Of a stretch of DNA of 64,000 bases, positions 1 through 64,000 are shown in pieces. The stretch spans positions 558,001 through 622,000 of the forward strand of contig CP084618.1 of NCBI GenBank assembly GCA_025917655.1, read 5' to 3'. Positions within the stretch are counted from its first letter, which is position 1; each line of letters begins with the position of its first letter. Made by a program: the position numbers and the translations under genes. The notes under the pieces were generated by a model. It saw only the letters and a list, made by a program, of their open reading frames with translations, ran no database searches and was not told the origin of the DNA. The stretch comes from Chlorella sorokiniana. Taxonomy: Eukaryota; Chlorophyta; Trebouxiophyceae; Chlorellales; Chlorellaceae.

Positions 1-3000
1 GCCCTCAAGGCCAGCCGAGGCCAGCAGGCGCCGCAGCAGAGCGACCATACCACCCTCCCAGCAGCAGCACCCTTCCAGCCCCCTGCCCAGCTACCGCGGC
101 GGCGCCAGCTGGGCAGGGGCGGGGCCAGGTGAGAAGCGGCGCGGACTCACCGACAGCAGCTGCTGCACGCCCAGCTGGCGCAGGTTGCTGACCAGCAGCG
201 AGTCGAACAGCCCGCGCGGCATGCCGTACGGCGGCGCCGCCCCGCGGGAGGCTCCGCGGAGGGCGCCGGCGACAAGGCCATGGGCTGCTCGCCGCCCGCG
301 GCCGCCGCCGCCGGCTGCGCCTGCTCCGCCCGCCTGGCGGGCTCGGCGGCGGCTGCGGCCCGAGGCTGCGCCGCCGCCGACTGCTGCTCATAGAAGAGCA
401 TGTAGGCTGAGTTGGGGCGGTCGCACTCCTGAAAAACGCAGAGAAAGGAATCGAGGGAAGGAGGCGAAGATGGCGGCGTCAGGAGCTTGGGCAGGGCGGC
501 CGCCTGAGGGGGTGCGTCCTGTGCTGGCCCCCGCCGCCAGCTGCGGCGAAGAGGCAAGCAGAGACCCCGCCTGCCGCGCAACAGAAGGTACCTGACTCAA
601 CGTTGGATCGCCAACGACCATTGGGGGCTGCACTTGCACACCCCCGCCCCAGTCCCGTCCCCCCCCGCCCCCGCCGGCCAAAGGCACCTGAGTGAGCCCC
701 TCCGGAACGAAGCGCCCCCGAAGCAGTCTTTGTCCAGGCTGGCGGGGTCCCACGGCTCCACGCTCGTGTCGTCAAAGCAGTACCACCGCTCCTTATCCGC
801 GGTACCATGCTCGCGGTCCTGGCAGCGGGACGGGGCGATGCCCAGGCGAGGAGGCGTCAGGCCCCCAGCAGCAAGGGTGCCACACGCCATGAACAGGGCG
901 CAGGAAAGAGGGACCGGCTGCGGAGCGCACCAGTCTGCACAACACGAGCTGCAAACGCGGAGCCCTTCCATCCCCCTACACCCACACAGAAAACAGAGAT
1001 GGACCCATGGTGGCGGGGGAGGGGCCACATACCTTGATGTACGAGTAGTAGTGCCCTGCAAAGGCGCTGCCACTGTGCACCACCACGCCACAGAGGCGGT
1101 AAAGGTAGTGCCCCCGGTCCCGCTTGCCCGCCGACTCCTGCACGACGCACCGCCCACCAGAGCCGTCGCATCAGGAGTGGGGATCCGTCGCATCAGGCCC
1201 GAAACAGCACGGGCTGCCCTTCCGTGCGGCCAGCGCCGACAGTCGACGAATGCGGTCGCAAACACGCACTGCCCAGCGCCCGCGGGCCACCAGCGCCCTC
1301 ACCCGTCCGTCGGCTTCATCCGCGGCCTCCACCGTGTAAGGGTAGAGGTCGAGCTCCAATGGGAACTCAAAACGATCCTTGACCTGCGCAAGGAACCAAA
1401 CACTGCGCGAATGAGCCAAACTCGGCTGGACAGGGCACAGGGGCTCTGCCAAGCAGCTCGGCGGAAGGGAGGCAGCGGCTGGGGTGCGGGGCGGGGGGAG
1501 CGCGGCCGGTGCACAGCATTGGTTGGCAGGGCGCAGTGCTGGGCTGTGCGTTCAGGAGGCCGGGGTGGTGGCAAACAGGAGGGGGAGGGGGTGTCACACG
1601 AAGGGCTGAGCGCAGCCACAACAGACACCCGCCTTCCAGCGCTGGTACGTCTCGTAGTCCCACTCGAAGCGCTTGAGGTGCAGCGCCAGCGTGTGCGGCA
1701 GCGCCTTGAGCAGCGTGCGCTTCTCGGCGTCCACCTGCGCCCGGGCAGCAGGCAAGTTTTGGGATTTGCTGGTGCACAGAAAACTTGCCGCCGTCGGGCC
1801 CACTGCGCACGCTTCAGCAACGCGTTCCACAGCACGTGTGCTGGCGGCGGTGCCGCCGTGCGCCCCGGCCCCCACCCCTTGCCTCACCCACCTGGCCCCC
1901 ACCCACCAGCACACGCACCACCACTAATGCCCCCGCATGCGCTCCGGCCCACACCCATCCTTGACCTCGCCCCCCCGCCCCCCCAAACCCACCACCACCA
2001 GCATCACCGCCATCACAACCACCCGCACACCCACCTTCTTGCCCAGCTCCTCGCAGTGGTACTGGTTCTGCCCGTCCATCAGCTCCTTGGACACGTAGGA
2101 GTCGAGGCTCTCGGCCAGGGTGCGCTTGCCGCGCACATCCAGGCTGATCTGGTAAAACTCCTCCTCCTGCTTGGGGTGAGTGTGTGTGTGGGTGTGTGGG
2201 TGTGGGTGTGGGGGGGGGTGGGGGCGCGCTAAGGAGGAGAGAAAGCAGAAAGCTGCTGCATACGCAAGCCGTGAGGCTCGGAAAAGGTTGTTTGTAAGGG
2301 CAAACGCGCGTGGCTGGGGAGGCCTTGGATGCCCCCGCCCCCAAAAAAAAAAAAAAAAACTGGAAAAAGAAACAAGCAGCCTACAACCAGCCGCAGCAAC
2401 CGCCTACCCGCTCCGACCGGTGCTCCGGCGCGCCGATGACTGTGATGACCTGGGCAAAGGCGCCTCCCAAGGCGGCGTGGATGGCGCGGGCGGCCCGCCG
2501 CCCTCAGGTGCTCGTCCACGCTGTCCTGCAGGCGGGTGAAGAACTCGTAGGCGTCCTGGTGCTCCCTGCGGATTGTTTTTTGGGGGGGGCAGGTGGGTGG
2601 GTGGGAGTTTTGGTTGCAGGAGTCGTTGTGCAGGGGGCAAGGGTGCGTGCAATCGTTGTGCAGGGGGAGAGAAGGGTGTGTGCAGACATTGTGCAGTCCA
2701 CGCTGGAGGCGGCGATGCGCGGGCGACTGCGGGCGCTATTGCTTCGCGCCCTTCCCTGCCGCCCCCTCATCGCAGGCTCGCTTCAGTCCCTGCCCTCACA
2801 ACGTTTCCCTCGAACCTGCACAACGACCATGCAGTAACTTTGTTTGCTCGGTTCCCTCCCCACACCTGATGTTGACGGGCTGGCCGTCATAGTCCTTGAA
2901 CGCCCGCCAGAAGCCCCGCGGCTCAAACCACGGCTCCACGCCCAGAGCCAGGTGGGCAAACATGACCTGAAGATGGGAAACAATGGGTTGCATGGTGGGT

Positions 3001-6000
3001 GGCATGGCAGGAGTTGGAAGGAGGGTGTGTGTAGGGGGGGCAGTTGGGGGGGTACAGAGCGTTGTAGAGGCGAGAGGTTGTAAGGAAAGAGGGGGCGCCG
3101 CCCCTGGACAGCCGGCAGAAGCGCGGAGATGTTCGATGCTGCGCTGCGTCGTTCTGAGCGGGGCTCACCTGCACTTGATGGAACAGGCTGTCCTGCTGCT
3201 CCTCGAGCGGCACGCTGGGCGCGCTGAGCACGAGCCGCCTGCGGGGGACAATCAAGCGGTACAAAACCACGTCACATCTAGGCAGTGTAATTCTTGCTGG
3301 CGTACCTGCACAGAGTGCCGGCTGGACGCTGGCAGGAGGCTATATTTGGGATCTTGCTGGCGCACAGTGGCCCTGCATGGGGGCTGAGAAGTGCATGCCA
3401 GCGGCAACGGCGGGAGCCGGCGGCTCGTGCAGCCGCTGCACAGCAGCAGGCTGCCGCCCGCCTGACGGTGGGCTGCATGAAGAGCTGCTGGAACACGCTG
3501 CTCATGTAGCACGTCGCGCCGCCGTTCTGCAGCCCCGCAAACGACCTGCGGCGGGTGGCAGGGTGGGGGTGGGGGGTGGAAAGCGCTGAGCGCGTGCCGC
3601 ATGAGGAGGCACAGACTGCGGCCTTTGCCAGGAGAGATTGGATTGAAAGCAGTAAACAAGCCATGCTCGGGCAGAGGGGCGGCGCCGGGCTTCCTTTCCC
3701 CTGCTGGCCCAGGGGCTGCCTCTCACTCCGGGGCACGCAGCGCCTGCAGCGGCACGTTGTTGAACAGCTGGGGCAGCAGCGCGGCGGCGGCGGCGTGCAC
3801 GCCGGTGGCCAGCTGGTCCTGCACGTACTGCCAGCAGCCGCTGTCGTGTACTGCGAGGTCCAGCAGCAGGTCGAAGGCAGCTTCCCTGCTGCTTCCGACC
3901 GCGTGCTGCGCATGCTGCGCTCGGCTGGCGGCCACGCAGCGCTCCGCCGCCGCGTCCGCCGCCGCCAGGTCCGCGGGCGGCGGCGGGGGCGCGCCGGCAG
4001 GGCGCCGGCGGCAGCCGCCATGGCGCTCAGGGCGAGCGCCTCCCGCTGCCGCAGCAGGCTCAGCGCGGGGAAGCAGCAGCCGTGGAGCAGGGCTGCTGCC
4101 AGGTGGTGAGTCTGCGTGGGGCGGGCAACCGGGCGGCCACAGAGGCGTGGAGGGGTGGTGTGGGCTGCCTGGCACACGCTCGATAACCCTCAGCTCTCCC
4201 CACACCCACGCACGCTGGTACGCTCCTCCCTACAGCAGCCTCCCTGCTCATGCGACGCCTCGGCAGCACCTTCACGCTGGCAGGGCCAGCTCCGCTGCCC
4301 AAAGCGGCCCCGCTCACGCTGCGCTGCGTGAGACAACAGAGAGCAAAGCATGCCCCGCTGCTGCTGCACAGCGCGGGCAAAATGATGTGGGCAAAAGCAA
4401 AGCGGCGGCGGCGGGGGCCCACCATGCCAACCTCCCGGCAGTCCAGCCGCCGTATGAGGGAGCCCACCACCGCCGCCAGGCCGTCTATGGGCTCCGCGCG
4501 CTCGATCGCGCCCGACAGGCGCTGCAGCAGCACCCGGAGCAGCTCGCGGGCCGCGGGAAACTGCGCCAGAGGGGGGGTGGGGGGTAGGGGGTCTGTCAAA
4601 CAACAGAAGGTAGGTTGTGTTGCGTGGAGTGTGCAGGGCGGCAGGGATGTGGGGGTATCGGCCGGCTGTACTGCCGTGCCCGCAAAACCTGCTTGTGCCG
4701 CCACCGGGCCCTGCTGTGGCTTCTTCCGGGACAAAAACGGGCGCGGGGGGGCGGCGGCAGCAGCCAGCGGGGATGCAGCGCGCGGCAAGCCCGCAGGGCG
4801 CCAACACCGGCTTGCCTCGCTTTCCTCCAGGGTATCGACAAAGTGGCTGCACAGCACCATCTGCTCGCCGCTGCCGCCGCCCCCGCGCCAGCAGCGGGCG
4901 CACCACGTGAGCAAAGGCCCAGCGGTGGACCGGCGGCGCGGCCGCCGCAAAGCGCGGCAGCCAGTCGGCGGCGAGGCGGCGCAGGGGGCGGAGGCGGGGT
5001 GGAGCAGCAGGGCGCCCACGGCGGCGCGCAGCGCCCGACCGCGCGCCCAGCAGCGCCTGCACGGCGCCGTGGCTGGCGGCGGCCAGCCGGCGCAGCAGCT
5101 CCAGCGCCTGTCTGCACAGCTCGGGCAGGGCGGCGGGGTCCACGGCGGGCTGCGCCGCCGCTGCACCGCCAGCAGGCACCCCCGGGCTGCCCCTGCTGCT
5201 GCTCGGCGCTGCAGCCCAGCGCGCTGCACAGCATGGCGACGCAGTAGCGCGCCGCGGCGGGGGCCAGCGCGCGCAGCGCGGCTGGCGCCGCCGCCGCCGC
5301 GGCCGCCACCTCGCCGTCGCCGCCATCGGCCTCGCTGGCCGCGCTACCAGCCGCCGCGTCGGAGCTCTGACCCGCCCCGCTGTCCACCTGCATGCTTGCT
5401 GGCTCTGACAGCTGTGCGGCCGCCATGCCAGCAGACACCTCCGCGGTGGCCGACGGGGCGGCGGCCGCCGCCGCCGCCGCCTCCTCCTCTTCGGCCGCCG
5501 CCAGCAGGTGGTGCAGCAGCAGCAGCATGGCGCGGTGCGCGGCCGCCGCCACCTCGGGGTGCGTCGGCGGCGGCGTCGGCGGTGTGGCGGCGGCGGCCAG
5601 GCCGGTGGCGGCGTCCAGCAGCACTGCCAGGGCGCCGGATCGCAGCAGGCGCAGCCGCAGCGCCTCCGGCTCCCCCCAGCTCAGCCGCTTCGGCGCCGCC
5701 TTGGCCGGGATCCCCTGCCGCGCTGCTGGCGATGGAAGGGAAGAGCAGCGCGCAGGTGCACTGCAGCGCATACATGAGCACGCCGGGCTGGGCGGCGGCG
5801 CCAGCTGGCGCCGCGCCGCCCCCGCCAGCAGCGCGCGCAGCGGCGCCGCCGTCCGCCGCCGCCAGCGCGCCGCGAAGGTCCCGCAGGGCCGCGGGGCAGG
5901 TGGGCAGCGCGCCCAGCAGCTGCAGAGCCGTGGACGCCTCGCTCGGTTGCTGCGGCGGCGGCGGGCGCGCGCCGGCCTCCGCGGCGGGCGGCGGCGCTTG

Positions 6001-9000
6001 GAGCATCGCCAGGATGAGGGCAAACGCGTCTGGCTGCAGCAGGGGAAGGGCGGGAGCAGAAGCAGCAGGCAGCGAGAAGTCAGTGAGAACGAGGGGGTGC
6101 TGGCGGGGTGGCAAGCTTCGGCATTTGCCGAACGGGCATGCAACCATGAAGGGCACAGCACTGCCGGCAATGCTTCCCCTCCCCAACCCCCCAGGCCCGC
6201 TGGCGCCGCGCCTGCTGCACCAGCGCCTCGGCCGCCGCCCGCGCCGCCTCCTCCTCGGCCACGTTCCGCCCAGAGTGGCGGTTGGCCTTCTGGTTGAGGG
6301 ACGCCATAACGACCTGCGCCCACAGCACACCGGGTTCAAGCTCACAGAGTTGCAGCACAAAAGCCGACCACGCTTCCAGCAACGGTGGCTTTGGCAGCCG
6401 GCAAGCTGCACGCTGCCGCCGCCAAGCAGCCTCTTGCCAAGGGCAACGCTGCCGACATGAGAGGGATAGAGGAAAGGAGAGACGGGGTCCCAGGTCGCCG
6501 GGCGCCCTATCCGACCCGCAGGCAAAGCCAGGGCAGAGGCACCTGCTGCGCCGCGCGGCTCTCTCCCAGCGGCTGGCCGTCGTTGTCGAACTCGCGCCCC
6601 TGAGGGGGGGTGGGGGTGCGTAAAGGCGTGAGTGTGTGGGTGTGCTTGTTGGAACGCGCACGTCAGCAATTCCATCGTTCGCAAAGCTGCTGGCTCTTGG
6701 TATCGAGATGGGGACGGGGGCCGCTGGGCACGGTTGTCTGCGGAGCCGCAGCCGGCCAGAGCCGGCTAGCCGAGGCGCAGCGGGCTCGGCGGCGCGGCGG
6801 GCAGGCGGCGGCGGCTCTCACCCCGCCCAGCAGGCGCACGTACTGCGGCGGGCGGCCGAGCCACTCGGCGACCGTGCGGCGCAGCTGCCCCACCGGCAGG
6901 TTGTCGGGCAGGACCAGCTCCTGCTTGTACGCCTTGTGGCCCTGCTTGGTGGAAGGCGCAAAGCAGCTGAGCTGGCAGATGCAACACAGATGCAGTTGCC
7001 AGGGAAACAGGGGCCGCGCCAACGAGCAGCAGCTGGGGTGGGGGTCCAGGAGACGCCGAGGGGCAGGCCGGCCCCGCTGCATGCGGCGGCACAGGTGTGG
7101 CAGGGGACAGGAGCAGCAGGGCCCGCCCTTCTCGCCTGCTGCGGTGGCAGCTGCAGGGTGAGCGTGAGCGGGAAGCCGCGCCAGCTGCAGCGGTGGGCGG
7201 CCGGGCGACGGCATGCGCTTGCCCTGCGGCGCGGCGGCAGCGGGTGCATGGGACTCGGTGGGTGGGTGGGTGGGGGACCGCCTGTCAGCACAGGCGCCTG
7301 CCACATGCCGTGGGCGCCGCATTGCTGGCTCCAGCAGGATGCCCAGCACATGCCAGTCACGCGTGCTGGGACGCCCGCCCTGCCAGACCGGCAGTACCGC
7401 CCACCTGGCACTCCTCCACCAGCAGTACCAGGTACCGCAGGATGCGCTGGCTCGCCCGGGACGCCCCCTCGCCGCCCAGCTCCAGCGTCGGCGGCGAGCT
7501 CCAGCTCGGCGCCTCCGCCGCTGCCCCCGCCCCGCCGCTGCCGCCATCGCCGACGCCGCTCACGTTTGCTGCAGCACCCCGCACGCCGGCGTCGGCCCGC
7601 AGGCGCTCCAGGCAGCGCTGCACCTCTGCGGCCAGCAGGCGCTGCCAGGCGGCGCGCTCCCGGTCCGGCAGGTGGCGCATGTGCACCGCCACGGTCCGCG
7701 CCAGCAGGGTGGCGGCGGAGCGAGAGACGAAGGGCTCCTGCGCCTCCAGCGCCAGGCGCCAGAGGAAGCCTCGCACCACCTCCTGGTTGTGCTGCGGGGG
7801 GGGGACACGCCAGAACTATTGATTCAGCAGCACGAACAAAAGGCCGGGGTGGTGGCTTTCAAATTGAACGCGCTGGTGCAAGGATCCCGTCTGCCCGCCA
7901 ACCCTGGCGCCTCAGCCCCTGGGCAGTGTCCCAGCGCATGCCAGCTGCCGGCAGTGCAGGAGGGGGCCTGGAGCGCAACCGCTCACCGGCGTGACGACGG
8001 CCAGCTGCAGCGTGATGTCTTCGGGCAGCAGCTCCACGTCCCACCTGCGACAGCAGCAGGGCTCAGCCGGTCACAGGCATGGCCCACGCAGCAGCGGCAC
8101 CGCCGCAACAACCGGCCTCCGATGCCGGATGCTGGGAGGGAACCAGTGGACTGCATGCGGCAGCCGACAGGAGATAAAGTGGGGAGCAGCGCAGGCAGCG
8201 GCGTTGGCGGCATGTCATATCGTCGTCGGCGGCAGCGCACTCGCTCAAGGCACAGAGGTGAGCCAGGAAGCAGCGCCAGGCGGCGAGCGTAAAGGCCCCG
8301 GGCGGCAGCTGGCACAGGCAGTTGGTCAGCACGTCGGCTGCGGGGGTGGGGGTGGGTGGGGTGGGGGCAACATTCGCAAGTGAGTGAGGGTGGTGGCCAT
8401 AGCGGCAAGCCCAACTGGAAAGAGAAACACGGAAAAGAAAAGAACAAGTCAAAGAATCGGCCAGCGCCGGCCCAACCCTGCCCAAGCGGTCGGCTCCAAG
8501 TTGCGACATGCACCGACGCTAACAGGGCACAGTGGCTACAGCAAGCCAGGCTGCCAGCGAGCACCGCCCGCCCCCTCGCCCGCGGTGGCACGTGCCTGCC
8601 ACCTTCTCCATGACTTCCTTCCTGCGGGACGCCACCATGGCCGTGGCGAGGTCCCACGCCTTGTCTGCACACAACAGCACCCAGCTTTCCACTTGCACAA
8701 GGGTAGGGCATTGTTAACGGGGCCGCTGCGGCACGCAGCAGCAGCGACACATTTTTGTAGTTTCGTTGCTGCCGCCGCACCTGAGTCGTAGCGTGTGACT
8801 GCCAGCTCCGTCGCCCACTCCACCATCTGCTCCACCTGCTCCTGCAGCCCAGCCAGAGCCACACGGAAAAACCTCAATCATGGGACAGCCTGGGAGAGCG
8901 GCGCTCCCCGCGCCTCCGGGCCAGCGCAGGCGGCAGTTGCGCAGAAGCTGCACAGCGGCACGTCTCAAAAGGCGGCACACGAGCGGCGGTCCCTGCAGCG

Positions 9001-12000
9001 ACTGTGGCAGTCCCTGCCGCCATTCGTTTGCTTGCCGTGAGCAGGAAGAAGAGGCCGTGGTAGATGACGGCGCGCAGCAGCCGGTGCCAGGCGTCGGTGG
9101 CGTCGCGGTGGGAAAAAGCGCCCGCGGGGGCCCTCCTGCAGCGCCGCCGGCCCCGCGGGGACGTCGGGCGGCAGCTTGGCCCGCTGGCGGCGCAGCCATC
9201 TTGCGTGGCACTCCAAGCAGCGCTTCAGCAGCGCTGCGTCCGGGTTGAGCTGCTGCATGGCGGCACGCATGCGTTCCTGCGAGGGGGATTGTTGGGGGGA
9301 CGGGGCGGGGGACCAACCTCGGCTGGATCAGCATGGGTACGATTGAGGCAGCGACCAGCAAATCTGCCCCGCTCCAATCAATCAGCAGCTCTGCCCCCGC
9401 TCTAATCAATCAAAAACTCTGCCCCGCTCCGAGCCCAAGGACACGCGCTGGCAGCGCCGCCCGCCCACCGGCTTGTGCCACAGCTGGGTGAGCAGGGTGT
9501 GCAGCACCGCCGCTGCCGGCGCCGCCGCCTCGCCCTCCAAGGCATCCACGCACGCCTGCGCCGCCGCCAGGCCGCTTGCGCCGTGCCCGACGGCGCCATC
9601 ATACGTGGCACACAGCTCCGCGACTGCGAGCGCCGCGGGGAGCCGAGCAGGCAGGGGGAGCGCAGCAGTCACGTGCCACGCCTCTCAGAGCCACGCCGGT
9701 CTGAGGGAGGCACGCGGCTGAGCGGCGACAGGCGGCACTGGTGGACCAGGGCAGAGCGCCAATTGCCGCCTGGCTGGAGCACCGCCAAGGCAGCCACGAC
9801 CGAGCAAGCGCTGTGTTGTGGTGCTTTCTTCCTTTTCCTTTCATTTTTGGGGGAGGCAGAGGGGCGCCCTCGCAACGCAGGCGCGCGCGGCGCACTCACT
9901 GGCGTGGCTGCCGGCCACCTCCCTGGGCGCGTCGCGGCGCAGCTGGATGGCCAGCAGGCAGTCCAGGGTGCCTTGGCGCATCGCCCCCTGAACAGGCAAC
10001 AGCAAACCATGCCCAGCCTCTTCAGCGTTGCCGGTTGGCAGGCGAGAAGGGGGGTCAGGCAGCACAAGGGGGCGGGGCCCTGGACCCGTGCATCCCGAGG
10101 GGCGGGCCGCCCGCAGTGCGCCCCCGAGCCCGGGCTGCACAAGGCTGCCCGCGCCCGCTGCCAGCCGGAGGGGCGCCCAACCCCGTGTCGGCGGTGCAGC
10201 AGACAAGGGAGGGACCAGCCGCACGCTGGGCCGCGTTGCATGCGAAACTGAGCCAGCCCGGGCCCACCTTGGCGTCTCGCTGCGCCATGCCCACCAGCAG
10301 ACCGCAGATGGACAGCGCTTCGTTCACGCCGCTCGCCGCCGCCCGCACCTGCAGCCACGCGCAGCAGGCGCAACGGCGGCGGCCCGGTTGTGGCGCGCCG
10401 GGCGCGGGCAGAGCCCCCTGCTCTTGGCCGTCCCCGGCTGCTGGCTGCACATCCGTTGGGGAGCAGCTAAGCATCGCACCGCCTCGCGTCCCCGCGCCGC
10501 ACCTGCAGCCGCTCAAACAGCTGTGCCAGCTGGGCGGGGCGCATGTGCGGCCCCAGGCTGGCCAGGATGGCGTAGGCGTTGCTCTTGACGGCCTCAAAGG
10601 TGGTGGCGTCTGCGGGGTGCATGCGGGAGACGGGCAACGGGTGCAGGAAAGAACAACGTGAAGATAACGCGGACTCGATGATGGCGGGGGTGAGGGAAGC
10701 ACCAAGGGGTGGCAGGCTATGTGTTTCAGCGTGGCGGTGGTGGGGTGGGGTGGGGGTGAGGGGGCCGAGGTGGGGGGCAAAAAGGACTGCCATCCCACAC
10801 ACTGCCCCCCAAGAGCAGCAACACGCGGCCTGCATACAGCAACACGACCAGCCAAGTGGCGCCCCAAGCAGCAGCGGCGGCAGCATCCGCACCTTCGGTG
10901 AGCTGCCACAGGAAGGCGATGGCCTCCTCAGACAGCGCGCCGTGCTGCAGCAGCACGCCCAGCACGTACTGCGCCTGCACAGCGGGAGGAAAGCAGCGCT
11001 GCGCTCAGTTCCGCGCCCAGCGCGCGGCGGCACCCAGCGGCGATCACGGCGAGCGCCGACGAGGCTGGCTGCAGCGCCCGCGGGCCGCCTGCAAGCTGTG
11101 GCGGACGGTGCTCCAGGCGTGCACGGCACAGCGAACCACTGCACATGCGCGGCCAAACAAGGCGGAAGCCGGGCGACCCAGGCGGTACAAGCCCTGTACA
11201 AGCGGTGCAGGCAGGCCAGGCGGGACAGGACGCACCTGCTCCGCGTACTGCGCCTGGTGCAGGTTGGACCGCAGCATGAGCAGCACCACGTCGTGTTCTT
11301 GCAGCCAGGCGGCAAAGGCCTGCGGCGCGAGACGGGGCAGGAGCGGGCAGCGGCATCGCCAGTCAGTGCGCCCCGTCCTCAACCCGCTGCTGCCAGGCTG
11401 CACAGGCTGCGCATGCTGCACAGGCCACGCATGCTGCACAGGCTGCGCATGCTGCACACTTGATTTTGCCAAGCTCCAGCAGCGCGGGCAGCCCTGGCAT
11501 CCCCCAACAGCGTCTGACGAGGAGCACGGGGAAATGCCGCGCGCTGGCCCCCTCCCACCGACGCAGCAGTGTTGGAAGAAACGCAGAGCAAGCACAGCGT
11601 GCCGGCTTGCCTGCATGTCTGGCTCCAGGGCCGACCGGCAGAAGGTGAACCAGAGCAGCTCGCGCAGCTGCTTGACGCCCGCCAGCTGGCGCGTGAAGGA
11701 CGGCGCGCGCAGCAGGCGCAGCACGTGCTCCCGCTGCAGCGGCCCCACCTGCGGGGGGAGCAGGGGAGACGGGGGCCACGCGGGAGTGTGACCGCATGGG
11801 AATGTGACCGCGCGGGGAGCGTGAGCCATGCGCGGCGGCGGCCAGGCGGGCGGGGCGTGGCGCGAGAGGCTGCAGGCGAGTCGGCGCACGGCAGGCACAG
11901 CGCGCACCTCCTGCGCAGCGGCTTCCGGGAGGTGACCGAGGCCAGCAGGCTACGTGTGAGGAGGAGCACCTGACGGAGGGTGCGTGGGGATGGGGGAAGG

Positions 12001-14648
12001 GAAGGGGGAGCCGTGTAAGTGGGCAGCGGGCAGGCCACGCGTTCTTCCAAAACTTGCACAGCGCAGCGAGCAGCGCGTATCACAAAGGGCGCCACCTCAG
12101 GACCCGCAGCTCAGGCAGATCGCTGGCGGGCGACGGTCTGGGCAGCGTGGAAGGGGCACAGCCGCAGGATGTGTGTGTGTGGTTGAGGGGCGGGGGGCCT
12201 GGCTGCGGACTTGTCTATACCCACCCGCGCCAGTCGCTGCTCCGGGTTGGCAGCGTTCCCCTCCACCGCCGACAGGTCCGGCGCGGCGGCAAAGGCGGCG
12301 CCGAGGTAGGCGACGACCGCGTCGGCGGCCTGGCGCAGCGCGGGCGCCGCGCGGGCAGCATCAGCGCGCGGCGGCGGCGAGCGGCTGCAGGAAGGCCCAC
12401 AGGTAATCGCCCAGCAGCTCCGGTTGGCACAGCAGCTGCAGCCACACAAAACAGGAAAAGGAACCACCGTGGAGACGAGGGGATGCAGAGCCAGCTGCCA
12501 TCAGCTCTGATGCACAGTAAAGGGCGACACGGAGGGGATTCGGAGGCGGGAGGGCGATCGGCTGTATGGGCAGCGCTGGCCCGGTGAGGCAGGGATGAAG
12601 CAGGGGCCTGTGACCCCATCCGCCGCCAGACGGCCCGGCGAGAGGGAAGCCCGGCATGCCCAAGCCAGGACGCCTGGCAGGCCCACCTGCAGCAGCATCT
12701 CCCAGCCACCCAGCGCCCCAAACAAGTCGACGAACGCCGCCCGGGACGCCGCCGCGGCCTGCTGGAGCGCCGGCGTCTGCGGCGGCTCCTCGCCGCCCTC
12801 CTCGCCCCCGCCGCCGCCGGCAGCCGCCTCGACGGCGGCCCACTCCCCGAGGCGGAGCTCGCCCGAGCGGCGGGCTGCCGCCGCCGGGTGCTCCGCGTGG
12901 AAGGGGCGGCAGCGGGAGAGGTGGCTGTCGTCAAACAGCATCGCCAGGCCGCGCAGCATTGGCGCCAGGTCTTCGCCCACTGCATGGTGTGGGGGCGGAG
13001 TGCAGGCTGTGCCAGATTTTCCCAGCTGTCCAGCACCCATATCGTGGCAGGGAGCCAGAAGGAAGGCTGGAGGGGCAAAGCCACAAGGTGTTCGCCGTCT
13101 GCCAGGGCCATGCTGGAAAGGGGGCCCCAGCCACCAGGCCCCGCCAGGGCGGGGCAGGGCAGCAGCGCAAGCAGCGAGGCTGCCCGCAGCTGCTGCAGCG
13201 CCGCCGCAGGGGCCCCGCACCTCGCTGGCTGATGGAGGGCTGGAACTCTTGGCCCTGAAACACCCTCAGCTGGAGCGAAAGGTAGCGCGCGACAAAGGAG
13301 ACAAACCTGTGACGGGGGCGGGGGGAGGGGAGCCATGCAATGCACAGAGCGTGGGTGGAATGGTTGCAGAGCTGCTCAAAGGAGCGCGCAGGCTGCGTGG
13401 CGGAACGTGTGGGGCGGCTGCTGCGCTCCCGGCGCAGCGGGGATTGCAGCCTGCCGCCGCGGCCAGCAAGACTCCTGGCTGCAAAACGTCAAGCTCGAAC
13501 GCAAAGAACAAACATCAGTGAAGCTCACTGCTGGAGCGCCGTGCGGTATTCCCCAGCGTTGTGCAAGTCCACCAGCTGCGGGGCGGCCGCCAGCGGGGGC
13601 GGCACAAACGTATGAGCCAAGGCAGGCAGGCATGGGCCGTTCCAGTGCACCGAGAGCCAGCGCGCCAGCACGATGCGGGTGGCAGCCCGTAACGCAGCAT
13701 GCGAACTGCGGCTGGCCAGCATCCGTCTGCCGCCACCCGGGTGGGTGCACACACGAGGCGGCAAACGAGGCCAAAGCAAACGCGTGCACAGAGCCCAACC
13801 GTGCCCCAAAAGTGCGGCCCCATGTGCATGTAAGTGCGTGGAGCTGCCGCCGCTGGAACATGAACAACAGAACCCAAACAGCTGACGAAGCTGGCTCCCG
13901 GCGGCGGCACCCACCTGCACCTGACGCTCGCTGTTCAGCAGCTGCTGCAGCGCGGGCAGCAGCGCCTCCCGCATCAGCGGCTGGTAGAAGCTGTCGTACA
14001 TCAAAAACACCTGGGCGCCCACGTCGCTCATGTGCTCCCTGCGGTACCGGCCGGGACGCACGGCGGGCACAACAGTAGGAGGTGCAGCATTGCAACGCGG
14101 CGGCGCGGCGCGGCGGCACGCCCGAGGCGCGCCCCCTCCCCCGCTGCCGCCAAGCAGGGCGGCGAACCGGGCTGGCAGGCAGCCTCGCACAGCGCTGGCG
14201 AAACCAGGGATCGGTGTGAGGGAAAGCAGGGGGCGCGCCAGGATGGAAGGCCCGCCAAGCGGGCCAGCATCGTGCGTGCGACATCTACCCACTTGATCAT
14301 GTGGCAGTACAGGCTGTTGGCTGACCCCAGGCACGTCAGCAGGGCCCCCATGTCGACGTCTGAGTCCAGTTGCATGAGCGAGTGGAGCTTGGGCAGCAGC
14401 CCTGTCAGCAGGAAGCATGCAGGAAGAGCATCAGCTGGGTGCTGCGGTGGGGCTGAAGGCGGGGAGGACAGCGGGCGCCCGGCCACGCTGCCCAGCAACA
14501 CCCGCGCGCTCTTGCCTGACAGCACCGCCTCCTGGCTCTGCTGCCGGGTGGGGGCAGCGGGCTCGCTCTCCATGTCCAAGTCGTCATCTTCGGCGTCCAG
14601 CAGGCTGGCGCTGGCGCTGCTGGCAAGGGCGTCGTCGCCGCCCGCCAT
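1..14648 (-). CDS. USP9X/USP24/USP34-type ubiquitin carboxyl-terminal hydrolase, 3' end outside window
   Basis: Large deubiquitinase that would cleave ubiquitin from substrates through a C19 cysteine-protease domain. The Cys box reads GLQNGGATCYMSSVFQQL (about 3475-3545, catalytic Cys codon 3509-3511). Downstream are the zinc-ribbon-side motif AESLDSYVSKELMDGQNQYHC (about 2055-2140, shown here in part), LPHTLALHLKRFEWDYET (about 1635-1710), RFEFPLELDLYPYT (about 1335-1385), the His box SAFAGHYYSYIK (His codon 1051-1053), FDDTSVEPWD (about 715-785) and SAYMLFYE (about 380-420). Many GT-AG introns split it. About 10 kb upstream of the Cys box holds leucine/alanine-rich helical exons like the N-terminal armadillo-type region of giant USPs. 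The chosen start (14648, MAGGDDALASS) is the first Met of a continuous exon next to the divergent gap and is not certain. The C terminus lies beyond base 1. Family assignment is firm; exact orthology among giant USPs is inferred. Confidence 0.85.
11399..11456. repeat. 18-bp minisatellite in a USP intron
   Basis: Three consecutive near-identical 18-bp copies of a ctgcacaggctgcgcatg-type unit. They lie between recognisable exons of the ubiquitin hydrolase, so they are probably intronic. No function is evident. Confidence 0.7.
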
Positions 14649-14975
14649 GGGGCACTGCCGTGGGCCGTGGCCCCAAAACAGAAGAGGCGGGCCGCGGGGC
14701 CCACTTCCCTACCCCTTGCCCCTCCTCTGCTGCTGGAGCTGCTGGCGAGGTGTGATCAGCAAAACTTTCTGCGCTTAGATCGGGAACCCAGTCTTTCTAC
14801 ATTCGTAGCATTGATTCCAGATGGATTTCTGCCCGCTCGGCGGCCCCCGGCATGGAGGCGTCCCTTGCTCCCTTGAAGCGGTACACACGAAGCGGTACGC
14901 CATTTTGTACTGTCTCTGAAATCGCTTGCTGACCTCCAAGAGACACCCCAGTCGTCGATCATTCATAGTAGTTTA
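14649..14975. promoter_or_regulatory. Divergent intergenic gap between USP and sterol desaturase
   Basis: Short gap of 327 bp between the presumed start codons of two divergently transcribed genes, so both promoters must lie here or overlap the 5' exons. It is visibly less GC-rich than the flanking exons, especially from 14755 to 14970. I see no convincing TATA box or other defined element. Confidence 0.4.
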
Positions 14976-17242
14976 TTGGAGGCCATGAGACAGCTTCAGT
15001 GGGCAGCGCTTGCGCTGTTCCTGGGCCTGGCGGCCTCCCTGGTGGTGGCTGCCAGCTCCAGCGATGCGGCCTTGTTACGAACTTTTGTTGGGGCTAGCAC
15101 CGGCGCCATGAGGCAGGCAAACAGCTCCTCCTCCAGCCAGCCGTTCAACCCCAGCCAACCCCCCAGCAGACCCAGAGCCTTCAGGCGGAGAACCTCGAGA
15201 ATCTGATAGCAGAGAACGAGTGGAAGAACCAGCTAGTCGTCTGGCTCATACCCGAGCACATCCGATGCAAGTTGCCACGCGTGGTGCAGGTGTGTTGGGT
15301 AACCGTGTGCTCATGTCATTACCAGAGCCAAGGAGTTGACGATCGCCCCCGATCACGCCATTCGGCTTGGCTGCCACGGGCTGTGCCCTCCCCCGCTCGC
15401 CCGCGCACTCCCCGCGCCGCTGAACCTGCCGCCGCCCTTCCGCTGCAGACCTGGTTCCGCTGCTGGATCCTGTGCATGGCCCTCTACTTTGGCGTGGGCG
15501 CGCTCTGGTCGTACCACGTGTACTTTGCGTTCGGTGCGCCGCTGCTGCCGGGGTGTGGCGGGACGGGGGCGTTCCCGCCGCGCTGCCTGCCGCCGACGCC
15601 GCCGACCTGCTGCGGGTGCAGGCAGCAAGCTATTCAAGCCGGGCGAGATCCCGCTGGCCGCGGACATGTGGGAGCAGATGAAGGTGGGCCCGCCCCGTGT
15701 CCTGGTCAGCAGCCGGCCGCAGTGCCTTCGGTTGGAGCTTGCATGCCGCTCCCGCAACGCCGCCCTCACACCGTCATGCACGTGTGCGCAGGTGTCCCTG
15801 GGTGCCATGCCGATGTATGCCATGCTGCCCACGCTCACAGAGTACTGCGTGGAGCAGGGCTGGACGCTGGCGTATGCCAGGTGGGTGGCAGAAGCGGCGC
15901 TGCTCCCCATGCCGGGGCAGCCGCCCTGAGCCGAACCCCTCTCCCCCCGCGCCCCACCCTCGCCGGGTAGCCTTACTCAATAGCAGCTTTGCGATGCTGC
16001 TGCCGCCGCGCCACGGCGCGACAGCTCTGCCCACGCTGGGACCCTTCAGCGGCAGCTGGCGCCCTCAAACTCGCGCCCAGATCCTCGCCTTTCGCCGCCT
16101 TTCGACCCTGCATTTTCCAAAACATAATGCACCCCAACCTGCAGGGTGGCTGATGTTGGCCTGGCCCGCTACGCCCTCTACTTTGTCATCTACATGACTT
16201 CAGTCGAGTTCTTTGTTTACTGGCAGCATCGCATCCTGCACTCGGGAGTGGGCTACAGGTGCGACGGCGCTGGCAGCGGGCAGCGGCGGGCGGTCGCGGT
16301 TGCACTCTGCCGTGGGACGCTGCGCGTGCAGGGTGTGCTTGCCGCTGTGGGCTGTGCCGTGCGGGAATGCCCACGTCAGCCCATTGCCTGCAACACGCAC
16401 CCATGCGTGAGTACTTTACGCATCCTGTTCTCGCTCCCCCGCTGCAGCTGGCTGCACAACATCCACCACAAGTACAACAAGGGCGACCAGATGAGCCCGT
16501 TTGCCGGCCTGGCCTTCCACCCGCTGGACGGCATCATGCAGGTGGGACACACTCCTGTTTAAAGTTGGGTTTCCGTCTGCACCACTGCAGCTGGTCTGCT
16601 CCCGGTCCGCGGCCACACGGCATGCGGCGCCTGCCGTGCCAGCCTGCGCCCGCAGCCGGCTGCTGCCGCGCGGCGCCCGCGGCCCTGGAGCCTCCCTGGA
16701 GCTTGATCTTGCGCTCCCCTGCAAGCGCGCCCCCGCCCCCCCCCTCTCGCGCCGTCCGCCTGCAGGCGCTGCCCTACTCCTGGACCCTGTTCTACGTGCC
16801 CATGCACTTCCTGACCCACGAGATGCTGCTCTTCTTCACCTCCATCTGGACCACCAACATCCACGACAACATCCACGCCAAGGTGGCGCCCCACGCCGCG
16901 CACGCCGCGCACGCTGGCCCCCCGCCCGCGCTCGCGCCCGCCCGCCGGCCCAGCTCCGCGCCTTTGGCCGACCCGCGCCGAGCGCGCTCGCTGCCCGCGT
17001 GTTGTCGGGTGCGTGACGCTGCGCCCGCCCAACGCCCCCCCCCCCGCGCTCCTCCCGTGCAGATTGCGCCGGTGATGGGTGCAGGCTACCACACCATCCA
17101 CCACACCCTCTACAACTATAACTACGGCCACTACTTCACCTTTGTGGACCGCCTGTTTGGCACCCTGATCAGCCCGGAGGCGCTGGAGGCGCGCCGAGCC
17201 GCCGACCGGGCAGCGGCGGCAGCGGGGTCCAAGGGTGACTGA
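14976..17242 (+). CDS. C-5 sterol desaturase (lathosterol oxidase)
   Basis: ER-membrane di-iron enzyme of the fatty-acid hydroxylase superfamily that introduces the C5(6) double bond in sterol synthesis. Exons: 14976-15289, 15449-15533, 15622-15683, 15792-15880, 16145-16258, 16448-16541, 16766-16882 and 17063-17242. The three histidine motifs are present: HRILH in exon 5, HNIHH in exon 6 and HTIHH in exon 8. SPFAGLAFHPLDGIMQ, NIHDNIH and PVMGAGYHTIHH match plant STE1/DWF7 closely. Exon 1 starts with a hydrophobic stretch (MEAMRQLQWAALALFLGLAA). Its frame joins the conserved part (ENEWKNQLVVWLIPEHIR) only if the C run 15159-15164 has one more base, which gives 351 aa with all phases agreeing. 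A phase-0 intron 15042-15169 is an alternative. The start is therefore less sure than the rest. Confidence 0.93.
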
Positions 17243-17573
17243 GCAGTGGTCACCTGCCCCCCCTACCCCTTCTCGCACCCCTTTCGTGTCCTCTCGCTTA
17301 CTGCTACCCTCTCCCAAGTCAAACGCACGCTCCGCACATTGCAGACTGCCATAAATTGGATTCTTCTCGTCTATCGCTCGCCGCCGCCGCCCCTGCCCCT
17401 CTCCCTTCGCTCCACCCTCCCTTATGCTCCTGACTTGCACCCCCTACACGGAATGTCGCGTAGCTCACATGGCTGATACACAGTAAAGTGAGTAGCATTG
17501 GGCACCTCGCCCGCGCCTCTGGCGATGCCGCCGCCGCGCAGGCGACGCGTGCGTCGCCGCCCCCACTCCCGCG
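17243..17573. other. Convergent 3' intergenic region
   Basis: Gap of 331 bp between the stop codons of the sterol desaturase (+) and the Tubby-like gene (-). It should hold both 3' UTRs. It is pyrimidine-rich on the plus strand (17250-17440). I see no further gene. Confidence 0.5.
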
Positions 17574-20500
17574 CTACTGCGTGGCCAGCTTGGACGCGAA
17601 GGAGGACAGGCAGAGGGCGAAGGCCTGCGGGGCGCGCACCGACAGGTCGGTTGATTCTGTGTCGGCGCAGAATGCAGCATGCACAGGGGAGGTCTGGGCG
17701 GCGAGCTGCTCCCCCAGGCTGCCGCCCTGTCCAGGCCACCCCTCCTCCAGCCAGTCCCAGGGAGGCCCCCCCCAGCTGCCTGTTTCACATACAGCTTGGT
17801 TGTTTGTGAATATGAGACAGAGAACACAGCAGCCGCCTCCAGCCCCCCAGCAGCCTGCCCTGCTTGCAAACAGCACCGGGGCCACCTGCAGCGCCGTCAT
17901 GGGGTAGGCGTAGTCCATGGTGAAGACGTCGGGGCCACCTTGCCAAACTGCAGGATGGTACGCTCCTGCAAGGGGGCGGGGGTGGGGCATGGCTGGGCCG
18001 CGCCGCCAGCACGCCGCGCAGGGCTGCCGCGTGCCGCAGGCTCGGGGCTGTGCTGGTGTGCGCGGTGCGGGTGCCGCGCGGCCGTGAGTCTTACGCGGCG
18101 CCGCGGGCGCGGCGGCTGCAGCGTGGGCCCCCCCGCCTGCCCACCATGTTGTCCACCGACACCAGCTGGAAGTTCTTGACGGAGGCCTGCGTCACGCGCC
18201 CGCCAAAGTTGAGGCAGTAGGCGCCCATGGCCGGGTTCCAGCGCGGCGGCTTGTTGCGCAGCACCACGCAGGACGACAGGTTGTACGCCTTGTACCTGCA
18301 GAATCAGCGCGTGCATCAGTGTGAGCGCAGGTGCGGCAGAAGTGTGCACGGCAGGCAGGCAGGCAAACAAAAGGCGGCACTGTTTCGCACGGCAGGCAGG
18401 CAGGCAAGCTGGTGTGCTGCACAACTTGGTGGCCTGCGTGCGGCAGGGTGGCGCAGCCCTTGCGGCCGCTTGAACATGGCGTTGGGCCATGGGCCGCCTG
18501 CCTCCTCAACTCCCGCAGCAGCAGCCTGCCCAGCCCCCTGCAACCGCCTCCACCTCCCCCGCAGCAAAAGCTGCCCAGCTCCTGCCGGCAGCGGCGGGCT
18601 CACTGGCCCAGCAGGGTGTCGAGCTGCGACTTGGGGGCGAGGCGCAGCGGGCGCTGGCCCCCCGCCTCCAGCTTGGGCAGCAGCGCCGTCATCTTGCGGG
18701 GCCCCTTGGCGCCCAGCACGTTTGTCTGGTACAGCACCGCGCCCAGCTCGCAGCGCACAGCGCCGCCTGCGCTTTGTATTGTAATGGCAGGGGGTGGGGT
18801 GCAGGTCAGTGTTGAGCTGAGGGAGGCGGGCGGGCTCCTGGTGAGGGGGTGCAGCCTGTGGTGGCGGTCCCAGACACGCTGCGAACGCGGCCCCCTGCCC
18901 CGCCCCCAGCCGCCCACCCTGGCCGCGCTTGCTGCCGCCGTCGTGCAGCACAAACTCGGTGCCCACAAAGTTGGCCCGCAGCTTGCCCGCGTAGCCGTCG
19001 CTGGCGCGGGTCACGTCGCGCTGGTCGACCTGCAGATGGAATGAACGGTCGGCGGGACAGAGGAACTCAGCTTTGTAGAGCTAGTGTATGCTGTGCCTAT
19101 CACACACATGTATGTTCCAGCCTGTAAATGCTCAGACTTAGTGTGCAGCCTTGGAGTGCTGTTGGGAGGTGGGCCAAGGGCCGGCTGTGCGCCTCACCGA
19201 CAGCAGGTACGCCGCGCCGCCGGGGCCCCCTTTCCGCTTGCGGGCGGCTGCCAGGAAGCTGCCCGCCCTGCTGCCCTCCTGCTCCAGCAGCAGCGTGTAC
19301 TGCGTGCCGCCACGCAGCAGGCCGCCCGCGCTGCGGACAATCTTGCAGCACACGGGCTTGTCCGCCGGACCAGGCGCAAGCAGGAAGCGTCTGCGGTGCA
19401 GCAAGGGAAAGCGGAGGAGATTACAGGGGCCAGGTGTCAGGATGCACCCAGGTCTCAGTTTGGGCAAGGAAAGAACCAGACGAACCATGCTTGAGGCGTA
19501 AGCTGGCTGCAGCATGCCCACCTCAGGTCTTGCATGCTGCCCAGCCGTGCCTCCGCCAGCATCCCCGCCTGCGTGAGCGCCGCACAGCTGGCTTGCAGCT
19601 GGCCGGCCGACCGGCGCAGCTGCCACGAAGGCAGCCGCTGAGATGCCATATGCGGCCAGACCGTCGGCAGGCCGCGCGTCCGCCGCTCCAGGCTTGGCCT
19701 CCCCAGGGCCGCCCTGGCTGGGGCGGTGGACGGCGGCTTGGGGTACGCCCCCCACCGCCTGCTCCGCCCGCTGGGGCCCCGCCTGCCAGTTGGCTGCCTT
19801 GATGGGGAAGCGAGCGCTGCCGGGGGAAGCGGCCGACGGCGGCGCAGGGCTGGGCCCGGCCTCACGAGCAACCGGCTGGAAGCTGGGCGTGGATGGGCGG
19901 GCGCCGGCGTTGCAGGAAGGGACCTCGATCGAGCCGACACCTCGCCCTCCCGGCGGTCAAGGCTCCCTATAGCATTGGAGGCGACTCTCACTGCACTGCC
20001 GGCACCGCCCACCACGCCTGCAAAGCTCTGGAGCACCCGCGGAGTGTCAGCCGCGGGATGGCCTGCGGTGGAGGGGGGCGGCGCGCGGCGCCGCCCTGCT
20101 GCAGCGGGGCCGGGACGGCTGCCGCTGCAAGCGTGTGAGGCTGGTGGCAGACACCCGCAGGGGGACCCCAGGCGCACGGGAGCCGTGGCAGGCCGCGCCG
20201 CCGCATCCCGCTGCGGATTGGGCGGGCCAAGCGAGCTGGCAGCCCCGGGTCGCCGGTGAGCGGCTCTGCAAGTGCGGCCTCGCCCCCGTCTGGTCCCCCC
20301 CCTCCGGCTGCCACGTGCTGCTGCTGGGCCTGGACGCCTGGCTCAAGCTGGGGCTGCCCGGGGTGGCGCTGAGCCGCTGCTGCAGCGCCGCCGAGGCCGC
20401 CAGCAGGGGCGTGCCGGGCGAGCGCCGTGGTGGCCGGCCGCGGCGGCTGCCTGCGCCTCGGCGCGGGCCAAGAAGCTGCCGTCGCCGCCATAGAAGAGAT

Positions 20501-20648
20501 CGTTGTTGTAAACGGACACTGCGGGAGCGGAGCAATTGTGTGACAGGGGTGATGCGGGACAGGCGTGCGGGGTGTCCCGACGGGATGCGTCGGCACACGC
20601 ACCGCGGTGCGGGTCGGCGGCGGCGGCCGCTGCTCCACCCGCACGCAT
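17574..20648 (-). CDS. Tubby-like protein (C-terminal tubby domain)
   Basis: Tubby domains bind phosphatidylinositol 4,5-bisphosphate and tether the protein to the plasma membrane. Minus-strand exons show, in order: [11 protein letters not shown] and GAAYLLS (about 19390-19200); [19 protein letters not shown] (about 19030-18925); [17 protein letters not shown] (about 18740-18600); [20 protein letters not shown] plus [12 protein letters not shown] (about 18297-18150); [20 protein letters not shown] (17965-17886); and [16 protein letters not shown] (17624-17574). These follow the family order to its end. [10 protein letters not shown] is in frame only if the run at 17931-17934 has one more base. 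The N-terminal part has [12 protein letters not shown] near 20480-20515, then low-complexity sequence. The start (20648, MRAGG) joins that exon with correct phase but is tentative. No F-box, unlike many plant TULPs, was seen. Confidence 0.87.
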
Positions 20649-21109
20649 CGCCTGCCAGGTCCTTGCAGTCACAGGCCGTACTGCCGATGCAGCAGTGCGA
20701 GGAGACGTCGAACCGGCGCCCGAGGATGCGGGGTGGGCGCCGGGGCTGTGGGGCGTCCTGCACAACAGCAGCGTTGCGGCGCCGCCAGGCGTGGTCAACC
20801 CTCTCGCATTCGCGGCTGTCAGCAGCGGCGCTGTGTTCGTATCGGACCTGGGAGTTGTACCAGCGGGCGATGCAGATCCTATGGGTGTCTTTTCGAAGGT
20901 GGCGGGCTCCATACCGCACGAGGTCAACCCCCGACGGTGACTGCCTTAATACAGGTGCACCAATCCACAAATCAATTGATGACGCCGCCTCCCAATGTAC
21001 GTCTCCAAGGGCGATTTCGGCAACCGGCTGCCGACGTGGAGGGCGCAGAAACTCTCCATCCTACGAGCACCTGTATCATTGTCAATCACAATTGCAAATT
21101 ATTTCCTGT
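20649..21109. promoter_or_regulatory. Divergent gap between Tubby-like gene and TSR2
   Basis: Gap of 461 bp between the presumed starts of two divergent genes. A minus-strand frame stays open from 20927 into the Tubby-like start, so that gene could begin further upstream within this gap. No clear promoter motif is visible. Confidence 0.4.
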
Positions 21110-22154
21110 ATGGCGGCCCAGGGAATCGTGTTGCGGAACCAGATTCTGGTCGGCGGCGGCGGTCGTCGCGTGGAGCTGCCCCCGCGGGACCGCCCTATAT
21201 TTGAGGAAGGTGCCACCTTAATCTTCACACGATGGACTGCACTGCAGCTAGGGGTGCAGAACGAGTGGGGCGGACCTCATAGCGCCCAGAAGGCGAACGA
21301 GCTGCTGCGGGAGGTCATCGACTGGTTCTACACGACCAAAGGTGCGAATCTGGCTAGGCGCCGCATGCCATGCATGTGGCAGCACAGCTGGTGGCGCTCC
21401 GCCGCCGCTACCACTGTGCAGCCGAACTCTTGGCGCTCGCCTTTGCCTCCCTGCCTGCAGACCACGAAATGTGTGACCTGCAAGATCTGTTGGACGAAGC
21501 ACTGCAAGTGGACTTCAGCATCCAGGCTGAAGACGACAGCCCATACCAGGCAGGCAAAGAGCTTCGGCACCGCGCAACGCGTGCTGCCCTGACGCGGGAC
21601 GCAAACCGCAGCTTGCCATGCCATCCCCTGCACCCTGCATCAAACGACGCACGCCACCGGCCTTTGACCTCGCAGGTGGCGCGCCTGCTCGTCAACATGC
21701 ACAACCAGGTGGCAGCGGGCGACTTTTCCTACGTGGAGCAGATGCGGGCGGCAGCGGCATCCGCGGCGGCCCAAGCGGCCGCGGCGGCCAGCCAGCGCGC
21801 GCCAAACGGGGTGCCTGAAGCCGACGAGGACAGCAGCTCGGACGAGGAGGGCGGCGAGGCAAGCGGAGACGCCATGGGCGCTGAGGTGGGTGCCGCGGTG
21901 CTGCACCGCCTGGAACATCACGATAGGCCGCTTCCCCCTCACTTGTGTTCACCGTTGTGCCTTACGCTTTCTGCCCACTGCTCGGCAATGAACCTGCCGG
22001 CGTCGCTTCCTGCTGTGCCCAGGGCATGGATGTGGACATGGATGCGGCTGCGGCCACGCAGCAGCAGCAGCAGCAGCAGCAGCAGCGGCAGGAGCCCGTC
22101 CTTGATGAAGACGGCTTCCAAGCGGTGCAGCGGCGCAGGGGCGGCAGGCGGTGA
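21110..22154 (+). CDS. TSR2: Pre-rRNA-processing protein TSR2
   Basis: TSR2 escorts ribosomal protein eS26 and is needed for 20S pre-rRNA processing. Exons 21110-21341, 21461-21549, 21676-21885 and 22023-22154 give 220 aa with all phases agreeing. The diagnostic block FTRWTALQLGVQNEWGG and the following KANELLREVIDWFY lie in exon 1. LQDLLDEALQVDFSIQAEDDS is in exon 2 and VARLLVNMHNQ in exon 3. An acidic stretch (EADEDSSSDEEGGE) and a nine-glutamine run follow, and the protein ends FQAVQRRRGGRR. The second intron has a GC donor (CAG|GCAGGC at 21550). It is 126 bp, a multiple of three, and open, so it could be retained without a frameshift. The conserved spacing favours removal. It is divergent from the Tubby-like gene and convergent with SufC. 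Confidence 0.9.
22059..22085 (+). repeat. (CAG)9 coding run in TSR2
   Basis: Nine perfect CAG codons encode a glutamine run in the last TSR2 exon. The run is expected to vary in length between strains. Confidence 0.85.
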
Positions 22155-22190
22155 AGGGGCGGCAGGCGGTGAAGGGGCGGCGGGGGCAGG
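22135..22190. repeat. 18-bp repeat spanning the TSR2 stop codon
   Basis: About three copies of an 18-bp unit (ggggcggcaggcggtgaa). The TSR2 stop codon TGA at 22152-22154 lies in the first copy and the others fall in the 3' UTR. A loss or gain of one base here would extend the protein through the repeats. Confidence 0.7.
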
Positions 22191-22760
22191 CGTGCCTCAC
22201 AACGCAGCGTCCCTCACCGCTTCCCTGCTTGAGCTTGAATCTCTTCAGCTGCTGCCTGTGCCCTGCTGTCCCAGTCAATTGCCTGATGCCTCACTTGCAA
22301 GGTTGACCTGGAAGCTGCTATGCACTGACAGGCTGCACATGGGTGGGCCTCTGGCATTTCATTAGGAGTAGAGCACGGCCGCCTATGTACGGCTTTTGCT
22401 TGTGTCAGCTTTTGCAGTCTTTCATAAACACCAGTAACACTCAGCACGGTGAGAGCGCAACAAATCCGAGCGTGAGAAACGTGAAGCAAGGGAAGGAAGG
22501 AGCGCGCAGCGCCCGCCGCGTCAGGTGTTTTGAGGGGCGCGGAACGCTCTGCGGAACATCACTGCTGCCGGAAGCACGACGTGATGCGGCGGTCTCGGCG
22601 CAGCAAAGAGGGCGGGTTGCTCAGCCGGGCTGCCCAGCTGGGCTGCTCGGCAACGCAGCGCTGGGAGCGCGCGACGGCCTTTGGCAGCGCTGGAAGAGCT
22701 GGGAGGCTGGAGCAACGTCCTCCCCTGCCAGCGCCTGGGGCACGAGCACGCCATGACGCT
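22155..22760. other. Convergent 3' intergenic region
   Basis: Gap of about 600 bp between the stops of TSR2 (+) and SufC (-). It starts with the 18-bp repeat and then becomes more AT-rich (22280-22480). I found no supported gene or RNA in it. Confidence 0.5.
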
Positions 22761-24908
22761 TCAGGAGCGCAGCGCGGTGTAGCCCTCCAGCTCCAGCTTG
22801 TCCACCAGCCCCATGTCGCCGGTGGTGACGATGGCCCCAGCCTGCATGATGTGCACGCGGTCGGGCTGGATGTAGTCCAGCAGCCGCTGCAGGGGGGGCG
22901 AGGGAGGGGAGCCAGCGAGGATGAGCGCGAGAGCATAAGGAGAGGGGCAAGCGGGAGCAGCGAGGCTGGGCGCAAGTGCATCGGGGGAGGGGGAGGCGCG
23001 AGCGTGCGCAGCAAGGAACAGCGCGTGTGCATGTCGGAAGCTCTTGTATGTTGTTGGTGAGGGTGGCGAGGGGGAAAGGCGGAAGGGCGGGGGACCAAAT
23101 CCTGCCAGCAAGCGTTTCCACAAGCAGCTGCACACGCCGGTTGGTTGTCTGCTGCCGCCCAGCCAGCCTGCCCATGGCTGTCTCGCCCGCGTACGCCCCA
23201 CGCAACCATCCAACCACATGCACACCCACAAACACACACCAGCCCCCTTCTGGCCTTGCCTTGTAGTGGGTGACCATGAGCACGCCCATGGTTGGCAGCT
23301 GCGACTTGAGGCCGTTGACCGCCTTGGACACATCCCGCAGCGCATCAATGTCCAGGCCTGGGGGCGGCGCAGGGGGCCAGGCGCATGCTCAGCACCGCTG
23401 GCCGCCGTGCACAGGCGGTGCGGTTGCCAAGCACGGCTGCACCGCGCGCCGGCGCGGTCTTCCAACCCAGCCTGCCAGCCGCGGCACCTCGGCCCGGGTG
23501 GCAAGCCACCCATCAGCCGCGTCCAACGCCATCGGTTCCTTCCCTCCCCGGCTGCCACCTCCAGCGGGAGCTCGGGAGGCGCAACAAGCGCCTGCCGTGT
23601 CCTCTCGGCCTCCCGCTCGCCCGGGCTTCCCCTTGAGCCCCAGACCCCCGGGCTTCCCCTTGAGCCCCCACCCGCCCACCCGAGTCAATCTCGTCCAGGA
23701 TGGCCATGTCGGCCTCCAGGCAGGCCAGCTGCAGGATCTCGTTCCGCTTCTTCTCGCCCCCGAGAACCCCTCGTTCACGTTGCGGTTGAGGAAGGCGGGG
23801 TCCATGTTCAGGGCCTCCAGCTGCGGGGGGGGCCAGGCGGGCAGGCAGGGAGGGGCAGGGGTGGGTGCCAGGCGGGGTCGGGGGCCTGAGGCGGGCAGGG
23901 AGGAGCAGGGTCGCGGGCCAGGCGGCGCCAGAAGGGTGCCGCACGGTTGCGGCGCGCCAACGGCAGGGGCCGGCGCCTGCGCGACGGCCGTTCAGCCGTC
24001 GCAAGCCTGGGGTGGAGAGTGAGAGGGGCAGGACCGTTCGCAGCGCGCGGCGAGGGGGGGCAGGCGGCGGCTGCCCACCTTGGGCATGACGTGGGCGTAG
24101 AACTCCAGAGGGTCCAGCTCGGGCTCGCCGCGGGCGGTGCGCCGCGCGTTGGTGGCAATGCGCAGGAAGTCGATGTTGGAGACGCCGGGGATCTCCACGG
24201 GCGACTGGAAGCTGCGGGGGAGCCAGGGGGCCAGCGCAGCGAGACGCTCAAGGGGCGGGGCCTGGCGACGCCGGCCGCAGGCCTGGCGGCGGGCGCCGAC
24301 GCGCGCCTGCGCCTGTACGCGCAGGCGGCTGTGGCTGGCCCACGGCATCAGCAGTCCTACAGCTGTCATGAAGTCAGGATGCAAGCATGTCCGTTCCTGT
24401 TGACCATCGCACCTGAGGAACAGCCCCGATGCGATCGCTCCTCGGGTTCCAGCCCAAACAGGTCCACGCCCTTGTAGGTCGCGCTGCCGCCCGTGACCTC
24501 GTAATCCGGGTGGCCCACCAGCACCTGCATGCGCCACCTGGCTGGTTGGCAGCTGCAGGCCGGCAGGCAGGGTGGCAGACAGGCTGCACCAGCAAACAAA
24601 GCAGGCTGACGGGCCGCCCGCCGCACCTTGGACAGCGTGCTCTTGCCAGACCCGTTCTTGCCCATGATGGCGTGCACCTCGCCCTCCCTCACTGTCAGCG
24701 TGACGCCCTTCAGGATTTCCTGGCCCGTGGCGGCAATCTTGGCGCGAAGGTCCTTCACTTCGAGCAAGACGTCCCCAGCGGCTGCCCGGATGACCAGGCG
24801 ACAGCGGCTCGCCGCACCTGCAGCTGGTCGAGCTCGCTGCATCTGTTGTCGCTGCAGGGAGCAGCGCTGCCAGCCTGAGGTGGAGGCCATGCTTGCTGCA
24901 CAAGCCAT
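22761..24908 (-). CDS. SUFC: Plastid Fe-S cluster assembly ATPase SufC
   Basis: ABC-type ATPase of the SUFBCD scaffold that builds Fe-S clusters in the chloroplast stroma. Exons: 24908-24627, 24524-24413, 24211-24079, 23820-23680, 23357-23260 and 22886-22761. The first about 45 residues are rich in S, R, Q and A, like a transit peptide. Then come DVLLEVKDL, Walker A (GKNGSGKST), the Q-loop region [24 protein letters not shown], Walker B ([10 protein letters not shown]), [13 protein letters not shown], the switch His in MVTHYK, and [11 protein letters not shown]. Two G/C runs are one base short: 24424-24427 (before LFLSFQSP) and 23757-23761 (inside the ABC signature SGGEKKR). With one base at each, every intron phase agrees and the product is 297 aa, near the usual plant size. 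The fifth intron has a GC donor (AAG|GCAAGG). The start is the Met that gives a normal transit peptide. Confidence 0.93.
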
Positions 24909-25592
24909 TGCGGGCAGAAAACGGCTGATCAAGAAGCCTACGTATAATGTCTGTCGCTTTATGTTGCATGCAGAACTTGTTGAGCGGGGTTGTAGGGATG
25001 GGGTACATCGAGATGTACATGCCGCCGCAGGTGGATGGAGCAGGGTGGATGGGCGTCTTGACCCCGCAACCATCTTAAGCTCCAGCTGTCAGTTTCACAT
25101 AGGGTATGTCTTCCATCAAGACAATACACACACTGCCTGTGCCAGGCCCGCGCGCGCGGCCCCCCCGCCCGCGCCCCCAGCCCCTCCCTGGAAAAACCGG
25201 GAACAGGCGTCAACGATGCCCTCCGCTTAGCAACACAACTCTCCCAAGCTGCAGCACAAGAACTGTTGAAAGTGCCGAAGGATTTTCGTCAGTCGCCCTT
25301 CAGATCACGTTGTCACTGCCAAAGCGCTGCAAGCGCAACAGCAAAACGCTCCTACAACGCTCCCACTGTGAGGAATCCGAGGAAGACAACAAAACTCTTC
25401 CCGTGCAGGGATACACATTCTATTACAAGGTTTAACATGTACGGTTTGACGAATCTAAAAATCAGCTTCGATAAACTGCAACTTTGTGGCCGAAAGTATC
25501 AATCTCTTCTGCCAGAACGGGCCTCAGCAAGTGGGCTTCAAGACACGATAAGAAGAGGGTTGAGAGCAGTCAGCTGTGTATGGTATTTTCAA
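24909..25592. other. SufC upstream region and left flank of repeat array
   Basis: About 680 bp upstream of the SufC start. The part near 24909-25110 should hold its promoter. A very C-rich patch lies at 25145-25190. From about 25260 the sequence becomes AT-richer, as in the array that follows. No gene is supported. Confidence 0.4.
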
Positions 25593-25948
25593 GGGTGACA
25601 GAGAAGTTAGATTGGCTTTGATCAAACAGTGGTCCTGAATAGGTAGAGGGAATGCACAAAACTGAGTGAAGAGCAGCAAGGTGCAGCGTCAATGCGCCGA
25701 ACGACATGCAGCTTTCATGCCAGAATATTGTGCAAGAAAAAGGTACATGACGCACTCAAGTTGCCTGCAAATGCTGCTTGCTCGCCACTTGGGAGCACAA
25801 AACAATCAGCTGCAAGAGGAGGTAAGGTGAGCAAAGGCATGAAAATATCATGATACGGATTTGTTTTGCCACAGCATGCCCTTCAGCAATTAGGCAGCCA
25901 ACATGCAACCAAGGTGGCAGTGTGACAGAACACCGACGGCGACTCACA

Positions 25949-26555
25949 TTACAAAGTGCTGGGCCGTGTTCCACGCTTCCGCAGGTGCGAAGGGGCAACA
26001 GAGGCCTGGGAGGGCAGCTCCGGCTCCTGCGTATCTTCCAAGCCAGGCATGTCGCGACATTCCTTTACAGCTGGATCAGCTTTGTCTCCCTCTGCGCTGC
26101 CGTCCACTTGTGGGGGCACATCTACGAGCAGGTGACAAGACATTGTGCACTTCCGCTGATCAATCGACACAGAAACGCCAACCCACTTAACTGCCAACTG
26201 GCACCTCACCTGGCAAGGAGGGCAAGGGGCGCATCGATAGCTCAATATTCATACGTATTCTTTTGCCCTGTTCTCCCATATTGTCAAGCATCTCAAACAG
26301 TTTTCTCTCTTCTTCATGAGCCTTTCTGACCGCCTGGTCAGCGCGCTGTCTTGCAATCACCGCCAAAATTTCGTTCTGCCTCATCCGCCTTCGTACTTCT
26401 GCATGATAGGTTGGCTACTAGGACATCTAACAGCTGTACATCACTTCTGACCTGCAAGGCACAACGCGGAAAGCCTCACCCTCTGGTGTTGCTGGCACTG
26501 GCGGTGTCGGCATCGACGGCGGCGGAGGAGGCTGGGTGCTTTGAGCGGAGCCCAT
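25949..26555 (-). CDS. Small array gene, copy A (intact, MGS.. proline-rich helical protein)
   Basis: I do not recognise this family. Three exons, 26555-26480, 26398-26210 and 26121-25949, join with matching phases to 145 aa. The order is MGSAQSTQ, a five-proline run and a P/T/V stretch; then a charged helical segment (RRRMRQNEILAVIARQRADQ and RKLFEMLDNMGEQGKRI); then a tail with PPQVDGSAE, KECRDMPG and HLRKRGTRPSTL. MGSxxS/T at the start fits an N-myristoylation signal. No membrane segment is seen. Both introns are about 80-90 nt with GTGAGG donors; the second has the acceptor CTCGTAG. All four units keep the same start, splice sites and stop position, which argues for a real gene. The first intron has a second possible acceptor (CTTGCAG) further upstream. 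Confidence 0.65.
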
Positions 26556-27900
26556 GCTGGTCCGAGCCAGCGCTCAATCACGGGACCTCCGAATAAAGCT
26601 GCAGGGTAGGACAACAGAGGCTCTACGCCATCGTTGTGGCCGAAGAGGGCGTCAGCAGGAACCGCACCGTAGAAAACGTGCCGGACTCCTTGCAGACGAG
26701 TGTAACGGCTTGCTGAACGGAAGGAGGTGTGGCGAAAGTCAGGCGAAAGTACCGCCTCGGCTCGCCGGGTACACAGCAGCACGGACGCTTGTCCATCTTG
26801 TTGTGCGCTGCGTACGCCCTTCAAAACACCATGTCGTTAATGTGGACACGAGCCCTCTGCTCGCACAGGCTGGCTTCGGTGCGGTAGTGCAACGGGGAGA
26901 CTCCGCTCAGAGACAGCACACCTGTTTTTTGGCGCCCAGGTGGTGCCCTCTGCCAAATCGTGTGCCTGGCATGATTGATGTGCTGCGTTGCTTCTTCGTG
27001 TGGCTGCCCAGTTAGCTGCCGGCGGTGTGACAGCGTCGATGCAGACCTCCTCACAACTAGCAGATGGTGTTCATGTCGGCAAGGATATGCCGCCAGAGGG
27101 TGCTCTGGCTGCAGCTAAGCAGAGTACTTCCTGGCATCATTCTCTCCATCAATCTCTCCGGCATGCATCCTCATTGCGGTTAGAGCAGCACGTGATGAGA
27201 GCTTGCCAGCCCTGCGGCCACGGGCCACCGCATGGACAAGTACGGATGCCAGTGCCGATGCCAGTGCGATTCACAGCGAGTCACAGCTGCTGCCGCCAGC
27301 CTGGCAGCCTAGAAGCGGCTCACAGTGCTGGAAGGGCAGGCAGCGGCAGCCATGAAGCCTAAGCAGCACAATGCTGTGGCTTGGGTACGCTGCCAGCTAG
27401 CCGGCTGTGTCCACTGCGGTCGACAGCCAGCAGAAACCCCAGCACCTCCAATGCCCGCAGCACACAGGTTTACATCATGTCATCTACAGTAGGTGGAAGC
27501 TGATGACTTGCCGCGCCAGCTCGGTCCTTTCAGCTGCTCGCAGCAGGGCAAGAGCGTAGCATCTGCCAGCGGACGCGAGGTAGATGGGCATTGTGTCTTC
27601 TGCCGACACTGCAGCACAGTGCAGGTAGACTGCATATAGCGCCCGCTCACATCGCACAGCAGTTGTTGTCCCCTGGCAGCAAGCTGTGGCCTTGCTTTTC
27701 CACAGCAAACAGGCTGCGTAGCCTGCATTTGAATCGCTGCCCAACGATTGTAAACGGCAGCTGACGACCCGGTGCTTACAGCAACAGTTCCATCCTGAGT
27801 GCAGGCTCAGCTTGGCTTGCTGCAACAGTATTGTGTGCCAAGCAGCCAGGTCGTCAGCCTGGCGACAGCCAAGGTGATGCTGCAGGCTGGGGGCGCGCGG

Positions 27901-28480
27901 CGGCGAGGCGGCACAAGCCGCTGCTGAACCACCAAAGCCGCAGCGGCTACGGTTGCCAGCACCCGCCAGTGGGCAGCGAGCCTCCGCTGCCTTGGCATGA
28001 TGGTTTGCAGCAGCTGCCCCTTGCCAGCCTCATCTGGATCAGCAGCAGCCGCGGTCTGTGTTGCAGCGCCCGGGAACCGCAGTGGGGAGCGCGGCGGCGA
28101 GGCGGCACAAGCCGCTGCTGAACCACCAAAGCCGCAGTGGCCGCGGTTGCCAGCACCCGCCAGTGGTCAGCGAGCCTCCGCTGCCTTGGCATGATGGTTT
28201 GCAGCAGCTGCCCCTTGCCAGCCTCATCTGGATCAGCAGCAGCCGCGGTCTGTGTTGCAGCGCCCAGGAGACCGCAGTGGGGAGCGCGGCGGCGAGGCGG
28301 CATAAGCCGCTGCTGAACCACCAAAGCCGCAGTGGCCACGGTCGCCAGCGCCCGCCAGTGGGCAGCGAGCCTCCGCTGCCTTGGCATGATGGTTTGCAGC
28401 AGCTGCCGCTTATCAGCCTCATCTGGATCAGCAGCAGCCGCGCTCTGTGTTGCAGCGCCCAGGAACCGCAGTGGGTGCGG
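27901..28480. repeat. Threefold tandem copy of a 195-bp block in unit A
   Basis: Three consecutive copies of about 195 bp begin near 27901, 28094 and 28290, each opening with cggcgaggcggcac. Units B, C and D hold only one copy each. On the minus strand each copy can be read as PRQRRLAAHWRxLAT..AALVVQQRL. Copy 1 is out of frame with copies 2 and 3, so a continuous repeat protein is doubtful. Confidence 0.85.
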
Positions 28481-29019
28481 GCTCGCTGCCCGTTTGTGGA
28501 ACAGGCGGAAGATGCGCAGCTGGACCTGTTGCACAGCTTGGAGGACTTTTGGCGGGCGCATGGCAGCAGGATGTTGGCACCGCATTCTGTGACCTCTGCA
28601 CCCTGTTGCGTAGTCGTCAAAAGAGGCGCTGGCAGCAGCAACACCTCCTGCAGCCAGATTTGCTGCATCAACTGTTCCTCTGCAACACGCTGATCATTAG
28701 GCAAGCGGCTCCTACAGGGCTTCGTTTGGCAGAGGAAGGCAACTCAATGCTGTCCATCCTGTGGCTGCGCGGGTTTGTGCGGTATGCAAACGGTACCAGC
28801 CCCAGTCCCGCCGTTGAGTGCAGCGGTGCAGCGCAGCTGAAGAGTTTTTGACGCGACATGAGCAGGCAAGCATTGTTTGCACAGCTTCGCACAAAGAGTT
28901 TGAAAAATTTGCTGTCTGCATGATGCAGGGTTTTGCCAGCATTGACCGCAGTGCAACAGCGCAGGTTACGTAACAGAATGTGCAATGCATTGCTCATTCA
29001 TACAGCACCCTTGTATCTC

Positions 29020-29215
29020 AGCGAGCAGGGCTCCCAAGCTTGGCAGCACGGCCGCGATGGCAGCTGCCATCGCCTGCTTTTTCAACCTTTCAGTTTCGTG
29101 CTTTGGGCGCATGAGGCGTGGAAATAAAGATGTGCTTGGAGTTACAGCTGCAGCTGTGGCAGCATCATCAGTGGGCTGCCATCGGCACCGGTGGAGTTGC
29201 CCTTAAAGACTGAGA
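29020..29215 (-). pseudogene. Decayed MON2 exon fragment, unit A
   Basis: The minus strand reads MRPKHETERLKKQAMAAA where the MON2 exon at about 43455-43640 reads VRPEHVIELWEEQAAAAA. The DNA upstream of this block (29110-29210) also aligns with the MON2 exon coding QLYPEYIFTIVRL. Stop codons interrupt the frame. It is a fragment only and is not expected to be functional. Confidence 0.65.
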
Positions 29216-29680
29216 CTGGAAGAGGCTTTTAAGCTACATGTAAGAAGAAGGGTGACCTTGTCCAGCGCGGTCAACTGTACATGCAATTGAAAAGGGTGAC
29301 AGACAAATCAAGGAAGAGTGGATTTAAGCACCCAGTGGTCTTGACGAGGTAGAGGAAATGCACAAAACGAGTGACAAGCAGCGAGTGCACCGTCAATGCG
29401 CTGAACGCCCTGTAGCTTTCATGCCGCATCATGGACTTGTCCGTTTCAGTCCAGGATAATGTGCAAGAACAAGGTGCATGACGCACTCCAGATGCCTGCG
29501 AGTGCTGCTTGGTCAACGCTTGGGAGCACAACAATCAGCTGCAAGACGTGGAGGGAGGTGGACACAGGCACGAAGATATCAGGACACGGCAAAGTGTTGC
29601 CACAGCATGCCCTTCAGCAATCAGGCAGCCAACATGCAACCATAACAGCAGCGTAACAGAACAGTCAACGGCCACTCACA

Positions 29681-30297
29681 TCACAAAGTGCTGGACCTTG
29701 CTGCACGCTTCCGAAGGTGGGAAGGGGCAACGGAGACCTGTGATGGCAGTGCAGGCTGCAGCTGATCTTCAAAGCCAGGAAAATCGCGACATTCATTTGC
29801 AGCTGGATCAGGTGAGTCGGCTTCTGTGATGCCGTCCACTTGGGGGGCATATCTACGAGCAGGTGCAAAGACATTGTTCACCTGCGCTGTTTCATTTGAT
29901 TATTTTCAAACCAAAATGCCAACAGACCAACCAGACTGCCAAGCACATCTCACCAGGCAAGGGGGTAAGGGCTCCAATGCTGGCTCCATGCGCTCTCGCA
30001 ATCTTCTGCCCTCTTCTCCCATATTGTCAAGCATCTCAAACAGTTTCCTCCGTCCTTCATGAGCGTCTCGAATCAGTTGGTACACGCCCTGTCTTGCAAT
30101 CACCGCCTTGACTTTGTCCTGCCTCATCCGCCTTTGCAATTCTGCATGCAAGGTCGGCCAATAAGTGATCAGACAGCCGAAACGTCACTTCTGACCGCCA
30201 AGACACACCGCAGAAATCCTCACCCTCTGGCGTTGCTGCGCGCCGGCGGCGGCGGCGGCGGAGGAGGAGGAGGCTGGGCGCTGTGAGCGGAGCCCAT
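29681..30297 (-). pseudogene. Small array gene, copy B (frame broken)
   Basis: The same three exons as copy A: 30297-30224, 30141-29954 and 29852-29681. The start (MGSAHSAQ plus ten prolines), helical segment (RKLFEMLDNMGEEGRRLRER) and tail (ECRDFPGFED, SHLRKRAARSSTL) are all recognisable. Compared with copy A, exon 1 is one base long modulo three, exon 2 is one short at a C run (29961-29965 on the plus strand), and exon 3 lacks one base near its start. Some of these may be sequencing errors, but three together suggest a broken copy. Confidence 0.6.
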
Positions 30298-30627
30298 GCT
30301 CGTCCGAGCTCGATCACGGGACCACCGAATAAAGCTGCAGGAAGGTAGGACAGCAGAGGCTCCACGCCATCGTCGTGGCCGAAGAGGGCGTCCAGCAGGA
30401 GCCACGCCGTAGAAAACGTGCCGGACTCCTTGCAGACGAGCGTAACGGCTTGCTGAACGGAAGGAGGTGTGGCGAAAGTCAGGCGAAAGTACCGCCTCGG
30501 CTCGCCGGGTACACAGCAGCACGGACACTTGTCCATCTTGTTGCGCGCTCGTACGCCCTTCAAAGCACACCATGTCGTTAATGTGGACACGAGCCCTCTG
30601 CTCGCACAGGCTGGCTTCGGTGCGGTA

Positions 30628-31608
30628 CAGCTCCGGCGTGTCAACTTGAGAGGTTTTGTGGACCCAAAAAACGCTATGTGCCGTATTTTAAGCCCCACCA
30701 AGCGTAAAAGTGGAGCGTAAAACCCGCTTCGCGCTCCATGAAATGTGGCATGAAGCGCGAAGCGTGTAGCTTGAAGCGTAAAACATGTGCGTAAAACTTG
30801 TAGCATGGAGCGTATAACTTATAATTTGAAGTTTTTATCATATTCTCAATCCCCTGGGCCGTCGAAACGCTGTTTCAGCATTCAACCCCATCCCAGCAAC
30901 TGCTCTTCTGCGACCTCAATATGGTGGTGGCTGCGCTGGTGCTGGTCGTATGGAAGGCTTGGCCGGGAGCGGTGAACTGAGATCCAGCAACTGGCTGCCC
31001 CTGCCCGCCACCGCCGCCCAGCACCCTGCCCTTGCCGAGCCATGCATGGCCTGTCCTGGTCGCACTAGGGATCTCCTGCTGCAAATGGTCAGCTGCTGGG
31101 GTATACTGTGGGGCTGGCAAACTGATTCCTGGTCTGGATCCTGCGACGAGTGCTGCACGGTAACCGCAGGCGCTTGCTGCGCTGTGGCGCTGGCTCGCAA
31201 CTGTCGTCAGACAGGTCAATTACAGAATCTGCACTCGGCTAGCTTCACCAGGGGTGGGGAGAAGAGCCAATGCTTGCAGGATGCACATTAAGCACTGCTA
31301 CACCTGTCCACGCATCCAATCCCTTGAACCCGCTGGGGTTGAATGCTGAAACAGCGTTTTGGCGGCCCAGGGGATTGAGAATATGATTAGAACTCCCAGT
31401 TATAAGTTATACGCTTCAAGCTACAAGTTTTACGCTTCAAGTTGTACGCTTCACGCTTCGCGCTTCACGCTTCGCGCTTCATGCCACGCGCTTCATGCTT
31501 CACGCTTCGCGCTACGCGGCACTTTTTAAGCTCCTTGAAGCGCATTTCAGGGTCCCTTAAAGTGAGTTGAAGCCCTATAAAGTCTCTCAAGTTGACCCGC
31601 CGGAGCTG
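30628..31608. mobile_element. Non-autonomous inverted-repeat element, TA target duplication
   Basis: A 981-bp insertion in unit B with long terminal inverted repeats (about 30628-30891 and 31334-31608). Both ends begin CAGCTCCGGCG and continue GTCAACTTGAGAG with one mismatch between. It is flanked by TA on both sides (30626-30627, 31609-31610). Unit A keeps the empty site (single TA at 26885-26886), which proves insertion. The arms are full of gaagcg/cgcttc motifs. The 440-bp centre encodes nothing resembling a transposase. TA duplication suggests mobilisation by a Tc1/mariner-type enzyme; this is an inference. It lies about 330 bp upstream of the start of small-gene copy B. Confidence 0.88.
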
Positions 31609-33364
31609 TAGTGCAACGGGGGAGACTCCGCTCAGAGACAGCACACCTGTTTTCCAACGCCCAGGTGGTGCCTTCTACCAACCAAATCGTGTGGCTGGCA
31701 TGATTGATGTGCTGCGTTGCTTCTTCGTGTGGCTGCCCATTTAGCTGCCGGCGAGTGACAGCGTCGATGCATACCTCCTCACAACCAGCAGATGGTATTC
31801 ATGTCGGCAAGGATGTGCCGCCAGAGGGTGCTCTGGCTGCAGCTAAGCAGAGTACTTCCTGGCATCATTCTCTCCATCAAGCTCTCCGGCATGCATCCTC
31901 ATTGCGGTTAGAGCAGCACGTGATGAGAGCTTGCCAGCCCTGCGGCCACGGGCCACCGCATGGACAAGTACCGATGCCAGTGCCGATGCCAGTGCGATTC
32001 ACAGCGAGTCACAGCTGCTGCCGCCAGCCTGGCAGCCTAGAAGCGGCTGGAGCGCTGGAAGCAGAGGCAGCACGATGCTGTCAGCCTGGCAACGCTGCCA
32101 GCTGATTGCAAGCTGCTGGCGAAAGCTGGGCTCTGCAAACCAGCCAGCGGCAAACCCAGCACCTTTGATGCCTGCAACACACATGTTTGCATCATGTCAT
32201 CCACAGCAACTGGAAGCTGATGGACTTGCCGCGCCAACTCGATCCTCTCAGCTCCTTGCAGCATGGCATTTGCGCAGCATCTGCCAGCAGACGCCAAGCA
32301 GATGGGCACTTTGGCTTCTGCCGACACTGCAGCACAGCACGGGCAGCCTGCATGCTGCGCGCGCTCACACTGCACAGCAACCAATGCGCCTGTCGGCAAG
32401 CTATGGGCTTGCGTTTTTCGACATCAATTAGGCTGCATAGCCTGCATTTGATCCGCTGCCTCGTGATTTTAGGCAGCAGCAGACGACTTGGTGCTTATAG
32501 CCACACTTGCATCCTGAGTGCAGGCACAGCTTGGCTTTCTGGAGCAGTGTTGTGTGCCAAGCAGCCTGCCTGTCAGCCTGGCGACAGCCAAGGTGATGCT
32601 GCAGGCTGGGGAACGCGGCGGCGAGGCGGCACAAGCCGCCGCTGAACCACCGAAGCCGCAGTGGCTACGGTTGCCAGCGCCCGCCAGTGGGCAGCAAGCT
32701 TCCGCTGCCTTGGCATGATGGTTTGCAGCAGCTGCCCCTTACCAGCCTCAGCAAGATCAGCAGCAGCTGTGTGCTGTGTTGCAGCGCACCAGAAACCGCA
32801 GAGGATGCGCGCTCGCCGCGCGTTTGTGAAGCAGGCGGACGGTGCGCAGCTGGACCTGTTGCACAGCTTGTTGGACGTATGGCTGGCGCAATGCAGCAGG
32901 GAGTTAGCACCGCGTTCTGTGGCCTCTGCACCTCATTGCGCAGTCGTCAATAGAGGCGCTGGCAGCAGCAACACCTCCTGCAGCCTGAGTTGCTGCATTG
33001 ACAGTCCCTCTGCAACACGCTGTTCATCATGCATGCGGCTCCCACAGGGCTCCATCCTGGCAGAGCAGGCGACTCGACGCTGTCCATCCAGCGGCTGCAA
33101 GGGTTGTTGCGCTCTGCAGGCAGCACCAGCCCCAGTCACGCTTTGAGTGCAGCGGTGCAGCGCCGCTGATGAAGGTTTGACACGGTGAATGGCATGAGCA
33201 GGCAACCAATGTTTGCACAGCTTCACACAAGAAGGATGAAGGATGAGATTGAAAGATTCCTGTCAGCATGATGCAGGTTTGTGCCAGCGCTGTTCGCAGT
33301 GCAGCGGCGCATGATGCATGAATGTGCAAAGATTGCCCTCTGATCAGCCCCCTTGCGTCTCTGT

Positions 33365-33600
33365 GCGCAGGCCTCCCAAAGTCGGCGGCATGGCCGTCGC
33401 GGCAGCTGCAGCTGCCACCGCCTGCTCCTCCCACCTTTCAGTTTCGTGCTCTGGGCGCATGAGACGCAGTCATAGGTGCGGTCATAAAGATGTGCGTGGA
33501 GCTACGCTGCAGCTGTGGAACGGGGCGGGAGCCAGCTGCAGCAGCATCATCAGTGGGCTGCCATCGGCACCGGTGGAGTTGCCCTTAAAGACTGAGACTG
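33365..33600 (-). pseudogene. Decayed MON2 exon fragment, unit B
   Basis: This is the clearest of the three fragments. The minus strand reads LRLMRPEHETERWEEQAVAA against MON2 VRLVRPEHVIELWEEQAAAA. The DNA identity continues over roughly 230 bp (33375-33600 against about 43440-43640), with stop codons and small indels upstream of that peptide. Confidence 0.75.
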
Positions 33601-34037
33601 GAAGAGGCTTTAAGCTACATGTAAGAAGAAGCCAGCGCAGTCAACTGCACATGCAATCAAAGAGAGTGAGAGAAATTAAGGTAGAGAAAATTTATGCAGC
33701 CAGGGGTCTTGACAAGTGAAGGGAGATTGCATACAACGAGTGACAAGTATCGAGGTGCAGCACCAACGCGCCGAACGCCCTGCAGCTTTCATGCCGCATC
33801 ATGTAGTCAGCCGTTACAGTCCATGATTGTGCATGACTAAGGTACATGACGCACTCAAAATGCTTGCGGGTGCTGCTTGGGAGCACAGCAATCAGCTGCA
33901 AGACGTGGAGGGAGGTGGACACAGGCATGAAGACATCAGGACACGGCAAGGTGTTGCCACAGCATGCCCTTCAGCAATCAGGCAGCCAACATGCAACCAT
34001 AATAGCAGCGTGACAGAACAGCCGACGGCGACTCACA

Positions 34038-34640
34038 TCACAACGTGCTGGACCTTGCTGCACGCTTCCGCAGGTGCGTAGCGGCAATGGAGGCCTGGGA
34101 GGGCAGCGCCAGCTGCAGAGCACCTTCAAAGCCAGGAATATCGCGACATTCATTTGCAGCTGGATCAGCTCTGTCGTTTTCTGCGCTGCCGTCCACTTGT
34201 GGGGGCATATCTGCGAGCAGGTGCAAAGAAATTGTTCACCTGCGCTGCTCGATCAACATCCAAACGCCAGCCCAATAAACTGCCATGCAACAACTCACCG
34301 GGCAAGGGGGCAAGGGCTGCATTTGTGGCTCCACACTCTCTCGAATTTTTCTTCCCAGTTCTCCCATACCGTCAAGCAGCTCAAGCATGCTCGACCGTGC
34401 TGCATGAGCTTCTCGCAAGGCTTGGTAAGCGTGTTGTTGTATAATCACCTGTGTAATTCTAAGCTGCCTCAGGTTCCTTTGTACTTCTGCATGCAAGGTC
34501 GGCAACTAGGTGAGCACACAGCTGACCGTCACTTCTGACCTGCAAGACAAAACGCCGAAAGCCTCACCCTCTGGCGTTGGCGTTGGCAGCGGTGGCGTTG
34601 GCGGCGGCGGAGGAGGCTGGGTGCTTTGAGCTGAGCCCAT
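34038..34640 (-). CDS. Small array gene, copy C
   Basis: Exons 34640-34568, 34486-34299 and 34210-34038. It starts MGSAQSTQ, then a six-proline run and TPPLPTPTPE. The helical segment differs from copy A (EVQRNLRQLRITQVI, MLELLDGMGELGRKI) and the tail is highly conserved (ECRDIPGFEG, THLRKRAARSSTL). Exon 2 is one base shorter than in copy A, at the C run corresponding to plus-strand 34306-34310. As written, exon 3 is entered in the wrong phase. Given the many one-base-short runs in this window, the copy may be intact in the organism. Confidence 0.5.
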
Positions 34641-36619
34641 GCTCGACCGAGGCAACGACCTGTCACGGGACCTGTAAATAGGGCTGCAGGAAGGTAGGAC
34701 TAGAAGGGCTCCACGCCCTCGTTGTGGCCGATGAGGACGGCCAGTGGAACCACGCCGTGGAAACACGTGTCGGTCCACTCGCAGACGAAGACAACAGCTT
34801 GCTGAACGGCCTTGTTGAGAGGTGGTGCGCGCAGAAGTACCGCCTCGGTTCGCCCTGTACAAAGTGGCGCAGACACTCACCCATCTTGTTGTGCACTGCG
34901 TATACCCTTCAAAGTACACCACGTCTTGAAACTGGGCTTCCGCCCCTTCCTCGCACGGTTGGCTTGGCTTTGGTGCGGCAGAGTCGGGGCCATTCGCCAA
35001 ATAGTTTCTGTGCCTGGCATCATTATGCGCTTGTGCTGCACAGCCTCTTCCTAAACAGAGGGCTGCTGAGAGTAGTGAAACAGACTTTGGCATAGCCACA
35101 GCACGGCACATCCCAACCCGTGCAGGCAGCGGTGGGCGGAAGTTGTTGTCTGCCCGCTGCTGCCAAGAGAAGTCTACCAGAGCCGCGCCGCGAGCTGCGG
35201 GGACTGTTACTGCATCATGGCGACACCCCTCACACGCACCAGATGGGGCTCATGTCGGCAAAGGTACAGGGCCAGCGGGTGCTGAGGCCGCTGGAAGCGC
35301 ATACAGCGGCAGCCATGCAGCCCAAGCAGCACGATGCTGCCGGCCTGGCAACGCCGCCAGCTGATTGCAAGCTACTGGAGAAAGCTGGGCTCTGCAATCT
35401 TGCCAGCGGCAACCCCAGCACCTCCAATGCCCACAGCACAGGATTATATCATGTCATTCACATTAGGCGGAAGCTGATGGACTTGCCGCGCCACCTCGGT
35501 CCTCTCAGCTGCTCTCAGCAGGGCAGGAGCGCAGCATCTGCCAGCAGACGCTAGGCCGATGGGCACTTTGGCATCGGCCGACACTGCAGCACAGCGCAAG
35601 CAGCTTGCATGCTGTGTGTGCTCGCACTTCACAAATACCAATGCGTTTGTCCGTGAGCTATTGGCTTGCGTTTTCCACATCAATCAGGCTGCATAGCCTG
35701 CATTTGATCCGCTGCCTCACGATTGTTGCCGGCAGCGTCAGCAGACGACCTGGTGCTTATAGCCACAGTTGCATCCTGAGTGCAGGCACAGCTTGGCTTT
35801 CTGGAGCAGTGCTGTTCAGCAAGCAGCCTGCCTGTCAGCCTGGCGACAGCCAAGGTGATGCTGCAGGCTGGGGAACGCGGCGGCGAGGCGGCACAAGCCG
35901 CCGCTGAACCACCGAAGCCGCAGTGGCTACGGTTGCCAGCGCCCGCCAGTGGGCAGCAAGCTTCCGCTGCCTTGGCATGATGGTTTGCAGCAGCTGCCCC
36001 TTACCAGCCTCAGCAGATCAGCAGCAGCTGTGTGCTGTGTTGCAGCGCACCAGAAACCGCAGAGGATGCGCGCTCGCCGCGCGTTTGTGAAGCAGGCGGA
36101 CGGCGCGCAGCTGGACCTGTTGCACAGCTTGTTGGACGTATGGCTGGCGCAATGCAGCAGGGAGTTAGCACCGCGTTCTGTGGCCTCTGCACCTCATTGC
36201 GCAGTCGTCAAAGAGGCGCTGGCAGCAGCAACACCTCCTGCAGCCTGAGTTGCTGCATTGACAGTCCCTCTGTAACACGCTGATCAGCAGGCAAGCTGAT
36301 CCCACAGGGCTCCATCCTAGCAGAGGCAGGCGGCTTGATGCTGCCCATCCAGTGGCTGCGCGGCTTTGTGCGCTCTGCAGACGGCACCAGCCCCAGTCCC
36401 TCTTTGAGTGCAGCGGCGCAGTGCCGATGATGAAGGTTTGACGCGACAAAATGGCACAAGCAGGCAAGCATTGTTTGCACAGCTTCGCACAAAGAGTTTC
36501 AAGGATGCCTGTTGGTCAGCATGATGCAGGGTTTTGCCAGCGTTGACCGCAGTGCAACGGCACATAATGCGTGAATGTGTAAAACACTGCCCATTGAATC
36601 AGCCCCCTTGTATCACAGT

Positions 36620-36850
36620 GCGCAGGCCTTCAAAGGTCGGCGGCACAAGCGCAACGGCAGCGGGCGCCGACACTGCCTTCTGCCCCCACATTTCAGCTGA
36701 GTGCTCTGCAGGGCCCAGCTGGCTGCATGAGGCGGCCATCAAGATGTGCTCGAAGTTACACCCGCGGCTGTGGAATGTGGGTGGGCGGCAGCTGTGGCAG
36801 CATCGTCAACGCTGCCATCTGCACCAGTGGAGTTGCATTCAAGGGCTACA
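36620..36850 (-). pseudogene. Decayed MON2 exon fragment, unit C
   Basis: Weaker but collinear with the fragments of units A and B. The minus strand reads AEMWGQKAVSAPAAVALVPP where MON2 has IELWEEQAAAAAVAD. The adjoining block (36750-36850) still resembles the MON2 exon DNA. It is probably non-functional. Confidence 0.5.
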
Positions 36851-36916
36851 GGAGGCTTGAAGATACGTGTAAGAAGAAGGGTGACCTTGTCCAGCGCAGT
36901 TAACTGTACATGCAAT

Positions 36917-39455
36917 CTAAGAGGGTGACAGAGAAATCAAGGAAGAGTGGCTATGAGCACCCAGTGGACTTGACGAGGTAGAGGAGATGCACAAAACGAG
37001 TGACAAGCATCGAGGTGCAGTGCCGATGCGCTGAACGCCATGCAGCTTTCACGCCGCATCATGGAATCAGCAGCTGCAGTTCACAATAATGTGCATGAAT
37101 GAGGTACATGACGCTCTGAAAATGCCTGCAGGTGCTGCTTGGTCAACGCTTGGGAGCACAGTAATCAGCTGCAAGACGTGGAGGGGAGGTGAACACAGGC
37201 ATGAGATATCAGGATACAAAGCATTGCCAGAAAATACCTTTCAGTGATCAGGCTGCCGACATGCAACCATGGCAGCAGCGTGCCAGAACAACCATCGTCG
37301 ACTCACATCACAACGTGTTGGACCTTGCTGTACGCTTCCGCAGGTGGGAAGGGGCAACGGAGACCTGTGATGGCAGTGCAGGCTGCAGTGCATCTTCATT
37401 GCCAGGAATGTCGCGACATTCCTTTGCAGCTGGATCAGGTGAGTCGGCTTCTGCGCTGCCGTCCAGTTGTCGGGGCATATCTACGAGCAGGGGCAAAGAC
37501 ATTGTTCACCTGCGCTGCTCAATCAACATCGAAAGGTTAGCCCAATAAACTGCCATGCAACAACTCACCGGGCAAGGGGGCAAGGGCTGCATTTGTGGCT
37601 CCACACTCTCTCGAATTTTTCTTCCCAGTTCTCCCATACCATCAAGCAGCTCAAGCATGCTCGACCGTGCTGCATGAGCTTCTCGCAAGGCTTGGTAAGC
37701 GTGTTGTTGTATAATCACCTGTGTAATTCTAAGCTGCCTCAGGTTCCTTTGTACTTCTGCATGCAAGGTCGGCAACTAGGTGAGCACACAGCTGACCGTC
37801 ACTTCTGACCTGCAAGACAAAACGCCGAAAGCCTCACCCTCTGGCGTTGGCGTTGGCAGCGGTGGCGTTGGCGGCGGCGGAGGAGGCTGGGTGCTTTGAG
37901 CTAAGCCCATGCTCGTCCGAGCCAACGATCGGCCACGAGACCTCCAAATAGGGCTGCAGGAAGGTAGGACGACAGAGACTCCACACCCGCGTCTTGGCCG
38001 ATGGGGACGTCCAGTAGCAGCCACCACGCCGTGGCAAATTGTCGGGCTGCTTATGGACGAAAACCACGCCTTGCCGAACGGCCTGGTGAGAAGGTGGTAG
38101 GCGCACAAGTACCGCCTTGGCTCATCCTGTACAAAGCAGAGGGTTTAGTTGCCCATCTTGTTGCGCGCTGCGTACAACCTTTAGAAAGCGCAGCATCCTG
38201 AAGTTGGACTTGCGCTCTTTGCTCGCACGGTTGGCTTTGGTGCGGCAATTTTTCAAAGGTGGTGCCCTCCGCCAACCAATTTCTGTGCCTGACATCATGA
38301 TGTGCTGCGCCACTTCTTCCTTAAAAACGGCTACCGAGATAAGTGAAGTAGACCTTGGCGTAGCACGGCATGTTCCAACCCACGCATGCAGCGGAAGGAA
38401 GCGTTTGTGTTGCCTGCCCGCAATAGAAGTCAGAGCCGCACCGCGAGTCACCGGGACTGTCACAGCGTCAATGATGAAAGCCCGCAGAGACAAAGGAGGT
38501 GGTTTGCAAAGGTATGGCGCGAGCACCAGCCAGGCTGGTGCTGTGGCCGCAGCGAGGCAGAGGCCTTCCTGGCATCAATCTCTCCATCGTGCACCCTCGT
38601 TGCAGCTGGAGCAGCACGTGATGAGAGCTTGCCGGCCTTGCGATCCCTGGGCAGCGCGTGGACCAGGCACTGACGCACTGCGATGCCTAGCGTGCCACAG
38701 CTGGCGCCGCCAGCCTGGTAGCCTACAAGCGGCTGGAAGCGCTGGAAGCGCAGGCAGCGGCAGCCATGGAGCCCAAGCAGCACGATGCTGTCGGCCTGGC
38801 ACCGCTATCAGCTGATTGCAAGTGGCTGGTGAAAGCTTAGCTCTGCAAACCAGCCAGTGGCAACCCCAGCACCTTTTGATGCCTGCAACACAAAGGCTTG
38901 ACGTGAAGCCATCCACAGCAACTGGAAGCTCATGGACTTGCAGTGCAAGTTCGATGCTTTCAGCTCCTTCCAGCAGGGCAGGAACGCAGCACCTGCCAGC
39001 AGACGCTAGGCAGACGGGCACTTTGGTTCAGGCGACACTGCAGCACAGCGCAGGCAGCCTGCATGCTGCGCACGCTCAGACTGCACAGCAACCAATGCGC
39101 CTGTTGGCAAGCTATGGGCTTGCGTTTTCCACATCAAACAAGCTGCATAGCCTGCATTTGATCCGCTGCCTTGCGATTGTGGCGGCAGCGGCAGCTGACG
39201 ACCTGGTGCTTCTGGCTGCACCTTCATCCTGAGTGCAGGCACAGCTTGGCTTTCTGGAGCAGTGCTGCTCAGCAAGCAGCCTTCTCGTCAGCCAAGTGAC
39301 AGCCAAGGTGATGCTGTAGGCTGGTGAGTGCGGCGACGAGGCGGCACCAGCCGCTGCTGAACCACCAAAGCCGCAGTGACTACGGTTGCCAGCGCCGGCC
39401 AGTGGGCGGCGAGCCTCCGCTGCCTTGGCATGATGGTTTGCAGCAGCTGCCCCTT
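36917..39455. repeat. Array unit D (right end truncated)
   Basis: About 2.5 kb. It contains small-gene copy D, a degraded upstream module (37940-38110), a module on the minus strand with CLASAGRCC (about 38950-39120) and most of one 195-bp block. Similarity ends at about 39455 and the MON2-like piece is missing. Confidence 0.75.
37308..37910 (-). CDS. Small array gene, copy D
   Basis: Exons 37910-37838, 37756-37569 and 37480-37308. It starts MGLAQSTQ, followed by the same proline-rich stretch as copy C. Exons 1-2 and the first intron are nearly identical to copy C, while exon 3 is clearly different (PRQLDGSAE, ECRDIPGNED, SHLRKRTARSNTL). Like copy C it is one base short at a C run in exon 2 (plus-strand 37576-37580), so the frame is broken as written. 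Confidence 0.5.
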
Positions 39456-39642
39456 CTGTCGCTGTCTGCCCCCTCCCCCGCCCGCTTCTTTGCCCTTTGT
39501 GATTCAAGCAAACAACAAATCAAGCAGCTGTTGCTTGTGATCTCACATTTTCGGTTTTCTTATGTGCCAATGATGCATTTGCGTTCCATCATTCAGCTGT
39601 TTATACCTCGGCAGCCACTTGGTGCAATTACAGTTGTGTTGC

Positions 39643-40567
39643 TTATGCTACAAGTAAAGCTGATAGCAACATCTTTGCACATTGGTCACCGCATGCGCTG
39701 CAGCAGAGACGCCACCATCGCGGCCAGCCATTTGAACACTTCAAAGGTTTGGCCAGCCCCGAGAAGAGGCTGAGGGTCATGACTAGGTCGTGGTCTGTCA
39801 TCTCGTGGATGACCAGGATCACAGTGAAGATGGCAACGGCCGTCACAACCCGGGCAGACCAGTCCACTGCGGGTGGAAGTGGAACGGGGAGATGGATGTA
39901 AGAACGCGCCTTTCAGCAAGCACGTCCACCTTGCTTTGTTTCGTTACCTTCGTGCTGAGCACGAGCGGGCAGCGCAGCTGGCACCGCCGCCTGTGCCGCA
40001 ATCGGCACTGCCACCTCGTCCACGGCCGGCAGCGCAACATCCTGCACAGCGGCCTGCACAGCTGCAGCCTGTCCAACAGCGCCCGGAATGCGCGCCAGCC
40101 TTGTCAGGCTGTTGGCAATGGCTGTGATTCTCGCAGAGTTGGCTGTCGCTGTTTGCCAAAAAACCCGCAGAATCGTCTCCGCCACCTCCTCAGGGAGCGC
40201 CCCATTCTCCACCAGTCGAGCGATGGTTTCCTCCATCTGCCTTCCCTCATTTGCGTCCATTGCCTCCATTGCTAATGCAGATGCGATGATGCAAACTGAC
40301 TGCAGCAAGGAGGGCTTGAGAGGTTGGCAACGAGCAGGTAAAGCATGTTGTGGCTGGTAAGGAACTCACACGTGAGGCCCACTGTGCCTGCAGGCTGTAG
40401 ATGGCACTTTCAGTGTAAAGGCTGAATTCCCCGTAGTCTCCCAAGCTTGCCAACGTGTTTGAGCCACAACAAGTGCTGCCTGAAGCGCTGCTGGCTTTTC
40501 GAGGCAGGATGCAGGTGCAGGAGACTTTGATGGAACCAGCAATCAGCGGAAGAGGGTCAGAATCCAC
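39643..40567 (-). CDS. Unrecognised three-exon gene with one membrane segment
   Basis: Exons 40567-40370, 40299-39948 and 39866-39643 join with matching phases to 257 aa. The donors are GTGAGT and GTAACG. I do not recognise the product. Exon 2 begins SVCIIASALA and carries a helical stretch (EETIARLVENGALPEEVAET, RITAIANSLTRLAR) followed by an A/V-rich region. Exon 3 carries a hydrophobic segment (VVTAVAIFTVILVI) and then HEMTDHDLVMTLSLFSGLAK. After that point a shift of one base would give a more natural ending (FEVFKWLAAMVASLLQRMR, stop at 39686), so the C terminus may be affected by a base error near 39745. It lies between the array and MON2. The start is the first Met and is uncertain; the gap to the MON2 end is only about 90 bp. 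Confidence 0.5.
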
Positions 40568-40656
40568 TCAAATCATGACTCATGCATCCTATCCTGTTCT
40601 TTCCAGCAAGCCAGCTCATCCATCACAACTTCCTCTCCTGAATGTGCACTGTTCAT

Positions 40657-43600
40657 TCATGAATTGCAGAGCAGCATCGCTTGCCAGGCAAGGAGCAGGA
40701 ACGCGCTGCAGCATGGCGCGCCACGGCAGTGCCTCCCGCCGGCTCGCAGCCAGCCGCACCGCCCGAAGGGCAGGCTGACGGGGCACAAGTGGCGCCCGTC
40801 CTGCCCTGCCCCCGGACAGCCGCAGAAGTTACAGGATCGACGCAGCACAAGCGCACCGGTGGCAGGGCGGATCAGGGTTCGGCGGCCGCGCTGGTGCCAG
40901 CGCGCCGCCCCCGCCTGCTCCGCCGCCTGCTGCAGCGCCACGGTGCCCAGGCCGAGCTCCGCCCCCGCCAGCAGCAGGGTGTGCGACACAAACTCCCGCA
41001 CGCGCGGCTCGCGGCAGGTCACGCACCCGCACAGCGCGCCGTACAGCAGCAGCAGGTGGGTGCGCTCGCGGCCGCGCGCCGCCACCTCGGGCCGCGCCCG
41101 CAGCGTGGCTACCACCTGCGGGGGCGGTGGGTGGCGGAAGCGGCAGCGGCGGCAGCTGGGCAGCTGCAGTGCGCGGCAGAGGCTGCGTCTTGGACGTCAG
41201 GATGGGCACGCGCCGCAGCAAAAGCCTCGCGCATGCGGAGCGGGCAGCCCCCAAACAAGCAGAGCGGGCAGCGCCTCAACAAGCGGAGCGGGCAGCCCCG
41301 CAGCCCCCGCTGCCCAGCCGCCCACCTGCGCCAGGAACTCGCTGGGCGGCATGGCGGCGTCGGCCACCTGGGGCGCCAGCGTCAGCGAGGCCAGCACCTC
41401 CAGGATGCACAGCACCTCCTCCAGCCGAGCGCGGGCGGCGGCGGCGCTGCGGCGGCAGGGCGGCGGCGGGGCGGCGGCGCGTGTGTGTGCGTGGAGGGGG
41501 ATGAGGGAGGCGCTGCGGAAGGTGAGGGGGCACACGGGCAGGCGCCGGGCCCCAGCCCCCTAGCTGCAGCAGGGGGCCGCCCGGCAGCGCCTCGCCCGGC
41601 GGCGCGGCCGCACGCGGCGGCGGCGGCGGCCCCCACCTTGCGCCCGGCTGCGAGCCTGCGCTGGGCGGGCGGCCGCCGTCGTCGGCGTAGGCGCGCAGCA
41701 CGGCGTCGCAGCGCGCCAGGAAGGCGGGCAGGGCGAGTTGGGAGACCTCCAGCAGGCAGCCGCCGGGGTCGTCGGCGCCGCCGCGGGAGCACAGCGCAAA
41801 CATCTTGCGGATGCACACGTGGGCAAAGTTGCTGCTGGTGGCCGCCTGCGGGGCCCCGGGGGAGGCGGGGGGCACACGCGGCATGGGCGAGCGCCCGGCC
41901 GGCGGCCCCACCCAAGAGGGGGCGCGCGTCGTCGGGCTGCCGCCCCGCACCCGACCCCCGGCCTCGCCCGCGCGGCTGCCTGGCGCTGCGGCGCCGGGCA
42001 GCGGGGGCGCGCATGCGTGGCTCACCCCCGCCCAAACACCCACCCACGCTGCCGCTCACCCTGCATGTCCAGCACCCTCCCCCAGCCCCCACCCCACCTG
42101 CTGCACGTTGAGCTGGCGGGGCCGGGCCGCCCTCGGTCCACGATGGACACCAGGCGGCGCTTCATGGCCAGCGGCGCAGCGCCGCACTGCGTCAGCACCG
42201 TGTCGGCCAGGCAGTCCAGCACCGCCGCCTCCAGCTCAGCGTCCTGCCGCGCCTGCTGCGCGTCCAGCGGCGGCGGCGCCGCCGCCGCTGGGGCGCAGCC
42301 GCCGCGGGCTCGCCGGCCGCCGGGGGCGCCGTCGCCGCGCAGGGGGTCCCCGGGGGCCGGCGGCGGCCCCCCCGCCGGCCGCAGCCTCCGGCGGCGGGCG
42401 CCGCCGGGCGGCGCGCCGGCGTCGGAGCCCTGCCGCGCGGGCGCCGCCACCAGCGTGTTGGCGCCCAGCAGGAACATCTCGAGCACGTCGGCCAGCGCCT
42501 CCCAGCTGGTCGCGGTGTCCTCGCCCGCGGCGGCGGCGGCGGCCAGCGCGGGCAGCCCCGCGGGCACAGCGGCGTTGAAGGCCCGTGCGCCGATGCGCCA
42601 CAGGCTCTCGTGGTACAGGATGTACCGTACCTGCACCCCGCCCGGGCACCGTGAACCGAGGGTGAACCGACGTGGCGGCACTGGCAGGGTGGGGTGCACG
42701 CGGCGCGGCAGCAACGGCAGGGCCGGTGGCTGGGCAGGCGCCCTGAGCAGCTGACCAAGTGGCGGTTTGATCACCGCCACAAGGCAGGCGCAGGCTGCAT
42801 CGAATGCGTGCGCATGCCCGGGCGGCGCACGCCCGCGGCGTCGCACCTCCATGCAGCGCCCCAGCCCGCCGACCACCGACGCAAAGGTGGCGGCGCGCAC
42901 GCTCAGGGGGCGGCCTGGTATGCCGCCAGCAGCTGCTCGATCACCTGCGGGGGGCAAAGCAGGGGGGCCTGCTGTGAGGGGAGCGCTTGCACAGGCGTGG
43001 GCTCGCGGGCTGGGCGACAAGACGCGGGTGAGCGTGCTGAGAGGTGGATGGAGGGGTTGGTGTGACCCTCATACCGCAGCCTGTAGCTCGCTATAAGGAC
43101 ACGCCCAGCTGCATGCAGCTTGACGAGATTCAGCCCCGCACCCTCTCTACCCTCAATCCTTTTCATTCTCACACCCACCTTCTGCAGGAAGCGGCGTGCG
43201 GCTTGACAAGAACCAGCCCCCCTTCCCCCGCCCACCCTCCACACACGCGCGCCACCCACCCATCACACCCACCCACCCACCCACCTTCTCCAGGAAGGCC
43301 GAGGTCAGCGCAAACTTGGCCTGCGCCACCTGGCCAGGAGGCTGCTTCACCGTGCCCGCAGCCGCCGCCCGGGCGGCGCCGTTGGCCTGCCCTGCGGCCG
43401 GCGGGCCTGCTGCCGGCGGCGGCACGCCCCTGCGGCAGGCGCGCCGGCCGCGGCGTCCGCCACGGCTGCCGCCGCCGCCTGCTCCTCCCACAGCTCAATC
43501 ACGTGCTCTGGGCGCACGAGGCGCACGATGGTGAAGATGTACTCCGGGTACAGCTGCGGTACGTGGGTGGGCGCCAGCCGCGGCAGCATCGCCAACGCCG

Positions 43601-46600
43601 CCTTCTGCACCGGCGGCATGCCCATCACCACCTGGGCGCTGTTGGCGGCGTCGTCGTCTGCAGGGGGAGGGCGCGGCCGGGCATGCCTCATCCTCGTGGT
43701 AACGCAAACTGGAGCACACACGCAATCGAGGCATAGACAGTAACTGACTCAAATCGCTTCGAACAAAGCCACAGCAACAATTGTGACAAAAGCACTGGAG
43801 ACCACTTGAACGCGTGGCCCAGCCGGCCCGCAGCCGCTGCTCACCCGACCACGGGTTGCGGCACGCCTTCTCCACCCACACAAACACCGCCGCCGTGTCC
43901 TCCGCGTCGAAGCGGCCCTGCAGCGAGCCGTAGAGCTGCGCCAGCAGCGCCAGCAGCTCCACGCGGGCCTGCGCAGGGCGGCGGCGGCGGCGTGACGGCG
44001 GCGCATGCGCAGGGCAGCAGCGGCGGCGGCGGGGTGACGTCGTCGCATGCGTTCGCTGGCCCCCTCTGCTGCGGTGCCCACTCGTGGCTGGGGAGAGCAC
44101 GGTGTGTGTGTGGGGGGGGGGCCAGCCCACAAGCCGCTCTCGGGCACCAGGCCCCGCCTCTGTGGGCAGGGTGCACCGTGGCGGGGGCCTGGTGCCCAGC
44201 GCCGGGGGCCAAACCCAGACGGCAGCTCACCGGTAGCGGCACCATGCAGGAGGGGCTGGTGGCGGCCTCCATGGCGACCCCCAGCGCGCGCAGCACGCGC
44301 TTCCACATCGGCGGCGTCACGATGCGGGTGATGGCGCCGTGCGCGCCCAGCACCGCCGACAGCAGGCCGATGGCGGCCAGGGCCACCTCCTTGCGCCCGC
44401 CCGCGATGCCCGACTCCACAACCACCAGCAGCTCCTCCCACCCGCCTGCGGGGCGGCGGCGGCGGCGCGCGACAGGCTGGGCGCACAAACACAAACACAC
44501 ACGGCAGCCACGGAAGAAAGCTCACGACCCGCCCCTCCTTCGCTCAGGAGTGTGAGGGCCGCTGAGGCCGGAGTCAGTCAGCGTGGGTGGGTGGTGAAGG
44601 GGAAGTGCAGTGGTGGTGTGTGGGTGTGTTTGAAAGCGGGGAGGGCCCGCAAGCCAGGCGGACAGCGGGCCGAGCAGCGCAGAGCAGCGAGCGCGCCTGC
44701 CATGCGCGCCATGCCCACGATGGCCGGCAGGTGGGCGCGCAGCAGGCGCGCCATGCCGCCCAGCGCGATCACCACCGTCTCGTCCCACCGCTTCTGCTCC
44801 GAGTTGCGAGAGTGGTGCACCATCACCCGCACCTCCCGCCCCCGGGACTGCCCCAGCAGCACCGACGACGCCTGCGGCGGCCAGGCAAGCGGGGAGCGGC
44901 GCCGTCGTTAATATCGCCGGCTCGGCTGGAATCACCGGATGGCCACGCAGCAATGAAAATCGCGGCCAGCCGCCATCATGCCGGCACTCTTCCTGGCAGT
45001 GCTCCCACGTGCAGAGCCCGCTTTGTGCACCTTTCGGCCAGCAGCCACCTCCCCATCCACCCACAGCAACACCCACACCCACACCTACACCCACACCCGC
45101 ACCAAAGGCGCACCTCGTCCCTGCTGGCCGTGGCGGACATGAGGTAGGCGTGGTTGAGCAGCGGGAAGAGCAGCTCCCAGAGGCACTGCTCCCACAGCGC
45201 GCGCGACAGGCGCGGCCCCTGGTTCACCACCACCGCAAACAGCGTGCGCACGCCGCTGTTGCGCACCTCGGGCCGCTCGTCTTGGCTGACGCCCTGCGGG
45301 GGGCGCGGGACAAAGGGTGTGTGTGTGGGGGGGAAGTGGGGCCGCATCAGACACACGCAGCAGCGGGGCAGCGGCGGCGGCTCCAGGCGGAGTCAGCCAA
45401 GGGCGGCACCAAGGCAGGCAGCGCCGCTGCTGCAGCGCCCGCTGGCACCGCTGGCGACCCTGCCACCACGCCGCCCACCTGCAGCGCCAGGAAGATCATC
45501 TGCAGCAGCTCCTCGGTCTGAGCGGGCGCCAGGCTGGCCGCCAGCTGGCTGCGCTTGGCCGCGGGGCTCGCGCCGCCCTCGCTGCCGCTGTCCTCCTCCT
45601 CCTCGGCCTCTGCCTCCGCGGGCAGCGGCAGCGCCACCGCCGCCTCCACCTCCGTGTCCGAACCGTCGTCCTCTGCAGCCGCGCGCCCCCCCGCCCCCGC
45701 CTGCGCGGCGCCCGGCGGCTCCGAGGAGTGCCGCCGCACCGGCATGCCCGCCGCCTTGCCAAACAGGTCGGCCGCGTTCCACAGCAGGCTGATGGTGGTG
45801 AGCGCGACGTTGACGTCGGCCTGCTGGCGGCAGTACAGCACCGCCACCTGCAGGCAGCGCTTGAGGCGCGGGAAGGGCATGGCCGCCAGGTAGTCGCCGC
45901 ACGTCAGCTGCACGCTCTGGAAGGCAAGGTCCACGGCCTCGGCCTCCCCGCCGCCAGGCACCGCCGCCAGCAGGCGGAACACGGGCGTCCAGCCGTCGGA
46001 CAGACGCTCCCCGTGGTGCTACGGCGATAGGAGGGGGAAGAAGAAGGGGGCGCGCGCGCAGCAACGGCTTCAGCATGGCGCATCCTGCCATGCCGCGCGG
46101 CCCGGTCGGGAGAGCTGCATCAAGCAGCTGCACAGGCTGCGAGCCTGCCCGAGCCTCATCCCCTGTGCAGGCGGCACGGGCCCGCCCAGAGCCAGCCCAA
46201 AAGCGCTGCACAGGCAGACCAGCAGAGCCTGACCTGCAGCACGCTGATCAGCACGCGAAGCACGCCCGAGCGCACGTCGGGCTCCACGCTGGCGCTGTAC
46301 AGCGCCTCCAGCGCCACCAGCAGCATGTGCTCCACGCCCCGGTGGAGTCGGCTGCCGACGCAGCCCGCTCATCTGCCGCGGCGGCGGCGGCGGCAGCCTC
46401 GCCGGCGGCGGCGGCGGGCAGGCTGGCCAGGGCCCCGAAATGGCGCGCCCCAGCGCCTCGATGGCGGCGGCCCGCACCGGCGGCCGCTGGTCGGCCATAA
46501 CCTCCAACACGTGGCTGCAGGCGCGGGAGCGCAACAACAGCGCAGCATGGGCAACAAGAATGGGCCACATCGCACGCGGCACGCCCGGCGTTCATGGGGC

Positions 46601-49600
46601 AGCAGACGAGCACCCGAGCGCGTGCTCCCGATGCGCCGCCGCGGCCGCGCCCGACATCTGTAAACCATGCAGCATGCATGCTGCGGCCCCCCAACACACA
46701 CACACACACACATACTCACAAATTCACCATCCCTCTCACACACACGCGCACCTCAAGAAGATGGCCCAGAGGTCGAAGATGCGCGCGATGTTGTGCAGCA
46801 GCACCTCCACCATGCGGTTGAGCGCGTACAGCCTGGGCGCCTGGCCCAGCGGCGCCCCCGCCCCGGCACGTTGCGCACGCTGACGTCGCGCAGCCCCGAC
46901 AGCAGGGCCACCACCGCCTCGCGGCTCATTCCGGAGCTGCACTCGAAGAGCTGGGAGGCGGCCGCCGCCAGGATGGCCAGATCGCTCGACATGGCGGGCT
47001 CGCCGCTCTGAGCCGACACCTCCTGCAGCCAGCCGGGGGCAACAGGAAAGGGAAACGCGCCGCTGATTTTCACACCCCGGCAGCGACGCTGCTCCGCATC
47101 CCCGCCGCCGCGGCAGGCAGGTGCAGCGGCTTCAGGCAGGCTGGCAGGCAGGTGAGGGCGTCGGGGCACGCTGCCGCTGCTGCCTGCTGCTGCAGGCTCC
47201 CCCGCACGCAAGCAAGCTCTGAGGCTCTGCGGCCCTGTGAGGCGAGCGCGGCCTGCCTGCGTGGTGGTGCGCGGCGAGTGCAGGATCTTGTCCAGCGTGT
47301 TCATCGTCTCCAGCACCAGCGCCCAGGCCGGCCCCAGCACATTGCTCAGGCGGTGGGCGATGTTGAACAGCGTGCGCATCGACTGAACGTTCTTGGGGGC
47401 CAGCACCAGGCCGCCCTCAGCCGCCTCCGCAGCCGCCGCCAGGCCGCCCCGCTGGCTGGCCAGCCGCTCGGCGGCGGCGGCGGAAGGGCCCTTGGCGGGC
47501 GGAGGCTCCGGCTCCGCGCCGCCCTCTGCTGGGCTGGCAAGCGCAAACTCGCAGAGGTTTGCTAGGAATGCGTCTCTCGGCTCCAGCAGGGGCAGGGTGC
47601 CGCAGGCCTGTGTGAAGCTTTGGTAACCCTGCAGCCAGCAGCAAGGCGGCTAGTGAGATGCCTGATGCGCGTTCCCGGAGCACCGGCCGCGCCTGGGTCT
47701 TCAGGAAGAGCGTCAGCATCAGTGCCAGGCGCGGCTGCTTGGCTGGCTGCGCAGCGCCCCACACATGCTGGACGCCAGCCAACCAGCAGGCAGCACTCGG
47801 TGCGCAGGATCTCTTCCCTCCGCCAGCATACCTTGAGCAGCTGCAGCACAATCTCCTCCCGCGACGAGCGCAGCAGCAGCTGGCTGACGGCGGCCAGCAT
47901 GCCGCGCCACGTCGCCTCCACCAGCGCCTTGCACACATCCACCTGGACGCGCTCGACTGCAACAACACAAGACACAAGACAAAAGCGCCCCCGTGTGTCA
48001 GCCTGCCTATGCACATGCAAGCTGGATGCGGTCGGCAGCTGCACCGCCATGCCGACACGCACGTGGTCCCGGGCCAGAACCCGAACCAGCTGGCGCCGCC
48101 GCCTCACCCGACCGCATGCCCTTGGCCGCCGCCGCCGGCACCGCGCCGCCCTGGTCCACCGCCCAGTCGGCCAGCTTCTCCACGCTGGCCATGAAGGCCA
48201 GCAGGGAGTCCAGGGCCAGCATGGCGAGGTAGCCGCGCTGCGCCTGCTGCGCCGCCGCCTCGAACTCGGTGTCCAGGCCCCATTCCCTCCCTGCAGGACC
48301 GGGCCCGGCGCGTCGGCAAGGGGTATATCAGCCAGCCTGGCGCGTTAGTTAATGGGTGAATCAGCCGGCAAGGGGGCGAGTCAGCCGAAGCCGGCTGGCT
48401 CCGCGCGCGCCCTGCCGGCTCCTCACGGCGCTGCGCGCGCTGTGGTCACCTGCGGTCCTGTCGCAGTACAGGCCGGCCACGACGTCCAGGGGGGTCGTCC
48501 TCGGGATCCTTGTTGGTGGCCTTCAGCGTCGCATCAACCACCTCGCCCGCCGCGCGGCACAGCGCCTGCACCAGCCCAGCACCACCCCAGGCTCGGCCCG
48601 GCGCTGCCCGGGGCTGCAGCAGGCATGCAAGCGGCGGCCGCAGCGCAGCGGAGCGGAGGGGGAGCAGCAGTGCAGGGGCGGCTGCGCTTGCCTGCACCGC
48701 GTCCAGCTTGCGCTCCCGGCCATGTCAAAGGCGGCAAAGAGGTGGTACACCAGCACTGGGTCGCCCAGCAGCTGGCGCACCAGCTGCATGATGGCGATGC
48801 GCTGGGGCAGCGGGTACCGGGGGCCAGGCCTGCAGCGGGCGGGGGCGCCGCTGCCTCAGCTGCCGCGGGCTTCCATCGCAGCAGCACAAGGGTTGTGGCA
48901 GAGCCTGCGGCAAAAGGCCTGGTGAAGAAGAAAAATGAGGGGGAAACAGCGGCCGCACCACAGGCCTCACCTGCCAGCAGCGCCTGCACCAGCGTGCCGC
49001 TGCGCGGGCCCAGCAGCGGGCAGAAGTTGCGCAGCAGGGTGCGGGCCAGGCGCAGCAGCGACTTGAACGTGGCGAAGCTGGCGGTGGCAAAGGAGGCCCC
49101 GCGGCGCCGGCGTCCAGGTGGTCCTGCAGCTGCGCCTGGATCAGCTGCGGGATGCGCTGTGCCACGGCGGCTTGGAAGGGCGGCAGCCGGCAGAATACGG
49201 CGGGCGAGTTGAGCAGCACAAAGTCCAGGAGCTCCAGAACGAAGCCGCGTGGGAGGGAGGGCGAGGTGAGCCAGGCGGGGGGGGCTCCTGCACGGGCAAC
49301 GACGGTAGGGGGCACAGCGGCGAGAGGGTGGAGCGGGGCGCCACACTGGGTCTGCCCCGGCGCGGCTGTGCCACAGCTTTTGCACGCGGCATTGGAAGCA
49401 GATGGCTGCCAGAACCGCACCCGCAGCCATGTTGCACAGGTCCTCGACCAGCTTCTGGGCAGCTGCGGCCGCGCCGCCCGGCCCCCCGCCGCCTCCTCGC
49501 CCCCGCGCCGCCGCCCTCCACGACCGGCTCGGCGCCGCCCGGTGGGGCGCCGGGGTGCGGGCGCCCGCCGTCCCCTCGCTGCAGCTCCGCCTCCACATCC

Positions 49601-50448
49601 ACGTAGCTGAGCACTAGGGCCACCGCCTGGCGCACGGTGGCGGCCGCCGTGGTCAGCACCGCGTCCTTGTGCCCCTTCTTGCTGGTCAGGCGCAGGCAGA
49701 TGCCGAGCACGGCGCCGACCTGGCCCTCCGTGCGCGGGCGCAGCGGCGACTGCAGCAGCGTCAGCGCCGTTTGCAGCGTCTTCAGCTGTACGTTCTCGTC
49801 GGTGTTGCGGTCTGCCCGGGCCAGCATGGCGATCACCGCGTCCGAGGCGCCCGCAGGCAGCGCGTGGTTGGCGATCAGGTTCTGCACCAGCGCCAGCGCC
49901 CGGCTCTTCAGCCTGTCGCTCTTGGTCTCCAGGCTGAGCTGCAGCGGCTTCAGCAGCTCCTGCACAAAGAGCACAAGCAGCAGCAATTCGCATGCGGCAC
50001 AAGAAGCAGCCTGTTGCATGCAGCACAAGATGCGCGCGTGGTTGGCCGCGGCCAGCAGAAGAGCGCTCGCCGCGGAGGCAGGGGTCACGCCCGCAGCCCC
50101 CTGCCCAGCACCCCTGCCCCGCCGCCGACGCGTGGGGGACACGCCCCGCTGCCCCCTGCCCAGCACCCACAGCGCAGCCGCCGACGCATGGGGGCTGCCC
50201 CCAGGCCCAGCACCCAAAGCGCAGCCGCCGCCGCGCACCTGGTAGTGCGCCTTGATCTGCTCCAGCGCGTCGGGCTGGTCGGCGTAGCCTCGCACTTTCA
50301 GGATGACGCGCTCCGCGGCATCCTTGACCACCTGCTGGTCGCCCGCGCCGGAGAAGAAGCCGGCCAGCCCCTCCTTGCTGCGGGCCTCAGCCGCCAGCAG
50401 CCGAAACTCCGCCTCCAGCACCGCCACCACGCCCGACGGCGCCGCCAT
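40657..50448 (-). CDS. MON2: MON2 homologue (Golgi/endosome trafficking scaffold)
   Basis: MON2 is a large Sec7/BIG-related protein without a Sec7 catalytic domain. With DOP1 it acts in endosome-to-Golgi traffic. Exon 1 (50448-50239) starts MAAPSGVVAVLEAEFRLLA. Exon 2 (from 49959) has ELLKPLQLSLETKSDRLKS, QLKTLQTALTLL and TAAATVRQAVALVL, matching the MON2 N terminus. Later matches, in order: ALVEATWRGMLAAVSQLLL (about 47890); KNVQSMRTLFNIAHRL (about 47370); SSDLAILAAAASQLFE (about 46960); NVALTTISLLWNAADLF (about 45790); RPEVRNSGVRTLFAVVV (about 45250); and ELWEEQAAAAA (about 43490). Highly interrupted by introns. The 3' end (stop 40657) is uncertain because the last frame turns cysteine-rich after the last convincing helix near 40900. 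It is divergent from SCYL1. Confidence 0.88.
41235..41299. repeat. 24-bp minisatellite in MON2
   Basis: About 2.7 copies of a 24-bp unit (gcggagcgggcagcccccaa core), starting at 41235, 41259 and 41283. It lies between two MON2 coding blocks and is probably intronic. Confidence 0.65.
46690..46745. repeat. CA-rich microsatellite in a MON2 intron
   Basis: Interrupted (CA)n run. On the coding strand it is a TG run just downstream of an exon ending near 46755. Similar CA-rich tracts occur in other introns here, for example 45060-45105 and 53600-53837. Confidence 0.65.
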
Positions 50449-51104
50449 GGCACCGTTCCCTGCACCGGGCGCGGCCAGCAAGGGAAAGGGTGGAGCAGTG
50501 CCCGAGTGAGAAGACGACCTGCGCGTAGCGCGCGAGTGTGCGCTGCTACAGGGGTGGCGGGGCCGGTGACCGGCAGCATTTGTGCTGGCGGCAGCGCCGC
50601 AATCAAATGCAATGCGCATGGTGCTCGCCTTGCGCGGGTCAACAGGGCAGCAGGTCTGCACCAGGCGCCTGAGATCAGTCAGGTTGACCCACGGCTTCAA
50701 GGGATGGCTTGACAGCTCAGCCTCATCTGAACAACTTGGCTCGCAGTCCGACGTTGCGCGCTTTACAGCCCAAGCCATGGGGGAGAGCTGTAATGTACAT
50801 TGGCGGTACGACTCTCCCAGTTCGAGCAGAAACATAGACCGCTTCCCGCTGCAGCATTCCTAAACTTGCAGCCGAGACCATCTAAAGGAGTGGCCGTTTG
50901 GGCCTGCCGTGCCACCTGCCGTGCAGCTTGCCCTGAAGCGGGCGTGAACAGCTCGGCGGACTAGGCACAACATCTGGCGGTCAGGATATCATCAGGTGCG
51001 CGCCGCTGCCGCAGGCGGCACAAGTAGGTCTCCGGCGCCAGTGCCGCCACCGCAACAACCGCTGTCTGCTTCTCTGGTCGTGCGCTGCAGGCCTGAGGGC
51101 CCCC
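50449..51104. promoter_or_regulatory. Divergent gap between MON2 and SCYL1
   Basis: 656 bp between the two start codons. It should contain both promoters and 5' UTRs. It has lower GC from about 50580 to 50960. No defined element or further gene is supported. Confidence 0.4.
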
Positions 51105-54100
51105 ATGTTTTCACGGCTGACCGCCCTGGTGGGGGCGGCTCCTCGCTGCCCTTTGAGCTGGGGGAGGAGTTCCCGCCCAGCTCCGCCTTCTGCAACTGGC
51201 AGCACTTTCGCGCGACCGCGAAAGCCGACGGCGCCCTGTCTCCGTCTTCCGCCTGGCGGCGCCCAAGGGCGACGCGCGGCTGGACGCGGCGCGCAACGGC
51301 GCCAAGCGCCTGCGCGCGCTGCGCCACCCCAACGTGCTGCGCTTTGTGGAGCTGGTGGAGGCGGAGGAGCAGGGCCGGGCGGTGGTGTACGTCGTTACAG
51401 AGGCCGTCACCCCGCTCTCCATCGTGCTGGCCGGGATGGACAACGAGACCGACCGCGCGCAGTACCTGGGCATGGGCCTGGGCGCCGTGGTGGCCGCGCT
51501 TTCTTTCCTCTCCAACGACTGCTCCCTGGTGCACGGCGCCGTGGGCATGGCGGCGGTGGCCGTTACCCACTCGCTGGACTGGAAGCTGCACGGCTTTGAC
51601 GTCATGAGCGACCACCAGTTTGCCAGCCAGTACGACCTGCCCCTCACCGCCGCCGCCTGGCTGGTGCCGCAGCAGTACAAGCCGGGAGAGGTGGCCAAGG
51701 GCGACTGGCAGGTGGGCGGGCAGAGGGCTGGCGGCACTGCTGTCGGTTCCTCCCGCCAGCGGCGCCCTTGCTCCTCGGTTGCTGATTTCTTCCGCCAGCG
51801 GCGCCCGGCTCCTCGGTCGCCGCATGGCCTCACCCACCGCACCAGGGAGATTTCGCCTGCGCCTCGGCCTGCTGACCTGCCGCCGGTTGCTGTGTGCCGC
51901 GCGCAGGCGGTGAAGGACGGGCCCTCCTGGGCGGTGGATGCTTGGGGCCTGGGCTGCCTCATCCAGGAGGTGTTCAGCGGCAGGCCGCTGGCCAGGACAG
52001 AGGACCTGCGCAACACAGGTGCGAGGCAAGGGGGAGGGGGAGGCCGGGGGCGGAGGTGGCGATGGGTGCATGTAGTGGCTGGGGATGGGTGGGTGGGTGG
52101 GTGCGGAGCGCGGCGGTGCGGCGGTGCCTCCAGGACCTGCAGGGCATGAGGGTACCTGCAGCACTGCGCTGGCTGCTGGGCACTTGCGGTGCCTCCTCTG
52201 GGGCCCATGGCCGCCCTGAACTCTCAGCGAGCTAGTGCAGCTGTGGGCACAGTCGTGCCGGGCCATCCTTTCGGCAGCAGCGAGCCATGCTGCCACCCCA
52301 ACCTCAGCGCCCCCGGCCCCCCACCCGCGAAACACTCCCCCACGGACAGCTTGCAGCACCCGCCTCAACGTCCCTGCCTCTTTTGTTCCCTGCTGTGCGC
52401 AGAGCGGATCCCAAAGGAGCTGCTGCCTCACTACCAGCGCCTGCTGGCCTCCCAGCCCGCCCGCCGCCTCAACCCCAAGGCGCTGCTGGAGGCGGGGTGC
52501 TGCGCAACCGGCTGGCGGAGGCGGCCAGCTTCCTGGAGAACCTGGCCATCAAGGAGACCATGGAGAAGGTGCGGGGAAGCCAGGGGGAAGCTGTCCGGGA
52601 CAGGCAGCGCACGGGGTGCGCCGGCTGGATGCCTCTGGCTTGCACGGGTCTGCAGCCGCCCCACCCCCATCCCCACCCAGCGCCCACCCACCACCACCGC
52701 CGCCGCCGCCCCGCAGGATGCCTTCTTCAAGAAGCTGCCCAGCCTGCTGCCGTCCATTCCTACACTGGTGGCGCAGCGCAAGCTGCTGCCCATGCTGGCG
52801 GGCGCCATCGAGTTCGGCGGGGCCCCGCCGGTAGGCTCTGCTTATTGGGGGAGGGGCCAGTTCGCATGGCTGCTGGGCAGGGCATCACTGCTTGCGTTGC
52901 ATGTCAGCGCAGCGCACCCAGCCCTGTGGCGGCCGTGCAGGTGGCGCTGACGACGCTGCTGGAGATTGGGAAAACGCTGCCGGAGGAGGACTACGCCAAG
53001 CAGGTGAGCTGCCCTTCTATGACAGCCCAGCCCACCGCCCTCCGCTTCTTTCAAAACCTGCCCCCGATTGCGCATATCCGCTGCCAAAACAGGCTGCGTT
53101 TGATCGCGGTTCTATAAGTGATACCCAACTGTGGGCTGGGAAACCTCGCTGCCACCCCCACTGCTCACCGTGCCTGATGCTGGTCGCCGCCGCCGCCGCC
53201 GCAGGTGGTACCCATCCTCACCAAGCTCTTCGCCTCCAACGACCGCGGCATCCGGCGGGGCCTGCTGGAGAACATCCCCACCTACGGGCCCTCGCTGCAG
53301 GACAAAGTGGTGGAGGAGCAGGTGGGCTGCTGGGCGATGCGTCTCTGCTGCAGGGCGCTGCGCTCTTGCGCTGCCGGTGACAGCGAGGAAAGGGGGGCGC
53401 GCGCGCAGCACAGCCTGCAGCAGCGCTGGCCTGGTGCGCTGCTGTCCCGGCGCTCGAATCCGCGATGCAGGAGGAGGATGCGCAGCATGGAAAGGCGCAG
53501 CGGGGGCAGCAGGGGCAGCCGGGCGGCATGCACAGCAGGGGCAAAGGGGGCAGAGGCCGCAATGCGGCTTCACTCTGCCTGGGCCCCAGCATGATGCGGG
53601 CACACAGATTCACAATCCACACTCACACAGAAACACTCCCATACAACATACACAAGCCCTCCCCAACACATTACAATCACATCCGTTCAATACAAACTTG
53701 GGGGCGCCCCCACACAGCTGCACCCATGCATCCCCACCCCCTCTTACACACACACGCACACAGATCTACAGCCACGCGTGTTATTTTGAATGCTGCGCCG
53801 CCGCCGCCCGCCCCCTCACACACACGCACTCACACACAGATCTACAGCCACGTTGCCTCCGGCTTCACCGACGGCAACCCGTACCTGCGGGAGCTGACCC
53901 TCAAGTCCATGGCTGTGCTGGGGCCCAAGCTGAGCCAGAAGACGCTGAGCCAGTCGCTGCTGAAGCACCTGGCCAAGCTGCAGGCAAGCCGCCTCTGGCC
54001 TCCTTGACCTGCCACTGATTGAGCTTGAGCTGCGCCGTTGGAGGTGCAGCGGGCTGGGGTGCGGCAATCAGGGCGGGTGTGGTGATGGGGCGGATGTGTA

Positions 54101-56155
54101 AGCGGCGGGGGAGGGGGGCAGGGGGCGCCCCTGCGCCTCACCTACACCCGTGCCGCGACAGCTGGGGCTCCTGGCTGCCTTTTAGGCGGCCTTGAGGCCG
54201 CTTTGCTTTAACACGCGATGGCCGTGCTGCCCCACTGTCCCCCCAGGTGGACGAGGAGGCGTCGATCCGCGCCAACACGACGGTGCTGCTGGGCAACCTG
54301 GCCGACCACCTGTCGGGTGAGGCGGTGTGCGGCGGGTTTGGCGGGGTTCTGCGGCCTGGTCCGGCACACCCCGTTGCGGACTTTATGTTTTTGTCGTAGG
54401 ATACCGTGCGTAACAGATGCTCGTGCATGCTGCCTGCTGGCCCCCACTGTGCACACGGGGAGAGGGAAGCGCACCAAGCTGCCACCAGCATCCGCGCGTG
54501 TGCTGCCTGCTGGCCCCCACTGTGCACACGGGGAGAGGGAAGCGCACCAAGCTGCCGCCAGCATCCGCGCGTGTGTGCTCACTTGCGCTGTGCCCCCTGC
54601 TCTGTGCCCCCCCCAAACACACACAGAGGCCACATGCAAGAAGGTGCTGCTCAACGCCTTCACGCGTGCGCTGCGCGACGCCTTCCCCCCCGCCCGCGTG
54701 GCGGGCCTCAAGGCCATCGTCGCCACCGCGCGCTTCCACGGCCCCGAGGAAGCCGCGACGCGCGTGCTGCCCGCGGTGGGCCCGCTGTGCGTCGACGCCG
54801 TGCACGAGGTGCGCCCGGGGGCTGCAGGCCTGGTCGGCCATGCCTTGCTCTGCTAGTAAAAGGTGTCAAATGGGGAGGCAGGCTTTGGGTTGTGTCCCAA
54901 AGCGTGCAAGGTGCAGCAGTTGCATGGCGATTCGGCCGGTGTATTGACGGGAAGGGAGGACAGGGCTTGGTTTTCGCCTCCGGAGTGTGCGGAGCTAGGG
55001 TGGGGAGGGCTTGGCTGGTGCAGAACTTGTAGGGAAAACCCGGGGGGGGGGGGGCGGCGGGCGGTAGGGGGCCAGGTACGCAAGGCAAAGCAGCGGGGAA
55101 CCATTCCGCTCCCTAGCGAGAACCCATGGCGTGCTCGACAGTCGAGCCTGCGTCCCCGGCATGCTTGCAGGTGCGTGCCTCTGCGCTGGCCTGCGTGGAT
55201 CACTTCTCGCGCCAGCTGGCGGAACACCACGCCGAGCTGGAGCGGCGGGCGGCCGCGCTGGCGGAGAGCGGCGGCGGCGGCGGCGGCGGCGGGCCCGCCG
55301 CGCAGCCCGGGGCCATCGGCGGCAGCAGCCTGCTGAACAACCTCGGCTGGGCGGTCAGCAACCTGGGCCTGGGGCGCAGCACTGCGGCGGCGCCCGACCC
55401 TGCAGCAGCCAAGGCCGCGGCGGCTCCTGCAGCGGTGGCAGCCGCTGCAGGAGCCGCAGCGCAGCCGCCTGCGCGCCCGCCGCAGGGGCCGCCTGCCGCG
55501 CCGCAGGCTCCTGCGGCGGCGGTCAAGGGCGGCGGCGGCTGGGAGGAAGACGGCGACCTGCTGCTTGGCATGGAGGACAACGGAGAGGCCGGTGAGACGG
55601 GCCAGCTGGCATCTGCACGCTGTACCGGCTGTACTGGCTGCGCTGCCTGCCTAGGAACCTGGGGCTGCGAGAGGGAGCTCTGGCTGGCTCACGGGCAGGC
55701 TCCTGCCGCCGCCGTGCACCGCAGAGCGCAAGGCGCGGCAGCGGCTGTCTGCGCTGGGCGCGAGCCGCAGCAGGGCGCCGCCCAAGCCTGCGGCCAGCAG
55801 CGGCGGCGAAGGCTGGGGCGACGAGGATGAATGGTCAGGGCAGGCCGCCGCGCCGGCTGCAGCGCCGCCGCCGCGGGCCGCAAAGCTGGGTGCGCGACCG
55901 GCTGCAGGGCCGCGGCGGCCGACGCCGCCCCAGGCGGCGGGGGCGAGCGGCGAGGGCACCGCCGCCGCCCGCAGGCCCGCTGGAAGCGCCATCGGCAGTG
56001 GGACAGGCAGCAACGGGGCAGCAGGGCTGCGCAGACCGGCCGGCGGCTCGGGCAGCGGCGGCGCTGCGCGCAAGCCAGTGGGCGCCGGCGGCATGAAGCT
56101 GGGGGCAAGCAAGCTGGGTGCTGCGCTCAAGGATGACGATTTCTCGGAATGGTAG
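51105..56155 (+). CDS. SCY1-like pseudokinase (SCYL1 type)
   Basis: SCYL1 is a catalytically inactive kinase-fold/HEAT protein of Golgi-ER (COPI) traffic. Eleven exons: 51105-51711, 51907-52018, 52403-52568, 52717-52830, 52941-53003, 53205-53321, 53838-53993, 54247-54316, 54627-54808, 55171-55591 and 55725-56155. The kinase-like part has LRHPNVLRFVELVEAEEQ and, where active kinases have HRD..N, HGAVGMAAV. HEAT repeats follow (LPSLLPSIPTLVAQRKLLPM, ILTKLFASNDRGIRRGLLEN, LRELTLKSMAVLGPKLSQKT). An A/G/P-rich tail ends LKDDDFSEW. Three G/C runs are one base short: 51131-51135, 51234-51236 and 52494-52497. With those, all phases agree and the protein is 813 aa, the usual SCYL1 length. Intron 7 has a GC donor. 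The RKLD-like COPI tail of animal SCYL1 is absent. Confidence 0.92.
54430..54574. repeat. Tandem duplication of about 72 bp in SCYL1 intron 8
   Basis: Two adjacent copies (about 54430-54502 and 54503-54574), nearly identical, beginning tgcctgctggcccccactgt. They lie wholly inside the intron between 54316 and 54627. Confidence 0.85.
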
Positions 56156-56340
56156 CTGCTTCACACTTGTAAGCGGGGCTAGCCCGGCCCTCCAGGCAGA
56201 TCCAGACCCACCTGTACTACTTGTACTGGCTGGTCCGTACTTGTCCTTGCCCAGGTCATACATCCGCGGGAATTTCAGTGTGCAAAGCAGCGTCGACTCG
56301 CGTCAGACCCTCGTTCGCCGCGCACAGCGCCAATCTGCCA

Positions 56341-59300
56341 ATGTCTGCAATGTTGGTGCTGCAAGCGACCCTGGCGTCCAGCGTGATCAACCAGGCGCGA
56401 AAGGTGGCGGCATCGCCCCGCAGGCAACGGGCGGGCTGCCAACGCCTGCACGCCAAGCCCTCCGCCCCCTCCCAAAGACGCACCCGCGCCGCTCGCCAGG
56501 TGAAGGGCGCTGCCCGGACTTGCGTTTTCCCCTCTATGTGCTGTGCCGCAGTCCCCTTGCAGCAAGCTTGTAGACTACTGAAGTGGGTACGCGATGGAGC
56601 GGGCGTTGCGCACCTGCGCAGCAGGCGCCCACTCGCACCGCCCGGCCGTTGCGCCCGCTGCCGCCGCCGCAGGTCGCCGCCGTGTCTGCCCCCGCTGAGG
56701 CCCCAGCCATGAAGGTGGTTGAGGTGGACCTGGGCGACCGCACCTACCCCATCTACATCGGGCGCGGCCTGCTGGACCAGGGGGAGCTGCTGCGGCGGCA
56801 CATCCCGGGCAAGACGGCGCTGGTGGTGACCAACGAGACGGTGGCTCCGATCTACTTGGACAGGCAAGCCCCGGCCCGCGGCCCCGCCCGCACGCCAGCG
56901 CTTGCCTGTCAATCGCCCTCTGCATGTCGTGGTACAAGGCCCGGCTGGGATGGCAGCACTGGTGGTGCGGCGCCCGGGACAGCCTGGCACGGCAGCCGGG
57001 GGCGGCTCCCCGGCTGCTGCCGCCCGCCTCCACCGCCTCGCTGGGCACGCCGCCCCGCCCGCGCGCAGGTGCCTGGCCGCCATCACCGCCGGCGGCGGCA
57101 TCAAGGCGGAGGTGGTGGTGCTGCCCGACGGCGAGCAGCACAAGAGCCTGGAGGTGCTGCAGCGGGTGTGGGACAAGGCGCTCGAGTGCAGGTGCGGCGG
57201 CGGCGGCGGGCCCGCGGCCTCTCTGGGGGACACGATGCGAGGCCGCATGCGGGGCGGCGTCGCTGCGGCAGCATGCATGTCGAACGTAGCGGCCAGGCAT
57301 GGTCTGCTTTCAGCTGAAACAGCCGGCGGCGGTGGTCTCAACGTGCTGCTCTCGACGTGTGTGTTTGTCGTCTGCCGCCGCCCGCCCGGCGCGCAGGCTG
57401 GACCGCAACACCACCTTTGTGGCTCTTGGGGGCGGCGTGGTGGGCGACATGACTGGCTTTGCGGCGGCGGCGTACCAGCGGGCGTGCACTTCATCCAGGT
57501 TCCTACGACGGTGATGTCGCAGGTGGGGCGGCGGTTTGGGGGAGGGGCAAGGGGACTGGGAGGACGCTTTGGAAAAAGGGGGGGCGCGCGGCAGTGTTGA
57601 GCAGCGTGTGATGCAGCGACGCACGGCGGGGTGAGGTGAAGAGCCGGGTGCCTTCTCGGGGCACTAGTGTGCCCTCCTCAGGCCAGGAGCACGTGCCCGC
57701 TCGTCCCCCAGGTGGACTCCTCGGTGGGCGGCAAGACGGGTGTGAACCACCCCCTGGGCAAGAACATGATCGGCGCCTTCTACCAGCCGCGCTGCGTGCT
57801 CATCGACACCGACAGCCTCAACACGCTGCCCGACCGGGAGCTCGCCTCCGGCATCTCGGGTATGCTGCCCTGGCTGGCTGGGGCGGCGGGGCGGCCGGCG
57901 GGCGGGTGCTGTCGATGGCGCCGCCCGCTTGCGGGAATCCCAAGATCTTACAGCTTTATGAAGCACGAGGCCGCCAGATCTTCTTCTTTGCCTGCTTTTC
58001 TTTTTCTCATGCCATATGGCTCGCCGCACTCGGCAGTGCTACGGGCAAACTGCCTGCCCCAGCCAGCCTGTTGATGGAAGCCCTGTTTGTGCGCCGCCTG
58101 CCGCTCCTCGTGCAGAGATCATCAAGTATGGTCTGATCCGCGACGCGCCGCTGTTCGACTGGCTGGAGGCAAACATGGAGCGGCTGCTGGCGCGGGACCC
58201 AGAGGTGGGCAGCTGCCGGGAAGCCGCCAGGCTTGGCGGGGCAGGCCAGCAGCCAGGCGGCCCCAGCTGCCTGCTCCGACTGCTGGTTGTGCCGCTGCTG
58301 GGCCAGCAGCCGTGGGCGGCCGCCTGCTCCATAGCGGAGTGGTCACGTTTGGATGGCCGAGGCGGTGGCGTTGCCGGGCCATGCTCACCGTGCTCGGCAT
58401 GCTCAGCATGCCCAGCGTGCCCTGCACCCATCCTGCGCCCGCAGGCCTTCACCTACGCCATCGAGCGCTCGTGCGTCAACAAGGCGGAGGTGGTGGCGGC
58501 GGACGAGAAGGAGGGCGGGCTGCGCGCCACCCTCAACCTCGGCCACACCTTTGGGCACGCCATCGAGACGTGCACGGGTGCGCGGGGCGGGCGGAGGGGG
58601 AAGGGTGTGTTTCTGTATGAAGGACGGGGGTGTTCACATTACGGAAGGGCGGGTGAGGGGGCGTGGCTGCTGTGCTTCTTACCATCCGTCCAGACCCAGC
58701 TCTGGGTCTGAGCTACACGCGCAAGCAGGCCTGAGCTGCAGCTATTGAGGGGCGCGTTTGCAGGCCTTGATGTGCCCCCTACCCTATCCTTGCCCCAAAC
58801 ACACCACACGCGCCCACCACCACAACCCCTCGCCGCCGCGCACCTGAGCAGGCTACGGCAGCTGGCTGCACGGCGAGGCGGTGGCGGCGGGCACGATGAT
58901 GGCGGCGGACATGTCGCTGCGGCTGGGCTGGATCGAGGCGGGGCTGGTGGACCGCATCCGCGCGCTGAACGAGAAGGCCAAGCTGCCGACGGCGCCGCCG
59001 CCGGTGGGTGGGTGGCCTCTCTTCCTGTCGGAGGGCGCTCGCACAGGGCGCCGCAGCCCAGCCCGCTGCCAGGGTCCTCGCGTAATCGCCGCACCCGATG
59101 ATGAAACGGCAACGGCCCTCTGCTGACGACAGGGGCCCTGGGCTGCGGCTGCCTTGCCGGCCTGCCACGCCCCCTCCCCCAGCGCACGTGCCGCCGGCGT
59201 GCCACGCACGTGCACCCTTGCGCTCAGCCGCTGCCCATAGCCTGCCGTGCACGCTGAGATGCTGCCATGCTGCGCCACGCTGTGCCCGCTGTGCAGAGCA

Positions 59301-59708
59301 TGACGGTGGAGCAGTTCCGGAGCACGATGGCGGTGGACAAGAAGGTGCAGGATGGCAAGCTGCGCCTCATACTGCTCAAGTGAGGGAACTTTTACGCGCC
59401 CCCACGCGCGCGCGTGCCCCCTCCCCCTCCCCAAGATAACACCCACACACTGATGTGATTTGTGGTCGTTCACGGCGGCGGCGTGATCGCAGCTGCGCTG
59501 TGCCCCCGCCTGTCGCCTCACTGCTGCTGGGATGGCTGCCCCTGGGGCGCCTGCTGACCCTGCCTGGGCTGTGCAACCCGCTTTCCTCCACTGCATTCTT
59601 TCCTCCCGCTTTAATCTTCTGTGCAGGGGCGCGCTGGGCAACTGCGTCATCACAGGAGACTTTGAGGTGCAGGCGCTCGAAGACACGCTCGCCGCCTTCT
59701 GCAAGTGA
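56341..59708 (+). CDS. 3-dehydroquinate synthase, plastid
   Basis: Second enzyme of the shikimate pathway (DAHP to 3-dehydroquinate; NAD and divalent metal needed), expected in the plastid. Ten exons: 56341-56499, 56673-56863, 57069-57191, 57397-57522, 57712-57859, 58116-58204, 58445-58577, 58852-59003, 59297-59379 and 59627-59708. The first about 55 residues are rich in A, R and S, as a transit peptide. Then follow [87 protein letters not shown], the metal-site motifs [10 protein letters not shown] and HGEAVAAG, and NCVITGDFE at the end. The run 57480-57482 is one base short. With one more base all ten phases agree (428 aa). Intron 2 has a GC donor (AG|GCAAGC). It follows SCYL1 by 185 bp in the same direction. 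Confidence 0.95.
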
Positions 59709-59926
59709 AGGGAGGCCCCTGCATCCAGCAGCTGGACAGCTTGTCCAGGGGTGCTGTCCGCGGCGTGTAATTTATTAACCAGTTGCAATTCAAGACATTG
59801 CTACGACGGGCAAGGGGCCACAGCGAATGTAAGCATGGCAGGAAGCCAGAGCGTCAGCAGGAGCAACCAACAAGCAAAGCAGGCAACACGAAAAAACAAC
59901 GGGCTCGTCGGCGCGCTCGGGGGTGC

Positions 59927-60664
59927 TCAATCTCGTTTCACGCCGATCGCCACGTTTTGCGACTGCATGCCAAGCATGGGGTGGGGTAGGGACCACTTCA
60001 TTGAGCACAGGGCTGGGCAGACGGGACTGACAGTCCCCGCAGCGGCCAAGGTACAAGAGGCTGTCCCAGCGCACCTCGCCGTCCCCGTTGGATTCTCCAC
60101 GACAACCGTCTTGGTCGGCTGCTGCTGCTGGCTCTGCTGCGTTAGCGCCGGCTGCGCCGGCTGCTGCTGCTGCGCCACCGCCGACTGCTGCGTCTGGGGC
60201 AGCGCGGCGGCGCCCGCCCCGCCCCGCCGCCGCCGCCGCCGGCGTCACGAAGTTGCACACCGCGCACTTGACCGACTGCGCGCCGTAGGCGTAGGCCAGC
60301 GTGACGTGGCAGCCGCCGCAGACGATGTGGCCCAGCTGGTTGGCCTGCGACGCGTCGCTGATGTTGCCGCACACGCTGCACTGCACTGCCCCCGCCCCGC
60401 GGGTACATCAGCACCACCCTGCACTGCGCGTTGCTGCAGCACAGCTGGGCCATGTCCGTGGAGGGCGGCGGCGGCGTGACCGCCGTGATGGTGGAGCAGC
60501 GCGCGCACCTGCGCAGCGGGCGCGGCAGGCGGCGGGTGAGGCGGCGGCGGGCGACGCACGCCGCCTCGAGCGAGGCCCGCCCCTGTGCATCCTTACGGCC
60601 GGTCACCTAACATTCTGCGCCCCGCGGGAAACAGGAGGACTGTGCGGCAGCCGTTGCACACTAT
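59927..60664 (-). CDS. LSD1-like zinc-finger protein, 5' exon not located
   Basis: LSD1/LOL proteins carry C-x2-C-type zinc fingers and in plants regulate cell death and stress signalling. Finger 1 lies in exon 60664-60607 (IVCNGCRTVLLFPAG). Fingers 2 (LCCSNAQCRVVLMYPRG) and 3 (IVCGGCHVTLAYAYGAQSVK) lie in the exon starting at 60508. A glutamine-rich stretch then leads to TKTVVVENP, the typical family tail. The last exon ends QNVAIGVKRD with stop 59927-59929. The frame is broken several times as written: the run 60620-60623 is one base short before QNVRC, there is a break after MYPRG near 60390-60405, and two more near 60100 and 60200-60240. All family motifs survive in one frame or another. 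The first coding exon lies upstream of 60664 and was not found. It is convergent with the synthase gene. Confidence 0.8.
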
Positions 60665-62187
60665 CTGCGCCGATGGCGCTGCACTTGCACGGGGGAGGGG
60701 GGGGACTCGGTTGCGACAGGGGTGACCAGGTGAAAGGCGAGCGCGGCAGTGCAGGGCCTGGCACAGGCGGTCGTGTGCAAAGCGCCGCTTGGTAATGTGA
60801 TTCATACATATGTGTGCACGGCAAAGCAGCCCTCAGCTACCGTGCGCCAAGTATCAAGAGGCTAAGTAAGCGGATGTCGTCCCTGCGGGTTTGCAGCCCA
60901 CCTGCAGGCCTCATTGTCTCCAACCTTCACGATGGCGCGATGCAGGGCCAGCAGCCTCGAGAAGCGCGAATGAAGGGAGCGAAAAGCCTGTTTCTGCGCT
61001 GGCGTGATGATGGCAACGTCGTTATGATGATGGGCTTCAACGAAGCGCGGAACAGCCTGCTTCGCTTGAAGAATGTTCAGCACCCATGGCTTCGCCCGCC
61101 CCGCCCGCCGTACCGCCTGGCTTGATGCAAAGAGGGCCCTCTTGTGGCAACTCGTTCTGGGTGGATACATGTTCAAGCCTGTTGTCCATCGGTGCAACAG
61201 CTGGAACGTTAAGATCATACTGACGTCATCCTGATCAGACAGCGCTGGCTTTCCTGCGAGACTGCCCCAGGAAGTCCGTCTGTGTGTGACCATGTGTTTG
61301 TGACGGCAACTGCAGTTGATGGAAGCATAACACAATATCTAGACAATAAGACTTGCCATTGACTGAGATTCTGATTGCAACTTTTGCAAACTTGCCTTCA
61401 AACCATGCATGACGGCCATCGAGCTAACTTTCACAACTCATGATTTACCATAGGAAGGCTGGCAGCGTCAACTTCAGCTGCGGCCAGCCATGGAAACGGC
61501 AACGGACAGCCATCAAGGACAACACAATAGCAGGGGACATTTTGTGTGCAGGGCAGAGCCGGCTGGCGTGAGCCTAGGCACTCATCTCAGCGGGCATGCG
61601 CAAACAAGACAAAGTAGTGCTCTGCCCATGGGCAGCTGGCCAGCTGGGTTGCGGAAAAGGAAGGAGAGAACTGGGACTGAGAAGCTGGCTGGCAGCCTCC
61701 AATATAAGTACAGTGCGGCGTCCGTTGCTTGTCGCGTAACGCGGCATTTTCGCGGTCAGGGGAAGGCATTCTGGGGCTCTTTTGAACCTTTTGAATGATA
61801 AGTGGGGTGCAGGCCCAAGCCTGGAATGTTGCTGAGCAGGGAGGGAACGGGGACGCAGACAGATGCGAAAGAGGGGGCAGGCCGGGGGATAGCTCAAGGG
61901 CCAGCAGCAGGAGCAAGAAGACTGGGACAGGCCTGGGCCACCCACAATCAGCGTTGGAAGGTAGGGACAAGACCAAGATTCTAGTCAGTGCAGACCAGGG
62001 CGTGCCAAGTACTGCTTTCAATCATGTTGGAAAAGGGGCAAGCGGGACGGCTGTGGTGGCCCGGGACAGCCGCTGGAGGCAGCTGGTGTTCAGCGCAGTA
62101 TGATCACAATGGAACAGGCATGAGCAGAGCATGGCTGTGAGCGCCTGTGGGCAGGCAGCTTCCGTGCAGGTCCTGATCGCGTGCTTG
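60665..62187. other. Intergenic region with LSD1-like 5' end
   Basis: About 1.5 kb. The left part (to about 60830) should contain the missing short first exon and promoter of the LSD1-like gene. From 60830 to about 62150 the sequence is AT-richer and shows only short open frames without codon bias or recognisable motifs. I see no RNA gene or repeat. Confidence 0.4.
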
Positions 62188-62311
62188 TCAGAAGTCCAGC
62201 AAGAACATGCCGGGCGGCGCCGGCAGCCCGCCGTGGGATGGTTCCCACGGCTCGCCGGCCAGTACGCCGCGGGACAGCTGCAGGTCTTGAAAGGGAGCGC
62301 CGCCCACGCTG

Positions 62312-62348
<37 letters not shown>

Positions 62349-64000
62349 GGCCGTCGGCCTGGGCTTCCAGTTGGTGCCTGGCGCGCTGCGGCTGTCGCGG
62401 AGAGGCCTCGGGCGGCGCCAGCGCGGCGGCGGAGTCGGGCGGGGCAGGGGCCGCGCCAGGGGCGGCGTGGGCAGCGCGCGCAGCGCGGCCCCCCCGCCAG
62501 GGCCACCTGGCGGTGCGTCGCCGCCATCAGGTCCACCTGGGGGCAGAAGGCGTGGGGGAAGCGGAGGGAGAAGCCCCCGGGGCCGCCCGAGCGCCAGGTG
62601 GGCGCCTTGGCAAAGGGGCAGAAGTCGAGGTGGAGGTCGCCGTCGGGAGGGCCCTCGTACCAGCACGCCACGGCGCCGGCTGCACAGCGAGAGGGGAGCC
62701 AGGGGAAGGGGAAGCTGTTGGGGCGCTGCCTGGGCCTCAGGGCGTCAGGCGGCAAGGCAAGGAGTCGCGGGCGTGTGCAGCGTCGCGTCGCGGAGGCGGC
62801 GCACGGCGATGCGCCGCCATCAGCGGGCACCGCGGCCGCGCACCCGAGGCAAAGACGGTGAGGCGCAGCGCCACCCCCCGCGCGGCTGGTCCGCCCCAGC
62901 GGGCTCTGACGGTGCATCGAGGCTCAGCCCGAGCTCGTGGGAGTCCCCCGCCTGCTCGCCGTGGGGCACGGGGTGGGGGGCACGGCCTCCAGCAGCACGG
63001 CTGTGGTGTGGACGAGGCCTGGGGGTCGTCCGGGAGGTGCAGCTGCACGCTGGGCAGCACCGCAAGCGGCACGCTGCGATGAAGAGGAACATAGCGGGGA
63101 AGGGGGGTTGTTTGGAACGGAGCAGGCAGCATGGACATCGGCAGCTTCTGTTTGCGGGGGGGGCACGATGCCGGAGGAATATGCCTGTTCATCCCGCCCG
63201 TTGGGGGCTAGGGCCCGGGGAATGACGGGGGCCTGGGCAGGGATCAGTAGCAGGCATACACTCCCTCCCCCTCGGCTCTTGCATGCCGGCGGCTCACCGC
63301 TCCGAGGGGTCGCCTGGGGTGGCCTGCTGCGCGCGGCGCGCACAGGCGACCAGCAGCGCGACGTCGCCGTTGCCGCCGCTCGCCTGCGCCAGGATGCGCT
63401 GCTGCAGGGCGGGCAGGTGCGGCAGCGGCTCGGGCGCTGGGTTGGCGCCGCCCGCCTCGCTGCCGTCGCTGCGTGCGCGTGTGGCGGGGCTGGCTGGGCA
63501 GGCGGGCAAGGCGGGGGAAGCGAGCGAGGGGTGGTGTGGGAGCTGCATATGCGGAGGTGCCGCCGCCGCCGCCGCCGCCGCGTCCAGGTCCGCCGGCAGT
63601 GGCATGCTGACGAAGCCGCTGGCACGGCCGAAGTCGGCGGAGAGATGGAGTTGCACCTCGCCATCGCTGCCCTCGTGGTAGCCGCCGACCGAGGTGCCGC
63701 CCTGCTGCTGCTGCGGGGCCGACGCAAACGGGGAGTGCGCCCACTGGGAGGTGGCCGCAGCTGCTGCCGTGCCACATCCCAGGGAGCTGCAGCCGCCGTT
63801 TACATGCTGATGCTGCGGCAGGGCAGTGAGCGGGCTGCTGTGTGGCCCCAGCCTGGCAGGCAGGGAGGCGGCCGGCATCAGTGCGCGCTGGTGGCGGCGG
63901 CGGCGCGGCGGGCCATCGCGCGCTGGCCCGCGCCCGACCCTTGGCCCAGCTTGCGCTTCAGCCGGTACGCCTTGCAGTGGCAGGAATTGCACAACCTGCA
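62188..64000 (-). CDS. Unrecognised glutamine-rich protein, 5' end outside window
   Basis: Partial gene entering from the right edge and ending at the stop 62188-62190 (last residues PPGMFLLDF). At the edge the strand reads CRLCNSCHCKAYRLKRKL (about 63945-64000), a cysteine- and lysine-rich piece that could be the end of a GATA-like or other zinc finger; this is too short to decide. A long A/P/Q/S-rich exon follows (63290-63940: QWAHSPFASAPQQQQ, EVQLHLSADFGRASGFVSMP). Next come exons with VLPSVQLHLPDDPQ (about 63015-63070) and VACWYEGPPDGDLHLDFCPF with SLRFPHAFCPQVDL (about 62530-62680). The end of the protein has an eleven-glutamine run (62316-62348). The overall make-up suggests a transcription regulator, which is an inference. 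Confidence 0.55.

Follow-up and report, generated by a model that had tools for sequence, protein, structure and literature searches.

A four-unit tandem array of a small three-exon gene in Chlorella sorokiniana and its dispersed relatives

Layout of the array and frame state of its gene copies

The window analysed here, a 64,000-nucleotide stretch of Chlorella sorokiniana (assembly GCA_025917655.1, contig CP084618.1, positions 558,001 to 622,000), contains an array of four head-to-tail repeat units of about 3.3 kb, U1 to U4, whose BLAST pieces of at least 700 nt are 72–85% alike (Table 1). All four units carry, at matching positions on the minus strand, an exon starting with MG[SL]A[QH]S, a charged-helix exon, and an exon encoding ECRDxPG...HLRKR...TL-stop. 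The 607-bp gene, used as a DNA query against the genome, finds these four array places and no fifth. The four direct units bear out the local amplification of a small gene proposed in an earlier sequence-only reading. That reading had also put the same three-exon gene at the same place in every unit, which holds for the units and the gene plan and fails for the frames, as these are unequal and one of four reads through.

The first donor, GTGAGG, is common to all four copies. Relative to U1, exon 2 lacks 1 nt at its end in U2, U3, and U4, and use of the shared sites then puts exon 3 of these three out of frame; U1, with 145 aa, is the sole array copy that reads through. Splice sites, frame design, and stop had been taken as identical, and the first donor is indeed invariant, yet exon lengths, phases, and stop codons (TAA in U1, TGA in U2, U3, and U4) differ. 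A scan of alternative sites, with donors GT[AG] or GC[AG]AG within 45 nt and acceptors within 40 nt, gives eight in-frame joins for U2, the five shown all using a shifted first acceptor, and 12 each for U3 and U4, the five shown all using a donor 38 nt upstream, GTGTGG. Damaged gene copies and an intact one adjoin within the array.

Table 1. Features of the array and its dispersed relatives (window positions unless a contig is named)
Feature	Position	Strand	Remark
Repeat unit U1	25534..29263	-	only array copy with intact frame
U1 exon 1 (MGSAQSTQPPPPPSMPTPPVPATPE)	26480..26555	-	76 nt; donor GTGAGG, phase 1
U1 exon 2, charged helix	26210..26398	-	donor GTGAGG, phase 1
U1 exon 3, ECRDMPG...HLRKR tail	25949..26121	-	stop TAA
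194-bp element	27890..28475	.	three tandem copies in U1
Decayed MON2-like fragment in U1	29049..29118	-	matches MON2-like stretch 43454-43523
Repeat unit U2	29264..33640	-	right end approximate (~33640)
U2 exon 1	30224..30297	-	74 nt, phase 2, out of step with exon 2
U2 exon 2	29954..30141	-	end 1 nt shorter than U1
U2 exon 3	29681..29852	-	one base fewer near start
981-bp terminal-inverted-repeat element in U2	30628..31608	.	TA on either side; empty site in U1
Decayed MON2-like fragment in U2	33408..33576	-	matches MON2-like stretch 43465-43616
Repeat unit U3	33640..36854	-	left end approximate (~33640)
U3 exon 1	34568..34640	-	73 nt, phase 1
U3 exon 2	34299..34486	-	end phase 0, exon 3 thus out of frame
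U3 exon 3	34038..34210	-	family frame open, stop TGA
Decayed MON2-like fragment in U3	36767..36825	-	matches MON2-like stretch 43553-43611
Repeat unit U4	36854..39455	-	truncated
U4 exon 1 (MGLAQST...)	37838..37910	-	73 nt, phase 1
U4 exon 2	37569..37756	-	1 difference from U3 over 174 nt counted; frame lesion as in U3
U4 exon 3	37308..37480	-	family frame open, stop TGA
Copy B	C5:1269219-1269915		genome search
Copy C	C5:1294251-1294932		genome search; complete 148-aa frame
Copy D	C2 about 948300-948975		genome search

The units also contain other elements. The 194-bp element occurs once in each of U2, U3, and U4, the U4 copy being cut at its end, and the sequence search made with the terminal-inverted-repeat element of U2 took in 30628-31602. 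A MON2-like gene neighbours the array, and fragments of a MON2-like exon lie in U1, U2, and U3. Tracts of at least 96% identity are found solely between adjacent units; in U3 and U4, exons 1 and 2 are 99% alike and lie inside a 400-nt tract that takes in intron 1. A known structured RNA or tRNA at the array is ruled out, as the whole window gives no Rfam match at gathering scores and no hit in a tRNA search. Further genes with known domains were also sought, and for the six frames of 25500-39500, with stops as X, Pfam lists nothing at E<=1.

Dispersed relatives and the predicted protein

Three diverged paralogues lie outside the array, two on contig C5 and one on C2, which brings the family to seven detected copies on three contigs. 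Copies B, C, and D have the exon order of the array, an MGSSLS[ST] start, prolines, a charged helix, and a 'GVEDA.QP..PSQ....AQL.KR' tail; exon order and frame, the marks looked for in a protein-coding family, are thus shared at unlinked loci. Copy C consists of 46 + 219 + 182 nt with phase-1 introns as in U1, GTGAGG and GTAAGC donors, and CAG acceptors. The three-exon model is supported because copy C is intact under the same scheme, and its presence on two further chromosomes makes the gene family believable. When the shared splice sites are used, the frame reads through in two of the seven copies, U1 and C, both with canonical GT-AG introns, and the other five (U2, U3, U4, B, and D) have a faulty frame when read by the common plan.

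The link by sequence between the array and the dispersed copies consists of exon 3 (genome-search E from 9e-4 to 0.4, depending on the query), exon 1, and the exon order. Exon 2 of copy C is only 18–23% identical to that of the array, and genome searches with exon 2 do not cross between the two groups. Hardly any DNA outside the gene at B, C, and D aligns to the array. Nine more genome matches with E from 0.034 to 5 (on C6, C1, C3, C7, C8, and C12, at C2:3245510, and two on C9) are not taken as members; when re-searched by separate exons, the C6 match comes down to 19 aa in a region that shares no array DNA, and the C1 match to E=0.83. A tandem repeat near copy D (C2, 954.8-960.3 kb) shows no relationship with the array.

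The M-G-x-x-x-S/T start is an N-myristoylation motif. It is present in all seven members, each with G2 and S6, in line with the myristoyl anchor earlier thought possible. Moreover, the genome contains an N-myristoyltransferase (PF02799, four adjacent stretches at C1:4121443-4122357, all above the cut-off), and the family proteins are probably N-myristoylated. In the structure models of exon 2 from C and U1 (mean pLDDT 90 and 88, respectively), a long helix is followed by a break at a conserved glycine and then by a short helix.

The earlier view that the product fits no recognised family agrees with the database searches: Pfam has no significant match to any of the seven members, PDB sequences have none to copy B or the array profile, and NCBIfam and PHROGs have none to U1 and C. 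VIR_N and DUF6615 in Pfam (E 0.14 and 0.46), a designed helical barrel in the copy B search of PDB sequences (E 0.064), and all 46 Foldseek matches to the copy C exon-2 model (best E 1.1) are non-significant. Pattern scans, which detect close relatives only, are empty for viral contigs (exon 3 of C, exon 3 of U1, exon 2 of C) and for the prokaryotic species of GTDB (exon 2 of C), and to that reach a viral or prokaryotic origin is ruled out. In the literature, no title or abstract opening was found that names this family.

Conservation and selection

A tandem array is by itself no sign of selection. The sequence-only reading held that the rest of the unit had decayed more than the gene, and this is contradicted by identities over five unit pairs (U3-U4 left out): exon 1 is 84–87% alike, exon 2 67–76%, and exon 3 80–91%, against 75–84% for the introns, 79–88% for the 3' flank, and 77–86% for the unit body at 27.0-27.9 kb. 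The 5' flank is 96% alike for U1-U2 and 72–77% for the other four pairs, in which it is the only part clearly worse kept than exons 1 and 3. These two exons are near the rest of the unit and exon 2 is among its least kept parts, which rules out conservation of the gene above unit level. Between U1 and U3, the exons have two indels where 8.0 are expected from non-genic unit DNA (p=0.014); the same comparison gives p=0.31 for U1-U2 and p=0.17 for U2-U3.

By counting, dN/dS within the array is 0.70–1.28 for exon 2 (five pairs) and 0.56–1.08 for exon 3 (six pairs), and by maximum likelihood it is 1.23 and 1.01, respectively. The maximum-likelihood background omega is 0.55–0.70 versus 1.0–1.2 in the array, neither being significant; the test of all omega at 1 against two ratios gives 2 dlnL of 5.3 on 2 df for exon 3 and 2.6 for exon 2, both not significant. 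The array evolves in the way expected where selection is slight or absent. Selection on its genes, which the earlier reading had supposed, is not supported, with dN/dS of about 1 among the four copies, the value that reading itself had named as counting against it, and frame lesions in three of them. Among distant members, exon 3 has a dN/dS of 0.30–0.61 in 12 of 14 pairs (0.75 and 0.96 in the other two) at a dS of 0.77–1.58. B and C, the closest dispersed pair, give 0.56 for exon 2 and 0.95 for exon 3. Both long exons are open in U1 and C, and under neutral drift the chance that the two together have no stop is 0.017–0.033 at 0.6–1.0 per site, counting stops only. GC3 of the family genes is 0.48–0.62 versus 0.77 and 0.84 in two neighbouring open stretches.

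Competing readings and proposed history

The array is probably one locus of a small, fast-evolving coding family that has been amplified, patched by conversion, and is largely decaying, with U1 and C as coding members. On the best reading, a small gene family is undergoing birth-and-death, and the array consists mostly of relics next to a single intact copy, U1; both U1 and C would still have a coding function.

A rather unlikely alternative is that all seven copies are relics, coding once and without a product now, and that the array is dead sequence which recombination has spread and homogenised. The array dN/dS near 1, the frame problems in five of seven copies, the low GC3, which is odd for an expressed gene here, and the dead MON2-like exon fragment in the unit body are all as expected of relics. 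They are opposed by U1 and C, whose frames, though deeply diverged, are open throughout and have canonical splice sites, and by the indel deficit of the U1-U3 exons, seen in one of the three pairs tested.

Markedly less probable is a functional, diversifying array in which positive selection acts on the helix of exon 2, as in an arms race or recognition, and gene conversion shuffles the variants. Exon 2 differs more than the introns (p=0.032 for U1-U3, 0.01 for U2-U3) and more than exon 3 (p=0.0004 and 0.0002, respectively; all uncorrected, 12 tests), third-position changes are the fewest (positions 1/2/3: 21/23/16 in U1-U3, 23/18/15 in U2-U3), the exon-2 omega is 1.23, and exon 2 has no stops in any copy, for which the chance under drift is 0.04–0.06. 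However, this omega is not distinguishable from 1 (lnL -560.45 vs -560.67), exon-2 dS is raised too (0.35–0.56), for which patchy conversion of the flanks accounts, U1-U2 has no exon-2 excess over the introns (p=1; position counts 19/11/14), and three of four array copies have frame lesions. The wider form of this idea is likewise given little probability: an undescribed family of myristoylated helix proteins in algae, whose central helix exon would change at a rate above neutral while lipid signal and basic tail stay conserved, and whose array would be a fast-evolving one for recognition or defence, with copies seeded to other chromosomes.

An origin of the helix in a known helical module is very improbable. 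The SNAP-25 N-terminal SNARE helix is also charged and of similar length (a profile built from the four array proteins, of which three are composites, gives E=0.088 in PDB sequences), and the DM14 hairpin domain of Lgd is also helical (Foldseek of the copy C exon-2 model, rank 7, E=2.8), but both scores are non-significant, the Pfam scan of the seven members lists neither a SNARE nor a DM14 family at E<=1, and a plain two-helix model resembles many proteins. That the exons are open frames arising by chance in a repeat is scarcely credible. The exons are short, constraint is weak, and drift alone would keep exon 3 free of stops in the full set of four array copies with a probability of 0.31, but copies B, C, and D have the same exon plan at three loci of two further contigs, in surroundings that hardly align to the array.

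Under the birth-and-death reading, a unit of about 3.3 kb with a captured MON2-like piece would have been multiplied to four copies, unequal exchange being the simplest route; gene conversion between adjacent units, to which their near-identical tracts point, would then have patched the array, which would now be largely in decay. The protein of about 145 aa would start with an N-myristoylation signal at glycine 2, followed by a flexible linker rich in proline, a helix-break-helix rod, and a tail first acidic and then basic; the C-terminal tail is probably disordered, and the linker may be as well. Most likely it belongs to the cytosolic proteins of the membrane edge; lipid and basic tail would hold it on a membrane, with the helix offered to a partner. 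Small N-myristoylated membrane-edge proteins are a known class, and the family resembles them in the conserved G2 and S6, the proline stretch after the signal, the basic C-terminal tail, and the N-myristoyltransferase in the genome. In contrast, no sequence relation to any of them is found, and the modification here is a predicted one.

Birth-and-death tandem arrays of taxonomically restricted (orphan) genes are known among algal and plant multigene families, such as the NCL/OPR cluster of Chlamydomonas. Similar to these, the present array has head-to-tail copies, near-identical tracts between adjacent units, damaged beside intact copies, and dispersed relatives, whereas it is very small (four units) and its product has no recognised domain. 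For annotation, low-GC three-exon genes of 145 aa are easily missed beside genes with a GC3 of about 0.8. If U1 or copy C is expressed, the family would be a compact natural case of a new small gene spreading, being patched by conversion, and dying, with the dispersed relatives serving as outgroups.

Repeat units and their surroundings

The repeats and the gene they carry are both real. GC content drops to 0.577 over 25.5-39.5 kb, versus 0.692 elsewhere in the window, and this low-GC island consists of four direct units, U1 to U4, with ~3.3 kb of common sequence each. A 194-bp element is present in three tandem copies in U1 and in one copy in each of U2-U4. In every unit, exon 1 on the minus strand starts with MG[SL]A[QH]S, runs into prolines and has the donor GTGAGG, exon 2 codes for a charged helix, and exon 3 ends in HLRKR...TL-stop. 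Joined across two phase-1 introns, the U1 exons give an uninterrupted frame of 145 aa. The sequence-only reading had assigned all four copies a common reading-frame design, which holds in only one of them (U1), because the exon 2 end is one base shorter in U2-U4 and U2 differs in length at two further places. Nearby splice choices allow in-frame joins in U2 (n=8), U3 (n=12) and U4 (n=12), and among those listed, the U2 joins depend on moving the first acceptor and the U3 and U4 joins on a GTGTGG donor lying upstream; such a rescue is possible and is not favoured. A DNA search of the 38.8-Mb genome with the gene as query matches the four array places only.

Features of the array, its neighbour and the dispersed gene copies
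Feature	Position	Strand	Remark
U1	25534-29263
U1 exon 1	26480-26555	minus
U1 exon 2	26210-26398	minus
U1 exon 3	25949-26121	minus
U2	29264-~33640
Terminal-inverted-repeat element, 981 bp	30628-31608 (in U2)		absent from U1
U3	~33640-36854
U4	36854-39455		right end cut at 39455
MON2-like gene	40500-48500	minus	three Mon2_C pieces
Copy B	C5:1269219-1269915
Copy C	C5:1294251-1294932
Copy D	C2:~948300-948975

Three units contain decayed copies, 68-85% alike, of 43454-43616 in the right-hand neighbour, and the amplified unit is therefore the gene plus captured, dead neighbour DNA. The Mon2_C pieces of this neighbour follow one another in successive stretches (E 2e-6 to 3e-5; taken on its own frame, none reaches the curated cut-off), and the open frame, position and strand of the 43.5-kb stretch suggest that it is an exon of the same MON2-like gene. 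Short pieces of the unit body (152-169 and 70-93 nt) match at 43.5 kb and on contig C3. The C3 matches, at 1032750-1032820 and around, cover 71-93 nt at 77-82%, and the place holds an inverted repeat, both arms of which match further unit-body pieces.

The 981-bp element in U2 has the termini CAGCTCCGGCG... and ...CCGGAGCTG, inner inverted arms and TA on both sides, and U1 is without the insert. A copy ~86% alike lies at C8:560681-561706 (query 30628-31602), and the element resembles a small, non-autonomous DNA transposon.

On the left, the minus strand at 24600-25090 holds the start of an ABC-transporter gene (PF00005), which appears to be SufC with a transit peptide. Beside the right array end, at 39700-40370 on the minus strand, are small open frames, MEAMDANEGRQMEETIARLV... 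as well as a hydrophobic piece apart from it, with no match in a Pfam search; they possibly encode a small tail-anchored protein.

Dispersed relatives

The family is wider than the sequence-only reading saw. The U1 protein matches the four array copies and, weakly, places on C2 and C5 of its own genome (E 0.005 to 0.42). In reverse, a C5 peptide groups the two C5 copies, B and C, with copy D on C2 (E 8e-29 to 3e-14) and weakly matches three of the four array copies (E 0.008-0.045); the U4-peptide and D queries agree, with a best cross-group E of 9e-4 each. Matches between the groups fall in exon 3. Exon 2 was assigned from its position in the exon order, its intron phase and its helical character, because exon 2 alone as query gives no match crossing between the groups and is only 18-23% identical between copy C and the array.

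The exon order of B, C and D is that of the array: an MGSSLS[TS]...PP exon 1, a helix exon and a PSQ...LxKR exon. Copy C is intact (148 aa). Exon 1 of copy B is out of step, and an acceptor 17 nt further in could rescue it; copy D lacks 7 nt of exon 2, and a search for an in-frame solution found none. Under the common plan, two of the seven copies are intact. Little DNA aligns between the array and the dispersed loci beyond short exon 3 matches (<=76 nt) and one 52-nt unit-body piece, an alignment pattern of exons outlasting their surroundings.

Copy B is flanked by a 3.2-kb direct repeat, 92% alike (C5:1260362-1263577 and 1270047-1273270). Near copy D, a low-GC stretch (0.52-0.56) holds a tandem repeat, 93% alike at ~4.3-kb spacing (C2:954839-956030 and 959150-960332). 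The repeat is unrelated to the array; some frames there resemble glycosyltransferase pieces.

Selection tests

The array gives no significant sign of selection by dN/dS counting or codon maximum likelihood. By counting, exon 2 has values of 0.70-1.28 over five pairs (a single site separates U3 from U4) and exon 3 has 0.56-1.08 over six pairs, and maximum likelihood gives an omega of 1.23 for exon 2 (U1-U3, with U4 omitted as near-identical to U3) and 1.01 for exon 3 (four copies). The remaining, non-array branches have maximum likelihood values of 0.70 (exon 2) and 0.55 (exon 3), not significantly below 1. The dN/dS of B versus C is 0.56 in exon 2 and 0.95 in exon 3. Among distant pairs, exon 3 gives 0.30-0.61 in 12 of 14 (0.75 and 0.96 in the other two), and exon 2 is saturated in seven and 0.45-0.91 in the other seven.

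Divergence in exon 2 exceeds that of exon 3 and of the 3' flank, and in U1-U3 and U2-U3 also that of the introns; in U1-U2 it is not above exon 3 or the introns (all uncorrected tests). Both dN and dS are raised in exon 2, and tracts of at least 96% identity occur between neighbouring units only. Gene conversion of the surroundings explains this excess without selection. The chance of staying open under drift is 0.04-0.06 for exon 2 in three lineages, 0.31 for exon 3 in all four array copies and 0.017-0.033 for both exons between U1 and C, which is suggestive but not conclusive.

Possible product and nature of the family

All seven family members have glycine 2 and serine 6, and the genome encodes an N-myristoyltransferase. 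The exon-2 peptides of C and U1, each modelled on its own, are predicted to form a long helix that breaks off at a conserved glycine and is followed by a short one (mean pLDDT 90 and 88, respectively); in a fold comparison of the copy C model, all matches are non-significant. Our best guess is that the product would be a helix protein held at a membrane by a lipid anchor, with anchor, membrane and partner all putative. The gene copies probably make up a new, putatively orphan family that is of a familiar type and undergoes birth-and-death; its interest depends chiefly on whether U1 or C is expressed.

Follow-up and report, generated by a model that had tools for sequence, protein, structure and literature searches.

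The window, a stretch of 64,000 nucleotides of the Chlorella sorokiniana genome, contains four direct tandem units between positions 25534 and 39455, each carrying one three-exon gene on the minus strand. This arrangement, proposed earlier in a sequence-only reading, was confirmed by self-comparison. Full units measure 3.2–4.4 kb; the second contains an insertion of approximately 970 bp, and the fourth is truncated. Long matches between units show 72–85% identity over 0.7–3.2 kb, and the gene copies of units 2 to 4 (u2–u4) are 76–77% identical to that of unit 1 (u1) across approximately 600 bases, in both cases above chance.

25534..29240, no strand: unit 1 (u1), from self-comparison, borders approximate
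25949..26121, minus: u1 exon 3, tail ECRDxPG...LPSQ..VAP..LRKR with stop codon TAA, from the coding scan and relatives
26210..26398, minus: u1 exon 2, charged long-helix module (predicted helix), from the coding scan and a predicted fold with a mean pLDDT of 91
26480..26555, minus: u1 exon 1, MGSAQST start of myristoylation type and proline-rich linker, from sequence reading and a pattern check
29241..33619, no strand: unit 2 (u2), with the insertion of approximately 970 bp, from self-comparison, borders approximate
29681..30297, minus: u2 gene copy, exons 30297-30224, 30141-29954 and 29852-29681; its phase is disturbed here, and an independent sequence of its exon 2 is P0002
30627..31600, no strand: insertion in u2, outside the gene, with inverted arms at 30745-30890 and 31334-31487, from self-comparison
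33620..36870, no strand: unit 3 (u3), from self-comparison, borders approximate
34038..34640, minus: u3 gene copy, exons 34640-34568, 34486-34299 and 34210-34038; spliced-looking database match P0001
34267..34600, no strand: u3 side of the u3/u4 gene-conversion-like tract, from the identity profile
36871..39455, no strand: unit 4 (u4), truncated at the right end, the longer matches ending at 39455
37308..37910, minus: u4 gene copy, exons 37910-37838, 37756-37569 and 37480-37308, from sequence reading

All four copies open with ATGGGC and use the same splice sites (exon boundaries marked by a slash), namely donor G/GTGAGG and acceptor ATGCAG/, followed by a second donor /GTGAG and acceptor TCG[TC]AG/. 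The stop codon occupies the same position throughout, as TAA in u1 and TGA in u2–u4, so that the shared splice sites and stop described earlier both stand. The identical start that had been claimed (MGS/MGL-AQST) holds for ATGGGC and for the proteins of u1 and u3 (MGSAQST) and u4 (MGLAQST), but u2 begins with MGSAHSA. An identical reading-frame design, also claimed, is not borne out in this assembly: exon 2 has 189 nt in u1 but one base fewer (188 nt) in u2–u4, the loss lying in a run of C at the end of the exon, so that their exons 2 and 3 are out of frame with each other, and in u2 exon 1 (74 nt) is also off phase and exon 3 (172 nt) is one base short. Among the four array copies, u1 alone has a frame that is intact throughout. 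The database sequences of u2 (P0002) and u3 (P0001 and P0004) do not have the exon-2 deficit; these independent sequences cover u2 and u3, u4 being represented by this assembly alone.

Relatives and taxonomic range

The family comprises at least seven members, four in the array, one on contig C2 (C2:948300-948981) and two on contig C5 (C5A and C5B; C5:1269219-1269915 and C5:1294251-1294932). The local amplification proposed earlier is thus real as a tandem array of four, although the family is not confined to it. The three relatives have diverged and still begin with MGS, with a GGTGAGG donor of phase-1 type, a relative of exon 2 and a PSQ..LxKR tail; the C2 relative, detected with an E value of 0.0086 in the protein search and of 7e-8 in the exon-3 DNA match, has the MGS start and the G/GTGAGG donor as in the array. 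In this assembly no more than two of the seven copies, u1 and C5B, are in frame through all three exons, C5A being disturbed in the phase of exon 1 and the C2 copy having an in-frame TAG where exon 2 ends. Between separate genomic loci, change at silent sites approaches saturation, yet the layout is still kept, as are the motifs of the start and the tail. Three further weak protein matches were discarded as chance (C6:2166140, which contains a stop, C3:732349 and C2:3846715). TGTAA signals lie within 700 bases downstream of five of the seven copies, at uneven, uninformative distances.

In Pfam, the seven members of A2 gave no match at E <= 1, and nothing exceeded the cut-off for the five members of A1, where the hits were two models with one member apiece, both far short of it; the earlier statement that the product fits no known protein family is upheld by these searches. 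Six distinct matches were obtained in the protein database, all from this alga or a close strain and with 0, 4 and 3 matches per search, the sensitivity of these searches being limited, as one missed same-alga proteins found by the others and another scored 7,991 candidates. Within the reach of these searches, the best reading is that this small-gene family appears to be lineage-restricted. It resembles orphan (taxonomically restricted) tandem gene families in its small genes, local duplication, lack of a domain match, fast change and distribution, so far, in one lineage, and differs from them in keeping its three-exon layout, as well as the motifs of its start and tail, at separate loci despite near-saturated silent sites.

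Coding signal, expression and sequence change

Several tests give a coding signal for the gene family. A frame-blind coding scan covered 165 open segments of the units, all gapless and 35 codons or longer; ranks 1–5 all lie over exon 2 (z 3.4–4.1), where replacements are conservative, and exon 3 occupies ranks 8, 9, 10 and 15. Scores were weaker for exon 3 in u1/u3 (z 1.7) and for exon 2 in u3/u4 (z 2.2). In a neutral simulation, the probability that u2–u4 remain stop-free was 0.010, whereas for the C5 pair it was 0.23. In addition, the database protein P0001, from a contig of 1,776 bases, matches u3 with exactly intron 2 missing, exon 2 running into exon 3 where the splice junction was predicted, and resembles a spliced transcript. 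From this exon join and the contig size we infer that P0001 is cDNA-derived, although it may instead be an intronless gene copy, and the splice join suggests that the family is probably expressed.

Expression and selection had both been proposed in the sequence-only reading. The probable expression and the coding signal agree with that proposal, but omega is not significantly below 1. The four array copies alone give 0.99 and the full set of seven gives 0.79, and under the better-fitting model neither value differs significantly from 1 (2dlnL 0.03 for the array and 2.98 for all seven); a poorer model without kappa gave 0.25 and 6.0, respectively. A dN/dS near 1 had been named in advance as an adverse outcome, and in part this is what was found.

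The omega of the array, its roughly equal change across the three codon positions and the phase disturbances of u2–u4 in this assembly are the features that favour a decaying array, in which the copies, derived from a gene that still worked before it was duplicated, have become drifting pseudogenes whose frames stay open by chance. We regard this explanation as possible, if doubtful. The open frames (improbable under neutrality, as simulated above) and the conservative exon-2 replacements count against pure decay, the strongest conservative-replacement signal sitting over predicted exon 2, and the base missing here from exon 2 of u2 and u3 is present in their database sequences, with u3 appearing spliced. 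The C5 pair, with 93.4% identity in exon 3 and 74% upstream, also argues against decay, though weakly because its intron 2 is 90.6% identical as well.

Exon 2 is the part that differs most between array copies, and there are two types of exon 2, or predicted helix, in the array. Exon-2 identity is 67.6% in u1/u3 and 69.7% in u2/u3, compared with 75–84% in the introns of the same pairs, which contradicts, for exon 2, the earlier statement that other unit sequence had decayed more. The excess of differences in exon 2 (61/188 in exon 2 and 37/169 in introns for u1/u3, Fisher p 0.03; 57/188 and 31/168 for u2/u3, Fisher p 0.01) was obtained for regions picked after the identity profile was known.

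Such divergence beyond that of introns could reflect diversifying selection on exon 2 of a functional protein with a fast-changing partner, of the self/non-self or anti-parasite type, and an allele of u1 (P0006) with 3 replacements in 65 residues points the same way. Nevertheless, this explanation appears unlikely. The excess is absent in u1/u2 (p 1.0) and in the C5 pair, and in exon 2 of u1/u3 dS is raised along with dN (0.51 and 0.42), for which an older exon imported by conversion is a better fit. A conversion-like tract is present between u3 and u4, with 97–100% identity per 100 columns compared with 66–89% in the columns flanking it on both sides.

It is improbable that the array is part of a mobile element or viral insertion that was amplified in place. 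The array tract does have a GC content of 56–59%, compared with 62–76% in the remaining window, and the insertion in u2 is transposon-like, with a second copy at C8:560681-561694. However, a genome-wide DNA search with two unit parts (the 607-base gene and another part of 1,554 bases) found no copies outside this locus, and the only inverted repeats of at least 80 bases in the array are the arms of the u2 insertion. Furthermore, the non-gene segments of the units all scored below exon 2 in the coding scan (best z 3.2 and 3.0), and none of the 10 stretches of viral contigs that fit the u1 exon-3 pattern was confirmed as a relative. No RNA family matched in the window at gathering score.

A predicted lipid-anchored adaptor

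N-myristoylation follows a recognizable PROSITE-type pattern, with an M-G start and a restricted set of allowed residues at positions 3, 6 and 7. A start of this type, MG[SL][AS]xS, is found in all seven known copies, in agreement with the earlier suggestion of a possible myristoyl anchor. In the predicted fold of u1 exon 2, helices span residues 3–45 and 48–60 (mean pLDDT 91); in that of P0001 (mean pLDDT 64), the part encoded by exon 3 is almost unstructured. The hydrophobic moment of the exon-2 helix was not above that of shuffled sequence in any of the six helices tested (p 0.12–0.41), so that membrane binding via the helix is unsupported. The product is predicted to be, as a likely reading, an N-myristoylated membrane adaptor. 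It shares with N-myristoylated peripheral membrane adaptors as a class the start pattern, a proline-rich linker, a predicted helix and basic tail residues, although the algal family has no sequence relation to any named adaptor and its lipid is predicted from the motif.

A SNARE-like identity, with exon 2 as one SNARE motif of the SNAP25 type attached to a lipid anchor, is very improbable and was rejected. When PDB was searched with the family profile, the 14 sequences that reached E <= 1 were all SNAP25 (best E 0.015), with weak similarity to its N-terminal SNARE motif along the helix. This match is not significant, however, and comes mostly from a single redundant helical protein; in Pfam, SNARE models gave no match at E <= 1, and the glutamine that marks the central layer of SNAREs is E in u2 and L in u3/u4 and is not retained on C2 or C5.

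We favour, tentatively and at rather less than even odds, a family of at least seven members that is coding, probably expressed and likely to yield a predicted N-myristoylated membrane adaptor. Each exon would encode one module: exon 1 a myristoyl anchor on glycine 2 and a flexible proline linker; exon 2 one charged helix of approximately 43 residues and a short second helix, which may bind a partner or another copy; and exon 3 a disordered tail presenting a conserved putative docking stretch. This stretch consists of GxE, six residues, [LV]PSQxx[VI], four residues and L[RQ]KR. Duplication in tandem, together with exchange resembling conversion, as between u3 and u4, may have kept the genome from settling on a single helix type, and partner binding would then be the main difference among the copies. 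A bolder extension, which we consider a long shot, is a fast-evolving lipid-anchored recognition family of one algal lineage, with a fixed anchor and tail and interchangeable helices, in which within-array conversion would shuffle exon 2 to give a small helix repertoire.

The finding matters as a gene family without known relatives whose history can be traced through seven copies in the array, on C2 and on C5 of a photosynthetic alga. Its exon modules seem to evolve at unequal rates, the start and tail being held and the middle helix changing. The family is well suited to studying how small genes that are new can hold an open frame and a splice plan even as nearly unconstrained change goes on in their coding sequence, and whether such genes have membrane roles. 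As regards photosynthesis itself, 41 matches to the chlorophyll a/b-binding family were recorded, with exons counted apart.

The tandem array and its gene copies

The sequences analysed here form a real family of small, fast-changing genes without known relatives, a further example of a kind already recognised. It includes an array (25534–39455) of four direct repeat units, each carrying on the minus strand one copy of the same three-exon gene (u1 to u4), as the sequence-only reading had proposed.

Unit 1: ~25534–29240, direct repeat
Unit 2: ~29241–33619, direct repeat with an insertion of ~970 bp
Insertion in unit 2: 30627–31600, ~970 bp, inverted arms 30745–30890 and 31334–31487 (86%)
Unit 3: ~33620–36870, direct repeat
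Unit 4: ~36871–39455, direct repeat

The four copies have in common the ATGGGC start, the first donor G/GTGAGG and acceptor ATGCAG/ (slashes mark the junctions), the second donor /GTGAG and acceptor TCG[TC]AG/, and the stop position. The identical reading-frame design also claimed for them did not hold, as exon 2 measures 189 nt in u1 and 188 nt in u2–u4 in this assembly, where the predicted exon 2–exon 3 join is therefore in frame only in u1. The one-base deficit falls in a C run; in u2 of this assembly, exon 1 is also off phase and exon 3 is one base short. Database proteins corresponding to u2 (P0002) and u3 (P0001 and P0004), the two deficit copies with independent sequence, are in frame through the C-run site. 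The deficit would be accounted for by a base missing from the C run in this assembly or by variation between strains.

Nor is the gene as a whole simply kept better than the rest of its unit. Between the two exon-2 types (u1 and u2 versus u3 and u4), exon 2 is 67–70% identical, below the introns (75–84%), with exon 3 at 80–91%. In a test done once the identity profile along the units was known, the comparison of exon 2 with the introns gave p 0.03 for u1/u3 and 0.01 for u2/u3, and p 1.0 for u1/u2. From the first exon to the end of the second, the u3 and u4 copies hardly differ (a single mismatch in the 188 nt of exon 2); for intron 2, exon 3 and the sequence 3' of the gene their identity is 73–91%, a pattern that points to conversion between them.

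When the genome was searched with the gene (607 bases) and a second unit part (1,554 bases), both were found as DNA at the array locus only. The unit-2 insertion, which resembles a DNA transposon or a MITE, has a second copy at C8:560681–561694, in DNA of ~50% GC. A segment of 194–195 nt occurs three times in unit 1 (27890–28475) and once in the other units; the stretch that holds it is among the best conserved outside the gene.

Diverged relatives, database matches and expression

Beyond the array, a genome protein search gave a weak match on contig C2, where exon 3 also matches at the DNA level (E 7e-8) and the upstream part contains MGSSLSSQ, the same donor as in the array and an exon-2 relative. 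The C2 protein as query led to two copies on contig C5 (C5A and C5B), which point in opposite directions at a distance of 25 kb and share 79% identity over 1.1 kb. C5B is in frame across all three exons; exon 1 of C5A is off phase, and the reading frame of the C2 copy is stopped by TAG where exon 2 ends. A further search added none among the best candidates scored, and since the searches score best candidates only, the family has at least seven copies. Fifteen positions of exons 2–3 are invariant in all seven, including the tail PSQ, L and KR.

The claim that the product fits no recognised family is supported, as no member gave a Pfam match over the cut-off. Searches of a protein database gave 0, 4 and 3 hits. 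These are six distinct proteins, each from the same alga or a closely related strain: P0003 has exactly the sequence of the C2 tail, P0005 is u1 itself, and P0006, an allele of u1, differs from it by three replacements. As far as searched, the family is lineage-restricted, its absence from other algae being weakly tested because one search missed same-alga proteins that others found. The family is probably expressed, as had been inferred. P0001 (87 aa, from a 1,776-base contig) is the u3 sequence in which exon 2 passes directly into exon 3 at the predicted splice junction, with precisely the intron absent; this join, presumably seen in cDNA, is the best sign of transcription.

Coding signal, selection and the predicted product

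The scan for coding potential took every gapless segment that stays open for 35 codons or more in both units of a pair, on both strands and in all frames (165 segments), and scored how conservative its replacements are relative to 100 shuffles of its columns. The top five all lie over exon 2 (z 3.4–4.1), although the pairs are not independent because they share branches; two other segments follow (z 3.2 and 3.0), exon 3 ranks 8, 9, 10 and 15, and low values were obtained for u1/u3 exon 3 (z 1.7) and u3/u4 exon 2 (z 2.2). In a neutral simulation from u1, which models substitutions alone, the probability that u2–u4 acquire no stop in exon 2 or exon 3 was 0.010; for the C5 pair it was 0.23. Change roughly equal across codon positions counts against coding.

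Once exon 2 of the u3/u4 pair, where hardly anything differs, is set aside, pairwise dN/dS was 0.56–1.2 within the array; among array, C2 and C5 it was 0.24–0.85, where computable, with silent sites saturated in eight exon-2 comparisons. Under a codon model, omega was 0.99 in the array, 0.73 among the three dispersed copies and 0.79 when all seven were combined. In tests against 1 that used kappa values from a coarse grid, none of these differed significantly (2ΔlnL 0.03, 2.08 and 2.98); without kappa, which fits worse, 2ΔlnL was 0.25, 3.6 and 6.0. A dN/dS near 1 had been named as a sign against the selection proposed, and the array comparison partly shows it; scan and simulation speak against pure decay.

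The start of exon 1 fits the N-myristoylation pattern in all seven copies. For u1 exon 2, helices are predicted at 3–45 and 48–60 (mean pLDDT 91); exon 3 is almost unstructured in the P0001 model (mean pLDDT 64). We infer that the product may be a myristoylated membrane adaptor, in which exon 1 would supply the membrane anchor, exon 2 an interaction helix and exon 3 a docking tail. The tail ends in R-x-x-[ST]-L in five of the seven copies (u1–u4 and C2), which we take to resemble a kinase or 14-3-3 type end. When tested against shuffled sequences, the exon-2 helix was not amphipathic beyond chance.

Genomic setting

The 64-kb window (C13:558001–622000) lies near the middle of contig C13 (1.206 Mb), in a genome of 38.8 Mb and 15 contigs; 41 matches to the chlorophyll a/b-binding family, exons counted apart, mark the genome as photosynthetic. 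The array is flanked on one side by an ABC-ATPase gene (Pfam ABC_tran), presumably SufC, and on the other by a Mon2-like gene (Mon2_C 26.7 bits, cut-off 27). A neighbouring open frame of 150 aa on the minus strand (39913–40365) gave no hit in Pfam up to E 0.01 and a single, weak match elsewhere in the genome (E 0.05).

In 2-kb steps, G+C is 56–59% in the array and 62–76% in the window beyond the array and its left edge; the array sits mid-contig. Values are 49–60% per kb around the C2 copy (C2:944001–960000) and, per 2 kb, 60% at C5A (C5 near 1.269 Mb) and 59–67% at C5B; array, C2 copy and C5A thus lie at 49–60%, below most of the window, and C5B is borderline. Near the C2 relative, an 851-bp direct repeat (C2:954839–955689 and 959150–960000) is 99.8% identical between copies 4.3 kb apart, the second running to the end of the stretch examined.
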